A stretch of DNA of 64,000 nucleotides from Alphaproteobacteria bacterium (GTDB taxonomy: Bacteria > Pseudomonadota > Alphaproteobacteria > Micropepsales > Micropepsaceae), in the NCBI GenBank assembly GCA_003158585.1, contig PMKE01000071.1:81191-145190 (forward strand), written 5' to 3'. The position numbers and the translations under genes were made by a program. A model generated the notes under the pieces. The model made no database searches, was not told where the DNA came from, and worked only from the letters and a program-made list of their open reading frames with translations. The first letter of the stretch is position 1; each line of letters opens with the position of its first letter. This document shows positions 1 to 64,000 of the stretch, in pieces.

Positions 1-510
1 CAGGATTTCGCCCGCGCCGTATTCGACGAGTTTGACTGCATGTTCGACGGCATCGAGCCCCGTGGGATTGCGTCCGCCGTGGGTGAAGACCTCGAACTTG
101 CCCGGCGACACCTGTTTGGCGTCGACCGCCGCGACGATGCATTGGCTGCCGAATTTCTCGGCCGCCTCGCGCACGAATTCCGGCCGGCGTACCGCTTCGG
201 TGTTGATCGAGACCTTGTCGGCGCCCGCCAGCAAAAGTGCGCGGATGTCTTCCAGGGTGCGCACGCCGCCGCCCACCGTCAGGGGCATGAAGCAGACGTC
301 CGCCGTGCGCCGCACCACGTCGAGCAGAATGCCGCGCTTCTCGTGGCTGGCCGTGATGTCGAGGAAGCACAGCTCGTCGGCGCCCATCTTGTCGTAGAGC
401 ATGGCCTGCTCGACGGGATCGCCCGCATCGCGCAGATCGACGAAATTGATGCCCTTGACGACGCGGCCGTCCTTTACGTCCAGGCAGGGAATGATGCGGA
501 TTTTCAGCAT
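1..510 (-). CDS. hisF: Imidazole glycerol phosphate synthase cyclase subunit HisF (3' part cut by window edge)
   Basis: HisF, the cyclase/synthase subunit of IGP synthase, works with HisH in histidine biosynthesis in the cytoplasm. Reading the minus strand from the ATG at 510 gives [20 protein letters not shown], the classic HisF N-terminus with the first catalytic Asp in CLDVKDG. Further on I read [19 protein letters not shown] and IVAAVDAKQ, which holds the second catalytic Asp. About 170 of roughly 255 residues are visible; the C-terminal part of the beta/alpha barrel lies outside the window. It is absent from the ORF track because it has no stop inside the window. Its ATG shares one base with the holA TGA, suggesting coupled translation. 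Confidence 0.96.
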
Positions 511-1535
511 CAGCGCATCTTGCCCATTGCCGCCACGTTGAACAACGCCCGCGCACAGGCCGCTTCGGCCGGAACGGCGGTCGTCTTGCACAGCGCCTCG
601 GCCTCCAGGAGCAGGTCGAGCGCTTCGCCGAGGCGGGCTTCGTTCCATTTCCGGGCTTGAGCCTTGAAGGAATCGGTGCGCGAAAAATGCACCGGCGGGC
701 GCAGCTTCTTCATGGCGCCGTCGAGGCTTTCGCCGCGCGCCGTCTCCGCCTGCACCAGCATGAGGCGTTGGAAATGACTCATGGCCTGGCGCAGCACGGC
801 GACCGGGGAAACGTCCGAAACCCACAGCCGCTCCAGCGCCAGATCGAGGCGCGGCAGCTCGCCGGAGCCCGCCGCGTCGCAGGCTTCCTCCACCCGCGCT
901 TCTGCCTCGTCGCCCAGGGAGGCGCGAACGTCGTCGAGCGTCACCTGTTTCCGGCCGCGGACATAGAGAACGAGCTTCTCCAGTTCCCGCCGTGTGACGC
1001 CTCGATCCGATCCGAGGCGCGACACCGCATCGGCCAGCGCGTCGGGTGCGATGGCAAGTCCTTCGGCGCGCAAGGCATCGCGCACCACGTCGGAGAGATT
1101 GCGCGCGTTGTCGGCATAGCAGGCGATGGCGGCCCTGTCCCTGTCGTCCGTCTCAAACAGCTTGCGCAGGGTAGAGCCCTTGGCGAGATCGCCCGCCTCC
1201 ACCACGACCAGCGCGTCGCCCTTGGGATCGTCGAGGAAATCCTCGATCAGCCCGGCCAGGGCATTGGTGGCGCCGCGCACCCGCACCACACGCCGCCCGC
1301 CCAGCATGGAGATCGCCGCCGCCTCGTCGGAAAGCCGCGCCGGATCGTTCGTCAAAGTCTGTTCGTCGAGGTCGGAAACGCGGAAGGGATCGGATAGGTC
1401 CTCCACCACGGTCTTGAGCAGCGTCTCGCTGCGCTCGCGCGCCAGCCCCGCGTCCGGCCCGAACACCAGCACCGCCCGCAGCCCGCGCGGCGGATCTTTC
1501 GCGATGCGGTCCGCCTCCGAAGGTGCGACTTTCAT
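510..1535 (-). CDS. holA: DNA polymerase III subunit delta (HolA)
   Basis: This is the delta subunit of the clamp loader, which opens the beta clamp during replication. At 341 aa it has the family length. The N-terminal part ([18 protein letters not shown], then about 100 residues of degenerate AAA fold) and the [12 protein letters not shown] segment near the middle are typical of the DNA_pol3_delta family. The C-terminal third is helical, as expected for the collar domain. Its ATG overlaps the lptE stop by 4 bp (ATGA), and its stop touches hisF. The lptE-holA pairing downstream of leuS is standard in proteobacteria. The hisF fusion to this operon is less usual. Confidence 0.93.
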
Positions 1536-2080
1536 TGCTTGGCTTGCTGCGCGAAATAAACGGCGAGGTCGATGCGGATACGGTCCGCGATGTCCTCCGC
1601 CGCGCGCTGGTCGGCGTCCTGCTGCACCGCCAGCGTCGCATAAGGCGAGGCGAGGACGTTATAGGAGGTCAGCCCGGTCTCGATGCCTTTGGTGACGACG
1701 GTGTTGGTTTTGACCTCGACCAGTTCGTATTCGGCGATCAGCGTGTCGTTGTAGCGGGTGATGGCCGTCTGGGTGGGGCAGCTGGGATCGAGGCAATCCG
1801 GTGGAATCCGTTGGCTCTGCACGCCGATGGCGGCGCTCTTCTGAGTGAGGCTGACGCGCAAGCGATAAGCGGCGCCCGCGGGTTCGCCTTTGCCGTCCAA
1901 CAGATCGATCAGCTGGTTGCGCATCTCAAAGCCGAGTCGATCGGGCACCGGCTCGACGTAAACGGATTGCAGGTGCTTCTGCATGCTGCCGTCAGGCATA
2001 TCGGGTACGGCGTAAAGCGGATGGAAACCGCATCCGGCGAGGAAGAGGCCGCAAGCGGCTATGGCCGCCGGCTTCATCAT
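1532..2080 (-). CDS. lptE: LPS-assembly lipoprotein LptE
   Basis: LptE is the outer-membrane lipoprotein that plugs the LptD barrel for LPS export. The 182-aa product starts with a lipoprotein signal and the lipobox LAGC, followed directly by GFHPLY, the hallmark N-terminus of mature LptE. The rest is a small alpha/beta sandwich, seen as alternating short strands and a helix. It begins with tandem ATG codons (2080 and 2077); the leuS TGA lies in the same bases, so translation is probably coupled. It sits between leuS and holA as in most proteobacteria. Confidence 0.93.
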
Positions 2081-4611
2081 GCGACGATGTTCACGATGCG
2101 GTTCGGCACCACGATCACCTTCTTCGGCGGCCTGCCTTCCATCGCGCGTTTGACGGTTTCGAGTTCCAAAGCGGCCTTCTCCACTATGGCCTTATCGCAG
2201 TCGGGCGGCACGGAAACGGTGCCGCGCAGCTTGCCGTTCACCTGTACCGCGATGGTGACGGTGTCGGCCGCCACCAGCGCCGGATCGGCCTTGGGCCACA
2301 TGGCCGTGGCGACGAAAGGTTGGTGGCCCAGCGTCTCCCAGCAGCTTTCCGCCAGATGCGGCATCATCGGTCCGATCAGCAGCACCAGCGCCTCCAGCGC
2401 TTCGCGGCGCACCGGCCCCGGCGCGTCCGCCGCCGCACTTATAGCATTGACCAGAGTGTAAATCTGCGCCACGGCGCGATTGAAACGCAAAGCGGCCAGA
2501 TCCTCCGTCACCGCCGCGATCGCCCGGTGGGTGGCGCGCCGCAGTTCCGAGGCGTCTTCGCCCGCGGACGTGCCGGGCGGCGGCAGGTTTTCCGCCTCGC
2601 TCACCAGCCGCCAGATGCGCTGCACGAACTTCCAGCAGGAATCGGCGCCCTCGGCGGTCCATTCGACATCGCGCTCGGGCGGAGTGTCGGACAGCATGAA
2701 CCAGCGGATGGTGTCGGCGCCGAAGATGTCGATGATGGTTTCGGGCGCCACCACGTTCTTCTTGGATTTCGACATCTTCTCGGAGGGGCCGACATTGATC
2801 GCTTCGTTTGTGCCTTTGAGGAAGGTACCGCCGTCCCGCTTTTCGACGGAATCGGGCGCCAGCCAGTTGCCGGCCTGATCCTTGTAGGTCTCGTGGCAGA
2901 CCATGCCCTGGGTGAAGAGGCCGGCGAAGGGTTCCTCGACCTTGATGTAACCCGCCTTCTTCATGGCGCGCATGAAGAAGCGCGCATAAAGCAGATGAAG
3001 GATCGCGTGCTCGATGCCGCCGATATACTGGTCGACCGGCAGCCAGTAATCGACCGCGGCGCGGTTCACCGGCTCGGGCGCCGTCGTGTCGCAGAAGCGC
3101 GCGAAGTACCAGGAGGAGTCCACGAAGGTATCGAGCGTGTCGGTGTCGCGCACCGCATCGCCGCCGCATTTGGGGCACAGCACGTTCTTCCAGGTCGCCT
3201 GTGCGTCCAGCGGATTGCCCTTGACGTTGAAGGCAATGTTGTCCGGCAGCTTGATCGGCAGGTCGGAGTCCTTCACCGGTACGACGCCGCATTTGACGCA
3301 ATGGACCATGGGGATGGGGCAGCCCCAAGGCCGCTGGCGCGACACCAGCCAGTCGCGCAAGCGGTACTGCACCGTGCGCGTGGCGCGGCCCTGCGATTCC
3401 AGACGCCTGGCCACTTCGTCCTTGGCTTCTTCCACACTCATCCCGTCCAGGAAGCGCGAATTGGCGAGACGGCCCGGCCCCACATAGGCCTCGTCGCCGA
3501 TCTCGAATTTTTTGGCGTCGGCATCTTCGGGGATCACCACGGGGACGACGGGCAGCCGGTACTTGCGGCAGAAATCGAGGTCGCGCTGGTCGTGCGCCGG
3601 GCAACCGAAGATGGCGCCCGTGCCGTAGGCCATCAGCACGAAATTGGCGACATAGACCGGCAGCTTCCAGCTGGGATCGAAGGGATGGGCGGCGGTGAGG
3701 CCGGTGTCGTAGCCCTGCTTCTCGGCCTTTTCGATGGTCTCCTCGGCGGTGCCGATGCGCCGGCACTCGGCCACGAAGGCGGCCAGGCGCCCGTCCTGCT
3801 TCGCCAGTTCCTCCGTCAGCGGATGATCCGGCGACAGCGCCAGGAAGCTGGCGCCGAACAGCGTGTCGGGCCGCGTCGAGAACACCTCCACGTCCCGTCC
3901 GTTCGACAGCGAGAAGGAGAAGCGCAGGCCCTCCGAGCGGCCGATCCAGTTCTTCTGCATCAGCCGGACCTTCTCCGGCCAGCGTTCCAGCCCGTCGAGC
4001 GCATCCAGCAATTCGTCGGAGTAGGCGGTGATCTTGAGGAACCACTGCGACAGCTTCTTGCGCTCGACCAGGGCGCCCGAGCGCCAGCCGCGCCCGTCGA
4101 TCACCTGCTCGTTGGCCAGCACCGTCTGGTCGACGGGGTCCCAGTTGACGTCGGCTTCGCTGCGATAGACCAGGCCCTCGCGATAGAAGTCGAGGAACAG
4201 CTTCTGTTCGTGCTTGTAGTATCCGGGATCGCAGGTGGCGATTTCGCGTGTCCAGTCGAGCGACAGCCCCATCTCGTTGAGCTGTTCCTTCATCGCCGCG
4301 ATGTTGGCGTAGGTCCAGTCGCGCGGGGATACGCCCTTCTCGCGCGCCGCGTTCTCGGCGGGCAGGCCGAAGGCGTCCCAGCCCATTGGATGCAGCACGT
4401 TGAAGCCCTGCGCCCGCTTGAAGCGGGCGAGCACGTCGCCCATCGTGTAGTTGCGCACATGGCCGATATGGATGCGCCCCGACGGATAGGGGAACATCTC
4501 CAGCACGTAGCATTTGGGGCGCGCCCGGTCGGCGGGCGTCAAAAAGACGCGCGCCTCGTTCCACGCCGCTTGCCAGCGCTTTTCGGATTCCTTGGCATTG
4601 TAGCGCGCCAT
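2077..4611 (-). CDS. leuS: Leucyl-tRNA synthetase
   Basis: This class I aminoacyl-tRNA synthetase charges tRNA-Leu. The 844-aa length fits bacterial LeuRS. The HIGH-type motif is seen in [15 protein letters not shown] near residue 45, and the KMSKS motif in [16 protein letters not shown] around residue 610. The CP1 editing insert lies between, with [12 protein letters not shown] (threonine-rich editing region) near residue 245. A cysteine pair region (CVKCG, CPKCGG) is present around residues 435-480. The C-terminus ends in the anticodon-binding and C-terminal domains. It heads the leuS-lptE-holA-hisF operon; 80 bp upstream lies the DUF3576 gene on the same strand. Confidence 0.98.
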
Positions 4612-4691
4612 TCTCGTCTAACTTCCCTGTTCAAAGCGGATGTATTGCGCGAATTGCGCAGCCATTTCCAGTGTCAGGAATGAAAGAGGCT

Positions 4692-5150
4692 TCAGTCGTG
4701 CGGCGACTGCGTGGCGAGCCAAAGCTCGCGGGCGCGCGTCAGGATAGCGTCCGTCAGCTTGGTGGCGGTATCGGGATTGACCTGGGCGTCGGCCCAGGTG
4801 CCGTCAGCCGCCTTGGTCTGGCGGAATACGGCGACCTTGATACCGTCGGCGCGCAGGTGGCGGTCCAGGATGTAGACTGTGACCTTCAGTCGCTCGGTGG
4901 GATTCTGCGGCGACGAATACCAGTCGGTGATGATCACCCCGCCGAACGGGTCGGGCGTCGAGGCGAGCGGCATGAAAGAGAGCGTGTCCAGGCTGGCGTG
5001 CCACAGATAGGAATTCACACCCAGGGTGCGCTGACCATTGTCGCTGGAAATGGCCGTGGTGCCTGTGTTGGTATCCTGAATGAAATCGCTGTCGGACGAA
5101 CCGCAGCCCGCCAGCAGCAGACCGCAAGCTATGATTGTTAAGGCTCGCAT
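4692..5150 (-). CDS. DUF3576 family lipoprotein
   Basis: A small predicted lipoprotein of 152 aa with no assigned function. The ORF track begins 26 codons earlier, but the internal start MRALTIIACGLLLAGC gives a clean lipoprotein signal with lipobox LAGC, so I prefer 5150. The body contains LGVNSYLWHASLDTLSFMPL and DPFGGVIITDWYS, motifs I associate with the alphaproteobacterial DUF3576 family, which often lies next to leuS as here. It is likely anchored in the outer membrane facing the periplasm and may be part of the leuS transcription unit. Function is not inferable from sequence. Confidence 0.85.
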   Translation of the reverse strand: MRALTIIACGLLLAGCGSSDSDFIQDTNTGTTAISSDNGQRTLGVNSYLWHASLDTLSFMPLASTPDPFGGVIITDWYSSPQNPTERLKVTVYILDRHLRADGIKVAVFRQTKAADGTWADAQVNPDTATKLTDAILTRARELWLATQSPHD

Positions 5151-5297
5151 AGGGCCAAGTTCTCCGTTGGCGGGCACCGGCTTATAAAGGCACGGACCGT
5201 GCCGTGCAACGCGACGCGATATAGCCATCGCAGAAAGCCGCCATTATTATCAAGGTTTAAGAAACGGCCGGAATACCCGGGCTGAAAGAGTGGGGTC

Positions 5298-6473
5298 ATG
5301 AAAGCGGTTTTGCTCGCGTCGGCGGCTGCCCTGTTTGTCGTGCCCGCGGCCGCGGGCGACTGGACCGTCGATCCCTGGACCGCGGATTTCTCGCACTACA
5401 GCGTTTCGGTGGGCGGCAAGGCGCACGGCACGCTGTTCTCGCCGGACCTGCCGTCCGTCCCGGGCTTCGACCAGCAATGGGCCAGCGGCCTTGCCGATCT
5501 CACGCTGCGCGTTCAGCGCGACTACGACAGCGGCTTGTCGCTGTCGCTCAAGGCCGGCTTCGAAGTTGCGCGCGACAAGCTGTCTTACGACAATTACGGC
5601 GGCGATCTGGTGCAGAAGGTCTACGCCGTCATGCAGACGGGCCTCGGCCGCGTCGAAGTAGGCATGATGGACGGGGCGGCCTATGCGCTGTCGGTAACAG
5701 GCCCGGTGGTCGACGACGCGACCAGCCTCGATAATGCGAATGCCAATTTTTTCCTCGATCCGTCCACCCGCCGCAACTTCACCGAGGTCTTCGCGCTGAA
5801 CAGTGCCGTCGAATCCTCGCTCAACTACGCCAAGATTTCCTATTACACGCCGCGGCTGTTCGGCATCCAGATCGGCATGTCCTTCACGCCGTCCGAGGGC
5901 AAAGAGGTCATCCCCTTCCTCAACAACGGGCCGCAGGTGGCAAACCGGCAGAAGAGCATCTGGGAAGGCGCGGTCAACTACAGCAACACCTTCGGGCGCC
6001 TGTCGGTCGGGGCCACCATCGCCGCCTCCGTCGGTCACGGCGACCGCAAGACCCCCGGTCATGCGGGTCTCACCGAATGGGGCACTGGCGTCCAGCTCGA
6101 TTACGACCTCAACGACGACATGAAGCTGTCGGTCGGCGGCGCCTGGCGCCGCTCTAACACCTATGCCTTCGATATCAACGACGCATTGGCGACGGGCGTT
6201 ACCGAAAGCACCCATCTGAGCACGACGCTGACCTGGGGCTCCTGGATTGTGGGCGGCGAGTTGGGCAGCGGCACGGCCGACGGAGGGTTGCTGGCGCCGG
6301 TCATCGGCGTGTTCGGCACTCAGGCCTCGCTCGGCTACGTCATCAACACCAATCTTCAGGCCACTTTCGGCTGGCAGGAACTGCGCTACAGCCGTAATGC
6401 GGGCGTGTTCTACGACGGCAGCCAACGCATCCGCATGGACGCGGTGTTCTTCCATCTGAATCTGCACGTTTGA
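5298..6473 (+). CDS. Porin-like outer-membrane beta-barrel protein
   Basis: The 391-aa product begins with a Sec signal (MKAVLLASAAALFVVPAAAG). After that it shows amphipathic strands alternating with short turns up to the last residues. It ends in AVFFHLNLHV, an aromatic/hydrophobic final strand consistent with BAM-dependent barrel assembly. Phrases such as LRVQRDYDSGLSLSLKAGF and SVGATIAASVGHGD resemble Gram-negative porin-like (Porin_4 type) proteins. The substrate cannot be predicted. It stands alone, divergent from the DUF3576 gene (147 bp between starts) and convergent with pyrE. Confidence 0.7.
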   Translation: MKAVLLASAAALFVVPAAAGDWTVDPWTADFSHYSVSVGGKAHGTLFSPDLPSVPGFDQQWASGLADLTLRVQRDYDSGLSLSLKAGFEVARDKLSYDNYGGDLVQKVYAVMQTGLGRVEVGMMDGAAYALSVTGPVVDDATSLDNANANFFLDPSTRRNFTEVFALNSAVESSLNYAKISYYTPRLFGIQIGMSFTPSEGKEVIPFLNNGPQVANRQKSIWEGAVNYSNTFGRLSVGATIAASVGHGDRKTPGHAGLTEWGTGVQLDYDLNDDMKLSVGGAWRRSNTYAFDINDALATGVTESTHLSTTLTWGSWIVGGELGSGTADGGLLAPVIGVFGTQASLGYVINTNLQATFGWQELRYSRNAGVFYDGSQRIRMDAVFFHLNLHV

Positions 6474-6480
6474 AAAGCTG

Positions 6481-7029
6481 CTAGAAGTCGCTCGCCCGCA
6501 GCACCGATTTCAGTCTGATCCCGGCCTTTTGCAGTGCTTCGTGGGCGCCTTCTTCGCGATCGACGATCACCAGGGCGCTTTCGACGGTGGCGCCTGCGGC
6601 GCGCGCCGTTTCCGCCGTTTTCAGGATCGAGCCGCCGCTGGTTGCCACATCATCGACGATCATCACGCGCTTGCCCGACAAGGATTCACCCGTCGCAAGA
6701 CCTTCGACGAGATCCTGGGTGCCGTGATCCTTGGTCTGTTTGCGCACGAAGAAGGTTTTGACCGGCTTGCCGTCTGCATGGCTCAAGGCCGCGATGCAGG
6801 CGATCACCGGCACCGCGCCCATTTCCAGCCCGCCTACGTAATCGACGTTCTCTTCCCAGATTCGCGCGAGCAAGGCGCGGGCGGCAAGATGGGCGCCTTC
6901 CGGCGACATCATGGTCGGCTTGAGGTTGAAGTAGAAATTGCTCTCCGCCCCCGACGAAAGGCGGAAATGCCCGCGGCGGAACGAGCGCTGCCGGATCACT
7001 TCGAGCAGCCGGGAATCGACATCGGACAA
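6481..7029 (-). CDS. pyrE: Orotate phosphoribosyltransferase
   Basis: PyrE converts orotate and PRPP to OMP in pyrimidine synthesis. The 182-aa protein carries the PRPP-binding signature VMIVDDVATSGGSILKT near residue 120 and the N-terminal RGHFRLSSGAESNFYFNLK typical of OPRTase. Other OPRTase segments are YVGGLEMGAVPV and the flexible-loop region FVRKQTKDHGT. The start codon is TTG (complement of 7027-7029). I chose it because AAGGAG (complement of 7037-7042) sits at good spacing upstream. The gene is convergent with the porin-like gene, with only 7 bp between. Confidence 0.93.
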   Translation of the reverse strand: MSDVDSRLLEVIRQRSFRRGHFRLSSGAESNFYFNLKPTMMSPEGAHLAARALLARIWEENVDYVGGLEMGAVPVIACIAALSHADGKPVKTFFVRKQTKDHGTQDLVEGLATGESLSGKRVMIVDDVATSGGSILKTAETARAAGATVESALVIVDREEGAHEALQKAGIRLKSVLRASDF

Positions 7030-7036
7030 ATCAGGT

Positions 7037-7042
7037 CTCCTT
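7037..7042 (-). promoter_or_regulatory. Shine-Dalgarno sequence that fixes the TTG start of pyrE
   Basis: The minus strand reads AAGGAG followed by ACCTGAT and then TTG. This near-perfect ribosome binding site is what decides for the non-ATG start of pyrE at 7029. Confidence 0.7.
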
Positions 7043-7085
7043 CGGCCCGCAGAATCGATGGCCGGGCGTTGCGGGTCAACCTCTT

Positions 7086-7679
7086 TCAGACGGCGAGCGC
7101 GCCGACTGCCGCGATTCCGCAGAAGGCGGAAAGCAATGCTGCGTTCCGCGCCCCGATTCCGCCCAGGGCATAGACCGGAACTTTCGCCTGCCGCGCCATG
7201 AGATTGGCGCGCGCAGCGCCCAAAGCAGCCAGGCCGGGATGGCTTGCCGTCGGAAACACCGGCGACAGGAAAACCGCGTCCGCATCTTTCGCCCGACGCA
7301 AAGCGGAAAAGGAATGTGCGGACGCGGTTATCAGCAATCCGCCGCGCGCGCGCAAGGAGGCAGCCTCGCCGATCTGCGCTTCCGGCAGATGCACGCCGTG
7401 GGCGCCGCAGGCCCGTGCCAGCGCCGCATCCCCGGCGATCAGCACCGTCAGCTTCCGTGCCCGGGCAATCTTCATAACGGCGAAAGCGAGCGCCCTTCGC
7501 CGCCCGGCCTCGCGGGCCCGCACCACCACCATGCTGCCGGGGGGCAGGGCGCGCGCCGCGGCCAGGGGATCGGGCAGGCGCTCGTCGTCCGTCAGCAGCG
7601 CCAGCGGCGAAATCCCGCTCTGCGCGGCCAAACGCATTGCCGCCCTTGCCAGTCCGATGCGCGACAAGCTATCGCTCAT
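7086..7679 (-). CDS. ThiE/TenI-type thiamine phosphate synthase family protein
   Basis: The 197-aa protein looks like a TIM-barrel thiamine phosphate synthase or its TenI-like relative. I see the family motifs GVHLPEAQIG, LLITASAHS, VFLSPVFPTASHPG and the phosphate-binding YALGGIGA in order. In ThiE the corresponding segments bind HMP-PP and the thiazole phosphate. No other thi genes lie nearby, so whether it makes thiamine phosphate or is a TenI-like paralogue is open. A Shine-Dalgarno-like AAGGGA precedes the ATG at 7679. The start codon lies 2 bp from the divergent yggS-type start. Confidence 0.75.
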   Translation of the reverse strand: MSDSLSRIGLARAAMRLAAQSGISPLALLTDDERLPDPLAAARALPPGSMVVVRAREAGRRRALAFAVMKIARARKLTVLIAGDAALARACGAHGVHLPEAQIGEAASLRARGGLLITASAHSFSALRRAKDADAVFLSPVFPTASHPGLAALGAARANLMARQAKVPVYALGGIGARNAALLSAFCGIAAVGALAV

Positions 7680-7681
7680 CC

Positions 7682-8353
7682 ATGTCCCTTCCGGCCGAGA
7701 CGGTTGCCGAGAATCTCCGCCGCATCCTGGCGCGCATCGAGGCGGCGCGAAAGGGTGCCGTCAAACCGGCACCGTTCACCAGTCTCGTGGCCATCAGCAA
7801 GCTGCACGGCGAAGACACCATCCGTCCCGTGATGGAAGCCGGGCACCGCATCTTCGGCGAGAATCGCGTGCAGGAGGCGCTCGCCAAATGGCCCGCCTTG
7901 AAGCGCGAATTCCCCGACATCGAACTGCACATGACCGGCCCGCTGCAGACCAACAAGGTGCGCGAGGCCGTCGGGCTGTTCGATGCGATCGTTGTCGATC
8001 GTTCGAAACTGGCGCATGCCTTGAAAGCCGAGATCGACAAGAGCGGGCGCAATCCTCTCGTCTTCATCCAGGTAAACACCGGCGAGGAGCCGCAGAAGGC
8101 CGGCATCGCGCCGCAGGACGCACCTCAGTTGATCGCGGAAGCGCGCGGCCTCGGGCTGAATCTTGCCGGATTGATGTGCGTGCCTCCCTTCGAAGAAGCG
8201 CCTGCGCCGCATTTTGCACTGCTTGCCAAGCTCGCCGCCGAGGCGGGGCTCGACCGGCTCAGCATGGGGATGAGCGACGATTTCGAGACGGCGATCCGCT
8301 TCGGTGCCACGCATGTGCGCATCGGCACAGCGATCTTCGGAGAACGGAGCTAG
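7682..8353 (+). CDS. YggS-family pyridoxal 5'-phosphate homeostasis protein
   Basis: This is a single-domain PLP-binding protein of the YggS/PROSC family, which keeps free PLP in balance. From ATG 7682 it is 223 aa, the family size. The PLP lysine sits in LVAISKLHGED (about residue 40). It is followed by IFGENRVQEALAKW, HMTGPLQTNKVREAV, LAGLMCVPP and GMSDDFETAI..GATHVRIGTAIFG, the expected order of conserved segments. The ORF track begins at 7637, but the residues before MSLPAETV do not look like the family. It overlaps the convergent downstream gene by 4 bp. Confidence 0.9.
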   Translation: MSLPAETVAENLRRILARIEAARKGAVKPAPFTSLVAISKLHGEDTIRPVMEAGHRIFGENRVQEALAKWPALKREFPDIELHMTGPLQTNKVREAVGLFDAIVVDRSKLAHALKAEIDKSGRNPLVFIQVNTGEEPQKAGIAPQDAPQLIAEARGLGLNLAGLMCVPPFEEAPAPHFALLAKLAAEAGLDRLSMGMSDDFETAIRFGATHVRIGTAIFGERS

Positions 8354-8871
8354 TAAAGCTGTTCGCTGCGGTCGATGGCGCGGCCATAGGCGAAGATGGC
8401 GCGCTGGGCGGTGTCGGCATCGATGCCCTTGCTGTTCAAGCTGCTCGCCAGGGCCGCAACGTCGGGAGCGGAAATGCTAATGGCGCTCGCCGGTGTCACG
8501 CTTGCGGGCGCTTGCGCGACGGTGCTCTCCGCTTTGTCGTCGCCCATCACCATGGCGTAGACCGTGTCGCCCACGTCCTTGCCGGTGATCTCCTGGAACA
8601 GCACGTCGCCCAGCGAGGTGAAGAAGCCGATCATCCCGCCGTACAGCGTGTCGCCCGCGACTTTCTCGGGAATGTCGATCTGATCGCCCGTAAGGTGCCG
8701 GTAGAGGGTCGAGATCACCGGGATATGTTGCAGCGGATTGATGACGTCGAGGACGTCCGCGAAGGAGAAGCCGCTCTCGTCCGCAGGCGTTTTAGCCGCC
8801 GCCGGGGCAGAGCCTTGGGCGATGGGATTGGTCACATGAGCGGAAAAGTCGATTCCCGGCATGACCTGCAT
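8350..8871 (-). CDS. Conserved hypothetical protein with FADVLDVINPLQHIPVISTLYR motif region
   Basis: I do not recognise a named family. Starting at MQVMPGID (8871) gives 173 aa; the ORF track's longer form adds 29 basic residues that look untranslated. After a low-complexity Ala/Pro stretch comes a conserved-looking helix-rich block, VLDVINPLQHIPVISTLYR, then GDTLYGGMIGFFTSLGD and GKDVGDTVYAMVMG. I have the impression that similar proteins occur in other alphaproteobacteria. A glycine-rich central helix could insert in or lie on a membrane, but there is no clear signal peptide. The stop overlaps the end of the YggS gene. Confidence 0.6.
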   Translation of the reverse strand: MQVMPGIDFSAHVTNPIAQGSAPAAAKTPADESGFSFADVLDVINPLQHIPVISTLYRHLTGDQIDIPEKVAGDTLYGGMIGFFTSLGDVLFQEITGKDVGDTVYAMVMGDDKAESTVAQAPASVTPASAISISAPDVAALASSLNSKGIDADTAQRAIFAYGRAIDRSEQLY

Positions 8872-8976
8872 CAAGCAAGCACCTTGCCAGCCCCGTACCC
8901 CGCGTATTCCGCCTTTCCGCCTACGCACCCGGCAGGAATTGCCGCCCGCCGCGGTCATTTCGGTTAGAAAAACCGA

Positions 8977-10071
8977 CTAGAAGAGATGCCCCGCCTTCTC
9001 GGCTTTGGCCTTGAGATAGGCGCGGTTGTGTTTGTTGCCGGGGATAACGAGCGGCACGCGCTCGCGCACCTCGATCCCCGCCGCCGTCAGTCCCGCCACT
9101 TTATCCGGATTGTTGGTGATGAGGCGCACCGATCTGTAGCCGAGCAGCGACAGCATCCGCGCGGCCACGTCGTAGAGCCGCTCGTCGGCTTCGAAGCCGA
9201 GCCGCTCGTTGGCTTCCAGTGTGTCGAAGCCTTGGTCCTGAAGGCGATAGGCGCGCAGCTTGTTGATCAGCCCAATGCCGCGGCCCTCCTGTGCCAGATA
9301 GAGCAGCACGCCGCCGCCCGCCTTGGAGATCGTCTCGACGGCGCAGCGCAACTGCGCCCCGCAATCGCATTTCAGCGAGCCGAGCAGGTCGCCGGTGAAG
9401 CATTCCGAATGCAGGCGCGTCAGCACCGGCTCGCCGCTCGGCGGCTGCCCGATGACGACGGCATAATTCTCCGGCGCGCCGTCGCCGGCGCGGAAGGCCA
9501 CCAGCTCCGCCTGCTCGGCGCCTTCCAGCGGCACGCGCGCCCGCGTCACGATCGAGAGCTTCGCCACCGTCTCGCCTTCGTAGGAGAGGATGTCGCCGAC
9601 CGGCACTTCGACGCCGTCGCGTAGCGCACCGCGCGTCACGACGGTCGCCGGCAACAGGCCCGCAAGCTTTGCCAGTTTCACCGAGGCGGCGAAGGCCCGC
9701 GGCAGTTTGCTGCGCACGGCTTGAAACGGACCCTTGAGCGGGGTGTCGAGGTCGGCGGTGGGATCGGCAATGGCGCGCAGTTGCTCCACGGTCTCGCCGC
9801 CGCGCAGCTTCAGGGCCACTACTTCGGCGGTGTAAAGGCGGATCTTCAAGGTGCGCGCCCGGGCGTGCGTCAGCACCAGCCAGGCATGTTCGAGTCGCGC
9901 GAGACGTTCCGCACTCAGCGTTTCCACTGCGAACATGCCGGTGACGCCCCGGTCCTTTAGACGCACCGGCCGGCCGGCCCTGAGTGCGTCCGTGCCCCTT
10001 GCCACACGGACAAGCCCGGAAGCGGGGGAATTACGGCGGGAACGGGAGGCTGGACGGGCGGAAGAGCGCAT
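8977..10071 (-). CDS. ribA: GTP cyclohydrolase II (RibA)
   Basis: RibA opens GTP in the first step of riboflavin synthesis. The C-terminal 200 residues carry the zinc cysteines in SECFTGDLLGSLKCDCGAQL, the QEGRGIGLINKLRAY loop and RLITNNPDKVAGL, all diagnostic. The N-terminal ~160 residues resemble the degenerate DHBP-synthase-like half seen in alphaproteobacterial RibA; I see no intact RibB active site. I place the start at ATG 10071 (364 aa), behind GGGAAAGG; the ORF track starts 6 codons earlier at a GTG. It is divergent from the response-regulator gene, with 79 bp between starts. Confidence 0.92.
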   Translation of the reverse strand: MRSSARPASRSRRNSPASGLVRVARGTDALRAGRPVRLKDRGVTGMFAVETLSAERLARLEHAWLVLTHARARTLKIRLYTAEVVALKLRGGETVEQLRAIADPTADLDTPLKGPFQAVRSKLPRAFAASVKLAKLAGLLPATVVTRGALRDGVEVPVGDILSYEGETVAKLSIVTRARVPLEGAEQAELVAFRAGDGAPENYAVVIGQPPSGEPVLTRLHSECFTGDLLGSLKCDCGAQLRCAVETISKAGGGVLLYLAQEGRGIGLINKLRAYRLQDQGFDTLEANERLGFEADERLYDVAARMLSLLGYRSVRLITNNPDKVAGLTAAGIEVRERVPLVIPGNKHNRAYLKAKAEKAGHLF

Positions 10072-10150
10072 GCACCTTTCCCAATACACCAGCGCCCGGA
10101 AACCGGGTAGAGTGCCGCCCCGCTTCGCAACCCCCCGGATGATATTTCAC

Positions 10151-10834
10151 ATGTCCAGCGCCAAGCGCGTCCTCTTGGTGGAAGACGATGCCATGCTGAG
10201 CGCCTCCCTGGCCGAGCAGCTCACCGAGGAGGCCTCTTATGCGGTCGTGGCGGTCGGCGATTGCGCCGCCGCACGCAGCGCCGCCGCGGACGGGCTCTAC
10301 GAATTCATAATCCTCGACGTCGGCCTGCCGGACGGCGACGGCCGCGAGCTTTGCTGGGAATTCCGCGCCAAGGGCGTCACTTGTCCTATCTTGCTGCTCA
10401 CTGCGGCGGCCGGCGACAGCGACACCATCAAGGGCCTCGATTCCGGCGCCAACGATTACGTCACCAAGCCCTTCCGCTTTGCAGTCCTCATGGCGCGCGT
10501 GCACGCCCAGCTGCGCAGCCACGACCACAGCGAAGAGGCGATGTACCGCATCGGTCCCTACACCTTCCGGCCCTCGGCCAAGCTCTTGCTCGACGAGAAG
10601 TCGCACAAGATCCGTCTGACCGAGAAGGAAACCAACATCCTCAAATACCTCTACCGCTGCGGCGAAACGGTGCCGCGCGAGACACTGCTCAACGAGGTCT
10701 GGGGCTACAATCCCGCCGTCACGACGCACACGCTGGAGACCCACATCTACCGTCTGCGCCAGAAGATCGAACAGAACCCCAGCGACGCCCGCATTCTGGT
10801 GACCGAAAGCGGCGGATACCGGCTGCTGCCGTGA
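10151..10834 (+). CDS. OmpR/PhoB-type response regulator
   Basis: This 227-aa transcription factor has an N-terminal receiver domain and a C-terminal winged helix. The receiver shows the acidic pair in LLVEDDAM, the phospho-acceptor Asp in FIILDVGLPDGDG, Thr in LLLTAA and Lys in NDYVTKPF. The DNA-binding half has IRLTEKETNILKYLYR and THTLETHIYRLRQKIE, typical of Trans_reg_C. No histidine kinase is adjacent, so it is an orphan in this window; a related regulator set is known in alphaproteobacteria, but I cannot name the partner. The start at ATG 10151 is chosen because the receiver begins immediately after it. Confidence 0.9.
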   Translation: MSSAKRVLLVEDDAMLSASLAEQLTEEASYAVVAVGDCAAARSAAADGLYEFIILDVGLPDGDGRELCWEFRAKGVTCPILLLTAAAGDSDTIKGLDSGANDYVTKPFRFAVLMARVHAQLRSHDHSEEAMYRIGPYTFRPSAKLLLDEKSHKIRLTEKETNILKYLYRCGETVPRETLLNEVWGYNPAVTTHTLETHIYRLRQKIEQNPSDARILVTESGGYRLLP

Positions 10835-11069
10835 TGCCGCGCTCGCGAATCCGCCTGCGCGACGATGCGGGTTCTCCACATCAAAGGCGAGAAACCGCGA
10901 AGTTTTTTGGTTAAGATGGGCATTAAGGCGGCGGCCCAGCCGGGATGAACTCGTTGCTAGTTTGTTTCCCTTCCGGGGACGGACCCTGGGTCTGCAAAAT
11001 CGGCTCTCTGTGCGTAACAGTGGGAGCAGCCTATCTGTTGGAGCGGACATACAGTCTGTGGAGTTACAC
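10835..11069. other. Intergenic stretch upstream of the DUF2807-like gene
   Basis: This 235-bp spacer has no gene I can support. It contains TTAAGATGGGCATTAAG near 10912-10928, two TTAA half-sites separated by 8 bp, one more than the CtrA spacing. I do not call it a CtrA box. Confidence 0.4.
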
Positions 11070-12035
11070 ATGCGCATCCAATCTCTTCTGATCGGCGCGG
11101 CAATCGCCGCCATCGTTATTTTGCCCGCCCATGCCGGCGAGGGATGGGTGACCGGCCAATGGCAGACCTACAACACCAAGAGGCTCGACCTCGAAAACGT
11201 CGTGGCGACGGTCAAGGTCGACGTGAAGGATTCCGGCCCGATGGCGGTTCAGGTCAGCGGGCTGCGCGATCGGGTGAACGGCGTCAAGGTTTATCCCGAC
11301 GGTGGCAAACTCAAGATCGAATGCCAGGAAGTCGGCACGGTTTGGGATTGGCGGCACTGGTTCGACTTCTCGCAGGGCAACCTCAACAAGCCTAGCCAGC
11401 TCCTGATCCATGTGGTCGTGCCGCGCGGCAGCCCCGTGGACGTGGAAGCGATGGCGGGCAATGTCACCATCGGCGACACAATGGGTCCTCTGAAGTTCGA
11501 GGTGATGGGCTATTCGGAATCGACGGTCGGCAACGTCAGCGAAGCGAGCCTTGAAATGTCGGGCTCCGGCAAGCTGAAGGTCGGCAACGTCTCGGGCACC
11601 GTCCATGCCGAAACCGCCGGCAGCGGCGACATCCGGATCGGAAACGTCGACAAGCTGAACGCCGAAGTCGACGGTTCGGGCTCGATTTCAGCAGGGCGTG
11701 TCGGCGGCCCCGTGAAGGCCGATATTGGCGGATCGGGCTCCGTGTCAGTCGCAAACGTTGCCGGCCCCTTGGCCGTGAACATCGGCGGGTCCGGTGAATT
11801 CTCGGCAGGGGAGATAAACGGCTCGGCAGACGTGAACATCGGCGGGTCGGGGTCCGTCAGCATTGGGAGCGGAGAAGTGAATCCGCTGCACGTCAACATC
11901 GCGGGCTCGGGCGACGTGACGATCGGCGGGACCGTGGTAGATCCAAGGATCAACACCTTCGGTTCGGGCACTGTGAAGGCCAAGGCCTGTCGCGGTTCGT
12001 CCTGCAACGATCACGACCTCAAGATAGGCGGCTGA
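11070..12035 (+). CDS. Secreted DUF2807-like (GIN-domain) beta-helix protein
   Basis: The 321-aa product has a Sec signal (MRIQSLLIGAAIAAIVILPAHAG). The rest is built of short strand repeats: many copies of a GSGSV/GNV-type unit such as EVDGSGSISAGRVGGP and NIGGSGSVSIGSGEV, each about 17-18 residues. This pattern fits the DUF2807 putative auto-transporter adhesin head (GIN) fold, a right-handed beta-helix. It ends in a small Cys-containing tail (ACRGSSC). The ORF track start at 10962 is earlier, but only ATG 11070 gives a signal peptide. Function in the envelope or periplasm is unknown. Confidence 0.75.
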   Translation: MRIQSLLIGAAIAAIVILPAHAGEGWVTGQWQTYNTKRLDLENVVATVKVDVKDSGPMAVQVSGLRDRVNGVKVYPDGGKLKIECQEVGTVWDWRHWFDFSQGNLNKPSQLLIHVVVPRGSPVDVEAMAGNVTIGDTMGPLKFEVMGYSESTVGNVSEASLEMSGSGKLKVGNVSGTVHAETAGSGDIRIGNVDKLNAEVDGSGSISAGRVGGPVKADIGGSGSVSVANVAGPLAVNIGGSGEFSAGEINGSADVNIGGSGSVSIGSGEVNPLHVNIAGSGDVTIGGTVVDPRINTFGSGTVKAKACRGSSCNDHDLKIGG

Positions 12036-12124
12036 ACGGCGTTTGCAGTCTTTGTTTTGCCGCAACGCTTTAGCGGAAAACCGCGCACACTTTTCCGCGC
12101 GTTGCTTCAAATGTTTAACGGCTG

Positions 12125-12164
12125 TTAACCCTTGGAAGCCAGACTGGCGGTTTCCAAGGGTTAA
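12125..12164 (+). promoter_or_regulatory. 40-bp hairpin covering the ribosome-binding region of the class A PBP gene
   Basis: The left arm TTAACCCTTGGAAGCC and the right arm GGTTTCCAAGGGTTAA pair at 15 of 16 positions around an 8-nt loop. The right arm ends 3 nt before the ATG at 12168 and includes the purine-rich stretch that would serve as Shine-Dalgarno. As RNA it could block initiation; as DNA it could be a dyad operator. There is no T-run, so a simple terminator for the upstream gene is less likely. Confidence 0.6.
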
Positions 12165-12167
12165 GGC

Positions 12168-14093
12168 ATGGCGCGGCAGCAATCAGAACTCGACCGGCGC
12201 GTTTCCGCAATCGCCGACGGAGGGCGTGCTTCCCGCCCCCGCCGCAAGCGGGTCTGGCCCTATGTCTTCGTCCTGGTGGGCGCCTGGGCGGTCATCTTCG
12301 GCGGCATCTTCTTTTCGCGCTTTCTCTCCGCCCTGCCCGACGTGGGCACGCTCTTGACCAACGGGCCGTCGCACGACATCACCATCCTCGACGACCGCGG
12401 GCGGCTGATCGCGCGTCACGGCCTGACCCAGGGCGTGATGATCGACGTCTCCCAGTTGCCGCCCTATGTCCCCGACGCCTTCATCGCCATCGAGGACCGG
12501 CGTTTCCGCTCCCATTTCGGTCTCGATCCGGTGGGGCTGATACGCGCGGCCTACGAGAACATGATGGCGGGCCATGTGGTACAGGGCGGCTCGACGCTGA
12601 CCCAGCAGCTTGCAAAGAACCTGTTCCTCGAGCCCAACCGTACCTTCGACCGCAAGCTTCAGGAGGCGATGCTCGCGGTCTATCTCGAGTATCGCTACTC
12701 GAAGGACCAGATCCTCACGCTCTATCTCAACCGCATCTATTTCGGCGCCGGGGTCTACGGCATCGAGGCCGCCGCCGAGCGCTTCTTCGGCAAGCACGCC
12801 ACCGACTTGAGCCTGCCGGAAGCCGCCATGCTCGCCGGCAGCGTCAAGGCGCCCGCCAAGTACAATCCGCTCGCCGATCCCGACGCCGGCCAGGCGCGCG
12901 CCCAGATCGTTCTGCGCATGATGGAGGAGGCGCATTTCATCGACGAGACGACGCGTCAGGAAGCGGAAACGACGCGCGCGCGCATCGTGCGCGGCACGGC
13001 GACGCCGGGGTCGGGCTATTTCGCGGACTGGGTGATGAGCCTGATCCCGGGCTACATCGGCGATGCAGGACAGGCGCTCGTCGTCGAAACCACTTTCGAT
13101 CTCGACGCGCAAGCCGAGGCCGAACGCGCCGTCGCCGCCGGTCTTGAGGAAGAAGGACTGAAGCTGAACGCCAGCCAGGCCGCGCTCGTCGCCATGACGC
13201 CCGACGGGGCGGTACGCGCGATGGTCGGCGGCGCCTCCTATGCGCAGAGCCCCTACAACCGCGCCACGGATGCAGAGCGCCAGCCCGGTTCGGCGTTCAA
13301 GCCGTTCGTCTATCTCACCGCCTTGGAGCAGGGCCGCAAGCCCACGGATTTGATGAACGACGGGCCGGTCGATATCCGCGGCTGGAAGCCGGAGGACTAC
13401 GAAGGCAAGTACCAGGGCGAAGTGACTTTGCAGAGGGCCTTCGCGATCTCCTCCAATTCGGTGGCGGTGCAGCTCACCGCCCAGGTCGGACCGAGGGCCG
13501 TGGCGAGGACGGCCAGGCGCCTCGGCATCGAAACGCCGCTGCAGGCCGTCTCCTCGCTCGCCCTCGGCACCAGCGTGGTGACGCCGCTCGAACTCACCGC
13601 GGCCTACGCGCCTTTCGCCAACGGCGGCGAGGGGGTGACGGCGTTCGGTATCGTCAGCATCAAGACCCAGAGCGGCAAGCTGCTGTGGCAGCGCAAGAGT
13701 TCGGGGCTGGGCCGGGTGATCTCGCCCGGGAACCTTGCGGCGATGATCGGCATGATGAGCGACGTGATGAGCTACGGCACCGGCAAGGCGGCGCGCCTCG
13801 ACGAACGCCCCTCCGCCGGCAAGACCGGCACGACGCAGGATTTCCGCGACGCCTGGTTCGTGGGCTATACGGCCGATCTGGTCTGCGGCGTGTGGATCGG
13901 CAACGACGACAACATGCCGATGAACCACGCCACGGGCGGCACCCTGCCGGCGCGCATCTTCAAACACTTCATGGAGGATGCCGAGCAGGGATTGCCGGTG
14001 CGTCCGCTGGCGGGCCAGCCCAGCGCGGAACAGCCGCCGGCGGCCGAGCCCGACGCCTTCAAGCAATTCCTGAACAGCTTGTTCGGCACATAG
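12168..14093 (+). CDS. Class A penicillin-binding protein (PBP1A/1C family), bifunctional glycosyltransferase-transpeptidase
   Basis: The enzyme polymerises and cross-links peptidoglycan at the inner membrane. It is 641 aa. One N-terminal TM anchor ([17 protein letters not shown]) precedes the GT51 domain, with catalytic Glu in [12 protein letters not shown] and [16 protein letters not shown]. The transpeptidase domain has the nucleophile in [10 protein letters not shown] (SxxK), SSN in [10 protein letters not shown] and KTGTT in [14 protein letters not shown]. The C-terminus is short and Pro/Glu-rich. An unusual hairpin precedes its start codon. Copy A1 of the REP-like repeat begins 2 bp after its stop codon. 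Confidence 0.93.
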
Positions 14094-14094
14094 A

Positions 14095-14156
14095 GCGCAA
14101 TCCGGAAAAGTGCGGTCCATAGCGACAGCGTATGGACGTTTTCCGACAGATTGCGC
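14095..14156. repeat. REP-like palindrome family A, copy 1
   Basis: Starts with GCGCAATCCGGAAAA and ends with TTTTCCGACAGATTGCGC, which are inverted copies. The middle holds AGCGACAGCGTAT, a variant shared with copy 2. It lies between the convergent PBP and YgjP-type genes. Confidence 0.85.
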
Positions 14157-14171
14157 GAAATCAAAGAACCT

Positions 14172-14945
14172 TCAGCGCGCCGCGTAACGGTGTAGCGCAG
14201 CGCCGTGCTGGCCGAGCCAGGTCTGCGGGCGTTTGACGTCGCCGACCAGCAGGAGCACCAGCCGCCAGAATGCCGCCCCGTGATTCATCTCTTTGAGATG
14301 CGCCACTTCGTGCGCCACGACGTAGTCGGCGACGAAAGGCGGGGCGAGGATCAGCCGCCAGGAGAACGACAGCGAGCGGGTCGAGGAACACGAACCCCAG
14401 CGGCTGGCGGTATCGCGCACGGTGACGCGGCGCGGGCGCGCGCCGATTCGTGCGGCGAATTCGAAGGCGCGCGCTTCCAGCTCCTGGCGTGCCTGCCGCT
14501 TCAGAAAATCGAGCAGACGGCGCGGCACGTGCTCGGCGCGCCCGCCGACGCGGATCACCGCGCCGTCGACGGCGACGGGGCCTTTCTCCGCGCGCGCGAT
14601 CAGACGATCCTCGCCGCGGAAGGGGATGCGGGCGCCGGGCGAAAGCACGACGCGGCTCGGCACGCGCGCCAGCTGGCGCGCGATCCAGTCCGTCTGGCCG
14701 CGGGCGAATTCGAGAGCGCGGTCGAGCGCCCGTTTCGACGGCGCGACGACCAGGACTTCGCCGCTCATGGGATGCACCTTGACGATCAGGCGGCGCGCCC
14801 TCGGATTGAGCCTGACGCTCATTTCCACGTCGCGGCCGTCGATCTTGAGCAGCTCGCGATGCACGATACGCTTGCGGGTTATTTTACGCATGGACTGCCG
14901 GAACGCTTTCGATCGATTGATCGCACGGTACGCGAACGAGAGCAT
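14172..14945 (-). CDS. YgjP-type (DUF45) zinc metalloprotease-like protein
   Basis: The 257-aa protein has the zinc signature HEVAHLKEMNH (HExxH-like plus a third His) and the preceding WGSCSSTRSLSFSWRLILAP, which are the core of the YgjP/DUF45 family of M48-related metallopeptidases. The N-terminal half carries an arginine-rich strand region (MSVRLNPRARRLIVKVHP) also typical. The first ATG (14945) gives a basic leader; MRKITRKRI at 14891 or MSVRLN further in are possible alternative starts. The cellular substrate of this family is not settled. It is convergent with the PBP gene, with repeat A1 between them. Confidence 0.82.
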   Translation of the reverse strand: MLSFAYRAINRSKAFRQSMRKITRKRIVHRELLKIDGRDVEMSVRLNPRARRLIVKVHPMSGEVLVVAPSKRALDRALEFARGQTDWIARQLARVPSRVVLSPGARIPFRGEDRLIARAEKGPVAVDGAVIRVGGRAEHVPRRLLDFLKRQARQELEARAFEFAARIGARPRRVTVRDTASRWGSCSSTRSLSFSWRLILAPPFVADYVVAHEVAHLKEMNHGAAFWRLVLLLVGDVKRPQTWLGQHGAALHRYAAR

Positions 14946-15096
14946 ACACGATGGCAGGCGCCCCGGTGCGTCATTTCGGCGTTCTTTCTATGCCGGAACG
15001 TAAGTCGCTCAAAGTGAAATCGCCGCATTTGCATGTTGACTTTGTCGGCGCGCCGGGCATTCGATTCAACTGCCGTTTCAGGATGAGACACGCGTC

Positions 15097-15597
15097 ATGA
15101 GCGAAGACAAGGTCGCAGCACTTGCAGGAATGTATGCGTTGGCGATGATCCTCGGCGCGCTGGGATTTCAGTACATCGGCGGCGTGTTGCCTTGCGAAAT
15201 GTGCCATTGGCAGCGCTGGCCGCACGATGCGGCGATCGTCACGGGTCTCGGCGGCGCCGTTCTCTATTACGCAAAAGTCATCGACATTAAGGTCTTGAAG
15301 GCTCTGGCCTGGCTGACTCTTCTCCTGATCGCAAGCTCGGGAGCGATCGGCGCCTATCAGGCGGGCGTGGAATGGAAGCTCGTGCCGGGACCGGCAAGCT
15401 GCACGGGCGAGCGCTTCGTCCTCGGCGGCAGTCTCGACCTCAACGCGCCGGGTGTGCGCTGCGACGTGGCCGGATGGCGGCTCTTCGGGATTTCGCTGGC
15501 GGGCTACAACGCGTTGTGCTCGTTCGGTACCGCGATCCTGGGCGCGCTGCTGCTCGCCCGCAAGATCGTCGTGCCGCTGAAATGGGCGAGAGGATGA
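15097..15597 (+). CDS. dsbB: Disulfide bond formation protein DsbB-like
   Basis: This inner-membrane protein reoxidises DsbA with quinone. The 166-aa product has four predicted TM helices. The first redox pair is in LPCEMCHWQRWPH, a CxxC that matches the family's C-x-x-C-x-x-Q-R. The second pair is Cys in GPASCTGERF and GVRCDVAGW in the large second periplasmic loop. The gene overlaps coq7 by 4 bp (ATGA), so both are probably co-translated. Confidence 0.92.
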   Translation: MSEDKVAALAGMYALAMILGALGFQYIGGVLPCEMCHWQRWPHDAAIVTGLGGAVLYYAKVIDIKVLKALAWLTLLLIASSGAIGAYQAGVEWKLVPGPASCTGERFVLGGSLDLNAPGVRCDVAGWRLFGISLAGYNALCSFGTAILGALLLARKIVVPLKWARG

Positions 15598-16157
15598 CGG
15601 CTGGTAAGCGCCATCCCCGTCCCGCGCCGCCCGGCGTCGGCGCGAACGAGGACATCGCCGCCATGATCCGCGTCGATCACGCGGGCGAATACGGCGCAGT
15701 GTGCATCTACGAGGGCCAGCTTGCGGTGTTCGGTTCCGCGAAGACCAAGGCCGCCGAAGCGATCCGCCACATGGCGAAGCAGGAAGAAGCGCATCTGAAA
15801 GCCTTCGATACACTTATCAGCGAACGGGGTGTGCGGCCCACCGCGCTCAAACCCGTCTGGCGGATCGCCGGTTATGCGCTGGGCGCCGCCACCGCGCTCT
15901 TGGGCGAAAAGGCGGCAATGGCCTGTACCGAGGCGGTGGAGGATGTCATCGACCGGCACTATGCCGCTCAGGTCGAACGCCTGGGCGAGCGCGATCCGGA
16001 ATTGAAGAAGACGGTCGAAGCATTCCGTGCCGACGAGATCGCCCATCGCGACACCGCCACGGCGCACGGCGCGGCGGGAGCGCCCGCCTATCGCCTGCTC
16101 ACCGGCGCCATCAAAACCGGCTGCCGCGTGGCCATCGCACTTTCGACAAGAATCTGA
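15594..16157 (+). CDS. coq7: 3-demethoxyubiquinol 3-hydroxylase Coq7
   Basis: This is a di-iron hydroxylase of ubiquinone synthesis. From ATG 15594 it is 187 aa, the usual bacterial size. The ferritin-like iron ligands are visible as repeated Glu and ExxH: GEYGAVCIYEGQ, KQEEAHLKAF, EAVEDVIDRHY and RADEIAHRDTA. The N-terminal MIRVDHAGEYGA is a strong family mark. The track ORF (from 15372) is extended into the dsbB gene in another frame. Coupling with dsbB is notable since DsbB uses quinone as electron acceptor. It abuts the convergent HNH gene with no spacer. Confidence 0.95.
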   Translation: MTAGKRHPRPAPPGVGANEDIAAMIRVDHAGEYGAVCIYEGQLAVFGSAKTKAAEAIRHMAKQEEAHLKAFDTLISERGVRPTALKPVWRIAGYALGAATALLGEKAAMACTEAVEDVIDRHYAAQVERLGERDPELKKTVEAFRADEIAHRDTATAHGAAGAPAYRLLTGAIKTGCRVAIALSTRI

Positions 16158-16715
16158 TCAGGGTTCCAGCTCGCTATCCCAATAGAGATAGTCCGCCCAG
16201 CTGTCGTGCAGATAGTTCGGCGGGAACAGGCGGCCGTTGTTGCGCAGCTGGTTGATCGTGGGCCTGTGCGGGCGCTGGCGCGGGTGCATCCCGGTCTGGG
16301 CCGCCAGCCGTCCGCCTTTGAGAAGATTGCAGGGCGCGCAGGCCGTCACCACGTTGTCCCAGGTGGTGTGCCCGCCGCGGGAGCGCGGGATGACATGGTC
16401 GAAGGTCAGGTCCTCGTCCGAGCCGCAATACTGGCACTCGAAACGGTCGCGCAGGAAGACGTTGAATCGCGTGAAGGCGGGATTGCGCGCCGGCCTGATG
16501 TAGGTCTTGAGCGAGACGACGGAGGGCAGATGCATCTCGAAAGAGGGCGAGTGCACCTTTCGGTCGTATTGCTCGAGGATGTTCACCCGTTCGAGGAACA
16601 CGGCCTTGATCGCATCCTGCCAGGACCACAGCGACAACGGGAAGTAACTCAACGGTCGGAAATCCGCGTTGAGCACCAAGGCCGGGCAGTTCTCCGGACT
16701 GCGCGCGGCTAACAC
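16158..16715 (-). CDS. HNH endonuclease family protein
   Basis: The 185-aa protein contains a complete HNH motif: FECQYCG, LTFDHVIPRSRGG, WDNVVTACAPCNLLKGG. Two CxxC pairs hold a structural zinc and DH-N-C form the beta-beta-alpha metal site. The N-terminal half (LVLNADFRPLSYFPLSLWSW) is the typical lead-in of a widespread chromosomal HNH family conserved in alphaproteobacteria. Its role is not established; it does not resemble a toxin or restriction enzyme by context. The start is GTG at 16715, preceded by an AAAGGGGA-like site. Confidence 0.9.
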   Translation of the reverse strand: MLAARSPENCPALVLNADFRPLSYFPLSLWSWQDAIKAVFLERVNILEQYDRKVHSPSFEMHLPSVVSLKTYIRPARNPAFTRFNVFLRDRFECQYCGSDEDLTFDHVIPRSRGGHTTWDNVVTACAPCNLLKGGRLAAQTGMHPRQRPHRPTINQLRNNGRLFPPNYLHDSWADYLYWDSELEP

Positions 16716-16834
16716 GTCACATCCCCTTTGAAGACCTTGCCTCCTCTGGTTCTGCCGTCAGTTTACGAACAACGCTCCGCAAAGCCAAGACAGCCGGAAA
16801 TTTACGCGATTCGGTGTGACGGATTGGAGACGGG

Positions 16835-17494
16835 TCAGCGTAAAGGACAACTTGCCTCGCCGCTTACCTTTAACTGTCCCGCGAAGGCCATCGCGAGAAA
16901 GCGGCCCACCAGCTCCATTTCGGTGTCGTCGATGCCGTGGCCGAGCCCTGCCGACAGATGCCATTGCACCCGCACGCCATAGGCGCCGAGTGCCCCAGCG
17001 GTGAGGAAAAGCGCTTCGGCGGGGATCAGAGGGTCCGCCTCGCCGTGAGCCAGGAACACGGGCGGTTTCTCGCCGCTTGCGGGCGGGCCGGTCAGCATTC
17101 CCGAAAAGCCGACGATGGCTGCGGGCCTGAGCGTGCCCAGTCCCACATGCAGCGCCATCATGGTGCCCTGGCTGAAGCCAACGAGCGCCAGACGATCCGG
17201 CGTCAGCGACAGTCGGCGCAATTCCTCCTCGATGAAAGCGGTAAGCCCCGGCGCTGCCTTGAGTACGCCCTCGTGCATCAGGCGCGGATCGAGTTGCGTA
17301 ATGGCGAACCACTGGTATCCGGCGCCCTGGCAGCGTTCGGGCGCGTCGGGCGCCGCGAAGGCGGCCTCGGGCAGGAGGCGCTGCAACATGGGCGCCAGTC
17401 CGATGAGGTCCTTGCCGTCCGCGCCGTAGCCGTGACACAGCACCACCAGCTGTGTGGCTTTTCCCGTGCCCGGTTCCAAACGCGCGACCGCCAT
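16835..17494 (-). CDS. Phospholipase/carboxylesterase family serine hydrolase
   Basis: A cytoplasmic alpha/beta hydrolase of 219 aa. The oxyanion region is VVLCHGYGADGKDL, the nucleophile is in VGFSQGTMMAL, the acid in FLAHGEADPLIP and the His in SAGLGHGIDD. This set and length match the abhydrolase_2 (carboxylesterase/thioesterase) family, such as YpfH-like enzymes. The substrate is unknown. It is divergent from gluQ with 58 bp between starts. Confidence 0.88.
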   Translation of the reverse strand: MAVARLEPGTGKATQLVVLCHGYGADGKDLIGLAPMLQRLLPEAAFAAPDAPERCQGAGYQWFAITQLDPRLMHEGVLKAAPGLTAFIEEELRRLSLTPDRLALVGFSQGTMMALHVGLGTLRPAAIVGFSGMLTGPPASGEKPPVFLAHGEADPLIPAEALFLTAGALGAYGVRVQWHLSAGLGHGIDDTEMELVGRFLAMAFAGQLKVSGEASCPLR

Positions 17495-17552
17495 CTTGTC
17501 CCACCATCGTCTTCGGCGGCATGATTGTCATGGCCGAACGCCCAAGTCCAAC

Positions 17553-18392
17553 ATGAACGTCACCCGTTTTGCGCCGAGTCCGACCGGCCTCTTGCATCTG
17601 GGCCATGCCTTTGCCGCGCTAGCGGCCGCAGAGGCGGGCGACCGCTTCCTGCTGCGCATCGAAGATATCGATCGGGCGCGCGCGCGTGCGGAATACGAGA
17701 CGGCGATCTATGAGGACCTCGCCTGGCTCGGTCTCGACTGGGAGAAGCCGGTGCTGCGCCAGTCGGAGCGGATGGAGGCTTATGGCGAAGCGCTCGCCTT
17801 TCTCGGTAGCCGGGGTCTGCTCTATCCCTGCTTCTGCACCCGCCGGGAGATCGCCGACGAGATCACCCGCTCTGCAGAGGCTCCTCATGGTCCGGACGGA
17901 CCCCTCTATCCCGGCACATGCCGCGGCTTGAGCGAGACGGAACGCGCGGAGCGTTTCCTCGGCGGTATTTCCTTTGCGCTGCGGCTCGACGCGGCGAAGG
18001 CGGCGGCGATGACGGGCCAGCTCTTCTTCGAGGAACAAGGAACGGGCCCCCACGGCGAGCATGGACGTATCGCGGTCGATCCGCTCGCTTTCGGCGACGT
18101 GGTGCTGGCGCGCAAGGAGACGCCTACCTCCTATCACCTCGCGGTGGTGGTGGACGACGCTTATCAGGGCGTGACGCTGGTCACCCGCGGCAACGATCTG
18201 TTCGCGGCGGCGCATATCCAGCGCCTGTTGCAAGCGCTGCTCGAACTGCCGGCGCCCGCCTATGCCCATCACCGCCTGATCCTCGACGATGCGGGCCGCA
18301 AATTCTCCAAGCGTGATCGCGCGGTCACGCTGCGCTCGCTGCGCGAAACCGGCGCCACGCCGGAAGACGTGCGCAGACGCGTCGGGTTTTAG
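17553..18392 (+). CDS. gluQ: Glutamyl-queuosine tRNA(Asp) synthetase
   Basis: GluQ-RS attaches glutamate to queuosine in the anticodon of tRNA-Asp. It is a GluRS catalytic core lacking the anticodon-binding domain; 279 aa fits. The HIGH motif is in FAPSPTGLLHLGHAFAA, the KMSKS counterpart is KFSKRDRAVTL, and the zinc ligands are CFCTR and YPGTCRG. I start at ATG 17553 because it begins directly with NVTRFAPSPTG; the track start at 17454 is unlikely. Repeat A2 begins right after the stop. Confidence 0.93.
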   Translation: MNVTRFAPSPTGLLHLGHAFAALAAAEAGDRFLLRIEDIDRARARAEYETAIYEDLAWLGLDWEKPVLRQSERMEAYGEALAFLGSRGLLYPCFCTRREIADEITRSAEAPHGPDGPLYPGTCRGLSETERAERFLGGISFALRLDAAKAAAMTGQLFFEEQGTGPHGEHGRIAVDPLAFGDVVLARKETPTSYHLAVVVDDAYQGVTLVTRGNDLFAAAHIQRLLQALLELPAPAYAHHRLILDDAGRKFSKRDRAVTLRSLRETGATPEDVRRRVGF

Positions 18393-18393
18393 A

Positions 18394-18457
18394 GCGCAAT
18401 CCGGAAAAGTGGTCGATAGCGACAGCGTATTCGACGCGGTTTTCCGTTAGATTGCGC
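18394..18457. repeat. REP-like palindrome family A, copy 2 (first hairpin)
   Basis: GCGCAATCCGGAAAA at the left and TTTTCCGTTAGATTGCGC at the right, with AGCGACAGCGTAT in the loop as in copy 1. It starts 2 bp after the gluQ stop codon. Confidence 0.88.
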
Positions 18458-18471
18458 GACAATATAAAGAA

Positions 18472-18514
18472 CTAAAGCAAAACCGCGATTCAATAATCGC
18501 GGATTTTGCTTTAG
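18472..18514. repeat. REP-like family A, copy 2, second hairpin; provides the stop of the wHTH gene
   Basis: The arms CTAAAGCAAAACCGCGATT and AATCGCGGATTTTGCTTTAG pair with one bulge around CAAT. The same second hairpin follows copy 3 at 24406-24446. The stop codon of the minus-strand regulator gene (18511-18513) lies within it. The T-rich arms make it a plausible bidirectional terminator. Confidence 0.8.
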
Positions 18515-18816
18515 GCGGCGGGCTCGTTCGTGCCGATGATGGCGCGCAGATAATCGAGATAATCCTCGAAGGCGCGGCGGCCGTTCTTTGTCAGCGACAC
18601 GCGCGTGCGCGGCCGTTTGGCGACAAAGTCTTTTTGGACGGCGACGTAACCGGCTTCTTCCAGTGTCGTGATGTGCGCGCCGAGATTGCCTTCGGTCGTT
18701 CCCACCATCGCCTTCAGGCGCACGAACTCGATGGGGTCGCTGGCGGGAAGCGGCTTAAGCGCTGCCATGATTTTGAGGCGTATCGGCTGGTGAATGATCG
18801 GATCGGGCTGTTCCAT
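18511..18816 (-). CDS. Small winged-helix transcriptional regulator
   Basis: The 101-aa protein is a single winged-helix domain: IRLKIMAALKPLPASDPIEF, then a recognition helix in VGTTEGNLGAHITTLEEAGYV and the wing AVQKDFVAKRPRTRVSLT. It matches the HTH_34 type of small MarR/ArsR-like regulators with no effector domain. It lies 1 bp after the membrane protein gene and is likely co-transcribed with it, which suggests autoregulation through the palindrome at 19398. The predicted target of control is the membrane protein. Confidence 0.85.
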   Translation of the reverse strand: MEQPDPIIHQPIRLKIMAALKPLPASDPIEFVRLKAMVGTTEGNLGAHITTLEEAGYVAVQKDFVAKRPRTRVSLTKNGRRAFEDYLDYLRAIIGTNEPAA

Positions 18817-18817
18817 G

Positions 18818-19378
18818 TCATACCGTCCGGAACCAAAGCCCGGCCAGGATCATCGATCCGCCGCCGACAAAAGCCATCCAGAGAAGAATGTGCTCGACGT
18901 AATAAAAGCCGAACAAGGTCAGTGCGACGACCAGGATTCCCGCAAGCACATAACGCATGCCCGCCCATAGTCCGACGGCCGCATAGACGCTTCCGGTGAT
19001 CAGAGCGGGATAAGCGGCAAGCTGACGCCCGTGGACCGGCCACATGATCGCGTAGGTGGCGAACACGAAGAACACGGCAATTAATCCAAGCGCCAGCATC
19101 CGCCAGGCCCTAGGAGTGCGTTCGGCCTCCGTCGTACATTTCGACGCTCGCCAATTTAGATACGTTCCGGCGAGCAATCCGCCCGCGACCAGCATGGTCC
19201 AGATCAGATTGGTGTAGTCGTGAAGAAGGTCGGTTCCGCCATAACCCAGAACCCAAATGATGCCCCACATGACGAGATGCGGAGAGGCCTTCCGGTAGCC
19301 GTAAAGCTGCGCACTGCGCCGGCCGGCAATTTCGGCTTCGCTCAGGCTAGCCGCGGCTTCTTTTGACGACAGCGACAT
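18818..19378 (-). CDS. Multi-pass membrane protein paired with wHTH regulator
   Basis: A 186-aa protein with about five or six predicted TM helices, for example LVMWGIIWVLGYGG, MLVAGGLLAGTYL, MLALGLIAVFFVFATYAIM and YVLAGILVVALTLFGFYYV. The N-terminal 25 residues are charged and cytoplasmic. I know of many two-gene units in which such a membrane protein is encoded next to an HTH_34-type regulator, but no function is settled. The promoter upstream has a perfect TTGACA and an overlapping operator palindrome. Confidence 0.75.
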   Translation of the reverse strand: MSLSSKEAAASLSEAEIAGRRSAQLYGYRKASPHLVMWGIIWVLGYGGTDLLHDYTNLIWTMLVAGGLLAGTYLNWRASKCTTEAERTPRAWRMLALGLIAVFFVFATYAIMWPVHGRQLAAYPALITGSVYAAVGLWAGMRYVLAGILVVALTLFGFYYVEHILLWMAFVGGGSMILAGLWFRTV

Positions 19379-19397
19379 AATCGGTCTGCCTCCATAT

Positions 19398-19417
19398 GGT
19401 ATAGAATACTCTATACC
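19398..19417 (-). promoter_or_regulatory. 20-bp operator palindrome in the promoter of the membrane protein/wHTH operon
   Basis: GGTATAGA and TCTATACC are perfect inverted 8-bp arms separated by 4 bp. On the minus strand the palindrome overlaps the predicted -10 region and ends 19 bp from the ATG at 19378. Its position fits a repressor site for the winged-helix protein of the same operon. Confidence 0.7.
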
Positions 19418-19436
19418 ACAGAGTACACAGTGTCAA
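19408..19436 (-). promoter_or_regulatory. Sigma-70 type promoter of the membrane protein/wHTH operon
   Basis: The minus strand reads TTGACA (complement of 19431-19436), 17 bp, then TAGAGT. The -35 is a perfect consensus; the -10 keeps 4 of 6 bases. The -10 falls inside the operator palindrome, a classical repression layout. Confidence 0.55.
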
Positions 19437-19474
19437 GAGATTGATATTAATGTGTTTCTGAGACTTAAGGCCGG

Positions 19475-20179
19475 CTACCAGTCGTTCAGGCCCTGAAAAT
19501 TGGAGAATCCGGCGGCACGCGCCCAGTTCGTCCATTCGCTGCGCAGCTGGCTCGTCAGCCGCGGGTTGCCGCCCCCTTGGCCGAGCCCGTAGATCAGGAG
19601 TTGGCTGCAGCCTCGGAACTGGGAGCTGTCCGGCGACGGCAGGTGATCGCCGCGGTCGAGCCGCGCGTAAACGGAATCCTCGATGCCGTCGGTGGCGAGC
19701 ACGATGGTGGTGGGCATGCCGCGGCAGCCGAAGGCGCGGGTGACGTTGTCGAGGAAGGCGAGAATGTTGGTGTTGCGCTGGGAGTGCCATCTGCCGCTGG
19801 CGACCAGGCGCGGCGTACCCGCGATCAGCTTCTGGATCTCGGCCGCCACCGCCTCGGGACGCGCCCGCACCGACAGGACGGTGTCGTAGCCGGGCCAGCT
19901 GTTCGAACTCGGATCGTAGCTGCCGAAGGTGCGCACATGCACTTCAGAAGAAAATCCCATGTTGCGCACCGTGTCCGCGACGCGCGCCGCCACGCGGGCA
20001 GCAAACGCCGGATCGTCGATCAGCGGATTGCTCTGGGAGAGGTCGAGACCGATGATGAGGCGCTGCGGATGCAGCACGTTCTGGTCGTCGGAAGGCGCGT
20101 CGCCTGCGACCTGCATCGCCACGGCACCGCCCCCGATCAGGGCCGCCGCCGTCGCAAGCGCAAGCAAGATGGCCTTCAT
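19475..20179 (-). CDS. Exported von Willebrand factor A-like protein
   Basis: The 234-aa product has an N-terminal signal or anchor (MKAILLALATAAALIGGGAVA). A vWA-like metal site can be read: the DxSxS motif in LIIGLDLSQSNPL near residue 45 and the downstream Asp in IVLATDGIEDSVYA near residue 165. Two further Cys (FGCRG, FRGCSQ) may form a disulfide. Function is unknown. The gene follows the 372-aa membrane protein on the same strand with a 15-bp gap, so they are likely one operon. Confidence 0.72.
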   Translation of the reverse strand: MKAILLALATAAALIGGGAVAMQVAGDAPSDDQNVLHPQRLIIGLDLSQSNPLIDDPAFAARVAARVADTVRNMGFSSEVHVRTFGSYDPSSNSWPGYDTVLSVRARPEAVAAEIQKLIAGTPRLVASGRWHSQRNTNILAFLDNVTRAFGCRGMPTTIVLATDGIEDSVYARLDRGDHLPSPDSSQFRGCSQLLIYGLGQGGGNPRLTSQLRSEWTNWARAAGFSNFQGLNDW

Positions 20180-20194
20180 GTCGATCCCCCCGCT

Positions 20195-21313
20195 CTAACC
20201 CCCCCTCTCGGTAAGTTCGAGAAGGTGAAGCAGTGTGAAGTCCTTACGCCGGTGTCTGTAGTCCAGTGCGATGTGGTAGTTCCGGACGTTGTTCTCGCAG
20301 GTCTGCATGTACAATGCGGCGACCGTCGTGACGATAAAGAATACCACGCTGGCGAAGGCAAGCCAGAACCACGAATCGGCGTGGGCCAGGGAGGTTTGCG
20401 ACAGTTTCGGCAGCCCCAGGGAGACGCCGTCGTTGGGATTGCCGGCAGCAACGGAAGGTTCCGGGGCGGTGAGGGCGGCGTGCTGCACCCCGCTGTCGGA
20501 GGTGAACAGCCGGTCGATGGAATTCTCCTGCTGCGTCGGCGCCGCGCGCTGCTGGTCCATCGAGGTGGAAGTGCCGCCCGACATGTTGTTATAGGCGACG
20601 AGGTAGCCGAGACCGCTGATCATGATCAGCGCCAGCACGAAGGCCGCCGCGATCATGGTGTTGCGTCCGTAGACCCCTGTGATCTTGAGCATGAAATGCA
20701 CGATCAGGACCGCGAAGACGACCTGCAAGCTCTTGAAGATGACCGAAGACTGGAGCGCCGGCGGTACGACCATGAACTCGTTGGCCAGCGCGCGCGTCCA
20801 CACTTCCCGGATGATGTGGTAATCGACGAACATCGAGATCAGCACGATGCAAAGGGCGAGCACCGCCGCCGCGATATAGAGCGGCTTGTAATGCGCCACC
20901 TGACGGCTCTTCTCCATGTTGCGCGCGATGATGGCCGCGTCGTCCGTTTCCTTGTCGGTGAGGACCGCCTTGGGCGGAGGCGCATCCGCTTCGTCGTCCT
21001 TGCCCTTCTTGCCGGAGCGCGAGAACAGCCTGGCGAGGGGACCCTTCGTCCTCTGGTTCCGTGCGGCGACCTTCTCGCCGTGGCGGACCCAGTCCGGCCC
21101 CCAGCTCGGTTCGTCGACGGGCGTCTTGAGGCGCTCGACGAGCTGTGCCTTGAGCCGTGCCCGCATGGCCGGCGTCATCGCGTCCATCTGGGACAGCGAT
21201 TTGGCTTCTTCGTTGAATTCTTCCGGCGTCAGACCTTGCAACAGATCGTGGGAGAGCGCCTTGCGCGTTCTTGCCCGTTCGGTGCCCTGTTGTTGGTCGC
21301 TTGTTCTGGCCAT
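20195..21313 (-). CDS. Uncharacterised membrane protein partnered with the vWA protein
   Basis: From the ATG at 21313 (behind GGGGGA) the product is 372 aa; the track extends the frame upstream without reason. The first 140 residues are soluble, charged, and include a KxGKKGKDDE stretch. Then come TM segments LYIAAAVLALCIVLISMFV, VIFKSLQVVFAVLIVHFML, IAAAFVLALIMISGLGYLV and FWLAFASVVFFIVTTVAAL. A Gln/Ser-rich periplasmic-looking linker lies between the third and fourth. The C-terminus is short and charged. I do not recognise the family; its pairing with a vWA protein may point to a membrane stress or assembly complex, which is inference. Confidence 0.6.
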   Translation of the reverse strand: MARTSDQQQGTERARTRKALSHDLLQGLTPEEFNEEAKSLSQMDAMTPAMRARLKAQLVERLKTPVDEPSWGPDWVRHGEKVAARNQRTKGPLARLFSRSGKKGKDDEADAPPPKAVLTDKETDDAAIIARNMEKSRQVAHYKPLYIAAAVLALCIVLISMFVDYHIIREVWTRALANEFMVVPPALQSSVIFKSLQVVFAVLIVHFMLKITGVYGRNTMIAAAFVLALIMISGLGYLVAYNNMSGGTSTSMDQQRAAPTQQENSIDRLFTSDSGVQHAALTAPEPSVAAGNPNDGVSLGLPKLSQTSLAHADSWFWLAFASVVFFIVTTVAALYMQTCENNVRNYHIALDYRHRRKDFTLLHLLELTERGG

Positions 21314-21466
21314 GACATTCCCCCGTTGATACATTGGCGAAGGGAAAATCCTCGCTGGCATAGTAAACGGAGTGCACTGGGTTGTTTTTGGGGCGACCTG
21401 AGACAGATTTTGGCGGGAATTGGGCACGCCGCCACAATTGCTGACCGCTCCAAACGGAGGTTCGTC

Positions 21467-21931
21467 ATGCGCCATCACGCACTTGCATCGATAGTTGCCG
21501 TTGCGTTGTTGCTGGTTCCGGCAGGGGCTGCGACAAAGGACGATCTCCTCGCCGCCGATAAAGCCTTCTCCGACCTGTCGGTGGCCAAGGGCCCGCACGC
21601 CGCCTTTCTCACCTTTATGACCGACGACGTCAGGCTCTACGACGGCACCCATCCGCCGCTTCTGGGGAAGAAAGCGGTGGAGGAGTACTACGCCAACGTC
21701 GAAAGGAACGATCCCACCTATCCGAACGTGCGCCTCGAATGGACGCCGCTGGAGGCCGAGGCCTCGCCCGACGGCATGCTCGGCTGGACGCGCGGCACCT
21801 GGATCTGGAGCCAGAAGAAACCGGACGGCACCTCGGCGAAGGCGACAGGCTATTACGTCACCGGATGGCGCAGGCAGCCCGACGGAAGCTACAAGTTCGA
21901 TTTCGACATCGGCGGCGCCGACCCTCACTGA
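21467..21931 (+). CDS. Exported SnoaL-like/DUF4440 (NTF2-fold) protein
   Basis: The 154-aa product begins with a signal peptide (MRHHALASIVAVALLLVPAGAA) and follows a strong GGAGG at 21456-21460. The body reads as one NTF2-fold domain: LLAADKAFSDLSVAKGPHAAF, MTDDVRLYDGTHPPLLGKKAV and the strand pair GYYVTGWRRQPDGSYKF. This order is typical of DUF4440/SnoaL-like proteins. The ligand is unknown. It is followed 14 bp later by hisE, suggesting co-transcription, although no functional link is known. Confidence 0.78.
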   Translation: MRHHALASIVAVALLLVPAGAATKDDLLAADKAFSDLSVAKGPHAAFLTFMTDDVRLYDGTHPPLLGKKAVEEYYANVERNDPTYPNVRLEWTPLEAEASPDGMLGWTRGTWIWSQKKPDGTSAKATGYYVTGWRRQPDGSYKFDFDIGGADPH

Positions 21932-21945
21932 CGAGAGAAACACGC

Positions 21946-22266
21946 ATGTCAAAAGACCATGTCATCGACCGGCTCTACGAGACCATCGCTGCGCGCCGAT
22001 CCGCCGATCCCACAAAATCCTACACCGCCAAGCTGCTCGGCGAGGGCGTCGAGCGCTGCGCCAAGAAGTTCGGCGAGGAAGCGGTGGAAACCGTGCTCGC
22101 CGCGATGAAGGGCGACAAGGTGGCCATTGCCGCGGAATCCGCGGACGCGCTCTATCATCTCCTGGTGCTGCTGGCGGCCACGGGCGTCACGCCGGAAGAG
22201 GTCTATGCGGTGCTCGCCGCTCGCGAAAGCCGTTCCGGCCTGGATGAGAAGGCTTCGCGGCGCTAA
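21946..22266 (+). CDS. hisE: Phosphoribosyl-ATP diphosphatase
   Basis: HisE removes pyrophosphate from PR-ATP in histidine synthesis. At 106 aa it has the family length. The MazG-like all-alpha signature is clear: YTAKLLGEGVERCAKKFGEEA, VETVLAAMKGD and AAESADALYHLLVLLAATG, with the metal-binding EExxE-type residues. The start is ATG 21946. In many alphaproteobacteria hisE follows hisF; here hisF is over 21 kb away on the other strand. The stop codon TAA lies inside the left terminal repeat of the element at 22265-22539. Confidence 0.93.
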   Translation: MSKDHVIDRLYETIAARRSADPTKSYTAKLLGEGVERCAKKFGEEAVETVLAAMKGDKVAIAAESADALYHLLVLLAATGVTPEEVYAVLAARESRSGLDEKASRR

Positions 22267-22539
22267 GAGCCTATTTGGGGGTTTCTCATGAGCCGCGTTT
22301 CGCTGCGAAAATCGACGGATGGCAGGAGAAGCCTGAAGAGCGTATCGGGGAATACGGTCGAGGGCTTCGACGAACCAGCCGGCGATTTTTGCCGAAACCC
22401 TCCGGGACGCGCCGAATTTGCCCGCCCGGTGCGTCGCCACGCTTGCCCGATGTCCCCGCATCGCGCTGCGCGCGGCTCCTGCCGGAATCGGGCAAATTCG
22501 GCAGCGTCGCGGCCATGACAAATCCCCAAACAGGCTCTT
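22265..22539. mobile_element. 275-bp MITE-like element with 26-bp terminal inverted repeats
   Basis: The left end starts AAGAGCCTATTTGGGG and the right end is the inverted copy starting CATGACAAATCCCC; 23 of 26 positions match. Inside lies a second perfect inverted pair, GCCGAATTTGCCCG (22411-22424) and CGGGCAAATTCGGC (22489-22502). No ORF in it looks real. No clean target-site duplication is visible. It separates hisE from hemD. It could be a MITE mobilised by a transposase elsewhere, or a large structured RNA region. Confidence 0.7.
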
Positions 22540-22541
22540 GA

Positions 22542-23261
22542 ATGCGCGTCCTTATCACCCGTCCGAAGGAAGATGCCGCGCGCTTCGCGGAACGTCTGCG
22601 CCAACGCGGGCATGAGCCGCTGTGTGCCTCGCTGCTCTCCGTCCGTTTCTTCAATGGCCCCGTGCTGACGCTCGACGGCGTGCAGGCCGTGCTCGCCACC
22701 AGCGCCAACGGCGTGCGCGCCTTGGCGCGGCGGGTGCAGCGGCGCGACCTGCCGCTCTTCGCTGTGGGACCGCAGACGGCTAAGGCGGCCGAGCTCGCCG
22801 GTTTTGCCCGCATCGAATGCGCCGACGGCGACGCAAAGGCTCTGGCGGACGCGGTGCCTCGCTGGGCAAAGCCGGAGAACGGCGCGCTCTTCCACGCCGC
22901 CAGCGTGGAGAGCGAGCACCGTCTGCAAGCGTTGCTCGTCCCCAAGGGGTATCTCGTGCGGGCGGAAGTTCTCTATGAAGTGGTGGCCTGCGATGCCTTG
23001 CCCGCCATCGTCCGTGCCGCCCTGGCGAAGGACGCGCTCGACGCCGTGTTCCATTTCTCACCCCGTTCCGCCGCGGCGTTCCGGGATTGCGTCTTGCGTG
23101 CGCATCTGGCCGGGACCTGCGCCCGTCTTTGGGCGGTGTGTATCAGCCAAGCCACGGCAGAAGCGTTGAATCCGCTGGAATTCCGCGAGGTCGTGGTCGC
23201 GGCCAAGCCGAACCAGGATGCGCTGCTCGATTGTCTCGCTATACTGTCGCCGGGAGAGTGA
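22542..23261 (+). CDS. hemD: Uroporphyrinogen-III synthase (HemD family)
   Basis: HemD closes the tetrapyrrole ring with D-ring inversion in haem synthesis. The 239-aa protein starts MRVLITRPKEDAARFAERLR, the usual HemD opening, then VQAVLATSANGVRAL and the second-domain FHFSPRSAAAF and CARLWAVCISQATAEAL. The family is poorly conserved, but these segments are in the right order and the length is right. The ATG lies 3 bp after the end of the MITE-like element, so the insertion may have moved its promoter. Confidence 0.85.
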   Translation: MRVLITRPKEDAARFAERLRQRGHEPLCASLLSVRFFNGPVLTLDGVQAVLATSANGVRALARRVQRRDLPLFAVGPQTAKAAELAGFARIECADGDAKALADAVPRWAKPENGALFHAASVESEHRLQALLVPKGYLVRAEVLYEVVACDALPAIVRAALAKDALDAVFHFSPRSAAAFRDCVLRAHLAGTCARLWAVCISQATAEALNPLEFREVVVAAKPNQDALLDCLAILSPGE

Positions 23262-23272
23262 CGGGGGCCCGC

Positions 23273-24367
23273 ATGTGGAAGTGGATCGTTGGCGGCATCG
23301 TTGCCGTCGTCGCCGTGCTTCTCGGCATCGTGTTCTATGTCTACGACGAGCCCGACATCCCGCGCGCCGTGCTGGAGGCCAAATACGCCTCCCCGCCGTC
23401 GAAGTTCATCGTCCTGGCTGACGGCACCCGCGTGCATTACCGCGACCGCGGTCCGCGCAATGCACCGGTGCTCCTGCTCCTGCACGGCTCCAATTCGTCG
23501 CTGTTCGATTGGGAGGAGTGGTCGAAAATCCTCTCCCAGCCTTCAGAGGCTCCTATTCCAACTACGTTTGGAGTCAGGCTTGGGGTCGTTACGACGAACA
23601 GGCCTCTTTCAGAAAAAGAAAAAGCGGCCGCTTTGAATTCGTTCCAGAGATTACTCGCTGAATTGCGTGGACAATTCCGAGTAATTTCTATCGATCTTCC
23701 CGGTCACGGACTAACCGGCGCCGTGGCGAACGGCGATTACTCCGAAGCGGGTATGACGGAATTCGTCAAGGCGTTCGCCGACAAGCTCGGGCTGACGCAA
23801 TTCGCCATCGCCGGTAACTCAATGGGTGGGGGCGTCGCCGCGCGCTTTGCGGAGCTTTATCCCGACCGCGTCACGCATCTGATTCTGATCGATGCGCATG
23901 CCTGGGGCATGTCGGCGACGGGCGACCGCATACCGTTTGCCTTCAAGCTGGCGGGCGTGCCGGTGCTCGGCAATCTGCTCCTCTACGTCACGCCGCGTTC
24001 CCTGGTCGAAGAAGGGCTGGAAGATGCGATCATGCGCCGCAAGATTCTCACCGATACCATGATCGACCGGTACTGGGATTTTGCCCGCATGGAAGGAACG
24101 CGCCAAGCGACGCTGTCGCGCTTCCGGCTTCCGCAGGATACCTATGTCCGCGACCACATTTCCCGCATCAAAGCGCCGACGCTCATTCTCTGGGGCAATG
24201 ACGACCGCCTGCTTCCCGTCGCGGGTGCACGCGCCTGGGCCAAAGCCATTCCGGGCTCCAAGCTGATCGTCTATCCGGCCACCGGCCACCTGCCGATGGA
24301 AGAAGTGCCTCGGAAATCGGCAGACGATGTCCGCGCGTTCATTAGAGCGCAATCCGGAAAAGTGTGA
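23273..24367 (+). CDS. Membrane-anchored alpha/beta hydrolase with an unusual in-frame insertion
   Basis: The 364-aa protein has an N-terminal TM anchor (WIVGGIVAVVAVLLGIVFYVY), the oxyanion HGSNSS, nucleophile in AGNSMGGGVA, acid in LWGNDDRLLP and His in ATGHLPMEE, so it should be an active serine hydrolase. Between LFDWEEWSKILS and FRVISIDLPGHG lies about 45 residues (QPSEAPIPTTFGV...) that related hydrolases do not have. Their DNA is much richer in A+T and holds palindromes. The last residues IRAQSGKV and the stop codon are encoded by REP-like copy A3. Start at ATG 23273, 11 bp after hemD. Confidence 0.83.
   Translation: MWKWIVGGIVAVVAVLLGIVFYVYDEPDIPRAVLEAKYASPPSKFIVLADGTRVHYRDRGPRNAPVLLLLHGSNSSLFDWEEWSKILSQPSEAPIPTTFGVRLGVVTTNRPLSEKEKAAALNSFQRLLAELRGQFRVISIDLPGHGLTGAVANGDYSEAGMTEFVKAFADKLGLTQFAIAGNSMGGGVAARFAELYPDRVTHLILIDAHAWGMSATGDRIPFAFKLAGVPVLGNLLLYVTPRSLVEEGLEDAIMRRKILTDTMIDRYWDFARMEGTRQATLSRFRLPQDTYVRDHISRIKAPTLILWGNDDRLLPVAGARAWAKAIPGSKLIVYPATGHLPMEEVPRKSADDVRAFIRAQSGKV
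23540..23690. repeat. Palindrome-rich, A+T-richer in-frame insertion inside the hydrolase gene
   Basis: This stretch holds a perfect palindrome AAAGCGGCCGCTTT (23621-23634). It also holds a hairpin at 23646-23689 whose arms are AGAGATTACTCG and CGAGTAATTTCT (11 of 12 pair), extended by GAATTG/CAATTC. It keeps the reading frame open. It recalls the in-gene palindromic elements described in Rickettsia, but sequence relation to those is not claimed. Borders are approximate. Confidence 0.6.
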
Positions 24368-24390
24368 AGCGGTTTTCCGTTAGATTGCGC
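24347..24390. repeat. REP-like palindrome family A, copy 3 (first hairpin), overlapping the hydrolase 3' end
   Basis: GCGCAATCCGGAAAA and TTTTCCGTTAGATTGCGC flank GTGTGAAGCGG. The TGA of GTGTGA is the stop codon of the hydrolase. Confidence 0.9.
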
Positions 24391-24405
24391 GACAAAACAA
24401 AGAGC

Positions 24406-24446
24406 TAGAGCAAAATCGCGATTCAATAATCGCCGATTTTGCTCTA
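24406..24446. repeat. REP-like family A, copy 3, second hairpin
   Basis: TAGAGCAAAATCGCGATT pairs with AATCGCCGATTTTGCTCTA, apart from a bulge, around CAAT. It corresponds to the second hairpin of copy 2 and sits between the convergent hydrolase and FlmG-like genes, where it may terminate both. Confidence 0.82.
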
Positions 24447-24489
24447 CCCGGATTCCTTGACGGAACGGCTGTACCGGCAACAGCAATAA

Positions 24490-26244
24490 TCAGCGCTTCG
24501 CGAACGCTGCCAGTTGTTCCGCGACCTTCGGTATCAGCGCGTTCCAGTCGCCGAATTTCTCCGGCATGAAAACGTGGCTCTTGCGATACCAGGGAAATTC
24601 GTCGGTGCCGAGCTGCGGCCAGGTGCGCCCGGCGGTCAGGAACCAGACTTCTGTTCCCACGCTGGCGGCAACCGCCGCGGCGGCGGTGGGCGCGGACACC
24701 ACAAGATCGAGCGCGGCCGACAAGGCCGCGGCCCCGTCGATGTCGTTCTTGAGGTCGAGGCCGTCTATGGTCTCGATCTCGATGCCGTGAAGCGCGCGGG
24801 CGCGGGCCAGCTCTTCGGCACAGTCACCGTATTGCAGGTTGATGAAGCGCACGCCGGGCGTCTTCAGCACCGGCCCCCAGGCGTCCAGCGCGCTGTAGTA
24901 TTTCGCCCGCTTGGCATCGAGCATCATCGAACGCCAGCAGACGCCGACCAGCGGCCCTGGACCGCCGGCTTTGAGAATCCGGCGGTACTCCTCGGTACGC
25001 GCGGGATCGGGGGTGAGGAACGCCTGGTGGGGGAAGTCCTCGAGCCGCTTGCGCAGCAGCCTGAGTGGCGAGCCCATCAGGGTGTAATAGTCCGGTTCGC
25101 CCTGCTCGACGGCGAAGGGCACGAAGCGCAGGGGCTTGTTGCCGTCCTTGTCGACCAGGGTGCGGTCGAGATAGGTGCCGATCTCGGCTTGCGGGAACGA
25201 TCTTTTGAAAAGGGGAATGAGCCTTTCGTCGACCGCGATCTGCAGCTTGCCCTGCGGCCCCACGGCGCGCTGGAGATCGGGCAGGATGCCCGCGAACATG
25301 AACTCGTCGCCCAGTCCCTGCTCGCCGACCACCAGAAGCCGCTTGCCTTCGAGCGGCTCGCCGTTCCAGCGGGGCGCCTTCAGCATGTGGTGGACATAGG
25401 CCCGGAAACGGTCGTTGGCGCGGATTTCGTATTCGGCGAAGCCTTCTTCCAGCCGTCCCATGCCGATCAGGCAGATGCTGCGCGAATGAGTGGCTTCGAT
25501 GCGCTCCGTCGGATCGACCACGCGGGCCAGCGCCTTGTCGTAGACCTCGAGCGCTTCGGCGAGCATTCCCAGATGGGAAAAGGCGTAGCCGAGATTGTGG
25601 TAGAGGCGCGCGAAATTCGAATCGAGCCGGATCGCCTCGTTGTAGAACACGAGACTCTCCTCGACGCGGCCGTCCTCGGCCAGCACCGTGGCGAGCGAAT
25701 TCCACAGGATGGGCTCGTTCGGCATGCGGTAGATGGCGCCGCGCAGCAATTCGACGGCCGTCTCGGGATCGCCCATGTCGCCCATGATGCTGCCCAGATT
25801 GTTGTAGCCGAGCGGGGAATCCGGGCGCGCCGCGATGTAATGCTTGAACAGCCTCGCCGCGCCCTCGTGCATTTTGAGGTTCCAGGCGGTCAGGCCGAGA
25901 TTGATGAGTAGCTCGGGGTCGTCCGGATCGAGGGCGTAGGCGCGCTCATAGGTTACCAGCGCTTTATGAACATGGCCCATTCGTTCCAGAAACATTGCCA
26001 GAACATGAAACGCTTTGCCGTTGGTCTCGTCGATCTCACTGGCGTGCAGCGCCAGCTTGCCGGCGCGCAAGATATCGCCGCGCCTCCAGGCTTTCACGGC
26101 ACGGCGGACGAAGCCGTTCGACCTTTTCCGAGCCTGTTCGGCACCGAGTTCTTCTTGCAGCGCCTCGAGTTTGGCGAGCGCTTCCAGCTTGGCGTCCATC
26201 CCGGAAAGGGAGTCCATGCTGGGTGCAACGGCTGCCTGGGCCAT
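24490..26244 (-). CDS. FlmG/FlbA-like TPR protein with C-terminal glycosyltransferase domain
   Basis: The 584-aa protein has an N-terminal coiled/charged part, then TPR units from about residue 75 to 250 (for example ALVTYERAYALDPDDPELLINLGLTAWNL, LLRGAIYRMPNEPILWNSLATVL, VYDKALARV). The C-terminal half (GKRLLVVGEQGLGDEFMFA, FINLQYGDCAEELARA, LVVSAPTAAAAVAASVGTEVW) resembles the glycosyltransferase domains of Caulobacter FlmG/FlbA, where TPRs bind flagellin and the domain transfers nonulosonate sugar. Its position beside flbT-flaF-flagellin supports that role. It is divergent from flbT. A paralogue lies at 42530. Confidence 0.82.
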   Translation of the reverse strand: MAQAAVAPSMDSLSGMDAKLEALAKLEALQEELGAEQARKRSNGFVRRAVKAWRRGDILRAGKLALHASEIDETNGKAFHVLAMFLERMGHVHKALVTYERAYALDPDDPELLINLGLTAWNLKMHEGAARLFKHYIAARPDSPLGYNNLGSIMGDMGDPETAVELLRGAIYRMPNEPILWNSLATVLAEDGRVEESLVFYNEAIRLDSNFARLYHNLGYAFSHLGMLAEALEVYDKALARVVDPTERIEATHSRSICLIGMGRLEEGFAEYEIRANDRFRAYVHHMLKAPRWNGEPLEGKRLLVVGEQGLGDEFMFAGILPDLQRAVGPQGKLQIAVDERLIPLFKRSFPQAEIGTYLDRTLVDKDGNKPLRFVPFAVEQGEPDYYTLMGSPLRLLRKRLEDFPHQAFLTPDPARTEEYRRILKAGGPGPLVGVCWRSMMLDAKRAKYYSALDAWGPVLKTPGVRFINLQYGDCAEELARARALHGIEIETIDGLDLKNDIDGAAALSAALDLVVSAPTAAAAVAASVGTEVWFLTAGRTWPQLGTDEFPWYRKSHVFMPEKFGDWNALIPKVAEQLAAFAKR

Positions 26245-26332
26245 TCGCCCGTCCCCTCAAAAATTCCCGTCGAATATGGGCATCTTTACTTAATCGCCGG
26301 TGAACGGCTTCGATTTCATTGCAAGCACTTTT

Positions 26333-26340
26333 TTAACCAT
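26333..26340 (+). promoter_or_regulatory. CtrA half-site-like TTAACCAT upstream of flbT
   Basis: TTAACCAT lies 39 bp before the flbT ATG, in the 134-bp divergent spacer shared with the FlmG-like gene. It matches the reported CtrA half-site motif exactly, but an 8-mer alone is weak evidence. Confidence 0.4.
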
Positions 26341-26378
26341 GCCGCGTTTAGGCTTTCCGCTCCGATGGGAGAAGACCG

Positions 26379-26804
26379 ATGCCCCTGAAACTATCGCTGA
26401 AACCCGGCGAGAAACTCGTGATCAACGGCGCCGTCGTGACCAACGGCGATAAGCGGGCCGGCCTGATCATCCAGAACAAGGCGTGCCTGTTGCGCGAGAA
26501 GGACATCATGCAGCCGGAAGAAGCTGCCACGCCCGCCCGGCGGATCTATCTGCCCATCATGATGATGTATCTCGATCGGGAAGGCAGCGAGCAATACTAC
26601 AACGATTTTGCGCTGCGCATGACCGAGTTCATGGGTGCGATATGCAACCATGAAGCCTTGGCGACCTGCATCGACATCAGCCGCGAAGTGATGGGCGGCT
26701 CCCACTACAAGGCACTGGTGCTGTGCCGGAAGTTGTTTGAATTCGAACGGGAACGGTTGAACTATGACCATCAAGGCCTACCAGAACACACAGCTCATTG
26801 CTGA
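26379..26804 (+). CDS. flbT: Flagellar biosynthesis regulator FlbT
   Basis: FlbT controls flagellin translation by binding flagellin mRNA 5' regions in alphaproteobacteria. The 141-aa product starts MPLKLSLKPGEKLVINGAVV and continues with LREKDIMQPEEAATPARRIY and EFMGAICNHEALATCIDISREV, segments I recognise as FlbT. The gene overlaps flaF by 41 bp in another frame, which makes the downstream start translation-coupled. Confidence 0.93.
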   Translation: MPLKLSLKPGEKLVINGAVVTNGDKRAGLIIQNKACLLREKDIMQPEEAATPARRIYLPIMMMYLDREGSEQYYNDFALRMTEFMGAICNHEALATCIDISREVMGGSHYKALVLCRKLFEFERERLNYDHQGLPEHTAHC

Positions 26805-27114
26805 AGACCCGCGCCAGACGGAATACCGCCTCTTCGGCCAGGTCACCGGAGCGCTGATCACGGCGCAACGATCCGGCACGACGGGCGGCCCGCTCGCCGA
26901 AGCCGTCGACTGGAACCGCAAGCTGTGGCGCACCCTGGCGGCTGATTGTCTCGACGACCGCAACCAACTGCCGCAGGGATTACGCGCCAACATCGTGTCG
27001 CTGTCGCTGTGGGTGACGAAATATTCGAAGGAAGTGACGCGCAAGGGCGCCTCGCTAGATCCCTTGATCGACGTCAACCGCACGATCATGCAGGGCCTCG
27101 AAGGCGCCGCCTGA
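26764..27114 (+). CDS. flaF: Flagellar biosynthesis regulator FlaF
   Basis: FlaF works with FlbT to balance flagellin synthesis and secretion. The 116-aa product reads AYQNTQLIAEDPRQTEYRLF, AVDWNRKLWRTLAADC and LPQGLRANIVSLSLWVTKYS, the FlaF signature. Start ATG 26764 lies inside flbT. A strong terminator follows at 27142-27171. Confidence 0.93.
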   Translation: MTIKAYQNTQLIAEDPRQTEYRLFGQVTGALITAQRSGTTGGPLAEAVDWNRKLWRTLAADCLDDRNQLPQGLRANIVSLSLWVTKYSKEVTRKGASLDPLIDVNRTIMQGLEGAA

Positions 27115-27141
27115 ACCGTTCTTATCGTGTCGTGAAGCCGG

Positions 27142-27171
27142 GGCCGGCTGCAAAGCCGGCCTCTCTTTTTT
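27142..27171 (+). terminator. Rho-independent terminator after flaF
   Basis: GGCCGGC, a 6-nt loop, GCCGGCC, then TCTCTTTTTT. Perfect 7-bp GC stem and a T-run end the flbT-flaF unit and isolate the flagellin promoter. Confidence 0.88.
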
Positions 27172-27177
27172 GCCTAG

Positions 27178-27214
27178 CGGCAAAAACTGACCGATACGGC
27201 AGATCCTAGCTGCC
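27178..27214 (+). promoter_or_regulatory. ftr-like (FlbD enhancer-type) elements upstream of flagellin 1
   Basis: CGGCAAAAACTGACCG (27178-27193) and GGCAG-N7-CTGCC (27198-27214) resemble the CCGGCA...TGCCGG ftr sites at which FlbD activates sigma-54 flagellar promoters in Caulobacter. They lie about 45-80 bp upstream of the -24 element. Confidence 0.5.
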
Positions 27215-27258
27215 AGAATAATTTCATATAAAACAATAGGTTAACCAGTTTACCAAGC

Positions 27259-27273
27259 TGGCACGCAGGTTGC
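27259..27273 (+). promoter_or_regulatory. Sigma-54 (-24/-12) promoter of flagellin 1
   Basis: TGGCACGCAGGTTGC matches the sigma-54 consensus TGGCACG-N4-TTGC at every fixed position. The flagellin ATG is 67 bp downstream of it. Confidence 0.9.
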
Positions 27274-27339
27274 GATGCGCGGGCCGAGGCGTTGTGCCTC
27301 GCCTAATCGCCGTCAGCGAACGGAAGTGGAGAACACACT

Positions 27340-28164
27340 ATGCTGAGCGTCAACACGAACTCCAGCGCCATGGTCGCGCTGCAGTACCTCAACAAGACCC
27401 AGTCGGAACTGGCGACGGCACAGACCGCGATCAATACCGGCCTGAAGGTCGCGTCCGCCAAGGACGACGGTGCCACCTATGCCATAGCCCAGAACATGCG
27501 CGGCAATGTCGCCGGCTACACCGCCGTGTCCGACAGCCTCAATCGCGGCATGTCCGCTGTCGACGTCGCCATGTCGGCCGGGCAATCGATTTCCGACCTT
27601 CTGGTCTCGATGAAGCAGAAGGCGCTGTCGGCCTCCGATGCGGCGCTCGACACCGCCAGCCGCCAGGCGCTGAATCAGGACTTCACCGCCCTCAGGGACC
27701 AGATCACCACCATCGTCAACAACGCGGTGTTCAACGGCTTCAACCTGATCGACGGCTCGACCAGCATGATCACGGCACTGGCCTCCGCGGACGGCACGCG
27801 CCACATCTCTGTCGGCGCCCAGAATATGACTTTGTCCGGCTCGGTCGTTACGATCGCCAGCACAGGTTCGATTTCGACGCAGACGAAGGCGTCGACGATG
27901 ATCGCTATTGTCCAGACTTCGCTCGAAAACGTCGACTCGGCTTTGGCCAAGCTGTCTGCCGGGTCGAAGAAGTTCTCGATCCAGCTCGACTTCACCCAGA
28001 AACTCTCCGACACACTGACTACCGGCATCGGCAACATGGTGGATGCCGACATGGCCAAGGAAAGCGCGCTGCTCACCTCGCTGCAGACCAAGCAGCAATT
28101 GGGCATCCAGGCCTTGGCGATCGCCAACCAGGCACCTCAGTCGATCCTGTCTCTGTTCCAATAA
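27340..28164 (+). CDS. Flagellin 1
   Basis: The filament protein is 274 aa with both conserved ends. The N-terminal D0/D1 region reads LSVNTNSSAMVALQYLNKTQ and SAKDDGATYAIAQNMRGN. The C-terminal part has LTSLQTKQQLGIQALAIANQ and ends in ILSLFQ. The central domain (about residues 140-190) is short, with Ser/Thr-rich stretches (SGSVVTIASTGSISTQT) that are candidate O-glycosylation sites for the sugar made next door. It is about three-quarters identical to flagellin 2. A GGAG ribosome site precedes the ATG. Confidence 0.96.
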   Translation: MLSVNTNSSAMVALQYLNKTQSELATAQTAINTGLKVASAKDDGATYAIAQNMRGNVAGYTAVSDSLNRGMSAVDVAMSAGQSISDLLVSMKQKALSASDAALDTASRQALNQDFTALRDQITTIVNNAVFNGFNLIDGSTSMITALASADGTRHISVGAQNMTLSGSVVTIASTGSISTQTKASTMIAIVQTSLENVDSALAKLSAGSKKFSIQLDFTQKLSDTLTTGIGNMVDADMAKESALLTSLQTKQQLGIQALAIANQAPQSILSLFQ

Positions 28165-28186
28165 CAGAAGGGGAAACGGGGAGAGA

Positions 28187-28227
28187 AAGCGGCGCGGGTC
28201 CTCCCGCGCCGCTTTTGTTTTATTTTT
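28187..28227 (+). terminator. Rho-independent terminator after flagellin 1
   Basis: AAGCGGCGCGGG, loop TCCT, CCCGCGCCGCTT, then TTGTTTTATTTTT. A perfect 12-bp stem and U-rich tail. Confidence 0.92.
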
Positions 28228-28246
28228 CGGCAAACTCTACCCTTCA

Positions 28247-28287
28247 CCCGGCAGATTTTGCCCACCGCCCGGCAATTCGTGCCGGGC
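28247..28287 (+). promoter_or_regulatory. Two ftr-like sites upstream of flagellin 2
   Basis: CCCGGCAGATTTTGCCC (28247-28263) and the perfect dyad GCCCGGCA-N5-TGCCGGGC (28267-28287). Both resemble FlbD binding sites and lie about 85-125 bp upstream of the -24 element, the usual enhancer distance. Confidence 0.6.
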
Positions 28288-28372
28288 AAAAGCGGCCGCC
28301 GGGAAATTTCGTGCGAGGCAGGCTTCGCCGCGCCGCCAGCAAAGCAAAGTAAAGTGAATCCTAAATACCGCG

Positions 28373-28387
28373 CGGCATGCCGATTGC
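28373..28387 (+). promoter_or_regulatory. Sigma-54 (-24/-12) promoter of flagellin 2
   Basis: CGGCATGCCGATTGC keeps GG, 10 bp, GC and TTGC of the sigma-54 consensus. It is weaker than the flagellin 1 promoter at the -24 end. It is 72 bp before the ATG. Confidence 0.7.
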
Positions 28388-28459
28388 GATGGCGGGACAC
28401 GGGGCAAAAAGCCCCTTGAGCAAAATGCTCGGTGTAAACAGCCAGAACGGAGGCAACTA

Positions 28460-29284
28460 ATGCTTAGCGTCAACACAAACAGCGGCGCAATGACCGCGCT
28501 GCAGTACCTGAATCAGACCCAGTCTGCCTTGAACAAGACCCAGACTGCCATCAACACCGGTTACAAAGTGTCGTCCGCGAAGGACGACGGCGCCGTCTAC
28601 GCCATCGCGCAGAACATGCGCGGCAACGTGGCGGGCTATTCGGCGGTGACCGACAGCCTCAATCGCGGCATGTCCACGGTTGACACTGCCATGTCCGCCG
28701 GCCAGTCCATTTCCGACCTGCTCGTCCAGATGAAGCAAAAGGCCCTTTCGGCATCCGACGCTTCGCTCGACACGGCAAGCCGGCAGGCCATGAACCAGGA
28801 TTTCGTCGCTCTGCGCGACCAGATCACCACCATCGTCAACAATGCGGTATTCAACGGCTTCAACCTGGTCGACGGTTCGACGACCAAGATCACGGCGCTG
28901 GCTTCGGCCGACGGTTCGCGCCGCATCACGGTCAACGCCCAGAACATGAAGCTGTCCGGCACGATCGTCACGGTCAAGACGACCAACACCATTTCGACGG
29001 CTGCGAAGGCGTCGACGATGGTCAGCACCATCCAGTCGTCCTTGACGAACGTCAACTCGGCTCTGGCGAAACTCTCCGCCGGTTCCAAGAAGTACTCGAT
29101 CCAGCTCGACTTTGCCCAGAAGCTGTCCGACTCGCTGACAACCGGCATCGGAAACCTGGTCGACGCCGACATGGCGCAGCAAAGCGCGCTGCTTACGTCC
29201 TTGCAGACCAAGCAGCAGCTCGGCGTCCAGGCGTTGTCGATCGCCAACCAGGCTCCGTCGATCATCCTGTCTCTGTTCGGTTAA
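28460..29284 (+). CDS. Flagellin 2
   Basis: A second 274-aa flagellin with the same ends as flagellin 1 (LSVNTNSGAMTALQYLNQTQ; LTSLQTKQQLGVQALSIANQ; ILSLFG). The differences cluster in the central part (KLSGTIVTVKTTNTISTAAK), where Ser/Thr-rich surface loops would carry glycans. It has its own promoter, enhancers and terminator, so the two flagellins may be expressed at different times or levels. GGAGG lies before the ATG. Confidence 0.96.
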   Translation: MLSVNTNSGAMTALQYLNQTQSALNKTQTAINTGYKVSSAKDDGAVYAIAQNMRGNVAGYSAVTDSLNRGMSTVDTAMSAGQSISDLLVQMKQKALSASDASLDTASRQAMNQDFVALRDQITTIVNNAVFNGFNLVDGSTTKITALASADGSRRITVNAQNMKLSGTIVTVKTTNTISTAAKASTMVSTIQSSLTNVNSALAKLSAGSKKYSIQLDFAQKLSDSLTTGIGNLVDADMAQQSALLTSLQTKQQLGVQALSIANQAPSIILSLFG

Positions 29285-29295
29285 GCCTTGTCTTG

Positions 29296-29323
29296 AGCGG
29301 CGGACGCACCGGCGTCCGCCGCT
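29296..29323 (+). terminator. Hairpin terminator-like stem after flagellin 2
   Basis: AGCGGCGGACGC, loop ACCG, GCGTCCGCCGCT: a perfect 12-bp stem 12 bp after the stop. The T-tract is weak. Confidence 0.7.
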
Positions 29324-29385
29324 GCTTTCCGAAGTCGGGGGCAGATAACGCCTCCTTCCCCGGGGCGTGGGTTGGGGTAAGTGCG

Positions 29386-29421
29386 CGGACGGAGGCGAAA
29401 GCCTCCGTCCGTTGCAATTTT
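29386..29421 (+). terminator. Second GNRA-loop terminator between flagellin 2 and pseC
   Basis: CGGACGGAGGC, loop GAAA, GCCTCCGTCCG, then TTGCAATTTT. Perfect 11-bp stem with a GAAA tetraloop, just before repeat A4. Confidence 0.72.
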
Positions 29422-29425
29422 CAGA

Positions 29426-29469
29426 GCGCAATCCGGAAAAGTGTGAAGCGGTTTTCCGTTAGATTGCGC
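29426..29469. repeat. REP-like palindrome family A, copy 4
   Basis: GCGCAATCCGGAAAA and TTTTCCGTTAGATTGCGC around GTGTGAAGCGG, identical to copy 3. It lies 16 bp past the stop codon of pseC. The second hairpin is absent here. Confidence 0.9.
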
Positions 29470-29485
29470 GACAAAACAAAGCGTT

Positions 29486-30712
29486 TCAGAGCTTGAGGAT
29501 TCGCGCCAGCGTGCTCGTTACCCGTGCCACGTCGCTCACCGCTATGGACGAGAAGAACGGCAGGCTGAGAACGCGCGCGTAATAGCGGTCGGCGCCGGGA
29601 AGCTGCCGGCGGCCGTAGCGGGACGCGTAATAGTGCTGGCGGTGCAGCGGATAGTAATGCACCTGGCTGCCGATGCCTTCCGCCGCAAGGCGCGTCATCG
29701 CTTCGGCCCGCGTGATGCCGCAGGCTTCGAAATCGATCAGCACGGCGTAGAGATGCCAGGTCGGCCGGCATGTCATGGTCCGTCCGATAGGCCTCAAGCG
29801 CGGCGCATAGGGCGCCAGAAGGGAGTCGTAGGCAGCCGCCAGCGCGCGCCGGCGGGCGGCGAAACGCGGCAGTTTGCCAAGCTGCGTGAGGCCCAGGGCG
29901 CATTGGATGTCGGTGGCGCGCCAGTTGAATCCGGGCTCTACGAGTTCGTAGTACCAGGGATTGGCGCGGCCTTCGGCTTCGAAGCCGTCTTCAATACTGA
30001 CGAACTCCGACGGCTCGCGGGTCATGCCGTGATTGCGCTCGCGGCGGAGCGCGGCGGCGAGAGCGGGGTCGTTCGCCGTCACCGCGCCGCCTTCGCCCAT
30101 CGTCACGGTCTTCACCGGATGGAACGAAAACACGGTCAGGTCGCTGAAGGCGTTGTCGCCCACGACGTGCTCGCTGCCCGCCGCATCGTAGCGCGTGCCT
30201 ATGGCGTGGCAGGCATCGTCGAGGATCTTGAGGCCGTGCCTGCGGGCGATTTCGGCGATCTCTTCCGCTTCGCCGCATTGGCCGTTGAGATGCACGTTGA
30301 ACAGGGCGTGAGCGCGTCCGGTGCGGGCCAGCGCCTCTTCGAGGTCGCGAGGCCGCATCAGGCCGGTATCGGGGTCCACGTCGGCGAAGACGATCTCGGC
30401 ACCTGCCAGATGAGGCGCGCTCGCCGTGGCCAGGAAGGTGATGGACGGCACGATGACCTTGCTGCCGGTCCCGAGGCCCAAAGCGCGCGCCGCCATATAG
30501 AGCGCCGCGGTGCCGTTGGCGCAGACCACGGCATGTTCGGCATGCACGGTTCTCGCCAGCGCCTCTTCGAAGCGCGCGACCAGCGGGCCGGTGGTGAGGA
30601 AATCGCCACGCAGCGCCGCTGCGACAGCTTCGATATCGTCGTCCTCGACGACCTGCCTTCCGTAGGGCAGGAAATCGGGCTTCTGTTCGGCGCGGCGAAG
30701 CGGTTGGCTCAC
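29486..30712 (-). CDS. pseC: PseC-type UDP-4-keto-hexose aminotransferase (DegT/DnrJ/EryC1)
   Basis: PseC transfers an amino group from glutamate to C4 of the PseB product, giving UDP-4-amino-4,6-dideoxy-AltNAc in pseudaminic acid synthesis (Caulobacter FlmB). The 408-aa protein has FLPYGRQVVEDDDIEAVAAAL, a DACHAIGTRY motif and the PLP Lys in FSFHPVKTVTMGEGG. I place the start at GTG 30712, overlapping the pseB TGA by 4 bp (GTGA); the 640-aa ORF of the track runs on into pseB in another frame. It is the last gene of a long minus-strand operon. Confidence 0.93.
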   Translation of the reverse strand: MSQPLRRAEQKPDFLPYGRQVVEDDDIEAVAAALRGDFLTTGPLVARFEEALARTVHAEHAVVCANGTAALYMAARALGLGTGSKVIVPSITFLATASAPHLAGAEIVFADVDPDTGLMRPRDLEEALARTGRAHALFNVHLNGQCGEAEEIAEIARRHGLKILDDACHAIGTRYDAAGSEHVVGDNAFSDLTVFSFHPVKTVTMGEGGAVTANDPALAAALRRERNHGMTREPSEFVSIEDGFEAEGRANPWYYELVEPGFNWRATDIQCALGLTQLGKLPRFAARRRALAAAYDSLLAPYAPRLRPIGRTMTCRPTWHLYAVLIDFEACGITRAEAMTRLAAEGIGSQVHYYPLHRQHYYASRYGRRQLPGADRYYARVLSLPFFSSIAVSDVARVTSTLARILKL

Positions 30713-31803
30713 GCATAGGCCTCGTGCAGCAGCATCTGAAGCCCGCGCGCGTCGAGCTGCTCGGGATTGTTGTCGCTGGAGTAGGCGAAACCCTCTGCGA
30801 CGGGTTTGGCGCCGCGGTTGAGATAGGCTTCGCGCGCCGCCGCCGCGAAGCTGGCGAGAATCACGAAGCGGTCGGCGAGTTCGACGGTCCAGTGCGAATC
30901 GTCGGCGGGGATCATGGTCTCGTGCAGCTTCTCGCCGGGACGGATACCGATGATCTTCTGCGGCAGCTGCGGCCCCAGAAGGGTCGCCAGTCCCGTGATG
31001 GTGGTCGAGGGAATTTTCGGCACGAAGATTTCGCCGCCGCGCGACATTTCCATGCTCGACAGCACCAGGTTGACGCCCTGGGTGAGCGTGATCCAGAAGC
31101 GCGTCATGCGTGCGTCGGTGATCGGTAGTTCGCCCGCGCCGCTTTCCGCCAGCTTCTTGAAGAAGGGCACCACCGAGCCGCGCGAACCGAACACATTGCC
31201 GTAGCGCACTACCGCGAAGCGCGTTCCCTCGGCGCCCGCCAGATTGTTGGCGGCGACGAAGATCTTGTCGGAGGCGAGCTTGGAGGCGCCGTAGAGGTTG
31301 ACCGGGTTGGCCGCCTTGTCGGTGGACAGCGCGATCACCTTCTTCACGTTGCGCCTCAATGCGGCGTAGACGACGTTCTCCGCCCCGAACACGTTGGTGC
31401 GGATGCATTCGAAGGGATTGTATTCGGCGGTCGGCACCTGCTTGAGGGCGGCGGCGTGGATCACGTAGTCCACGTCGCGCATGGCCATATCCAAGCGGTC
31501 TCGGTCGCGCACGTCGCCGATGAAATAGCGCATGAAGGGATACTGCTCGGTGCCGAACACCTGTTGCATCTCGTACTGCTTCAGTTCGTCGCGCGAGAAG
31601 ATGATGAGGCGGCGCGGTCTGTACTGCTTGATCACCGTCTTGACGAAATGCTTTCCGAACGAGCCGGTGCCGCCGGTCACCAGGACGGCTTTGTCGTTGA
31701 GATCGAGCCAGGGCTGCGAGAAGTCGCGCAGCGTCGGCTGCGGCGCTTCCGTCTGTTCGATGTTGTCGCTTGCGAGATAGATTTTTTTGGCTCTCTGCGC
31801 CAT
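30709..31803 (-). CDS. pseB: PseB-type UDP-GlcNAc 4,6-dehydratase (5-inverting)
   Basis: PseB starts the pathway by converting UDP-GlcNAc to the 4-keto-6-deoxy-altro sugar (Caulobacter FlmA). The 364-aa extended SDR has VLVTGGTGSFGKHFVKTV, FSRDELKQYEMQQVF, VIHAAALKQVPTAEYNPFE and the catalytic YGASKLASDK, all typical of PseB rather than RmlB. The first ~30 residues are an extra N-terminal leader. It is coupled to pseC and lies 44 bp after the GH57-like gene on the same strand. Confidence 0.94.
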   Translation of the reverse strand: MAQRAKKIYLASDNIEQTEAPQPTLRDFSQPWLDLNDKAVLVTGGTGSFGKHFVKTVIKQYRPRRLIIFSRDELKQYEMQQVFGTEQYPFMRYFIGDVRDRDRLDMAMRDVDYVIHAAALKQVPTAEYNPFECIRTNVFGAENVVYAALRRNVKKVIALSTDKAANPVNLYGASKLASDKIFVAANNLAGAEGTRFAVVRYGNVFGSRGSVVPFFKKLAESGAGELPITDARMTRFWITLTQGVNLVLSSMEMSRGGEIFVPKIPSTTITGLATLLGPQLPQKIIGIRPGEKLHETMIPADDSHWTVELADRFVILASFAAAAREAYLNRGAKPVAEGFAYSSDNNPEQLDARGLQMLLHEAYA

Positions 31804-31847
31804 TGAAGCCCCGCGGAATATGTCTAATGGATCGTTGCAGAACGCGG

Positions 31848-33806
31848 TTAATAATCGGCTGACGAGGAGCCCACGCTGAAGCGGAATCGCCGCGGCCCTT
31901 TGGAGAACGGGGTCGGTTTGCGCGTGTCGTCGAGTTCCAGGGCCGAAAGCGCGAACTGGCAGAACACCCCGCCGCGCAACCGCCGGTGGGTCAGAAGGCC
32001 GAGCAAGGGGGCCGTGGCGCGGTCGACCTCGACGCGGATGCCGGTCCTGCCGTCGCCGATCTCGGCCCAGCCTTCCGTCATGCCGACGCCGTGCGAGGCC
32101 GAAACCAGGAACGACACCGGCGCCCCGTGGTCCACGTTCTCGTCAGCGAGTGCAAAAGTTTCCGCTTCCTTACCGCCGTTGTGGGTCCTTAACGAAAGCC
32201 GGTCCCAATCGAAGGCACCGGGAAGCAGCGTGACGTGGCCGAGCCGGAGGCATCCCTTGCCCCAGTCGTCCCAGTTGAAAGCGAGGTCGAAATCGATCTG
32301 CGGGCGCCACCCGTGGAAGCGCAGCGTCTTCTCGATGGCCCCCTTGGGCGTCTCGATGCGCGCGAAGACGAGAACGTCTTCGCCCTCATTCCACCTCTCA
32401 GCCGTGCACCATTCGAGGTCCGTGACTTTGTGCTCTCCGGGCGCCTCGAACACGGCGTTGCCGGTGTACCAGTCGGCCTGGAGGGCGATGTCGTCGAAGC
32501 TGCCGAGCGGCAGCATGCCGATGGGCGCCGTGTCCTGGCCGCGGAAGCGCACGCTGGAAAGGGCCAGCCCCCGGCGGCGGTCGAGGCGTGCTTCGAGCGA
32601 GGGCGTTACGATGTCGAAATGACGCGCTTCGACGATCTCGCCATGCGGCGCCGGAGGAGCGGGCGAGGCTTGCAGATTCCTACGCGCCTGTGCGGCACGT
32701 AGCCTGCGGCCGAGATCGTCCCAGCGCTTCATGGTGATGTGGGTGCGGAAGTCGCTCGACCACAGAAAGCAAAGTTCCTTCCACGCTTCGGGTTCCGCCC
32801 CTACCGTTTTGAGCGCGCGATAAAGGCTCTCGCAAGCGGCGTTGACGGCAAGGTCGTCTCGGCCGGTGACGGCCCAGCGCGACAGATTGTATTTACGCTG
32901 CTTCTTGACGGGGATGGGGCAGGCGGCGGTTTCCAGCCGCAATGCCTCGCCCGTCGCGTTCTGCGCCAGCTTCGAAGGCAGGACCATCGTGCAGCCGGGT
33001 TCCGCGGCCAGCCGCGCGAAGGCCGTCTCCAGCTTGCTCCATTCGGAAGTGGAGCCCAGCTTCTCTTCGGTGCGATAGCGCCCGGGGCGGAAATCGAAAA
33101 TCTCCGCGTCGCTGGCATAGAGGCACAACACGCGCTCGCTGCCGCGCTGGGCGCGGACATAGGCGAGGTAATCCTCAAGCTCGATGTCGCCGTGAGCGAA
33201 GCGTTGCAGCTTCTGGAAGGCGACAGTGTTGGTCCAGAGGAGTCCGATGCTGCGCCCGTCGCTGCCGAGGGCGCGCTGCGGCCGGAAACCCGTCTCCGCC
33301 GGCCATTGGTGATGCGAGGCGGGATTGTCCCAGTCCATCAGAAGCGTGCGATAGCCGGCGTCGAGATAGAGCCCGACCAACCCGCCCGAATAGGCCTGCT
33401 CGTTGACGAGGGCGATGGAGGGCTGCACGCCGAGCAGGCTGCGATAAACCTCGTTGCCGATGGCGAGATTGGCTTCCGTCACGCGCCAAGGCACCAGGGG
33501 ACCGATCATCTGGCTGTAGCCCGCGCCGATGAACTCGACGCGCCGTTCGGCGACGAGACGCTTCAGGGTCTCGATCCACACCGGATCGCGCCGGGCGATT
33601 TCCTCCAGCGTGAAGCCCGAGGCCTCGATGCCGACGGGACCGCATTTCTCGGCCAAACGCAGCAGGGGCCAGTAGCAGCGCGCGATCACTTCGGCGCGCT
33701 GTTCCTCCTCGATGGAGGAATAGGCGAGGTTGAGATGGAAGAAGGCGAACAGGCTGAGCGTGTCCGCCTCTGTGTCAAGCTGGCGGACGGGGAACGGGGC
33801 GTTCAT
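31848..33806 (-). CDS. Glycoside hydrolase family 57-like protein
   Basis: From ATG 33806 it is 652 aa, without signal peptide. The N-terminal barrel resembles GH57: LFAFFHLNLAYSSI, VEFIGAGYSQMIGPL, ALVNEQAYSGGLVGLYLDAG and LLMDWDNPASHHQW, with a DAE motif in LYASDAEIFDFRPGRY that sits where GH57 enzymes carry an acidic catalytic residue. The C-terminal 250 residues look like a beta-rich domain. The ATG overlaps the ATP-grasp stop by 4 bp. A cytoplasmic hydrolase or transglycosidase inside a nucleotide-sugar operon is unusual; it may act on a lipid- or nucleotide-linked intermediate, which is inference. Confidence 0.68.
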   Translation of the reverse strand: MNAPFPVRQLDTEADTLSLFAFFHLNLAYSSIEEEQRAEVIARCYWPLLRLAEKCGPVGIEASGFTLEEIARRDPVWIETLKRLVAERRVEFIGAGYSQMIGPLVPWRVTEANLAIGNEVYRSLLGVQPSIALVNEQAYSGGLVGLYLDAGYRTLLMDWDNPASHHQWPAETGFRPQRALGSDGRSIGLLWTNTVAFQKLQRFAHGDIELEDYLAYVRAQRGSERVLCLYASDAEIFDFRPGRYRTEEKLGSTSEWSKLETAFARLAAEPGCTMVLPSKLAQNATGEALRLETAACPIPVKKQRKYNLSRWAVTGRDDLAVNAACESLYRALKTVGAEPEAWKELCFLWSSDFRTHITMKRWDDLGRRLRAAQARRNLQASPAPPAPHGEIVEARHFDIVTPSLEARLDRRRGLALSSVRFRGQDTAPIGMLPLGSFDDIALQADWYTGNAVFEAPGEHKVTDLEWCTAERWNEGEDVLVFARIETPKGAIEKTLRFHGWRPQIDFDLAFNWDDWGKGCLRLGHVTLLPGAFDWDRLSLRTHNGGKEAETFALADENVDHGAPVSFLVSASHGVGMTEGWAEIGDGRTGIRVEVDRATAPLLGLLTHRRLRGGVFCQFALSALELDDTRKPTPFSKGPRRFRFSVGSSSADY

Positions 33807-35014
33807 GCGGTCTCGATCCTGAGACAGGCGAGTGCGTCGTTCGCGGCCTTCAAGGCCACCTCGCGTGTGGCGCCGGTCGCCAGAACCATCGCGGCCGAGG
33901 GTCGCTTGTCGCCCGCCGGCGGGATGACGTCGCCGAGCCTGGCCGTGACGATCATATCGGCGACGCCGGGAATCTTGCTCGCTTCGTCGGCGCCGCGGAT
34001 GGAGACGACGCGCCCGGCCTTGGGAAAAGCGTAACGCTGGATGACGGGCTTCAGATATTTCGGCTCCAGGTCTTCGACAGGCTCGCCCAGCGCCACTCGG
34101 ATGGCGTTGCCGACGAAATCGACGCCGGTGTTGAGGGGAATTTCCCGCGTGCAAAAGAAGCCGCCGGAAAGCCGCGCCGCCAGTTCGATGACGTAGACAT
34201 CGCCCTTGTGCACCACGATGTCGCCCTTGACGGTGCCGTCGGTGACGCCGAGGGCTGCCGCGGCCCGCCCCACCACGTCCTTCACCTTCTCCTGGATGTC
34301 GGCCGGGAGATGGCTCGGCAGGTCGCCGCCGTTCTCGATGAAATAGGGTGCGTAGCGTTCGAGGTATTCGTAATTGCGGTCGGAGAAGCCGGGCGTGTGG
34401 CAACGCCCGCCGGCCACGATCGATTCCGTCGAGATCTGCGGACCTTCCAGATACTGCTCGACCATGACGCGCTGGGTGGGCGAGTGCGAGCGGGCGAACT
34501 GGAAGGCTTTGTCCAGATCCTGCAACCGCGCCAGGCGCTGCACGCCGCGCGAACCGCGGCTGTCGACCGGCTTGATGACCAGATCGCGACCGCGCTCTAC
34601 GGCGATGCGTTGCAAGGCCTGGGGTGTCGCCACTTCCGAGAACCAAGGAACTGGAACGCCCCTCTCGGCGAAGCGCTGCTTCATGGCGAGCTTGTCGCAA
34701 GCCAGCTCCGCCGTCTCGCGCGTGATCCCGGCAAGGCCGAGGCGCGTGTTCACTGCGGCGACCGTCAGGGGCGCGTCGGCGGCGACACAGATGACGCCGT
34801 CGATCTTGCGGATTTTCGTGTGGAAGCGGAACGCCGCCGCCGCCGTCATATCGGGTCCGTAGACGTCGGCGATCAGACAGGAATCGGCGTGCGCGAAGCC
34901 GGGCGCTTCGGGGTTGATGTCGGAGACGACGACATAAAGCCCCATCTCTTTGGCCCGGCGCGCGGCATCGGCGGCCTCGACGCCGCCCGAAACGATGAGA
35001 AGGGTTTTTTCCAC
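33803..35014 (-). CDS. ATP-grasp domain ligase in the sugar operon
   Basis: A 403-aa ATP-grasp enzyme. Domain order: Rossmann-like N-terminus (LLIVSGGVEAADAARRAKEMG), then the ATP-grasp fold with LVIKPVDSRGSRGVQRL (phosphate loop), VMVEQYLEGPQISTES and the Mg-binding GDVYVIELAARLSGGF. This resembles carbamoyl-phosphate synthase-like and PurK-like ligases that join a carboxylate to an amine or thiol. In this locus it could make an amide on an amino sugar. Start is GTG 35014 behind a G-rich site. Substrates unknown. Confidence 0.85.
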   Translation of the reverse strand: MEKTLLIVSGGVEAADAARRAKEMGLYVVVSDINPEAPGFAHADSCLIADVYGPDMTAAAAFRFHTKIRKIDGVICVAADAPLTVAAVNTRLGLAGITRETAELACDKLAMKQRFAERGVPVPWFSEVATPQALQRIAVERGRDLVIKPVDSRGSRGVQRLARLQDLDKAFQFARSHSPTQRVMVEQYLEGPQISTESIVAGGRCHTPGFSDRNYEYLERYAPYFIENGGDLPSHLPADIQEKVKDVVGRAAAALGVTDGTVKGDIVVHKGDVYVIELAARLSGGFFCTREIPLNTGVDFVGNAIRVALGEPVEDLEPKYLKPVIQRYAFPKAGRVVSIRGADEASKIPGVADMIVTARLGDVIPPAGDKRPSAAMVLATGATREVALKAANDALACLRIETA

Positions 35015-35032
35015 TTTTGCCCCCTACTCAAT

Positions 35033-35163
35033 TGTCATCCCGGGCAAGCGTCTTGAGCGAAGCGAAAGACGCGCGACCCGGGACCCACCTGGAAACATGC
35101 GTTTGTTTTGAAGTGGGTCCCGGCTCTGCGCGCTGCTTTCGCAGTGCTTGGCCGGGATGACAT
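35033..35163. repeat. Intergenic repeat family B, copy 1 (complete)
   Basis: The ends TGTCATCCCGGGCAAGC and GCTTGGCCGGGATGACA are inverted copies (16 of 17). Inside are shorter inverted pairs such as GGGACCCAC/GTGGGTCCC. It occupies the gap between SDR and ATP-grasp genes. It may be transcribed as part of the operon and fold in the mRNA. Confidence 0.82.
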
Positions 35164-35196
35164 ATTTTTGTGAACGGACAGGGTTGGCACCAACCA

Positions 35197-35949
35197 TCAG
35201 AAGTACAATCCGCCGTTGACGTTGATGGTCTGTGCCGTGATGTAGGACGACGCATCGGAGGCCAGGAACACCACCGCATCGGCGACTTCGCTGGTGCGGC
35301 CCATGCGTTTCAGGATGATGTTTTCCGCCGCCTTCTGCACGCTCGCCGCCGCCATGCCGGCCGCCGCCATGTCGGAGGCGATGAGGCCCGCGGCCACGGT
35401 GTTAGAGCGCACCCCGTGCGGCGCGCCGAAACGCGCGACGACCTGCGCCAGCGAGATCAGGCCCGCCTTCGACGCGGCATAGTGCGCCGTGCGCGGCCCG
35501 CCATACTGTCCGCTGACCGAGCCGATGTGGACGATGGAGCCGCCGCCCGCTTCCGCGATCAAGGGCAGGAACGCCTGCGCGCAGACGAACGGTCCCCTCA
35601 GATTGGTGGACAGGATGAAATCCCAGTCCGCATCACTCACCTGATCGAAGTCGGTCGGTTTGTTGATACCGGCATTGTTGACCAGGATCGAGACGGGGCC
35701 GAAACCACGCGCGTCCCTGGCGACGGCCTCGACGCCGGCGCGGTCGGTGACGTCCATTTGCAGGGCGAGCGCCCGGCGGCCCATGCCTTCGATCTGTTTG
35801 ACGACGGCGCCGGCCTCTTCCCGCTTCTCGCGGAAGGTGAGGATGACGTCGGCGCCCGCTTCGGCGAGACCGAGCGCGATGGCTCGCCCGATGCCGCGGC
35901 TGCCGCCGGTGACGACGGCGTTCTTACCGGAAAGGGAGAAGCGGCTCAT
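35197..35949 (-). CDS. Short-chain dehydrogenase/reductase
   Basis: A 250-aa classical SDR: cofactor motif VVTGGSRGIGRAIALG, ILVNNAGI, catalytic Ser in IGSVSGQYGG and Tyr-Lys in YAASKAG. R at the end of the second strand (TFREKREE) suggests NADPH. It looks like FabG but is coupled by 4 bp to the transketolase pair, so it likely reduces or oxidises a sugar intermediate in the same pathway. C-terminus TINVNGGLYF is normal. The track ORF to 36774 is spurious extension. Confidence 0.9.
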   Translation of the reverse strand: MSRFSLSGKNAVVTGGSRGIGRAIALGLAEAGADVILTFREKREEAGAVVKQIEGMGRRALALQMDVTDRAGVEAVARDARGFGPVSILVNNAGINKPTDFDQVSDADWDFILSTNLRGPFVCAQAFLPLIAEAGGGSIVHIGSVSGQYGGPRTAHYAASKAGLISLAQVVARFGAPHGVRSNTVAAGLIASDMAAAGMAAASVQKAAENIILKRMGRTSEVADAVVFLASDASSYITAQTINVNGGLYF

Positions 35950-36917
35950 GAAAGACCTTCCTTGCGTGCGATGGCGCGCCTGGCGGCCGCCGCGATGAAC
36001 GGCGCCGTGATCTGGAAATGCTCGGCCAGTTCGTCCGGCTCGCCGGAGGTGCCGAAGCAATCCCTCAGCCCCACGAACTCGATGGGGCAGGGAAGGTTCT
36101 GCGTCACCGCCTCGGCGACCGCGCTGCCCAGCCCGCCGAAGATGTTGTGGTCTTCGGCCGTGACCATGCAGCCGGTCTCTTCGGCACAGCGCCGCAGCAA
36201 ATCGCTGTCGATGGGCTTGATGGTCGGCATGTTGACGACGCGGGCGTTGATGTCGTCCTCGGCCAGCAGCTCGGCGGCTTCCAAGGCACGCGCCACTTCC
36301 ACGCCGCAGGCCACCAGCGTTACGTCGATGCCATGACGGATGATCTGGCCCTTGCCTATCTCGAACACGTGGTCGTCGCCGAACAGCCGCTTGGCGGGAC
36401 TGCGCCCGGTGCGCATGTAGACCGGACCTTCGAATTCCAGGATGGCGCGCGTCGCCTGCGCGGTTTCGATCGGATCGGCGGGCGAGATCACCGTCATGCC
36501 GGGAATGGCGCGGAAAGCTGCGATGTCTTCCAAAGCCTGCGCCGAGCCGCCGTCGGGGCCGACGTCGAGGCCGGGATGGCTCGCCACGATCTTGGCGTTG
36601 CGCTTGGCATAACCGATGGAGAGCCGCGCCTGTTCGTAGGCGCGTTCGAGGAAGCAGGCGAAGCCGGTGACCACCGGCAGCATGCCGACCGCGGCCAGGC
36701 CGCCGGCCGCCGCCATCATGTTCTGCTCGGCGATGCCGAACTGGATCAGCCGCTCGGGATGCGCCTTGCGCCAATGATGCACGCCGGTGCCGCCGGCAAC
36801 GTCGGCGTCGAGCACGACCATCTTGGGGAATTCGTCGGCCAAGCCGACCAGCGCCTTGCCGAAGGCCTCGCGCAGAGAATCGCCGGATGAACCGATAAGG
36901 GCGGGTGCGTCAGACAT
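35946..36917 (-). CDS. Transketolase C-terminal subunit
   Basis: The 323-aa chain holds the Pyr and C-terminal domains of a transketolase. Catalytic Glu is in IQFGIAEQNMMAAAGGLA, ThDP-facing segments are LDADVAGGTGVHHW and GFACFLERAYEQARLSIGY. It ends in the usual C-terminal domain. It overlaps the N-terminal subunit gene by 8 bp, which fits equimolar synthesis. Such split transketolases occur in sugar and secondary-metabolite clusters and in archaea. The acceptor sugar is unknown. Confidence 0.9.
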   Translation of the reverse strand: MSDAPALIGSSGDSLREAFGKALVGLADEFPKMVVLDADVAGGTGVHHWRKAHPERLIQFGIAEQNMMAAAGGLAAVGMLPVVTGFACFLERAYEQARLSIGYAKRNAKIVASHPGLDVGPDGGSAQALEDIAAFRAIPGMTVISPADPIETAQATRAILEFEGPVYMRTGRSPAKRLFGDDHVFEIGKGQIIRHGIDVTLVACGVEVARALEAAELLAEDDINARVVNMPTIKPIDSDLLRRCAEETGCMVTAEDHNIFGGLGSAVAEAVTQNLPCPIEFVGLRDCFGTSGEPDELAEHFQITAPFIAAAARRAIARKEGLS

Positions 36918-37800
36918 CGAGAAGCTCCTTGATTTCGTCCTGTTCCGCGCCGAGGGCGGCGAGCGCCGTTTCTGCCTGTTCGCGCGAGAGTTTGACGCTG
37001 CCGTGCCAAGCGGGGCTGCCTTCCATGTAAGGCACGCCCTTGCCCTTCAGTGTGTGGGCGACGAGCACCGAGGGGCGCTCGCGCGTTGAGGCCGCCAGAT
37101 GCAGCGTCGAGAGAATTTCGGGGATGTTGTGGCCGTCGATCTCGAACACCGTCCAGCCGAAGGCGCGCCATTTGTCGGCCAAGGGCGCGATGCCGCAGAT
37201 GTCCTCGTTGAGGGCGTCCGACTGCATCTTGTTGTAGTCGATAATGGCGCAGAGGTTGTCGAGCTTGTGGTGGGCGGCGCACATGGCGGCTTCCCACACT
37301 TCGCCTTCCTGCATTTCGCCGTCGCCGAGCAGCGTGTAGACGCGGGGTTTGAGCTTCTGCATCTTGAGGCCCAGCGCCATGCCGACCGCGACGGAGAAGC
37401 CTTGGCCGAGCGAACCTGTGGAGGTCTCGACCCACGGCAGGTCGCGCACATGCGGATGGCCCTGGAAGCGGCTGCCCAGCCTGCGCAGGGTAAGCGCGTC
37501 GGTCTTGTCGCAGAAGCCGTGCCAGGCGCCGATGGCATAGAGCGTCGGGCAGGCGTGACCCTTCGACAGCACGAAGCGGTCCCGGCCCGGATCGTTGATG
37601 GTGGCCGGCCAGGCGTTCATCTCGGCGCCGTAGAGGCAGGCGAGGATGTCGGCGCAGCTGAGCGCGCCGCCGGGATGTCCCGAGGTGGCGCGGTAGATCG
37701 AGGCGATGGTGTGGCGGCGGGTGAATAGCGCGGCCTCGGCGATCTGGGTTTCCAGATCGGGACTGGCCGCGTCGTCACGCAAAGATGTGGCAGTGCTCAT
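36910..37800 (-). CDS. Transketolase N-terminal subunit
   Basis: The 296-aa chain carries the ThDP diphosphate-binding domain. The GDG-N motif is YTLLGDGEMQEGEVWEAAMC..IIDYNKMQSD and SGHPGGALSCADILACLYG is the conserved N-terminal segment. LPWVETSTGSLGQGFSVAVG adds to the assignment. I start at ATG 37800; the track start at 37905 lies inside the neighbouring gene. Together with the next gene it forms one transketolase, which would move a two-carbon ketol unit. Confidence 0.92.
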   Translation of the reverse strand: MSTATSLRDDAASPDLETQIAEAALFTRRHTIASIYRATSGHPGGALSCADILACLYGAEMNAWPATINDPGRDRFVLSKGHACPTLYAIGAWHGFCDKTDALTLRRLGSRFQGHPHVRDLPWVETSTGSLGQGFSVAVGMALGLKMQKLKPRVYTLLGDGEMQEGEVWEAAMCAAHHKLDNLCAIIDYNKMQSDALNEDICGIAPLADKWRAFGWTVFEIDGHNIPEILSTLHLAASTRERPSVLVAHTLKGKGVPYMEGSPAWHGSVKLSREQAETALAALGAEQDEIKELLDV

Positions 37801-37813
37801 GGTCGGGTTCCCC

Positions 37814-38980
37814 TCAAGCGGCCAGGCGCAGGCGCGCGCGGCCGAGTAAATCGGTGAAACGCAGAATTTCGGCGCCGGGGGCGCGCTCACGCGCCTCGGC
37901 CGCAATCTCGTCGGCGAAGCCGCGCGACATCACGACGACGACGCCCGGTTTGGTTTCGGCCAGTGCTTCGGGACCCTTCAGAGCGCAGCCGTGGCGCTCG
38001 GCGACGTGGGCCATAAGATGTGTGTCGATCAGCACACGGAGTTTCTTGGGATCGAAGCCGCCGTGCACCACCAGGCTGTCGAAGATGCGCCCGGCGCCCC
38101 ACATGGCGATGCCTCTGGGTGCCAGCGACGCCAACTCGGCGGCGACCGCTGCCAGCGCTTCGATGTTGTGGGCGCGGCCGGCGATATAGCTCGAGATCAA
38201 CTCGTAGGCGCGATCCACTTCGCCCGGATCGGCGGCGGCGGGCACCTCGGCGTAATCGGCTTTCTTCGCCACCAGGAACAGATTTTCGCGGTCTGCGGGA
38301 TCGGGGCGTTCGATGATCGCGAAGCCCGCGTTCTCCACCATGCGCGTCAGGGTGCGTTCGGAGAAGTGATAGAGGTGTTTGTCGATGAACCACTCTTCCA
38401 CCACGTCGTCGGCGCCGATCAGCTGGATGTTGGGCGCGTCCAGGATGAGAAGCCCGTCCGTTTTCAGCGTGCGGTGATGATCGCGCAGCACCTCGGCCGG
38501 ATGCGCCAGATGCTCGACGGTGTGGCAGGAATGGACGACGTCGAAGCGCGCCGTTTCCAGCGCGGCGTCTTCGATGCGCGAGACGGTAAGTTCGGTGCGC
38601 GGCATGCCGGCGCAACTCTGTGCCACGCGCTCGTCGGGTTCGACGGCGACGATCTCGGCTTCTGGTGCCGTCTCCAGCAGCGCCTTGGCGAAGCTGCCGC
38701 GGTTGGAACCGACATCGAGCAGCGAGAACGCGCCGTCGATGTGCCGGCGCACGGCGTCGATGGCGATCTTGGTGCGGAAGCCTTTGCCGTAACGCACATT
38801 TCCCCAGTCGGCGCCGCTCGAAACGGCGGGTGCGGCGCGCGGCGCGCGGTCGGCGCGCGGCAGGCTCTGCACCAGCCCGCAATGAGCGCAAACGTGAATG
38901 CCGATGCCGCGGGTCGAACGTTCCGGCGCATAGACGAATCCAAGCTCGTCGCGACCGCAGAGTTCGCAGATGTCCGGCAT
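37814..38980 (-). CDS. Zinc-finger SAM-dependent methyltransferase (sugar C-methyltransferase type)
   Basis: The 388-aa enzyme has three parts. First comes an N-terminal zinc-binding knuckle, CELCGRDELGFVYA...CAHCG. Next is a class I SAM fold with FSLLDVGSNRGSFAKAL and HSCHTVEHLAHPAEVL. Last is a C-terminal domain with MWGAGRIFDSLVVHGGF and PGVVVVMSRGFADEI. This architecture is the one known from C-methyltransferases that add a methyl to deoxysugars. It opens the minus-strand operon, or follows the sulfotransferase gene after 48 bp. The exact acceptor is not predictable. Confidence 0.88.
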   Translation of the reverse strand: MPDICELCGRDELGFVYAPERSTRGIGIHVCAHCGLVQSLPRADRAPRAAPAVSSGADWGNVRYGKGFRTKIAIDAVRRHIDGAFSLLDVGSNRGSFAKALLETAPEAEIVAVEPDERVAQSCAGMPRTELTVSRIEDAALETARFDVVHSCHTVEHLAHPAEVLRDHHRTLKTDGLLILDAPNIQLIGADDVVEEWFIDKHLYHFSERTLTRMVENAGFAIIERPDPADRENLFLVAKKADYAEVPAAADPGEVDRAYELISSYIAGRAHNIEALAAVAAELASLAPRGIAMWGAGRIFDSLVVHGGFDPKKLRVLIDTHLMAHVAERHGCALKGPEALAETKPGVVVVMSRGFADEIAAEARERAPGAEILRFTDLLGRARLRLAA

Positions 38981-39028
38981 TGAAACGAATCCAGGAAGAA
39001 ACCGGTAACTATCTTCCGCCGCGCTTGC

Positions 39029-39856
39029 TTAATAATTCACTACGTATTCAGGCCGCGACGAATAGCCCAGCCGCTCCATCATGGGGTTTGCAATGCGCTC
39101 GAACCGGCTGCGCTGCACTTCGTCCAGCAGCTTGTCTTCGGGGCGGTTCACATTGTGCGGGCGCGCGAACATCGCGAAATATTCCTCGCGAAAGGCAAGG
39201 CCGAGGAACTCGTAAAGCGAGCGTGCCGCCGTTGGGCTGGCACGCAATTCCTCCAGACGCAGGAACAGGCTGCGGCCGGGCAGCGCCGCCAGCGATTCCA
39301 GGATCACGCGATTGATCTCGGCCCAGTGCCAGGCGATGCGCTCGAACTGGCTGAAGCTGCGGAACGCCTCGGCCGCTGGATCGCCGGGCCGGGGCAGGGG
39401 CCACCAGTATTTTTTTTCCGGCGGCGGCGCGGGGTTGTGCACCGGGTCCTCGACATGGGCGCGCAGCACTTGGGTGGAGCGGTCGTCGTAGCACTCGTCC
39501 GCCAGCTTGTTGAAAAAGGAGCCGGCCACCTTCCGGCCGTCGCGCACCAGATGGACGAACTTGGCTTCCGGAAAGAGCGCGGCGAGGTCGCCGATCAGCC
39601 AGGAGAGCTTGTTCGACGAATCACCCCAAAAGGGCTTCTCGCAATAGCGGACGGCGGCGAGGTGAGTCGCGGAAAGCAGTTTGCGCGCCGCCTCCCCGTC
39701 GGCCAGGCCCATGGTGCGGCGCACGCCCAGCGGCTGCACCAGATGCACCATGTATTCGTGATGCATCTCGACGCCCGGCACGGCGGATAACGCCTTGTGC
39801 AGCATGGCGGTTCCCGAACGCCCGCTCGAAACCACGAAAAACGGCCTTGTGGACAA
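39029..39856 (-). CDS. PAPS-dependent sulfotransferase
   Basis: The protein carries the 5'-PSB loop in FFVVSSGRSGTAMLHKAL at its very N-terminus and the 3'-PB-type region in KFVHLVRDGRKVAGSFFNKL. Those are the PAPS-binding motifs of the sulfotransferase family. The C-terminal part is helical with RSLYEFLGLAFREEYF. I use TTG 39856 (275 aa) because GGGGG lies 6 nt upstream; GTG 39901 is an alternative. The track start at 40615 lies in the NeuB gene. It is divergent from the NeuB-family gene and may sulfate the sugar or glycan made here. Confidence 0.85.
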   Translation of the reverse strand: MSTRPFFVVSSGRSGTAMLHKALSAVPGVEMHHEYMVHLVQPLGVRRTMGLADGEAARKLLSATHLAAVRYCEKPFWGDSSNKLSWLIGDLAALFPEAKFVHLVRDGRKVAGSFFNKLADECYDDRSTQVLRAHVEDPVHNPAPPPEKKYWWPLPRPGDPAAEAFRSFSQFERIAWHWAEINRVILESLAALPGRSLFLRLEELRASPTAARSLYEFLGLAFREEYFAMFARPHNVNRPEDKLLDEVQRSRFERIANPMMERLGYSSRPEYVVNY

Positions 39857-39876
39857 GTCGCGCCCCCGTCCCCTCG

Positions 39877-39891
39877 TTAACCCTCTCTTAG
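39877..39891. promoter_or_regulatory. CtrA-like TTAA-N7-TTAG in the divergent sulfotransferase/neuB spacer
   Basis: TTAA, CCCTCTC, TTAG between the two divergent starts. It keeps the 7-bp spacing of CtrA boxes with one mismatch in the second half. Confidence 0.4.
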
Positions 39892-39934
39892 CCAACCGCA
39901 CTTTAGAAACCGTTAAGACACCAACGGGGTTGTC

Positions 39935-40795
39935 ATGCAGCCGGTCTTCATCGCCGAAGCCTCCAGCAATCACGGTCGCGATCTGACGCGTGCCCTCGGC
40001 TTTGTCGATGCGGCGGCAGAGGCCGGCTGCGACGCGGTGAAATTCCAGCTTTTCCGCATCGACCGCCTGTTCGCCCCCGAAATCCTCGCCCGCAGCGAGA
40101 AGCATCGTGCCCGTCGCGAATGGGAACTGCCGCTCGAACATCTGGCGCCGATTACCGAACACTGTTCGGAGCGCCGAATACTGTTTTCCTGCACGCCATT
40201 CTATCTGGAAGCCGTTGAGGAGCTTCGGCCCCACGTCGCCTTCTACAAGATCGCCTCCTACGAGCTGCTGTTCGCCGACCTGCTGCGGGCCTGCGCCACC
40301 ACCGGCAAGCCCGTAATGCTCTCGACCGGCATGGCCACGATGGAGGAAATCCTCGAAGCGGTCGCCGTGCTGCGTCAGGCGGGAGCTGCGGACATCACCC
40401 TGCTGCATTGCGTCTCGGCCTATCCGGCGCCCGTCGGCGAAGCCAATCTCTCCGCCATCGCGGCGCTGCGCGAAGCAACCGGCTGCAAGGCCGGCTGGTC
40501 GGATCACACGCGCCGTCCCGCGGTAATCGAACGCGCCGTGCATCGCTGGGGCGCGGAGGCGGTGGAGTTCCATCTCGATCTCGACGGGCACGGCGCCGAA
40601 TACGCCGCGGGACATTGCTGGCTGCCCGGGGAGATCGCGCCGGTCATCGCACGCATCCGCGAATCGTTTTCAGCGGACGGCGCGGGATTCAAGGAACCGC
40701 AACCATCGGAGCGCGAAGATCGCGACTGGCGCGCCGATCCGGCCGACGGCATGCGTCCGTTGCGTCACATCCGTGCCGACTGGGTGCCTGTATGA
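39935..40795 (+). CDS. NeuB-family nonulosonate synthase (PseI/SpsE type), lacking the SAF domain
   Basis: The enzyme condenses PEP with a 6-deoxy aminohexose to give a nine-carbon acid such as pseudaminic or legionaminic acid. Only 286 aa: the TIM barrel is complete, with FIAEASSNHGRDL, GCDAVKFQLFRID, FYKIASYELLFADL, VMLSTGMATMEEI and HCVSAYPAPVGEANL. The C-terminal antifreeze-like SAF domain of typical NeuB proteins is missing. The usual EKHFTLD becomes EFHLDLDGHGAEY. The gene overlaps the SpsF/SpsG fusion by 4 bp (ATGA). Confidence 0.87.
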   Translation: MQPVFIAEASSNHGRDLTRALGFVDAAAEAGCDAVKFQLFRIDRLFAPEILARSEKHRARREWELPLEHLAPITEHCSERRILFSCTPFYLEAVEELRPHVAFYKIASYELLFADLLRACATTGKPVMLSTGMATMEEILEAVAVLRQAGAADITLLHCVSAYPAPVGEANLSAIAALREATGCKAGWSDHTRRPAVIERAVHRWGAEAVEFHLDLDGHGAEYAAGHCWLPGEIAPVIARIRESFSADGAGFKEPQPSEREDRDWRADPADGMRPLRHIRADWVPV

Positions 40796-42555
40796 GGATC
40801 GTCGCCGTCATCCAGGCCCGGATGGGCTCGACGCGTCTGCCCGGCAAGGTGCTGAAGCCCATCGCCGGCAAGCCGCTGCTGTGGCACATCGTCCATCGCC
40901 TGAGGAAATCGCGCCTCATCGAAGAGGTCGCCATTGCCACCAGCGTGGGTCCGCTGGACGACGCCATCGCCGAGTTCGGCCGTCAGAACGGCGTCACCGT
41001 GGTGCGCGGCCCGGAAGACGACGTGCTGGCGCGCTTTGCCCGCGCTGCCGAACTTCTGGATGCCGACATCATCGTGCGGGTGAATGCCGACGCGCCCTTC
41101 ATCGACGCGGATTTCGTCGATCATCTCATCACGGCGATGATCGAGCAGAACTGCGATTACGTGCTGCTGGAGGAGAACGCCCAAACCGCGCATCAGGGCG
41201 TCGATCCCATGACGCGCCGCGCCCTCGACAAGCTGATGATGGATGCCGCGGGCGATCCGGTAGCGCGCGAGCATGTCACGGGCTATTTCAAGCTGCATCC
41301 CGATTTCGTGCCCATCGCCCGCGCCAAGCCCTATCCCAAGCTGGCGCGCGACGCGGGCCGCCTCACCATCGACACGCCCGACGACCTAGCCTTCGTGGAA
41401 GCGGTGCATGCGCGCCTGGAAGCCAAGGCGGGCGAAGCCTCGCTCGCCGATCTTCTTCTGCTGCTCGAAAGGGAACCGGCTTTGCGCGGCATCAACGCCC
41501 ACGTCCGCCAGAAAGAGATCGCCCCGCAAGGCGGCCTCGCCCTGATCCGCTGCGACGGCGGCGGCTCCTACGGCTTCGGACACGTCAAGCGCATGATCGC
41601 CTTGGCGCGCGCCTTGCGCGACGTCCAGGGCATCGGCGCCGTGTTTGCCGTCAACGGCAGCGAAGACGCGCTGCCCGCCATCCGTCAGGCCGGTTTTGCA
41701 GCACATCTTATCGACGGTCCGCATGCGACATTGCCCGGCGTCGAGCCCGATCTGCTGATCCTCGATTGCCGCGACGGCCCCACGCGCGCCGAAGTCGAAG
41801 CCTGGAAGGCGCCGCTCGTCGCGGTGATCGATGATGCTTCCGAGCGGCGCCTCGCCGCCGATTTCGCCTACTACCCGCCGGTACCGCAGACCGAGCGTCT
41901 CGATTGGCAGGGCTCGAATTGCGCCGTTCGCATTGGCTGGGAATGGGCGCTGTTGGGATTGTCGCCGACGGCCGGCCGGCCGCAGTCGCACTCTTCTCTC
42001 CCGACGCTGCTGGTGACGATGGGCGGCAGCGATCCCTTCGGACTGACGCTGCGTGCCGCCAATGCGCTCGCCATGCTCGAACCCGCCTTCCGGGCCCGCT
42101 TCGTCATCGGGCCCGGATTCAAAAACAAGGACCGCATCGCGAAAACAATCGTCTCTCTGCATTCGAACTTCGAGACCATCGAAGGCGCCGACGGGCTGGC
42201 CACCGAATTCGCTTCCTGCGATCTGGCCTTGGCGGCGTTCGGCGTGACGGCCTACGAACTGGCGGCCTTCGGCGTGCCGGCGATCTATCTCTGCATCAGC
42301 GAAGACCACGCACTGTCCGCTTCGGCCTTCGAGCGCGCGGGACTGGGCGTGTCGCTGGGCTTGGCGTCGGGGGCCGGCGACCGGGCGATCGCCAAGGCCG
42401 TGTGGGCGCTGCTCGGCGACAACGAGCGCCGCCATGAAATGCACACCGCCAGTCTGATGACCATCGACGGCAACGCTGCCGCGCACATCGCCGCCGATTT
42501 GGCCGCCGCTCTGTCCGCGAAACGCGAAACTAACCTGGCGAAAGCCGCGAGCTGA
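40792..42555 (+). CDS. Fused cytidylyltransferase (SpsF/PseF-like) and PseG/SpsG-like UDP-sugar hydrolase
   Basis: 587 aa in two parts. Residues 1 to about 235: an SpsF-type nucleotidyltransferase starting MRIVAVIQARMGSTRLPGKV, with DIIVRVNADAPFIDADFVDHL. Residues about 245-580: a PseG/SpsG fold starting LALIRCDGGGSYGFGHVKRM, with LLVTMGGSDPFGLTLRAAN and LALAAFGVTAYELAAFGVPA. In Bacillus spsE-spsF-spsG these are separate neighbours of a NeuB gene; in pseudaminic acid loci they correspond to PseF and PseG. Fusion and 4-bp overlap with neuB support joint work. The 3' end overlaps the next gene by 26 bp, tail to tail. Confidence 0.88.
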   Translation: MRIVAVIQARMGSTRLPGKVLKPIAGKPLLWHIVHRLRKSRLIEEVAIATSVGPLDDAIAEFGRQNGVTVVRGPEDDVLARFARAAELLDADIIVRVNADAPFIDADFVDHLITAMIEQNCDYVLLEENAQTAHQGVDPMTRRALDKLMMDAAGDPVAREHVTGYFKLHPDFVPIARAKPYPKLARDAGRLTIDTPDDLAFVEAVHARLEAKAGEASLADLLLLLEREPALRGINAHVRQKEIAPQGGLALIRCDGGGSYGFGHVKRMIALARALRDVQGIGAVFAVNGSEDALPAIRQAGFAAHLIDGPHATLPGVEPDLLILDCRDGPTRAEVEAWKAPLVAVIDDASERRLAADFAYYPPVPQTERLDWQGSNCAVRIGWEWALLGLSPTAGRPQSHSSLPTLLVTMGGSDPFGLTLRAANALAMLEPAFRARFVIGPGFKNKDRIAKTIVSLHSNFETIEGADGLATEFASCDLALAAFGVTAYELAAFGVPAIYLCISEDHALSASAFERAGLGVSLGLASGAGDRAIAKAVWALLGDNERRHEMHTASLMTIDGNAAAHIAADLAAALSAKRETNLAKAAS

Positions 42556-44044
42556 GAAAACCGCGCACCTGTGCGAAGACGTCGGCCCAGTCGCCGCGCT
42601 GCTTCGGCATGATACAGGCGGCAGACGGCGCGAACGGTTCATAGGTGCAGCCGAAGCTCGTCCAGCTCGTGTCGTAGAGAACCTTGCAGGTGGCGACGCC
42701 CGCCCCGGCGGCCAGCCACGAGACGGCGGTCGGCGCGCTGACCATCACATCGAGCGTCGAGAGCAGCGCCGCCGTGCGGTCGAGTTCGTTCTTCTGATCG
42801 ATGCCTTGCGGCACCACGATGTCGCGTCCGCTCATGGCGGAGAGCGTTGCGATTTCCTCCGGCTTCGCGTCGTATTGCGCGGAGACCACCGTGCCCTGAA
42901 GGTCCCGGATGAAAGAGGCCCAGGCTTCGAGCGGCGCGTATTGCACGGCGCGGCTTCCGCCTGTGGAGCCGCTGCGCCAGCAGATGCCGGTGAGGGGACG
43001 CGGAAGCTCTGCGAACGCCGCGCGCCAGCGTTCCTGCTCCGCGGGATCGGGCTTGAGGTAGGCATGCGGCGCCGGGAATTGATCGAGACTGTTCCGCAAG
43101 AAACGCGGCAGCGTGCCCATCTCCACTGAGGCGTTGGCGCCGCCCGCATTCTGCAGCCAGTCGTAATGGGCGCGAATTTTCCCTTCGTGGTTATCGATGC
43201 GTGAAGGATGCACGGCTATTTTTGGGAACGAACGCGCCAACAAATCCACCAGCCTCGGCTCGCATTCGAGGAGGATGCTGCCCCCTTCCGCCGCGGCGCG
43301 TTCAGCCAGTTCGGGGATCATGCTGGCGAACATGATCTGGTCGCCGACGCCCTGCTCTGCGGTAACGAGAAGCCTGGTGCGCTTCAGGCAGGAGTCGTTC
43401 CAGCGCGGCAGTCCGTGGTCGGCAAGCGGCACCTTTCCGGCAATCTTCAGCCGTGCGGCGTAGTCGCGCCAGCCGCGCCGCAATTCTCCGCGCAGCAGAT
43501 GGAGTACGGCGCGGTTGAGCCGGGCCTGCGCGCTGTCCGGCTCGGACGCCAACGCGCCGCCGTAAAGCGCCAGCGCCTCGTCGTATTCTCCTTCGTCGGC
43601 CACCAGATCGGCGAGATTGACCAGCGCCGCCCCATAGCCCGGCCTGCGTAAGATGGCCTCGCGGTAATGGGCACGGGCGCGTTCCACATCGCCCGTCTCG
43701 CGGTAGACCGAGCCCAGCGTCAGCCACAACTCCGGCGCCTCGGGGTTTCGTGCCAATGCGGGCTTGAGCAACGCTTCCGCCGCCGCGAACTGTCCCTGGG
43801 CCCGCAACAGGTTGGCGAGGTTGACCAGCGGCTCAAGACGACCGGGCTCGATCGCCAGCACCCGGCGATAGAATTCCTCCGCCGGTCCCGCCATGCCGAG
43901 CACGCGCGCCGTGTTGCCGAGGGCGAACAGGGTGCGCGTGTCGTCCGCTTTCAGCGCCAGAGCCTGCTCGAAGGCTTCGATCGCTTGCGCGTGGCGGCCG
44001 TCGGCGGTGAGCTTCAGTCCTTGGGCATAGGGATCGCGGGACAT
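42530..44044 (-). CDS. Second TPR-glycosyltransferase, FlmG/FlbA-like paralogue
   Basis: The 504-aa protein has TPR units over residues 1-200, such as GRHAQAIEAFEQALALKADD, AAEALLKPALARNPEAPEL and YDEALALYGGALASEPDSA. The C-terminal half (TRLLVTAEQGVGDQIMFASM, VVSAQYDAKPEEIATLSAM, DVMVSAPTAVSWLAAGAGV) parallels the FlmG-like protein at 24490. Here, next to the CMP-sugar-forming enzyme, it is a strong candidate for flagellin or FlaEY-like protein glycosyltransferase. Divergent spacing of 106 bp from the FlaEY-like gene holds two CtrA boxes. Confidence 0.82.
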   Translation of the reverse strand: MSRDPYAQGLKLTADGRHAQAIEAFEQALALKADDTRTLFALGNTARVLGMAGPAEEFYRRVLAIEPGRLEPLVNLANLLRAQGQFAAAEALLKPALARNPEAPELWLTLGSVYRETGDVERARAHYREAILRRPGYGAALVNLADLVADEGEYDEALALYGGALASEPDSAQARLNRAVLHLLRGELRRGWRDYAARLKIAGKVPLADHGLPRWNDSCLKRTRLLVTAEQGVGDQIMFASMIPELAERAAAEGGSILLECEPRLVDLLARSFPKIAVHPSRIDNHEGKIRAHYDWLQNAGGANASVEMGTLPRFLRNSLDQFPAPHAYLKPDPAEQERWRAAFAELPRPLTGICWRSGSTGGSRAVQYAPLEAWASFIRDLQGTVVSAQYDAKPEEIATLSAMSGRDIVVPQGIDQKNELDRTAALLSTLDVMVSAPTAVSWLAAGAGVATCKVLYDTSWTSFGCTYEPFAPSAACIMPKQRGDWADVFAQVRGFLSSRLSPG

Positions 44045-44067
44045 CCCCTATTGTCGCGCGCGGGCCG

Positions 44068-44082
44068 TTAAGGCGGCGTTAA
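44068..44082 (+). promoter_or_regulatory. CtrA box 1 upstream of the FlaEY-like gene
   Basis: TTAA, GGCGGCG, TTAA: an exact TTAA-N7-TTAA. It lies 24-38 bp upstream of the TPR-glycosyltransferase start and 68-83 bp upstream of the FlaEY-like start. Confidence 0.7.
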
Positions 44083-44095
44083 GCACGTCGACCTC

Positions 44096-44110
44096 TTAAA
44101 CGCGCCTTAA
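44096..44110 (+). promoter_or_regulatory. CtrA box 2 upstream of the FlaEY-like gene
   Basis: TTAA, ACGCGCC, TTAA: a second exact TTAA-N7-TTAA, 28 bp after the first, 41 bp before the ATG at 44151. Two perfect boxes in 43 bp suggest cell-cycle control. Confidence 0.7.
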
Positions 44111-44150
44111 GTCCATCGGGGCGATACTTCGCGGTTCGCTGCGAGGCTCT

Positions 44151-46910
44151 ATGTCAACGATCGTGGGTTTCGATACGTCGACCCTGCTTAGCTATTATCA
44201 AGCTAAGCTGAGCGCCTCTGCGGCCAATCTATCGAACCGGTCCGCGTCCAACACGACCTCGTCCTCCGCGTCGTCTTCCAAGAAGAGCGCCACTGCCGAC
44301 GACGTCACGCCCTGGAGCGAAACGCAGAAATCGGGCGAAGCGCGCCAGGCCGAGGTGCTCAACCTCACCAATTTCATCGACGAGAGCGACGTGCCGCTCA
44401 CGGCCGGCATCACCGACGATACCGAGACCGAGCAGGACAACCAGAAGCTCTTTGCCCTCTACAAGGCGGTCAACAACCTTTCTTATCTCGCCGTGATGGC
44501 GAAGAGCGACGATACGACCGACGGCCAGCGAGCCGGCTACAACACGCGCTTCCAGGATGGATTGCAGGAAATCGAGGACTACATATCGTCGGAAGAATTC
44601 AACAATTTCACGCTTCAGGCCCAAGAGCCTTCCTCGTCCGTCGTCAGCACGGCAAGTGTGGCGTCTGCGACCTTCGATTACACCGGCACGAACTTGGTGG
44701 ACGGCAACAACGTCTCAAGCGCCGTTCCGGGTCTTTCCGCATCCGGCAACTTCACGATTTCGATCAAGAAGGGCACCGCCACGCAGGATATCGAGATCGA
44801 CCTGTCCCAAGTGCAGGGCGATCTCTCGATCGGCAACGTCGTCAGCTACGTCAACCAGCAGCTCTCCGCGGCGGGCTGCACGACTCGCTTCAAGAAGGTG
44901 CTCACCAGCGGCACCGTGGATGCCGCCACCACCGCGACCAAGGCCAAGCAGGAATACGCCGTCGAAATCGATCCGGGCGGCAGCGAGCAGGTGACGCTAT
45001 CCGCGGCGGCGACCGAGCCGTCGCTCTACGTGGCGGGGATGTCCGGCCTCACCTCTGCGACCGAAGACACGGCCGCGGATTACCAGGGCAAATTGGTGAA
45101 GCTCACCAACCTTTCGGACCCGCAGGCCGAATTCAGCAGGACCGTCAGCCCGACCACCGGCAATACCACCGCAGCGGCGACGGTCGTCGATTCCAGCGGC
45201 AACGTATACATGCTGGGCAACGCCACCGGCGATTTCGGCAGCCAGCTCAATCAGGGCGATCAGGACGCCTATCTGTCGAAATACGATTCTGCCGGCAATC
45301 TGATCTGGACGAAGCTGCTGGGCAGCGCCGGCACGGCCGACGGTGCGTCGATGGCGCTGAACCCGAGCGGCGGCGTTACCATCGTCGGTTCGACCACCGC
45401 CAAACTCTCGACCGGCGCCGTCGCCGACAGCAATCAGGACAGTTTCGCCACCCGGTTCGATGCCGAGGGCAATCTGGTCTGGACGACGCAACTCCAGACC
45501 TTGAACGCCAACGAGACCGCGGCGGTCAGCGTCGATTCCTCGGGCAACGTCTATATCGGCGGACAGACGACCGGCGCGATCGGTTCGGGTCAGACGAAGA
45601 TCGGCGGTGCGGACGCCTATGTCGCCAAACTCGATAACAAGGGCAAGGTTGTCTACGAGAAGCAATTCGGCACCACGGCGGACGACGCCGTATCCGCCAC
45701 GGCGCTGACGGACTCGGGCGACCTCTTGGTGGCTTCGGTTCAGAACGGCCACGCGATCCTCTCCAAATATGCGGGCGGCGACGCCACTCAGGCGGCCGTC
45801 TGGCAGATGGATATGGGAGACCTCCAGTACGGCGGATCCGTCACCGGTTTGGCGGTTTCCGGCGGCCAAATCTACGTTTCCGGCACGACACGGAATACCT
45901 CCCTCAACGCGACGGTGGCGGCTGCCGGCTCCGGCGGCACGGATGCCTTCGTGTTCGCTGCCACGGATAACGGCAGCAGCGTCACCGCGGACCACGTCAG
46001 CTACCTCGGCACCTCGGCGAACGACAAGGGCGGCGCCCTGACGGTCGGCTCCGACGGTACGGTCTATCTGGCCGGAACGACGTCGGGCACGTTTGCAGGC
46101 CAGACGCGCAATGCCTCCGATACCTCCAATATGTTTGTCGCGGCCGTGAGCGGAAGCGGTTCGGTAAACTGGGTCCGCCAATACGGCGGCATGGACGGCC
46201 AGTCGACGGGGCAGGGAATTGCCTTCGATTCCAACGGCGGCAGCGTGCTCGACGCACTGGGCCTGCCGGCCGGCAAGGTCGCCGGACAACAGAATTCAAG
46301 CCTTACTGCGGCCTCCACGCTGCGGGCAGGCGACACCTTCAAGGTCGAGATCGAAGGGGACAGCGGTCGCACCTTCACCATCGCCATCGACAAGGACGAG
46401 ACGCTGAGTTCGCTCGTCACCAAGCTCAATGGCCAGTTCGGCAGCAAGGGCAAGGCCAGCGTCGCCTACGCGTCGAACGGCGCATCGCTCAAGATAGAGG
46501 TCAGCGCGGGGGTGACCGCAAAACTCATCTCCGGGCCCGATGACACCGATGCCCTCGGACGGCTGGGGATCGAGGCACAGACGCTGTCCAAAGAATCCAG
46601 CAGCGGCACTACGTCTTCCGCTTCGTCTTCTTCCTCTACGACTTCGATCAAGGATTCGTATGCGCTCGGTTTCACGGGCCTCGGGCTGGACATTTCGACA
46701 ACCACGGGTGCCGGCGCGGCGCGCGCCCAGCTTCTGAACGTGCTGAGCTCCATCCAGAAAATCTACCAATCCTCGAATTCGACCACGTCATCCTCCACCG
46801 GCACGTCGAGCACTTCGAGCGGAACGGCGTCTGCCTATACGCAGTCGCAGATTTCGAGCTATTCGCTGGCCCTCAGCATTCTGGGCGGCACTTCCAGCAC
46901 CAGCGCTTAG
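44151..46910 (+). CDS. Large FlaEY-like flagellar-associated protein with SBBP-type repeats
   Basis: 919 aa, no signal peptide. N-terminal 150 residues: Ser/Thr-rich, starting MSTIVGFDTSTLLSYYQAKL, then a helical part with YNTRFQDGLQEIEDYISSEE. Middle: beta-propeller-like SBBP repeats of about 50 residues (GNVYMLGNATGDF, GNVYIGGQTTGAI, GTVYLAGTTSGTFAG) with DAYLSKYDSAGNLIWTKLLG-type partners. C-terminal 250 residues: DTFKVEIEGDSGRTFTIAID and a helical flagellin-like tail ending in Ser/Thr-rich blocks. This layout recalls the Caulobacter FlaEY protein, a regulator or modifier of flagellin; that name is from memory of the family. Many Ser/Thr suggest glycosylation. Confidence 0.7.
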   Translation: MSTIVGFDTSTLLSYYQAKLSASAANLSNRSASNTTSSSASSSKKSATADDVTPWSETQKSGEARQAEVLNLTNFIDESDVPLTAGITDDTETEQDNQKLFALYKAVNNLSYLAVMAKSDDTTDGQRAGYNTRFQDGLQEIEDYISSEEFNNFTLQAQEPSSSVVSTASVASATFDYTGTNLVDGNNVSSAVPGLSASGNFTISIKKGTATQDIEIDLSQVQGDLSIGNVVSYVNQQLSAAGCTTRFKKVLTSGTVDAATTATKAKQEYAVEIDPGGSEQVTLSAAATEPSLYVAGMSGLTSATEDTAADYQGKLVKLTNLSDPQAEFSRTVSPTTGNTTAAATVVDSSGNVYMLGNATGDFGSQLNQGDQDAYLSKYDSAGNLIWTKLLGSAGTADGASMALNPSGGVTIVGSTTAKLSTGAVADSNQDSFATRFDAEGNLVWTTQLQTLNANETAAVSVDSSGNVYIGGQTTGAIGSGQTKIGGADAYVAKLDNKGKVVYEKQFGTTADDAVSATALTDSGDLLVASVQNGHAILSKYAGGDATQAAVWQMDMGDLQYGGSVTGLAVSGGQIYVSGTTRNTSLNATVAAAGSGGTDAFVFAATDNGSSVTADHVSYLGTSANDKGGALTVGSDGTVYLAGTTSGTFAGQTRNASDTSNMFVAAVSGSGSVNWVRQYGGMDGQSTGQGIAFDSNGGSVLDALGLPAGKVAGQQNSSLTAASTLRAGDTFKVEIEGDSGRTFTIAIDKDETLSSLVTKLNGQFGSKGKASVAYASNGASLKIEVSAGVTAKLISGPDDTDALGRLGIEAQTLSKESSSGTTSSASSSSSTTSIKDSYALGFTGLGLDISTTTGAGAARAQLLNVLSSIQKIYQSSNSTTSSSTGTSSTSSGTASAYTQSQISSYSLALSILGGTSSTSA

Positions 46911-46940
46911 AATCGATTCTCCATTTGAATCATCCCCATC

Positions 46941-47122
46941 TGTCATCCCGGACGCGCCGCAGGCGCGATCCGGAACCCACTTTCAAGCAAACACCTGTGA
47001 ATGAGTGGTTCCCGGCTCTGCGCGTTGCTATGCAACGCTTCCGCCTTCGCTGAAGCTACGGCGGACTTGGTCTGACTCCCAACCCGCCGAAGCCTTGGCG
47101 CAGGCGGGTGGCCGGGATGACA
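46941..47122. repeat. Intergenic repeat family B, copy 2 (complete, expanded)
   Basis: Starts TGTCATCCCGGACGCG and ends GTGGCCGGGATGACA. It shares AACCCACTTTC/GAGTGGTTCCCGGCTCTGCGCG with copy 1 but has an extra internal stretch of about 50 bp. It lies between the convergent FlaEY-like and flbY genes. Confidence 0.8.
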
Positions 47123-47153
47123 TGAAAGCGGTTTGGCGTGGAATGCTGTTTCG

Positions 47154-47570
47154 TCAGACGACGCTGTTGTAGACCATCGCGCCCACGGGGCGGGGATGCA
47201 CGGCGGGGCCGTAGGTGCGCAAGGGCGCACGGACGCGCTCCACCTCGTCGGCCACGGCCTTGACGATGCCTTCGCTGGCGCGGCGCATGCGCGTCAGGAG
47301 GCGCGCGTGCAGGGCGAGCACCTCGCGGAACTTACCCGTCACGGTGACGAATTTCCGGCGCAGTTCCACCGGCGCCGACTTGGCGCGCTGCGGATCGAGG
47401 TTCGCCGCTTCGCGGCTGTAGGTGAGGGTGAGGCGCTGGATTTCCGGGTCCAGGGTGCGCATTTCCTTCGGCCGTCCCGCCTGCAACGCCGCGATATCGT
47501 CTTCGATGGCGAGGATCAGGCGCTCTGCCATGGCGATCAGAAGCTCGATCTTCTGGGTGTCGGGCGTCAC
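47154..47570 (-). CDS. flbY: FlbY-like flagellar protein
   Basis: The 138-aa helical protein (KIELLIAMAERLILAIEDDI, LRRKFVTVTGKFREVLALHARLLTRM) follows flgI and flgJ in an overlapping operon, the position of Caulobacter flbY. The long amphipathic helices suit a FlgN-like chaperone or adaptor in flagellar assembly; that role is inferred. The start ATG at 47570 overlaps the flgJ stop by 4 bp. Symbol based on context and helical profile. Confidence 0.75.
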   Translation of the reverse strand: MTPDTQKIELLIAMAERLILAIEDDIAALQAGRPKEMRTLDPEIQRLTLTYSREAANLDPQRAKSAPVELRRKFVTVTGKFREVLALHARLLTRMRRASEGIVKAVADEVERVRAPLRTYGPAVHPRPVGAMVYNSVV

Positions 47571-47878
47571 GGACGGCTTTCCTGCGTGGTGAGAAGCTGG
47601 CGCGTGACGGCGTCGGCGAGGCCGATGCCGCCCTGGGAGGCGATCTGCTTGCCGTATTCGTCCATCATCAGGGAGCGGAACATCGCTTCGCCCTGGCCGC
47701 CGCCGAAGGGTCCGTCGGTCGAGATGCCGTCGAACATCTGGTTCAGCATCTGGGAAAGGAAAACGCTTTCGAAATCCTGCGCCGCTTTCTTGGCCGCGGC
47801 GGCATTGGTGGTGGCCTGCGGCGCCTGGACCGGCGTCGAGCGTGCAAGGCTCATCGCGGTCTGGATGTCCGGGGTCAT
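47567..47878 (-). CDS. flgJ: FlgJ-like rod-binding protein, rod domain only
   Basis: The 103-aa protein is the N-terminal rod-binding domain of FlgJ: AAKKAAQDFESVFLSQMLNQMF and GQGEAMFRSLMMDEYGKQIASQGGIGLADAV. It lacks the muramidase domain of enterobacterial FlgJ, as is usual in alphaproteobacteria. The track merges it into a 512-aa ORF (47567-49105); the true start is ATG 47878, overlapping the flgI stop by 4 bp. Confidence 0.9.
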   Translation of the reverse strand: MTPDIQTAMSLARSTPVQAPQATTNAAAAKKAAQDFESVFLSQMLNQMFDGISTDGPFGGGQGEAMFRSLMMDEYGKQIASQGGIGLADAVTRQLLTTQESRP

Positions 47879-48999
47879 CCGATCACCTGGATTTCCGCCT
47901 GCAAGGCGCCAGCGGCCTTGATCGCCTGGAGGATCGAGATGATGTCGCGCGGGCCCACGCCCAGCGCGTTGAGGCCGTCGACCAGGCTCTGCAACGCCAC
48001 GCCTTCGCGCATGATGGCGATCCTGTTGCCCTTGCCTTCGTCGATATCGATCTGGGTGCGCGGGACGACCTGGGTTGTGCCGCGCGACAGCGGCCCCGGC
48101 TGGCTGACCTGCGGCGTCTCGTTGACGCGGATCGTCAAATTGCCCTGGGCGATGGCGACGGTCGAGATGCGCACGTCCGCACCCATCACGATGACGCCGG
48201 ACTGTTCGTCGATCACCACGCGTGCCGGCTCGTCGGGATCGACCTTCACCTGCTCGATGTCGGTCAGAAGGCCCACGACGCCCTTGGGATAGTCCGCGGG
48301 AACGTTGATGCGCACGGTGGAGGGATCGGAAGCCTCGGCGACATTGTTGCCGAGATAGGTGTTGACCGCCGCGGCGATGCGCGTCGCCGTCGTCAGGTCG
48401 GGATTGTGCAGCGAGAGCTTCAGGCTGTGCTCGCTGGCCAGCGCGAAGCCGGTCTCGCGTTCGACGATGGCGCCGTTCGAGATGCGCCCGGCGGTGGGCA
48501 CGCCGCGCGTCACGCTGGCGGAGTCGCCCTGGGCGGTGAAGCCGCCGATGGCGACCGGGCCCTGTCCCAGCGCGTAAATCTGGCCGTCGGCACCGAACAG
48601 CGGGGTGACCAGCAACGTACCGCCCTGCAGGCTCTTGGCATCGCCCATCGCACTGACCGACACGTCGATACGCGTGCCGGAGGCGGCGAAGGAGGGAAGA
48701 TTTGCCGTCACCATCACCGCGGCGGTGTTCTTGGTCTGCATGGTGGTGCCGCGGGTGTTGACGCCCAGCCGCTCCAGCATGGTCTGGATCGACTGCTGGG
48801 TGAACGGCGCGTTCTTGAGGGAATCGCCGGTGCCGTTGAGACCGACGACGAGGCCGTAGCCGACCAGCATGTTGTCGCGGATGCCTTCCACATCGACCAG
48901 GTCCTTGACGCGCGACAGGGCGAAACAAGGGGTGGCTGCGATGGCCAGCATGGAGATTGCGGCAGTCATTCTGACGAACAGGGAACGCTTGCGGGGCAT
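47875..48999 (-). CDS. flgI: Flagellar P-ring protein FlgI
   Basis: FlgI forms the periplasmic P-ring of the basal body. The 374-aa product has a signal peptide (MTAAISMLAIAATPCFA) and begins mature with SRVKDLVDVEGIRDNMLVGYG, the FlgI hallmark. VGLNGTGDSLKNAPFTQQSI and the C-terminal LVDGLNALGVGPRDIISILQAIKAAGALQAE are equally diagnostic. It opens the flgI-flgJ-flbY operon behind a sigma-54-type promoter. Confidence 0.97.
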   Translation of the reverse strand: MPRKRSLFVRMTAAISMLAIAATPCFALSRVKDLVDVEGIRDNMLVGYGLVVGLNGTGDSLKNAPFTQQSIQTMLERLGVNTRGTTMQTKNTAAVMVTANLPSFAASGTRIDVSVSAMGDAKSLQGGTLLVTPLFGADGQIYALGQGPVAIGGFTAQGDSASVTRGVPTAGRISNGAIVERETGFALASEHSLKLSLHNPDLTTATRIAAAVNTYLGNNVAEASDPSTVRINVPADYPKGVVGLLTDIEQVKVDPDEPARVVIDEQSGVIVMGADVRISTVAIAQGNLTIRVNETPQVSQPGPLSRGTTQVVPRTQIDIDEGKGNRIAIMREGVALQSLVDGLNALGVGPRDIISILQAIKAAGALQAEIQVIG

Positions 49000-49031
49000 G
49001 GGCTTCTACCCGGTTTTCCGGTCCGTCCCTT

Positions 49032-49046
49032 GCCAGTTTCGTGCCG
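49032..49046 (-). promoter_or_regulatory. Sigma-54-type promoter of flgI-flgJ-flbY
   Basis: The minus strand reads CGGCACGAAACTGGC: GG, 10 bp, GC, with GGCACG and one T kept from the consensus. It is 33 bp upstream of the flgI ATG. Confidence 0.7.
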
Positions 49047-49129
49047 CCGGAGGTTGTTGAAAAGTGAAGTAAAAACAAATAGATACAAGGCAGCCGTGGG
49101 TGCATGCGAGACGCCTGGGCAGAATTTTC

Positions 49130-49146
49130 CCGGCAGATTCGCCCCC
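49130..49146. promoter_or_regulatory. ftr-like element upstream of flgI
   Basis: CCCGGCAGATTCGCCCC resembles the CCCGGCAGATTTTGCCC site upstream of flagellin 2. It lies about 84 bp upstream of the flgI -24 element, an enhancer position. Confidence 0.5.
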
Positions 49147-49271
49147 GGGGCGGCCCTCATCGGGCCACATTGGCGGCGTATCCGCCCGCCCGTCCCGCCG
49201 CGGCAGAAAAGAGCTTTTCCTTCTTCCGCCAGACGCTAAAAGAACCCAAGGAACCAACGGGAACGAGAAAG

Positions 49272-50039
49272 ATGGCAGACGGCGCCTACAAGGACTACCA
49301 GCTCGTCATTCTGCGTCACGGCGAGAGCGAGTGGAACAAGCTGAACCTGTTCACCGGCTGGCGCGACGTGCGCCTCAGCGAGCAGGGCGTGAAGGAAGCG
49401 CGCGCCGGCGGACGCACCCTGAAGCAGGACGGCTTTGCCTTTGATGTCGCTCACACCTCGCTTCTGACGCGCGCCATCCAGACGCTGTGCCTGGCTGAGG
49501 AGGAGATGGACCTGATGTGGCTGCCGGTGTTCAAGCACTGGCGCCTCAACGAGCGGCACTACGGCGCGCTGCAAGGTGCCAACAAGCGCGAAGCGGTCGA
49601 GAAGTTCGGCGAGGCGCAGGTGAAGATCTGGCGCCGCTCCTATGCCACGCCGCCGCCGCCGGTCGAGCTTTCCTCTCCCGATTTTCCCGGCCACGACCGC
49701 CGCTATGCGGGCGTGCCGGAGGCCGACCTGCCGCGCAGCGAAAGCCTCAAGGACGTGCTCGGCCGCGTCATGCCTTACTGGGAAGAGGCGATCCTGCCCG
49801 ACCTCAAGGCGGGCAAGCGCGTCTTGATCGCGGCGCACGGCAATTCCTTGCGCGCGCTGCTGAAATATCTCGAAGGCATCAGCGACGAAGCCATCATCGA
49901 TGTCGATTTGCCGACGGGCATTCCGAAGGCCTATCGTCTGAATGCGTCCTGGCGGGCTGCAGATGCGAAGTTTTTGGGTGATCCCGAGGAGCTCGAGCGG
50001 CGCATCAATGCGGTCAAGGCACAAACCAAGAAAGCGTGA
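49272..50039 (+). CDS. gpmA: 2,3-bisphosphoglycerate-dependent phosphoglycerate mutase
   Basis: GpmA interconverts 3- and 2-phosphoglycerate. The 255-aa protein has the catalytic His in LVILRHGESEWNKLNLFTGW, the RLNERHYGALQG motif and the second His in VLIAAHGNSLRALLKYLEG. The start is ATG 49272 behind GAAAG; the track's earlier start adds 56 residues with no homology sense. The next gene starts inside its last 32 bp. Confidence 0.95.
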   Translation: MADGAYKDYQLVILRHGESEWNKLNLFTGWRDVRLSEQGVKEARAGGRTLKQDGFAFDVAHTSLLTRAIQTLCLAEEEMDLMWLPVFKHWRLNERHYGALQGANKREAVEKFGEAQVKIWRRSYATPPPPVELSSPDFPGHDRRYAGVPEADLPRSESLKDVLGRVMPYWEEAILPDLKAGKRVLIAAHGNSLRALLKYLEGISDEAIIDVDLPTGIPKAYRLNASWRAADAKFLGDPEELERRINAVKAQTKKA

Positions 50040-51315
50040 AGCCGCCTGTGCGGCTGCGCTGATCCTCGTCCTGGCGGTCGCACCCGCGGCCAGCGCGGGC
50101 AAGGTGCCCGTGCCGCATCCGCGCCCTGCAATGCCGGCGGACAGAACGGCGCCCGATCCCGACAGCGGCATCGACCTTAGCCGTGCCGTGCCGATGCGGT
50201 CGCTGCTGCATCAACCGTCCACCGCGGAGCAGTTCCGCAACCTCGCCTCGCAGATCGCCAAGGACAAGCCGCGCGTCGACAGCGCCAAGACGCAATCGGA
50301 TGCCTTGGCGCGCCAGGCGGAAGCGTTGCGACAGAAGTTGGTGCGGACCGCGGCGCGCGTGGAACAACTCGAAGAAGAGAAAGCCAAGCTCGGTCTCGAA
50401 GTCGGCCGTCTCGGCGCCTTGAACGAGAGCCTCTCGGCGAGCTTTGCTCGCGACCGGGTTTCGGTGTCGCGCCTGCTCGCGGTGCTTCAGCGTCTCCAGC
50501 ACGATATGCCGCCGGCGATGGCCGTGCGTCCCGACGACGCCTTGGCGGCGGCCCGCGGCGCCATGCTGATCGGCGCCTCGCTGCCGGATGTCTACGGCAA
50601 GGCCGCGGAGCTCGCCCGGCGGCTCGAAGCATTGCGGCGCACCCGGACGGCGCTGGTGGCGCGCCGGGCCGAAGCCGCCCGGAACGCAGATTTCCTGGCG
50701 CAAGCGCGTATCGAACTCGATCAACTTTTGGCGATGAAGCGGCTGGAGGCCGATGCCGCCGCGGGCCATTACGGAGATCTCAAGAAAAAATTCGATATAA
50801 TCGCCTCCCAGGCCGTCAATCTTTCGGCCCTGCTGCAAAAGGTGGCACAGTTGCGCTCGGTCCCGCTTTCCCAGGGCGTCGTAACGGTAACCGCGGACAG
50901 GACAGGCCGCGGCAAATTGGGCCGCGACACTCTGCTGAGGCCGGTTGTGGGCTCGCTTGCGGCAGGGGGCCTCGACGGCATGGGAGGCAGCGCAGCGCCG
51001 GGATTAACCTATATCGTCGCTCCGGGGGCGCAGGTGATTTCCCCGACCGACGGGCGGGTTCTTTTCGCCGAGCCTTACCAAAGAAGCGGCCAAGTCTTGA
51101 TCTTGGAAATGACCGACGGCTACGATGCCGTGTTGGCCGGGTTGGATCGCCTCGACGTTCGTACCGGCGATCGCGTGCTCGCCGGAGAGCCGGTTGGTAC
51201 GATGTCGAAATCCAACCGCGAGCCTAGGCTATATTTCGAATTGCGGCAGAACGGACGAGGGATGAGCCCCGCCCCTTACATCGCCGCCGCGTTGAGGAAG
51301 GCAAATAAGCCATGA
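50008..51315 (+). CDS. EnvC-like murein hydrolase activator with degenerate LytM domain
   Basis: From ATG 50008 the product is 435 aa with a Sec signal (ACAAALILVLAVAPAASA). It continues with a long coiled coil (residues about 80-260, VEQLEEEKAKLGLEVGRL, AAELARRLEALRRTR) and a C-terminal LytM/M23-like domain (GLTYIVAPGAQVISPTDGRV, PRLYFELRQNGRGMSPAPYI). The zinc His/Asp of active M23 enzymes are replaced: the HxH strand reads YDAVLAGLDR. So it should activate amidases rather than cut peptidoglycan, as known for EnvC. It overlaps gpmA by 32 bp and ctpA by 4 bp. Confidence 0.85.
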   Translation: MRSRHKPRKREAACAAALILVLAVAPAASAGKVPVPHPRPAMPADRTAPDPDSGIDLSRAVPMRSLLHQPSTAEQFRNLASQIAKDKPRVDSAKTQSDALARQAEALRQKLVRTAARVEQLEEEKAKLGLEVGRLGALNESLSASFARDRVSVSRLLAVLQRLQHDMPPAMAVRPDDALAAARGAMLIGASLPDVYGKAAELARRLEALRRTRTALVARRAEAARNADFLAQARIELDQLLAMKRLEADAAAGHYGDLKKKFDIIASQAVNLSALLQKVAQLRSVPLSQGVVTVTADRTGRGKLGRDTLLRPVVGSLAAGGLDGMGGSAAPGLTYIVAPGAQVISPTDGRVLFAEPYQRSGQVLILEMTDGYDAVLAGLDRLDVRTGDRVLAGEPVGTMSKSNREPRLYFELRQNGRGMSPAPYIAAALRKANKP

Positions 51316-52613
51316 AGCGCCTTGCGTTGGTTTTTCTCGGGGTGGGGATCGGGTTCATCACGGCGGCGGGACTGCTGCTGCCGCAGGCGCAAGGCGCCAA
51401 CAACGCGACTGTCTACCGACAGTTCAATCTTTTCAGCGAAGCCTATGAAAAGGTCCGCGCCAATTACGTCCGTCCGGTGCAGGACAGCGAGCTGATGAAC
51501 GGCGCCATCGAAGGTATGGTCTCGGGTCTCGACCCGCATTCCAGCTACATGGACGCCAAGGCCTTCGCCGACATGCAGATTCAGACCAAGGGCGAATTCG
51601 GCGGCATCGGCATCGAAGTCACGATGGAAGACGGGCTCATCAAAGTGGTCTCGCCCATCGACGACACGCCTGCCGCGCGAGCCGGCCTCAAGACCGGGGA
51701 TTACATCGCCGCCATCGACGGCAACGCCATCCAGGGCATGAACCTCAACGATGCCATCGACAAGATGCGCGGTCAGGCCGGCTCCAAGGTGACGCTGACC
51801 ATTCTGCGCAAAGGCGAGAGTAAGCCCTTCGACGTCGCCTTGACCCGCGCCGTGATCCATGTCGACAGCGTCAAATGGCACCGCGAGGGCGATATCGGCT
51901 ACATCCGCATCGCCTCCTTCAACGAAGAGACGGATGCGGGCCTGGAACGCGCCGTGCGCGAGCTCAAGAAGCAGATCGGCCCGGCGCTCAAGGGCTATGT
52001 GATCGACCTGCGCAACGATCCGGGCGGGCTGCTCGATCAGGCCGTGGAAGTCAGCGACGACTTCCTGAACAGCGGCGAGATCGTCTCCACCCGCGGCCGC
52101 CAGCCGGACGACACGCAGCGCTTCCCCGCCAGATCCGGCGACATCACCGACAACAAGCCGCTGGTGGTGCTGATCAACGCCGGCACGGCCTCGGCCTCCG
52201 AGATCGTCGCGGGCGCCCTGCAGGACCACAAGCGCGCCATCGTCGTCGGCATGACCAGCTTCGGCAAAGGTTCCGTGCAGACCATCATTCCGCTCTCCGA
52301 AGGCGGCGGCGCACTGCGCCTGACGACGGCCCGCTACTACACGCCGTCGGGCCGCTCCATCCAGGCCGAAGGCATCGTGCCGAACATCGCGGTCGCCCAG
52401 GCCGGCGAAGAAGCCGAGGTGAAGATCGAGCGCCCGAGCGAAGCGGACCTGCCGGGCCACCTCCAGCCGGAACAGCTGGGCGGCAAGAAGCCCCAGACCG
52501 TCATCCGTCCGCCGGCGGGCAGCAAGGATAAGGATTTCCAGCTCACCTATGCTTTGGGCATGTTGCACGGCAATGGCGCCCTGGTGGCCCAGAAGGGACC
52601 CAACGCTCACTAG
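51312..52613 (+). CDS. ctpA: C-terminal processing protease CtpA (S41 family)
   Basis: The periplasmic protease has a signal anchor (LALVFLGVGIGFITAAGLLLP), a PDZ domain (GEFGGIGIEVTMEDGLIKVV, AGLKTGDYIAAIDG) and the S41 core with catalytic Ser in NAGTASASEIVAGALQDH and Lys in GMTSFGKGSVQTI. At 433 aa it has the usual length. It is co-translated with the EnvC-like gene; that pair, often followed by a divergent polysaccharide deacetylase as here, is conserved in alphaproteobacteria. Confidence 0.95.
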   Translation: MKRLALVFLGVGIGFITAAGLLLPQAQGANNATVYRQFNLFSEAYEKVRANYVRPVQDSELMNGAIEGMVSGLDPHSSYMDAKAFADMQIQTKGEFGGIGIEVTMEDGLIKVVSPIDDTPAARAGLKTGDYIAAIDGNAIQGMNLNDAIDKMRGQAGSKVTLTILRKGESKPFDVALTRAVIHVDSVKWHREGDIGYIRIASFNEETDAGLERAVRELKKQIGPALKGYVIDLRNDPGGLLDQAVEVSDDFLNSGEIVSTRGRQPDDTQRFPARSGDITDNKPLVVLINAGTASASEIVAGALQDHKRAIVVGMTSFGKGSVQTIIPLSEGGGALRLTTARYYTPSGRSIQAEGIVPNIAVAQAGEEAEVKIERPSEADLPGHLQPEQLGGKKPQTVIRPPAGSKDKDFQLTYALGMLHGNGALVAQKGPNAH

Positions 52614-52664
52614 ATTCGCCGTCATTAACCGGAGCGTAACCATGACCGCCTTTAGCTTGCGGTC

Positions 52665-53891
52665 ATGGCCGCGAGCGGCATGAACGGGGAATCGGAGCAC
52701 AAGCGCCGCGGGGGGCTGGTGCTTGCGCTGGCTTATATCCTCGTGATCCTCGTCCTGGCCGGGATCGCTGCCGCCGTCACTTTCTTAGGCGATCCGAATG
52801 CGGGCCGGCAGGTCGCGACCCTGCACATTCCACCCAGGCACATCGCGCGCGTCCCCGCACCGCCGCCCGTCGAAACTCCGGCGAGCGAAACGCCGCCCGC
52901 GACGCAAGCTCCGCCCGGCGGGGAAACGCCCGCCGCGGCCGTTCCGCCGGGTACGGCAGTACCGCCCGGACAGACACCGCCTCCCGGACAAACGGTTCCG
53001 CCCGCGCAAACGGCGGCCGTACCGCCCGCGCAAACGGCAGCCGTACCGCCCGCGCCTCCTCCTCCTCCGCCATCGCCTCCGCCCATGACCGGAGGCGCCG
53101 CGGTCGCCAATCCGGCGCTGATCGAAAAAACTCCGCAGGGACCTTTGCCGCGCATCGCCGACAACGGCCTGTCTCCCATGCGCGCTTACGGGACGGCCAT
53201 TCGCCCCGACGGCAAGCCACGCATCGCCATCGTGATCCGCGGTCTCGGCATCAGCGCCAGATCGACCTCGGCTGCCATCGACGGCACGCCGCCGGGCGTG
53301 ACGCTGGCCTTCGCTCCATATTCCAACGACGTGCAGAACTGGGTGGCGGCGGCGCGCAAGAAGGGCCACGAAGTCCTGCTCGAAGTGCCGATGGAGCCCT
53401 ACGACTTTCCGGACAGCGATCCCGGCCAGTACACGCTGCGCACCGGCGTGGGGGAAGACACCAACACCAAGAAGCTGGTGTGGTCGCTGACGCGCTTCAC
53501 CGGCTATGTGGGAATTACCAACCTCTTGGGCGGCAAGCTGCTCTCGGATGCTGGCGCGCTGGAACCGATGCTGACTTACCTCAACCGCCGGGGCCTCATG
53601 TTCTTCGACAACGGCTCGGCGATGCATTCTGTGGCGCCCGACGTAGCGGCACGCGTCGGCGTGCCGTTCAGCCAGGCGACGCTGACCGTCGATTCCATCC
53701 AGTCCGCGATGGAAATCGACCATCGCCTGTCCGATCTCGAAGCCGAAGCGCGCAGCAAAGGCAGCGCGGTGGGGGCGGGCTTTCTCTATCCCGTGACGCT
53801 CGAACGCGTCGCCAACTGGTCGCGCGGTCTTTCCGGCCGGGGCTTTGTTCTGGCGCCCATATCGGCCATAGTCGTCGGTGCAAAGCACTGA
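52665..53891 (+). CDS. Divergent polysaccharide deacetylase family protein
   Basis: The 408-aa protein has one N-terminal TM helix (GLVLALAYILVILVLAGIAAAV) and a long Pro/Ala/Thr linker with repeats of PPAQTAAVPPAQTAAVPPAP, about residues 60-140. The C-terminal domain is of the divergent polysaccharide deacetylase (PF04748-type) family: KPRIAIVIRGLGISARST, VTLAFAPYSNDVQNW, GHEVLLEVPMEPYDFPDSDPG and RGLMFFDNGSAMHSV. Usually the first motif reads IVIDDxG; here it is IVIRGLG, so the metal-binding Asp residues seem lost. It may bind rather than deacetylate glycans. Confidence 0.88.
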   Translation: MAASGMNGESEHKRRGGLVLALAYILVILVLAGIAAAVTFLGDPNAGRQVATLHIPPRHIARVPAPPPVETPASETPPATQAPPGGETPAAAVPPGTAVPPGQTPPPGQTVPPAQTAAVPPAQTAAVPPAPPPPPPSPPPMTGGAAVANPALIEKTPQGPLPRIADNGLSPMRAYGTAIRPDGKPRIAIVIRGLGISARSTSAAIDGTPPGVTLAFAPYSNDVQNWVAAARKKGHEVLLEVPMEPYDFPDSDPGQYTLRTGVGEDTNTKKLVWSLTRFTGYVGITNLLGGKLLSDAGALEPMLTYLNRRGLMFFDNGSAMHSVAPDVAARVGVPFSQATLTVDSIQSAMEIDHRLSDLEAEARSKGSAVGAGFLYPVTLERVANWSRGLSGRGFVLAPISAIVVGAKH

Positions 53892-53935
53892 GCGCAATCC
53901 GGAAAAGTGTGAAGCGGTTTTCCGCTAGATTGCGC
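53892..53935. repeat. REP-like palindrome family A, copy 5
   Basis: GCGCAATCCGGAAAA and TTTTCCGCTAGATTGCGC around GTGTGAAGCGG. It begins at the base after the stop codon of the polysaccharide deacetylase-like gene. The spacer to rppH holds only this element and 32 bp. Confidence 0.9.
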
Positions 53936-53967
53936 GAATATAAAAAGCCGAATTTAGAGACTGCGTG

Positions 53968-54456
53968 ATGTCGAAACCCGGATACGTCGAGCTGCCGTAT
54001 CGTCCCAGCGTGGGCGTGATGCTGCTCGACAGAGAGGGCCGCGTCTTCGTCGGCCGGCGCATCGATCAGAGCGTGGAAGGCTGGCAGATGCCGCAAGGCG
54101 GCATCGACGCGGGCGAGACGCCGCACGAGGCGGCGCGGCGCGAATTGAAGGAAGAGATCGGCACCGACAAGTGCGACTTCCTGCGCGAGATGGATGGCTG
54201 GCTGTCCTACGATCTGCCGTCCCATCTCATCGGCGTGGCGCTGCACGGGCGCTTCCGCGGCCAGAGGCAGAAATGGCTGGCGGCGCGTTTTTTGGGTACC
54301 GACGCCGACATCAACCTCGAAACCCACGAGCCTGAGTTCGAAGCCTGGCGCTGGATCGCGATGGACGAACTGCCGTCCCTGATCGTGCCCTTCAAGCGCG
54401 ACACCTATAAGAAGGTGATCGCCGCCTTCCGCGACCTGGCAATGCCCGCGGCGTAG
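53968..54456 (+). CDS. rppH: RNA pyrophosphohydrolase RppH
   Basis: The Nudix hydrolase removes 5' pyrophosphate from mRNA to start decay. The 162-aa protein has the Nudix box in GGIDAGETPHEAARRELKEEIG and flanking YRPSVGVMLLDREGRVFVGRR and WQMPQGGID, which are RppH marks. The ATG at 53968 is preceded by an in-frame GTG at 53965. Confidence 0.93.
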   Translation: MSKPGYVELPYRPSVGVMLLDREGRVFVGRRIDQSVEGWQMPQGGIDAGETPHEAARRELKEEIGTDKCDFLREMDGWLSYDLPSHLIGVALHGRFRGQRQKWLAARFLGTDADINLETHEPEFEAWRWIAMDELPSLIVPFKRDTYKKVIAAFRDLAMPAA

Positions 54457-54487
54457 AGCGGCTGCTTTCAACACTGCTTGTATTAGC

Positions 54488-54555
54488 TGTCATCCCGGGC
54501 AAGCGTCCTTCGCGCAGCGAAGGACGCGCGACCCGGGACCCACCGAGACAGATGC
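54488..54555. repeat. Intergenic repeat family B, copy 3 (half element)
   Basis: TGTCATCCCGGGCAAGCG as in copy 1, then a perfect hairpin GCGTCCTTCGC/GCGAAGGACGC, then GACCCGGGACCCACC. The right-hand inverted end is missing, so it is truncated. Confidence 0.78.
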
Positions 54556-54644
54556 GTGATCTTGAGCAGGAATGCGGTACGAGGTTCCAGACGGGACTTC
54601 AACTTCTTCGTCATGGCCGCCCTTGAGGCTGCCATCCGGATTAC

Positions 54645-54707
54645 CACGCGGAGACGCGGAGAACGCGGAGTGGAAGAGTGTCTCCGCGGCCTCCGCGCCT
54701 CCGCGTG
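54645..54707. repeat. 63-bp hairpin of repeated CGCGGAG units
   Basis: The left arm has three CGCGGAG units in a row (ACGCGGAGACGCGGAGAACG) and the right arm has three CTCCGCG units. Together they form a long imperfect stem around GTGGAAGAGTGT. I remember this word as a scattered palindromic repeat in many bacteria. No gene covers it. Confidence 0.7.
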
Positions 54708-54878
54708 CGTTATTGCTAATCCCGCGACAGCTTTTCCATCACGGCCTGGAACGACGATGCGGGAGATGCGAGTCATGAAGAAATTCCAGGCGCGGGCGCG
54801 AAGCAGGCGCAGGTGCACAGCAAACGCGGTAATGTGTCAAAGTGTGCTGCTGAACCCGAGTCCCGCGATGACGCGGTA

Positions 54879-55082
54879 ATGGATAAGCTGTCGACGCATT
54901 CCCACCTTCAAAACCTGATTGTGTTACGCATGCAAAACCACCAGGGTATCCACACGAACGCGTATTATGAAGGCGTGAACGGTGCGACCAATGCTGGTTT
55001 GAATGCGGCTGGTAGTTCAGGGGTAAGCGCGGCTCTGGAAGCCATTAAGGCATCGCTCCTCGCAAAGGGAACATATCCATGA
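54879..55082 (+). pseudogene. C-terminal remnant of an AHH-type polymorphic toxin nuclease
   Basis: The 67-aa product reads NLIVLRMQNHQGIHTNAYYEGVN and ends ALEAIKASLLAKGTYP. This matches the end of AHH (HNH/EndoVII superfamily) toxin domains: the His-rich H..HT..YY..VN stretch and the final Leu-Ile-Leu-Gly helix. The N-terminal part of the domain, with the AHH/HHI catalytic His, is missing, so I call it a dead fragment. The next gene overlaps it by 4 bp as immunity genes do. Composition is A+T-richer than the chromosome around it. Start ATG 54879 is uncertain. Confidence 0.6.
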
Positions 55083-55684
55083 CAATTTGGGCGATGCGCG
55101 GACAAGAAGGGTCACTCGTTGGTTTTGTGCCGGATGAACGTCTGGCAAAGGCGATTACAACGTGCGGTATGAACCCCATCGCAGTGAGAGAGGTACTGCG
55201 CGCAGCGGGAATGGAAATTTTTGACATGCAGATTGCTGAACCTTCGGCAACGAGGGTCGAAATGAACCGCCAATCGATTCCCGATCTTGTGATTTGGTCG
55301 TGGATTGCCATCTTTTCACAACGTGCCGCGTCGACTGCGGTCGAGTTGGGGTGTGAGGCAGGAGAATTTTGGCCGTGCCGGTTTCAGTCGAATCCAGAGG
55401 AGGAGTTCTTTTTTCATCTGCCTTTGAAAGTCTTTGATATCGTCGATGTCAAAAGATCGACCTTCAGGCATATCCTTCCAGTAGATCCCCCGATCCCGAT
55501 GTTCATTGAAGCATTGGTAACAAAACAATTGCCCGACGAACTTCCGCCATGCTTTAGAGCTGAAACACCTGGGACAACCATAGTTTTCAGCGAGTTGTTT
55601 GTTCGAGATGATTTTAGGCTTGCATGGGATCGGAATGCATTCCGCGGTGCTGTGTTTCGTCGGCTTTCGACACAAATGGAGTGA
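55079..55684 (+). CDS. Probable immunity protein (Imm11/DUF1629-like)
   Basis: The 201-aa soluble protein lacks signals or TM helices. Its C-terminal half (LPVDPPIPMFIEALVTKQLPD, VFSELFVRDDFRLAWDRNAF) resembles the Imm11/DUF1629 immunity family, often coded right after AHH toxins. It overlaps the toxin remnant (ATGA), so it would be translation-coupled. Its base composition is unlike its neighbours and suggests transfer. With the toxin truncated it would be an orphan immunity gene that could protect against incoming toxin. Family assignment is from pattern memory. Confidence 0.58.
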   Translation: MTIWAMRGQEGSLVGFVPDERLAKAITTCGMNPIAVREVLRAAGMEIFDMQIAEPSATRVEMNRQSIPDLVIWSWIAIFSQRAASTAVELGCEAGEFWPCRFQSNPEEEFFFHLPLKVFDIVDVKRSTFRHILPVDPPIPMFIEALVTKQLPDELPPCFRAETPGTTIVFSELFVRDDFRLAWDRNAFRGAVFRRLSTQME

Positions 55685-56314
55685 GGCTTGCCGGTGGAGA
55701 ATCCAGCGACAGCGTATCCATTACAGAAGCTGCGGCTGGTCCTGCGCTGGTTTAATCGGCTGGCAAGCGCCGCGTGAGGTGCGTGCGGGGGCAGAGTCGA
55801 TCCACTCCAAACCCCAGCCGCCGGCTCCGGAATGATAATGCGTCTCGGTGTCGTAACATTATTTGATCATTGAATCTGCTGCATACCCCTTGAAACGTTC
55901 TTTGTCCGTTCCCATATGCCGCTTGTTGTTTGGGAAAAGGAGCAGAACGGCAGAACAGCGGCCAAGGGTCTTTCGCGAAGGCTCCGATCCGCAGCGGCGC
56001 GAGAACATACAGGACCGAAGGATGCGCGCTCGCGTGCATCCGCAAGGGACCGCATCAGGATCGCCGCCCGTTGTCGTGCAAGGCACGAAGCGGGTCGCGC
56101 TGCCCTCGAGGGCGGGGCGCCAGGCGCAGGATGTGCTGTCCCGCGAGGTCCGAGGACAAGCAAAGGTGCATGTCTCTTTCCGCGTGGCGGATTGGGCTTG
56201 CCGGCCGTAGCTGTGCCGGAGGCGGGTTCGCGGTTTGGGCCGCGCGCCCGCCTTTGGGCTATCTGGGGAGAGGGGAAATCCGCCGGATAGGACCCGGCAT
56301 GAACGCGAGCCGTT
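55685..56314. other. 630-bp stretch without a recognisable gene
   Basis: No ORF here has convincing coding features; those on the track (55863-56346 plus, 55752-56163 minus) overlap each other and read as Arg/Cys/Pro-rich shadows. It holds AATCCAGCGACAGCGTAT at about 55702-55719, which shares AGCGACAGCGTAT with REP-like copies 1 and 2. I could not match it to tmRNA, 6S, SRP or RNase P RNA signatures. It may be a decayed mobile segment or an unknown RNA. Confidence 0.5.
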
Positions 56315-59300
56315 CTATTCCGTTTGCTGCCGAAGGTCCTGCATGAAGGTCTTCAGCGTATCGATGGAAGCAACCTGAGAAGCGGCGTCGCGGAAGGCCA
56401 GCCCGTGCAGGTCGATGCGCTGGGTGACGACGGCAAAGGCGCTGGCGTCGGGGCTCGCTTTCATCTTGACGCCGAAATGCGTGCGCAGGCGGTCGAGGCC
56501 GGCTTCGTCGTTGGCGAGCGAAAAGGCGACGGCGGCGCGCATCGCCGTCTGGCGTTCTTCGGCGGTGAGCGGCGAGGCTTCGTTCCAGCGCGTGCCGAGC
56601 GCTTCCTCGGCCGTCTGGGCGGCGAGCGGCCAGTTGCTGCTCTGCCAATAGATGTCGGCGCGCAAGCGCTGGGTGTCCGGCGCCTGATCGACGGCAAGGA
56701 GTTCGAGCGCCTGATCCCACTGCTTCTGTTCGGCCAGCGCGCGGGCCTCCATCAGAAGACGCTGATGCGCCACCTCGTCCGGCAAGGTGGAGATCTGCGT
56801 GCTGCGCAAGGTTTCGAGCACGGCGCCGGGTTTGTGGTCCATCAGCTGGACCATGGCGAGTCTGGTGGCGACCTGAGCGCGCGCCACTCCGTCCAGCCGC
56901 TTGTCGATCTGGTACTGGAGCAGGTCCGCGGCCGGTCCCAGAAGATCGACGGCCACCAGCCGGTCCGACATGTGGCGGATCATCTCGTCGCCCTCGGGGC
57001 CGATGGGCGTCAGTTCGATGAAGTCGTAGAACACTGACAGCGCTTCGACCGGCGGCATGCCGTCGGCCTTGCCGTTGAGGAAAAGATCGACGAAGGCGGC
57101 GCGCATGTCGTCCTGCGCCTTGCCCGACATATCATCGTTGGGAAAGTTCGCGGTGGCGATGCGCAGCGTCTGAAGTCCTTCGCGCCAACTCTTCTGGGCG
57201 AAGTAGATCGAGGCGAGCGCGCGCAGGGTCTTCAGCTCCAGCTGGTCGCCGCGCCAGCGGTAACGCAGCCGTTCCAGCGCATTGATCGCCTGGGCCGGCT
57301 TCATGGTGCCCGCCGCCAGGCCCGCGGTGACGCGGTAGTAGACGGCTTGCGCCGCCTGTTGCTCGTTGCCGCTCGATTCCACCAGAGCGAACAGACGGTC
57401 GGCGTCGCGTCTGCGGCGTTCCGCGGCATAGAGCCGGGCGCGGTCGAGCGCCGCCTGGAGCATCAACGGCTTGTCCAGCCGGTCGGAAAGACCCGCAAGC
57501 TGCGCGTCGGCGATCTCGAGCCGTCCGATGCCCAGCGCCGCCTCGGCGGCGGCAAGGCGCTCCCGCGCCCGCATGTCGGGTTCATAGGCATCCATCACCG
57601 GTGCGGCGCGCTCCAGATCGGTGCGAGCCGGGTCCCAATTCTCCTGCGCAGCCTCGATCAGTCCGCGCCACAGAGCGGCGTGGCGGTCGGCGTCGAACTG
57701 CGCGCCCGCCAGATCGTTGTGCGCTTCGCGATAACGGCCCATCTGGAGATTTGCCGCCGCGCGCATGGTCTGAAGCTGCATGTCGCTCTGCAGGGCGGGA
57801 TCGTCCGCCTGCAAGATGTTGATGATTCCCAGCGCTTCGGCGGCGAAGCTGTTGGCCAGATAGAATTGCGCCAGCGTCAGGCGGGCCCATCCTGCGGCTT
57901 GCGGCCTCAGCCGCGCCACGGCGGCGCGCAACCGGCGCTCCGTGGCAAGGAAGGTGCCGCCGCTGATCTTCCGCCATCTGGGGAAGTCGAGGAAGCAGGG
58001 GCCTTGGCCGCTGCGGGCCAGGGCCTCGGGCGTACCGGCGGCCAGGGAGGCGGGGGTGAGCGACAATCCGCCCGCGCGCGTGATCGTCACGCGTGTGCCG
58101 GCGATCGTCACCGAAAGGTCGTCGACGAAAGGCAGCAGCACGATGCCAGAGGCCGTCTCGAGGGCGGAGAACTCGACATAATTGCGTTCGTTTGCCGTCT
58201 TCCTGCCGGCCGCGCCCGGAATCAAGGTCAACTCGTCGCCGGCTTCGGGATCGACCAGCTTCATCGGCTGGGTAACGCCGGGAAGCAGCGTCGAGATCGA
58301 GGAGCTGCCCGGACGGTCCTGGTTGCGGGCAAAGCCGATGGCGAGCGCGGTCGAATCCACATGCGGCGCGATCACGACCTTGAGAGTCGAGCCTTCGGCA
58401 AAGGCGGCGATCTGTTCCGGCTGCTTCAGGGAGATGCGCAGTTGCGTCGAGTTGCTGGTGGTTGCCGCATCGATGGCGGCGGGGAAGTCGCCGAGCTGCG
58501 CCTTCAGCTTGGTGGCGTCGAGCCGCGGCGCATCCTGAAGGATGATCCAGGCGGTCAAACCGCGGATGAATACGGCCGAACCGCGCCGTCCGGCACCAGG
58601 GAAAGTCAGCACGGCGCCGTCGCGCGTCAATTTGCTGTCGGCGATCTGGACGTCGGGTGGCGTACCGGCCGGCGGCGCAACGGCTGCCGTATCCGCCGGC
58701 TGCGGTTCGGTGACCGCCTGCTGCGGTTGATCGGCGGCGGGCTTGGTCCGGCCGTTAAGCTTTGCCGCGGCATCCAAGATCGCTTGCGCCTTTGCCGCCG
58801 CCGTCGAGGCCTCGTTGTCGGACGGATTATAGGCGTCGGCATCGGTCCTCGGCGCCAGCACGTCAATGACGACATGCGTCCCGTCGCGGAAGTTGCGGAA
58901 GCCGGAGGCCGCGTCTGTGACGAATTCGACGACGGTCCCCTTGTTCTCGATGTGCCAGCCGGCGGCTTTCACCCAGGGCGGCGCCTGATTGTTGATGGCC
59001 GTGAAGTCGAGATTCGCCAGCGCCTCGAAGCGGACCGTCAGCTTTCCCGCCCCCGGAAACGCCGCATAAGGCACGTTGCGAGACCAGTCGAAGACGATGC
59101 GCGTGTAGTTGCGATAGGTCCCCGCATGGACCTTGAGGGTTTCGATTTTGGTGGGATCGACCGTTTTGCCCGGCGGCGGGGGCGGCGGCGGAAGATTGGG
59201 CGTCGTGCCGGCATAACTCAGAGGTGCCAGGTCGACGGCGAACCTGCCGGCAGAGGAACTGGTGTGGACGCGCACGGACTGCGTCAGCGCGAAGCGGAAG

Positions 59301-59578
59301 GTCTTGCCGTCCGGATCGGCGCGCGCGCTGGCAAGATAGGCGGGGACGGCCTGGGCGACGGCGTTGGGTGTGATCGCCGGCTTGCGGTTGAATGAGATCG
59401 TCAGGACCGCGCCGACGGCTTGCGCGGACACCTTGTCGGCCGGCGTCAGTCCGAACAGAAGCCGTGCAAATCCATTCTCTGTCGAAGCCGCGAAAGAATC
59501 GGCCTTGGCGCCCGGCGCGCAGCTCAGCACGGCGCAGACGAGGCAGAAGCGGAAGAGGTTTCGCACGAACCGTTGCAT
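56315..59578 (-). CDS. Large exported TPR protein at the end of the fliL-fliM operon
   Basis: From ATG 59578 it is 1087 aa with a signal peptide (FVRNLFRFCLVCAVLSCAPGAKA); the track uses a TTG six codons earlier. The N-terminal ~500 residues are beta-rich, with two AMIN-like parts (KVSAQAVGAVLTISFNRKPA, YTRIVFDWSRNVPYAAFP) and a Pro-rich linker. The C-terminal ~550 residues are TPR-like helical pairs (LTLAQFYLANSFAAEALGII, LKTLRALASIYFAQKSWREGL). AMIN domains bind cell wall or secretin-like complexes in known proteins. Position downstream of motE-fliM suggests a periplasmic flagellar role. Confidence 0.78.
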   Translation of the reverse strand: MQRFVRNLFRFCLVCAVLSCAPGAKADSFAASTENGFARLLFGLTPADKVSAQAVGAVLTISFNRKPAITPNAVAQAVPAYLASARADPDGKTFRFALTQSVRVHTSSSAGRFAVDLAPLSYAGTTPNLPPPPPPPGKTVDPTKIETLKVHAGTYRNYTRIVFDWSRNVPYAAFPGAGKLTVRFEALANLDFTAINNQAPPWVKAAGWHIENKGTVVEFVTDAASGFRNFRDGTHVVIDVLAPRTDADAYNPSDNEASTAAAKAQAILDAAAKLNGRTKPAADQPQQAVTEPQPADTAAVAPPAGTPPDVQIADSKLTRDGAVLTFPGAGRRGSAVFIRGLTAWIILQDAPRLDATKLKAQLGDFPAAIDAATTSNSTQLRISLKQPEQIAAFAEGSTLKVVIAPHVDSTALAIGFARNQDRPGSSSISTLLPGVTQPMKLVDPEAGDELTLIPGAAGRKTANERNYVEFSALETASGIVLLPFVDDLSVTIAGTRVTITRAGGLSLTPASLAAGTPEALARSGQGPCFLDFPRWRKISGGTFLATERRLRAAVARLRPQAAGWARLTLAQFYLANSFAAEALGIINILQADDPALQSDMQLQTMRAAANLQMGRYREAHNDLAGAQFDADRHAALWRGLIEAAQENWDPARTDLERAAPVMDAYEPDMRARERLAAAEAALGIGRLEIADAQLAGLSDRLDKPLMLQAALDRARLYAAERRRRDADRLFALVESSGNEQQAAQAVYYRVTAGLAAGTMKPAQAINALERLRYRWRGDQLELKTLRALASIYFAQKSWREGLQTLRIATANFPNDDMSGKAQDDMRAAFVDLFLNGKADGMPPVEALSVFYDFIELTPIGPEGDEMIRHMSDRLVAVDLLGPAADLLQYQIDKRLDGVARAQVATRLAMVQLMDHKPGAVLETLRSTQISTLPDEVAHQRLLMEARALAEQKQWDQALELLAVDQAPDTQRLRADIYWQSSNWPLAAQTAEEALGTRWNEASPLTAEERQTAMRAAVAFSLANDEAGLDRLRTHFGVKMKASPDASAFAVVTQRIDLHGLAFRDAASQVASIDTLKTFMQDLRQQTE

Positions 59579-59614
59579 AAAGAAAACCCTGTCCAATCCG
59601 AACGTGCGTCTGAC

Positions 59615-60349
59615 CTATTTGCTCGCCTTTGGATTTGCGGCCGTCGGCGTCGCAGCTGCCGTTCTCGGCTTGGCCGCCGGTACCGCGGCTGCCGGTATCG
59701 CGGTTGCCGGTACCGTGGTCGCTGGTGCGGGTGCGGCGGGAGGATTTGGCGGCGCCACGAACTCGGGCAGCTTGAGATGGTCGGCCAGCTTGATCGTCAA
59801 TTTCTGTGCGGCATCCGCGTTCATGGCGGCCAGGATCGGCGCCAGTGCGTCCGACTTCATGGCCTGTGCCACGGGGATGAGCACGCTATCGTCGAGATTG
59901 TTGAAGATGCGCGCCGCATCCTTGGGTTTCATGGCCGTGTAGGTCTTCACCAGAGACGCAAGCTGCGCCTTCTCCACCGTGTCGCGCTCGCCCAGTAGCG
60001 CCGCGATGTGGTCCTGTAGCTGCTTCAGCGTGGCGATCTTGTCGTCGACGCGGGCTTCCGCGGCCGCCAGCACCTGCGACCGCATGGCGATGTCGGCCTC
60101 GCGCGCATCGAGGGCCTCGCGCCGCTTGGCGAGACTGGACAGAACATCCACTTCGGCGGCGCTGTCCGAGCGCGTTTCCTCGGCGGCGGGATCGCTCGCC
60201 ACGGGCGCCGTGTCCCTGGCCAGCACGGCCATATCGCCTAACTGGGCCGCCTTCGGCTCCTGCGCCCATGCGCTGCGCACCAGGCCCTCGCTTTTTAGGC
60301 CGAGTAGCGCAAGGCCCACAACGACCACAGCGGGCAGCAACGGTTTCAT
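59615..60349 (-). CDS. MotE-like flagellar motility chaperone
   Basis: The 244-aa protein has an N-terminal TM/signal (LLPAVVVVGLALLGLKSEGLV) and a coiled coil (residues 65-125, SLAKRREALDAREADIAMRS, VDDKIATLKQLQDHIAALLG). It ends in an MgtE-N-like helical domain, MKPKDAARIFNNLDDSVLIPVAQAMKSD, and a Pro/Ala tail of PATTVPATAIPAAAVPAA. This matches MotE, which stabilises MotC or stators in the periplasm of alphaproteobacteria. It overlaps the DUF6468 gene by 4 bp. Confidence 0.85.
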   Translation of the reverse strand: MKPLLPAVVVVGLALLGLKSEGLVRSAWAQEPKAAQLGDMAVLARDTAPVASDPAAEETRSDSAAEVDVLSSLAKRREALDAREADIAMRSQVLAAAEARVDDKIATLKQLQDHIAALLGERDTVEKAQLASLVKTYTAMKPKDAARIFNNLDDSVLIPVAQAMKSDALAPILAAMNADAAQKLTIKLADHLKLPEFVAPPNPPAAPAPATTVPATAIPAAAVPAAKPRTAAATPTAANPKASK

Positions 60350-60729
60350 CTTACGGCCTTCAGGGAGTCGAGACGGTGCATGACGCTGCCCGACGGTAGA
60401 TTGGCGGCGGCCGGCACGGCGCGGTCGAAGCGCTGCGCGATGCGTTCGCCGGAGGATGCGAGGACGGAAAGCTCGTCGGCGACGGCGCGGGCGCGCTTCA
60501 GCCGCTCGTCCAGGGTTTCCGCGGCACCGGCTGCTGCCGATTTGAGGGCGCGCAGCGAAGCACCGGCGCCCGCGATGGCGGCGTTAAGCTCGCCGATCAT
60601 GGTCTTGAGGCTGTCCTGGCCCTTGCGGACCGCGGCCAGGCGCCGTTCCAGCACGATGCAATAGACTAGCGTCGCGGCGAGCAGCACACTCAATATCAGT
60701 TCGAGAACTTGGGCGAGGGTGATGTGCAT
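60346..60729 (-). CDS. DUF6468-type single-TM protein between fliM and motE
   Basis: The 127-aa protein has one N-terminal TM helix (VLELILSVLLAATLVYCIVL), followed by a coiled coil with RRLAAVRKGQDSLKTMIGEL and DERLKRARAVADELSVL. I recall it as the DUF6468 family found in this exact position in alphaproteobacterial flagellar operons. Its role in the motor is not established. Confidence 0.8.
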   Translation of the reverse strand: MHITLAQVLELILSVLLAATLVYCIVLERRLAAVRKGQDSLKTMIGELNAAIAGAGASLRALKSAAAGAAETLDERLKRARAVADELSVLASSGERIAQRFDRAVPAAANLPSGSVMHRLDSLKAVR

Positions 60730-60738
60730 CGTTATCTC

Positions 60739-61833
60739 CTAGAGCGCGCGCGAAGCGTCGGTGCGCTCGATGGCTTCCTCGATGCGCACGGCGACGGACG
60801 TTCCCGCCCGTCCCATGCGTCCGCGCAGCAGCGGCACGCCGCGGCAGCGCATCTCGATCTTGGAATCCGGCGTGGCGTTGAGCATCACCGTCTCGCCGAC
60901 CTGAAGGTTCATGATCTTGTTGAGCGGCATGATCTGTTCGTCGAGGATGGCGTCGATCTCGAGCCTGGTGGACCACAGCTCGGTCGCCAGATGGCCTTCC
61001 CAGATGGAGTCGCGGCCGAATTTCTCGCCCATGAACTGCTGCAGCAGGAGCTTGCGGATCGGCTCCAGCGTGGCATAGGGCAGCAGCAGCTCGGTGCGTC
61101 CGCCGCGGTCTTCCATGTCGACGCGCAGCTTGACGAGGATTGCCGCATTGGCCGGCCGGGCGATCGCCGCGAAGCGCGGATTGGTTTCCAGACGGTCGAG
61201 TTGGAAGTTGACCGGCGCCAGAGGCTCGAAGGCCTGGCACATGTCCTGGAGGATCACCTCGATCATCCGCTGCACCAGCGTGCGTTCGATGGTGGTGTAG
61301 GGTCGGCCCTCGATCCGCATGGCGGAGGAACCGCGCCGTCCTCCCAGAAGCACGTCGACGATCGAGTAGATGAGGTTGGAATCGACGGTGAACAGGCCGT
61401 AATTGTCGAGCTGTTCGGCGTGGAACACCGCCAGGATGGCGGGCAGGGGGATCGAGTTCAGGTAATCGCCGAAGCGGATGGAGGTGATGTTGTCCAGGCT
61501 GACTTCGACGTTGTCCGAGGTGAAATTGCGCAAACTGGTCGTCATCAGCCGGACCAGCCGGTCGAAGACGATTTCCAGCATCGGCAGGCGCTCGTAGGAA
61601 ACGAGCGCGGAATTGACGATGGCCCTGACGCCCGACTTGTCCTGAAGCTGGTCGCTGCTGACATCGAAGCCGAGGAGGGAATCGATTTCCTCCTGATTGA
61701 GGATGCGCTCCGCCGGACCGGCGCCGGCTTCGGCAGAAGCGGCGTCGGCGGCGACGGTTTCGGGCGCAACGGCTTCCGTATTGGCGGCAGCTTCTGGTTT
61801 TTCGTCTACAGGGGTTTCCGGTTGGTCGGCCAT
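60739..61833 (-). CDS. fliM: Flagellar motor switch protein FliM
   Basis: FliM forms the C-ring and binds phospho-CheY. The 364-aa product has the N-terminal EIDSLLGF (CheY-binding EIDALL-type) at residue 46. It also has the middle domain with LPMLEIVFDRLVRLMTTSLR, YSIVDVLLGGRRGSSAMRIEG and RPYTTIERTLVQRMIEVILQ. The C-terminal SPOA domain has MNLQVGETVMLNATPDSKIE. The N-terminal 40 residues are an acidic Ala/Glu-rich extension. Confidence 0.97.
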   Translation of the reverse strand: MADQPETPVDEKPEAAANTEAVAPETVAADAASAEAGAGPAERILNQEEIDSLLGFDVSSDQLQDKSGVRAIVNSALVSYERLPMLEIVFDRLVRLMTTSLRNFTSDNVEVSLDNITSIRFGDYLNSIPLPAILAVFHAEQLDNYGLFTVDSNLIYSIVDVLLGGRRGSSAMRIEGRPYTTIERTLVQRMIEVILQDMCQAFEPLAPVNFQLDRLETNPRFAAIARPANAAILVKLRVDMEDRGGRTELLLPYATLEPIRKLLLQQFMGEKFGRDSIWEGHLATELWSTRLEIDAILDEQIMPLNKIMNLQVGETVMLNATPDSKIEMRCRGVPLLRGRMGRAGTSVAVRIEEAIERTDASRAL

Positions 61834-61839
61834 GTCGTC

Positions 61840-62397
61840 CTACTGGATAATCATTTCCTTGAGGAGCACGTCGCGCACGCGATAAGGCGCGGCGGCCACA
61901 TTGGTGCGGCGCAACAGTTCCTCTTTGATGCGCATGATTCCGGCCGAGCCCTTCAGGTCGTCGGCTCTGAGCTCGCGCAGATAACCCTGGAACTGATCGA
62001 CGATGCGCGGGGTCAGCGCCTGCACGCCGGCCTTTTCCTCCGCCGTGAAGAGTTCCAGCGATACCGAGAGCTTGAGATAGGCGGCCGATCCGTCCGAGGT
62101 CTGGATGTTCACGATGAGATCGGGCACGTCGTAATACGCCACCTGCGGCGGCGTGGCCGGGATTTCCGGAACCGAGGCGGTCTCGGCGTTTCCGCTTGAG
62201 CCCGACCCGCTGAAGACGAAGAAGTAAAGTCCGGCGCCGACACCCAGTAGCAGCACCAGCGCGCCGCCTCCGGCGATCATCAGGAGCTTCTTGTTGCCGA
62301 GCAGTTTCTTAACGAAACCTTGCTTTGTCTCGACCTTCTTCTCGCCCTCTTCACCTTCTTCGGGGTCGGGTGCCGGGAGTTTTTCTTGCTTTGCCAT
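61840..62397 (-). CDS. fliL: Flagellar basal body-associated protein FliL
   Basis: FliL is a single-pass protein near the stators. The 185-aa product has a charged N-terminal tail (PDPEEGEEGEKKVETKQGF), one TM helix (LLMIAGGGALVLLLGVGAGLYFFVF) and the periplasmic stomatin-like domain with YDVPDLIVNIQTSDGSAAYLKLSVSLE. It starts the fliL-fliM-DUF6468-motE-TPR operon. Confidence 0.94.
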   Translation of the reverse strand: MAKQEKLPAPDPEEGEEGEKKVETKQGFVKKLLGNKKLLMIAGGGALVLLLGVGAGLYFFVFSGSGSSGNAETASVPEIPATPPQVAYYDVPDLIVNIQTSDGSAAYLKLSVSLELFTAEEKAGVQALTPRIVDQFQGYLRELRADDLKGSAGIMRIKEELLRRTNVAAAPYRVRDVLLKEMIIQ

Positions 62398-62441
62398 CGT
62401 TCGTCCGCATTCAGAGGCTTAACGGCGACGTTATGCTCGCG

Positions 62442-62449
62442 TGGTTAAG
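62442..62449 (-). promoter_or_regulatory. CtrA half-site-like sequence upstream of fliL
   Basis: The minus strand reads TTAACCAC, one base from the TTAACCAT half-site, 45 bp upstream of the fliL ATG. The Caulobacter fliL promoter is a known CtrA target, but the site here is only a half-match. Confidence 0.35.
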
Positions 62450-62484
62450 GAGTGGTTCAAATCGCCTGCGACGGCAGAGTTCCC

Positions 62485-62501
62485 CCGGCAGAAATTGCCG
62501 G
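62485..62501 (+). promoter_or_regulatory. ftr-like dyad between fliL and flgF
   Basis: CCGGCA-N5-TGCCGG, a perfect dyad of the same type as those upstream of the flagellins. It is 50 bp upstream of the flgF -24 element. Confidence 0.6.
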
Positions 62502-62551
62502 AGACAGACGAGAGGGGTGCAGAAAACCAGCAGAACCGGCGGTCTCATGAA

Positions 62552-62566
62552 TGGCACGGCCCGTGC
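62552..62566 (+). promoter_or_regulatory. Sigma-54 promoter of flgF-flgG
   Basis: TGGCACGGCCCGTGC keeps TGGCACG and TGC of the consensus with one mismatch and the right 10-bp spacing between GG and GC. It is 42 bp upstream of the flgF ATG. Confidence 0.82.
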
Positions 62567-62608
62567 AGCCCGCAGAAGCGGCGAAGGACCAGAAGGGATC
62601 CCTGCCCC

Positions 62609-63346
62609 ATGGATAATGCATCTCTCGTAAGTCTTTCCTACCAGCTTGCGGCCTTCCGCTCGATGGATGTGATCGCCAACAATCTGGCGAACGTGTCGAC
62701 GCCTGCCTACAAGCGAGAAGACGCGAAATTCGAGGAGCTGATCCAGCAGGTCCAGCCGGCCGAGGACCAGAGTGGTCCGCAGACCTTAAGTTTCGTGAGC
62801 GACGCCGGCACGGTGCGCGATCTGAGCGAAGGCCGGCTCGACACGACGGGCTCCCCCTACGATTTGGCTATCAGCGGCAAGGGTTATTTCGTCATCCAGA
62901 CCGCGGGCGGCGAGCGCTACACGCGCAACGGCCATTTCACTCTCAACGCCGACGGCGTGATCGTCACCGGCGAAGGCGATCCGGTTCTCGGCGACGGCGG
63001 GCCGATCACCATCGCGGCGGACGACGGCGATATCGGCATCGGGGCTGACGGCACGGTCAGCGGCAAGCAGGGGCAAATTGCCAAGCTGCGCCTGGTGACC
63101 TTCGCCGACGAGCGGGCGCTCAAGAAGACGGGGGCTAGCCTTTACTCCACCGGTCAGACTCCCGAACCGGCGACGGAGGCAAAGCTCACCCAGGGCATGC
63201 TCGAAAACTCCAACGTCCAGCCCGTCATCGAGATTTCACGCATGATCGAAGTCATGCGCGCCTACGAAGCGACCGCGACACTGGCAAAGAGCGCGGATGA
63301 CCTGAAACGCCGGGCCGTCGAAAAGCTCGGCACCGTCCCGGGATAA
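62609..63346 (+). CDS. flgF: Flagellar basal-body rod protein FlgF
   Basis: FlgF is a proximal rod protein. The 245-aa product starts MDNASLVSLSYQLAAFRSMD and has VIANNLANVSTPAYKRED, the rod signature. SPYDLAISGKGYFVIQTAGG and the C-terminal MIEVMRAYEATATLAKSAD confirm the family. I start at ATG 62609; the track's earlier codons run through the promoter. Confidence 0.96.
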   Translation: MDNASLVSLSYQLAAFRSMDVIANNLANVSTPAYKREDAKFEELIQQVQPAEDQSGPQTLSFVSDAGTVRDLSEGRLDTTGSPYDLAISGKGYFVIQTAGGERYTRNGHFTLNADGVIVTGEGDPVLGDGGPITIAADDGDIGIGADGTVSGKQGQIAKLRLVTFADERALKKTGASLYSTGQTPEPATEAKLTQGMLENSNVQPVIEISRMIEVMRAYEATATLAKSADDLKRRAVEKLGTVPG

Positions 63347-63358
63347 GGAGAAGCAGCC

Positions 63359-64000
63359 ATGCGCGCCCTTAGTATCGCAGCCACCGGAATGCTCGCACAG
63401 CAGACCAACGTCGAAGTCATCGCCAACAACTTGGCGAACATGAACACGACCGGTTACAAGCAACAGCGTGCGGCGTTCCAGGATCTTCTCTATCAGAACA
63501 TCCAGCAGGCCGGCGCCCAGTCCTCGGACGCGGGCACGCTGCTGCCCTCGGGAATCCAGCTCGGCGCGGGTGTGCGCACGGCTGCGGTCTACCGCGTCAC
63601 CGGTGCCGGCGACCTCAAGAGCACCTCCAACCCCTATGACGTGGCGATCAACGGGGCGGGCTATTTCCGCGTCCAGATGCCGGACGGCACCGACGCCTAC
63701 ACGCGCGACGGCAATTTCTCGTTGTCGCCGGAAGGCCAGCTCGTAACGCAACAGGGCTATGTCGTGGCGCCGGGTATTGCCATCCCCTCCACCGCGACGG
63801 CCGTGACGATCAACAGCCAGGGCCAGGTACAGGTGACGATTCCGGGGCAGACGGCGACACAGACTGTAGGCCAGCTCGAACTGACGCGCTTTCCGAACGA
63901 CGCAGGCCTCAAGGCGAACGGCGACAACCTGTTCTCTGAAACCGCCTCGTCGGGCGCGCCGCAGGCCGGCGTTCCGGGTTCGACGGGATACGGCACGATC
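63359..64000 (+). CDS. flgG: Flagellar distal rod protein FlgG (3' end cut)
   Basis: FlgG forms the distal rod. The visible 214 residues start MRALSIAATGMLAQQTNVEV and NNLANMNTTGYKQQRAAFQD, then SNPYDVAINGAGYFRVQMPDG and the D2-type GQLELTRFPNDAGLKANGDN. The usual length is about 262, so roughly 48 residues lie beyond the window. It is missing from the track because it has no stop here. AAGGAG at 63345-63350 overlaps the flgF stop and precedes the ATG, giving tight coupling. Confidence 0.97.
   Translation, partial: MRALSIAATGMLAQQTNVEVIANNLANMNTTGYKQQRAAFQDLLYQNIQQAGAQSSDAGTLLPSGIQLGAGVRTAAVYRVTGAGDLKSTSNPYDVAINGAGYFRVQMPDGTDAYTRDGNFSLSPEGQLVTQQGYVVAPGIAIPSTATAVTINSQGQVQVTIPGQTATQTVGQLELTRFPNDAGLKANGDNLFSETASSGAPQAGVPGSTGYGTI

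Follow-up and report, generated by a model that had tools for sequence, protein, structure and literature searches.

The canonical pathway to pseudaminic acid, as described for C. jejuni and H. pylori and for the flm genes of Caulobacter, runs through PseB, PseC, PseH, PseG, PseI and PseF; FlmG combines a TPR region with a GT-B region, and Caulobacter FlmH is redundant (PMC7591256). C. jejuni also makes di-O-methylglyceroyl pseudaminic acid, in which a methylated hydroxyacid is held in amide linkage; this modification lies on N5 and depends on Cj1295, and an exchange for acetyl has been proposed (PMC3068675). The flagellin glycan of Treponema denticola has a mass of 450.2 Da and is needed for assembly (cited in PMC9481697). 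Shewanella oneidensis has PseB and PseC but no clear PseH, G, I or F; its flagellin carries a mono-N-acetyl nonulosonic acid (NulO) of 274 Da together with a side group of C9H16O7, C10H18O7 or C11H20O7 (236-264 Da) with O-methylation (PMC3765264).

Gene content of the locus

The locus lies in a 64,000-nt stretch of a Micropepsaceae contig (the window), and its genes occupy the open frames at the positions first given in the initial annotation; several adjacent genes overlap by 4-8 bases. A TPR protein that is a candidate FlmG-like flagellin glycosyltransferase (24490-26244, minus strand; TPR families) is followed on the plus strand by flbT (26379-26804; PF07378, E 8e-43) and flaF (26764-27114; PF07309, E 7e-32), which precede both flagellin genes (27340-28164 and 28460-29284; Flagellin_N, 105 and 107 bits). 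On the minus strand lie the pseC aminotransferase gene, with a GTG start (29486-30712), the pseB 4,6-dehydratase gene (30709-31803), and genes for a 652 AA GH57-like protein (31848-33806; PF03065, E 3e-12), a predicted ATP-grasp carboxylate-amine ligase (33803-35014; LAL_C2 and ATP-grasp), a FabG-type SDR reductase (35197-35949; PF13561), the C and N halves of a split transketolase (35946-36917, PF02779 and PF02780; 36910-37800, PF00456), a SAM methyltransferase with an N-terminal Cys motif (37814-38980; PF13489) and an accessory sulfotransferase with a TTG start (39029 to about 39856; PF13469). A short NeuB-family synthase of 286 AA (39935-40795) and an SpsF-type cytidylyltransferase/PseG-type hydrolase fusion (40792-42555; PF02348) are encoded on the plus strand, and a second TPR glycosyltransferase candidate (42530-44044; TPR families) on the minus strand. 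Open frames and family matches thus confirm both the core reported initially -- pseB, pseC, neuB, the fusion, two TPR proteins and two flagellins -- and the block of additional genes from the GH57-like protein to the sulfotransferase. A FliA-type promoter upstream was considered and dropped, the spacing being unsuitable on inspection by eye.

The pseudaminic acid core and PseH

PseB (TIGR03589, 513.9 bits against 407.75) and PseC (TIGR03588, 441.6 bits against 423.5) both lie above their NCBIfam equivalog cut-offs. The PseG-like half of the fusion protein, which also contains a CTP_transf_3 domain, falls under the PseG cut-off (TIGR03590, E 8e-31). The lack of PseH remarked on at the outset is borne out: there is none at the locus, and neither the genome itself (92.7% complete) nor nine relatives contain a match above the cut-off of the PseH model, a strict one that overlooks divergent acetyltransferases. 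With a custom PseH profile, a PseH-like enzyme is seen near pseB in 33 of 54 canonical loci (24 of 45 after removal of the loci that seeded the profile) as against 1 of 83 loci with the block, and the window locus is not matched. GH57 and transketolase are found in none of the 54 canonical loci and ATP-grasp in three. Around pseB, the PseH-like enzyme and the extra block are mutually exclusive.

The pathway might nevertheless lead to ordinary Pse5Ac7Ac by way of an unlinked acetyltransferase, with the block producing a second, independent glycan unit that is added on. Weak GNAT matches do occur elsewhere in the genome, and such an enzyme could still acetylate, since the strict model overlooks divergent enzymes and Caulobacter FlmH is redundant. 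However, the mutual exclusion near pseB holds across phyla, the block brings no additional glycosyltransferase, and it is strictly paired with the special NeuB discussed below, so that we regard this reading as rather unlikely.

The ATP-grasp, ThDP, methyltransferase and sulfotransferase proteins

The closest solved relatives of the ATP-grasp protein include L-amino acid ligases, and such a ligase would be compatible with the amidated sugar suggested in the initial annotation. Its gene lies on the same strand as that of the GH57-like protein in all 79 loci that have both, with a median overlap of about 4 bases. The two transketolase halves match solved split transketolases (C half, 6yaj, E 5e-87; N half, 6yak, E 2e-85). 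This slot has two ThDP alternatives: where the window has the split transketolase, 10 other loci have an acetolactate-synthase-type (ALS-type) enzyme, and the two never occur together. In L228 and L229, the ALS-type variant accompanies a short NeuB, SDR, methyltransferase and ATP-grasp, a gene content that corresponds to sfmABCDE of S. oneidensis.

The methyltransferase had been described as a zinc-finger C-methyltransferase type. The N-terminal Cys motif stands, and the nearest PDB sequences are the sugar 3-C-methyltransferases KijD1 and TcaB9, matched over the whole length with weak E values, but neither the Pfam zinc-binding family (PF08421) nor the C-terminal C-methyltransferase family (PF08484) is matched. 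Sulfation, also proposed, could apply to a subset only: the sulfotransferase is present in 18 of 43 full-context loci and in none of the 17 non-alphaproteobacterial ones.

Split ThDP enzymes produce branched sugars in some antibiotics. Together with the weak KijD1/TcaB9 similarity, this would fit the earlier suggestion of a two-carbon-branched, C-methylated nonulosonic acid, with transketolase and C-methyltransferase acting on the ring of the nucleotide sugar. That suggestion did not hold up well and now appears quite unlikely: the ThDP slot is filled interchangeably by transketolase or an ALS-type enzyme, the 274-Da Shewanella sugar has no O-methyl and the methyls there, O-methyls among them, sit on the side group, the C-methyltransferase Pfam families are not matched, and the ATP-grasp enzyme and missing PseH would stay unaccounted for.

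The short NeuB and its GH57-like partner

The NeuB-family protein scores under the PseI cut-off and has PF03102 only, without the C-terminal SAF domain. In the tree, SAF-less NeuB proteins of 283-296 AA form a separate clade (support 100/100) on a branch of 1.68 from PseI. The short NeuB is the sole NeuB both in this assembly and in complete genomes of carriers; that another NeuB elsewhere is the true PseI is thereby ruled out here and for several complete relatives. With no SAF domain and a clade far removed from PseI, the short NeuB might be taken to make a 3-deoxy-ulosonic acid that forms the side group rather than pseudaminic acid, but this is very unlikely, as the carriers would then be left with no Pse synthase, the short NeuB directly adjoins pseC and pseB in L230, and a NeuB-type protein of 290 AA is already present in the PDB (6ncs).

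Of 289 alphaproteobacterial genomes, 9 contain the short NeuB, and precisely these 9 contain the GH57-like protein (P ~3e-17, assuming independence). In another class, sampled around a genome of the Burkholderiales, GH57 is present in 5 of 5 genomes with the short NeuB, even where the two are on separate contigs, and both are found in a Solidesulfovibrio plasmid record. The GH57-like protein is a strict partner of the short NeuB. Its AF2 model (pLDDT 88) has 1k1x as best fold match, and predicted structure and alignment together give the GH57 clan fold with the catalytic Glu and Asp, E136 and D233, invariant. The fold and both catalytic acids are shared with GH57 4-alpha-glucanotransferase (1k1w/1k1x) and the GH38 mannosidases, but identity to 1k1x is 12%, and the subfamily is set apart from these enzymes by an invariant K301-K302-Q303-x-K305-Y306 segment and by accompanying a nonulosonic acid pathway. 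Substitution for PseG is disfavoured because a PseG-type half lies close by in 38 of 43 loci. Among the papers listed in a literature search, none joined GH57 or transketolase to pseudaminic acid pathways. The initial annotation had overlooked both that the NeuB lacks a SAF domain and that it is strictly paired with GH57.

Distribution of the block

The block was found in 80 collected loci from many phyla, as well as on the Solidesulfovibrio plasmid; because the same gene set recurs so widely it is more than chance, and chance or annotation error is ruled out. It is no local peculiarity. Among 26 full-context alphaproteobacterial loci, 24 have the transketolase, 25 the ATP-grasp protein, 20 pseB and 24 flagellin, and relatives of the TPR protein adjoin flagellins in 41 of 83 loci. 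The extra genes thus accompany pseB and pseC, and in Alphaproteobacteria flagellins too; next to the block, flagellin is missing from several non-alphaproteobacterial loci and from the stretch of the Solidesulfovibrio plasmid, and carrier locus L015 is without a recognisable ATP-grasp or transketolase homologue. Carriers include Rhizomicrobium electricum and Oceanibacterium hippocampi. Genome-wide, PseB exceeds its cut-off in 8 of 9 alphaproteobacterial carriers, and in 19 of 21 others against 72 of 289 genomes in the class sample; it was not found in carrier G004. Since most carriers have PseB genome-wide, the block is not an O-antigen module that occurs mostly without pse genes. When 299 genomes from across the phylum were sampled, only the genome studied here matched GH57, and the block is therefore rare overall. 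Correlations of between-gene distances mostly track phylogeny.

Proposed pathway

With moderate confidence, we interpret the locus as a flagellin pseudaminic acid pathway with an altered third step. The block enzymes probably build a larger side group and attach it to the flagellar sugar; most likely they make a methylated polyhydroxy acid, and the ATP-grasp enzyme links this acid to the amine introduced by PseC, where PseH would have placed an acetyl. PseB and PseC would yield UDP-4-amino-4,6-dideoxy-AltNAc, and the ligase would couple the larger carboxylic acid to its 4-amino group, which becomes N7 in the finished sugar, with neither PseH nor acetyl-CoA. From the gene content we infer that the polyhydroxy chain of this acid is built by the split transketolase and reduced by the SDR, and it may be decorated by the methyltransferase and sulfotransferase. 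The PseG-type domain would then remove UDP, the SAF-less NeuB, its active site perhaps more open, would carry out the condensation of this bulky sugar and PEP, activation to the CMP-sugar would fall to the SpsF-type domain, and transfer to both flagellins to the FlmG-like TPR glycosyltransferases. The GH57-like protein would contribute a further, constant step, linked to the short NeuB. More tentatively, it may be an intracellular, essential step of a nonulosonic acid route in which the SAF-less NeuB acts on a bulky N-acylated pseudaminic acid -- possibly a second, phylum-crossing flagellar route, with ATP-dependent ligation of interchangeable acids replacing acetylation from acetyl-CoA. The GH57 step is the most novel part of the locus and is open to experimental testing. 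If the pathway is correct, it would explain modified pseudaminic acids without PseH in many bacteria and connect the orphan sfm operon of Shewanella with genes that occur as a set in several phyla; the SAF-less NeuB and the GH57 subfamily would serve as genomic markers predicting an unusual N-acyl group on flagellar or surface nonulosonic acids.

Comparison with known systems

With the canonical pathway the locus shares PseB, PseC, a PseG-like domain, a NeuB-family synthase, a cytidylyltransferase and an FlmG-like TPR glycosyltransferase; it differs in having no PseH, a NeuB without SAF, and the added GH57, ATP-grasp, ThDP enzyme, SDR and methyltransferase. The proposed product would share an amide-linked methylated hydroxyacid with that of C. 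jejuni, though on N5 there and putatively on N7 here. The T. denticola sugar, as Kurniyati reportedly described it in 2017, is a mono-acetyl pseudaminic-type NulO with methoxy-trihydroxyhexanoyl on N7, a product of the kind proposed for this locus.

In gene content and in the lengths of the proteins, the locus resembles Shewanella sfmABCDE (SO_3261-3265): a short NeuB (290 AA there), a ThDP enzyme, a FabG-type SDR, a SAM methyltransferase, ATP-grasp, PseB and PseC, no clear PseH, and flagellin modification (predicted here) are common to both. The ThDP enzyme is IlvB-like there and a split transketolase here; Maf proteins there stand against TPR glycosyltransferases here, and the GH57-like and sulfotransferase genes of this locus face an operon for which no GH57 has been reported and which has no sulfotransferase. 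To call the locus an undescribed system, as was first done, is therefore too strong, since sfmABCDE, which looks like the other ThDP variant of the block, has already been described (PMC3765264).

Organization of the locus

The initial annotation proposed a flagellar nonulosonate locus with an extra seven-gene module and no PseH, and the genes that it named are all present as open frames where it placed them in the window. PseB and PseC are true equivalogs, above the curated cut-offs; the NeuB-family protein and the PseG-like part of the cytidylyltransferase/PseG-type hydrolase fusion (SpsF/PseG) fall below theirs. The setting is flagellar, with the first TPR glycosyltransferase candidate followed by flbT, flaF, two flagellins and then pseC. 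Two units diverge at about 39.9 kb, and neighbouring genes overlap by 4-8 bases at pseC/pseB, gh57/atp-grasp, sdr/tkC, tkC/tkN (the split transketolase halves) and neuB/spsFG. Divergent to the second TPR glycosyltransferase, positions 44151-46910 encode a 919-aa protein with SBBP beta-propeller repeats, which has homologues in equivalent position in loci L015, L019, L021, L025, L051 and L070. A third, divergent flagellin lies away from the locus in the same genome (G000:C12:8515-8916, locus L003).

Distribution of the block

The GH57-like protein, seemingly the most specific member of the block, was chosen as probe. It occurs in 9 of 289 genomes in an even sample of the class, and a scan of the genome collection gave 246 relatives; the 80 of these that were fetched come from Alphaproteobacteria, Geobacter and Pelobacter relatives, Syntrophomonas, Actinomycetota, Acidobacteriota and one methanogen. 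In the 43 loci with full context, ATP-grasp and methyltransferase genes are each found in 42, the SDR and the PseG-type half each in 38, NeuB in 32, the split transketolase in 31, a sulfotransferase in 18 and a ThDP enzyme of the acetolactate-synthase (ALS) type in 7. All 79 loci that contain both ATP-grasp and GH57 have them on the same strand, where they overlap by a median of about 4 bases. A plasmid of Solidesulfovibrio carbinolicus carries the entire set, neuB through pseC, within 13 kb. On plasmid pDCAR1, a second split transketolase pair directly follows the block, beside radical SAM and methyltransferase genes (L164:26678-28352).

Short NeuB and GH57-like protein

The window NeuB has 286 aa and lacks the C-terminal SAF domain. 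Fifty block NeuBs of 283-296 aa form a single, fully supported group in the tree, parted by a long branch from those adjoining canonical pseB, nearly all of at least 327 aa; the odd "short" row, L042, falls among the canonical NeuBs and is presumably the sole 344-aa entry of the block set. In the 289-genome sample the short NeuB occurs in the same nine genomes as GH57 and none besides; these copies are 64-80% identical to the window protein, and the next best sequence 45%. It is found in 5 of 229 genomes from the class of a Burkholderiales carrier, all five with GH57, one on a separate contig. The window's own assembly contains no NeuB besides the short one, and the same is true of G004, G140, G116, G014 and others. 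G239 (L207) belongs to the same genus but lacks the block, and its NeuB frame is 340 aa long, as in PseI; one route may therefore substitute for the other within a genus.

The predicted GH57-like model (pLDDT 88) has the GH57/GH38 fold, with 1k1x as top match. Glu136 and Asp233 are invariant and align with the catalytic pair of 1k1w; an invariant segment, K301-K302-Q303-x-K305-Y306, could bind an acidic substrate. Across loci GH57 stays constant as the proposed chain-building enzymes change, which most likely places its step in the route to the sugar core, alongside the short NeuB.

Variants of the proposed acid-building genes

In ten loci a single-chain TPP enzyme of the ALS type adjoins the SDR in place of the split transketolase; no locus examined has both. 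Two loci, L228 and L229, combine an ALS-type enzyme with short NeuB, SDR, methyltransferase, ATP-grasp, SpsF/PseG and GH57. In L063, L072, L074 and L098 (Actinomycetota, Methanocalculus) a class-III aminotransferase and a KduI/IolB-family protein are present and no ThDP enzyme was found. In several loci (e.g. L082:8377-9995) ATP-grasp and GH57 are separated by PIG-L deacetylase and formyltransferase genes, which suggests an N-formyl variant. Both kinds of addition are expected if the acid is exchangeable.

Absence of PseH

A PseH profile was built from nine PseH-like genes of canonical loci, and about 10 kb around pseB was searched. Relatives were found in 33 of 54 canonical loci (24 of 45 without the nine seeds) but in only 1 of 83 block loci, a large contrast, though one not made of independent trials, since the loci are related by descent and pseB lies inside the stretch in 38 of the 83. 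The single case, L031:17052-17678, is an acetyltransferase gene between the flagellins and flaF. GH57 and both transketolase halves are absent from all 54 canonical loci; ATP-grasp occurs in three. Loss of PseH is by itself no proof of replacement, because FlmH is redundant in Caulobacter (PMC7591256).

Relationship to known systems

Without GH57 and SpsF/PseG, the content of L228 and L229 is that of Shewanella sfmABCDE. The Shewanella organism has PseB and PseC and no clear PseH, PseG, PseI or PseF; deletion of sfmA-D leaves flagellin at its unmodified mass and deletion of sfmE gives a slightly smaller shift, and the glycan consists of a 274-Da nonulosonic acid with one N-acetyl plus an O-methyl-bearing side group of C9H16O7, C10H18O7 or C11H20O7 (PMC3765264). 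These formulae are exactly what one calculates for a reduced 3-deoxy-octonic acid that bears one, two or three O-methyls and has lost water, a match that is consistent with that structure and no evidence for it. In the gene set an ATP-grasp ligase related to L-amino acid ligases takes the place of an acetyltransferase, and the core sugar has been found to bear a single acetyl; both suggest that the ligase would join an acid by an amide bond to the PseC amine. The T. denticola flagellin glycan reportedly has a Pse-type core with a methoxy-trihydroxyhexanoyl group on N7, and would thus be the same kind of molecule as the N-acylated product proposed for the block. Its mass of 450.2 Da and the need for it in filament assembly are given in PMC9481697.

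Judged from its genes, the window locus represents a real and coherent variant pathway for flagellar pseudaminic acid, closest to Shewanella Sfm, from which it differs in having a transketolase where Sfm has an IlvB-type enzyme and, in addition, a previously unrecognised GH57 partner.
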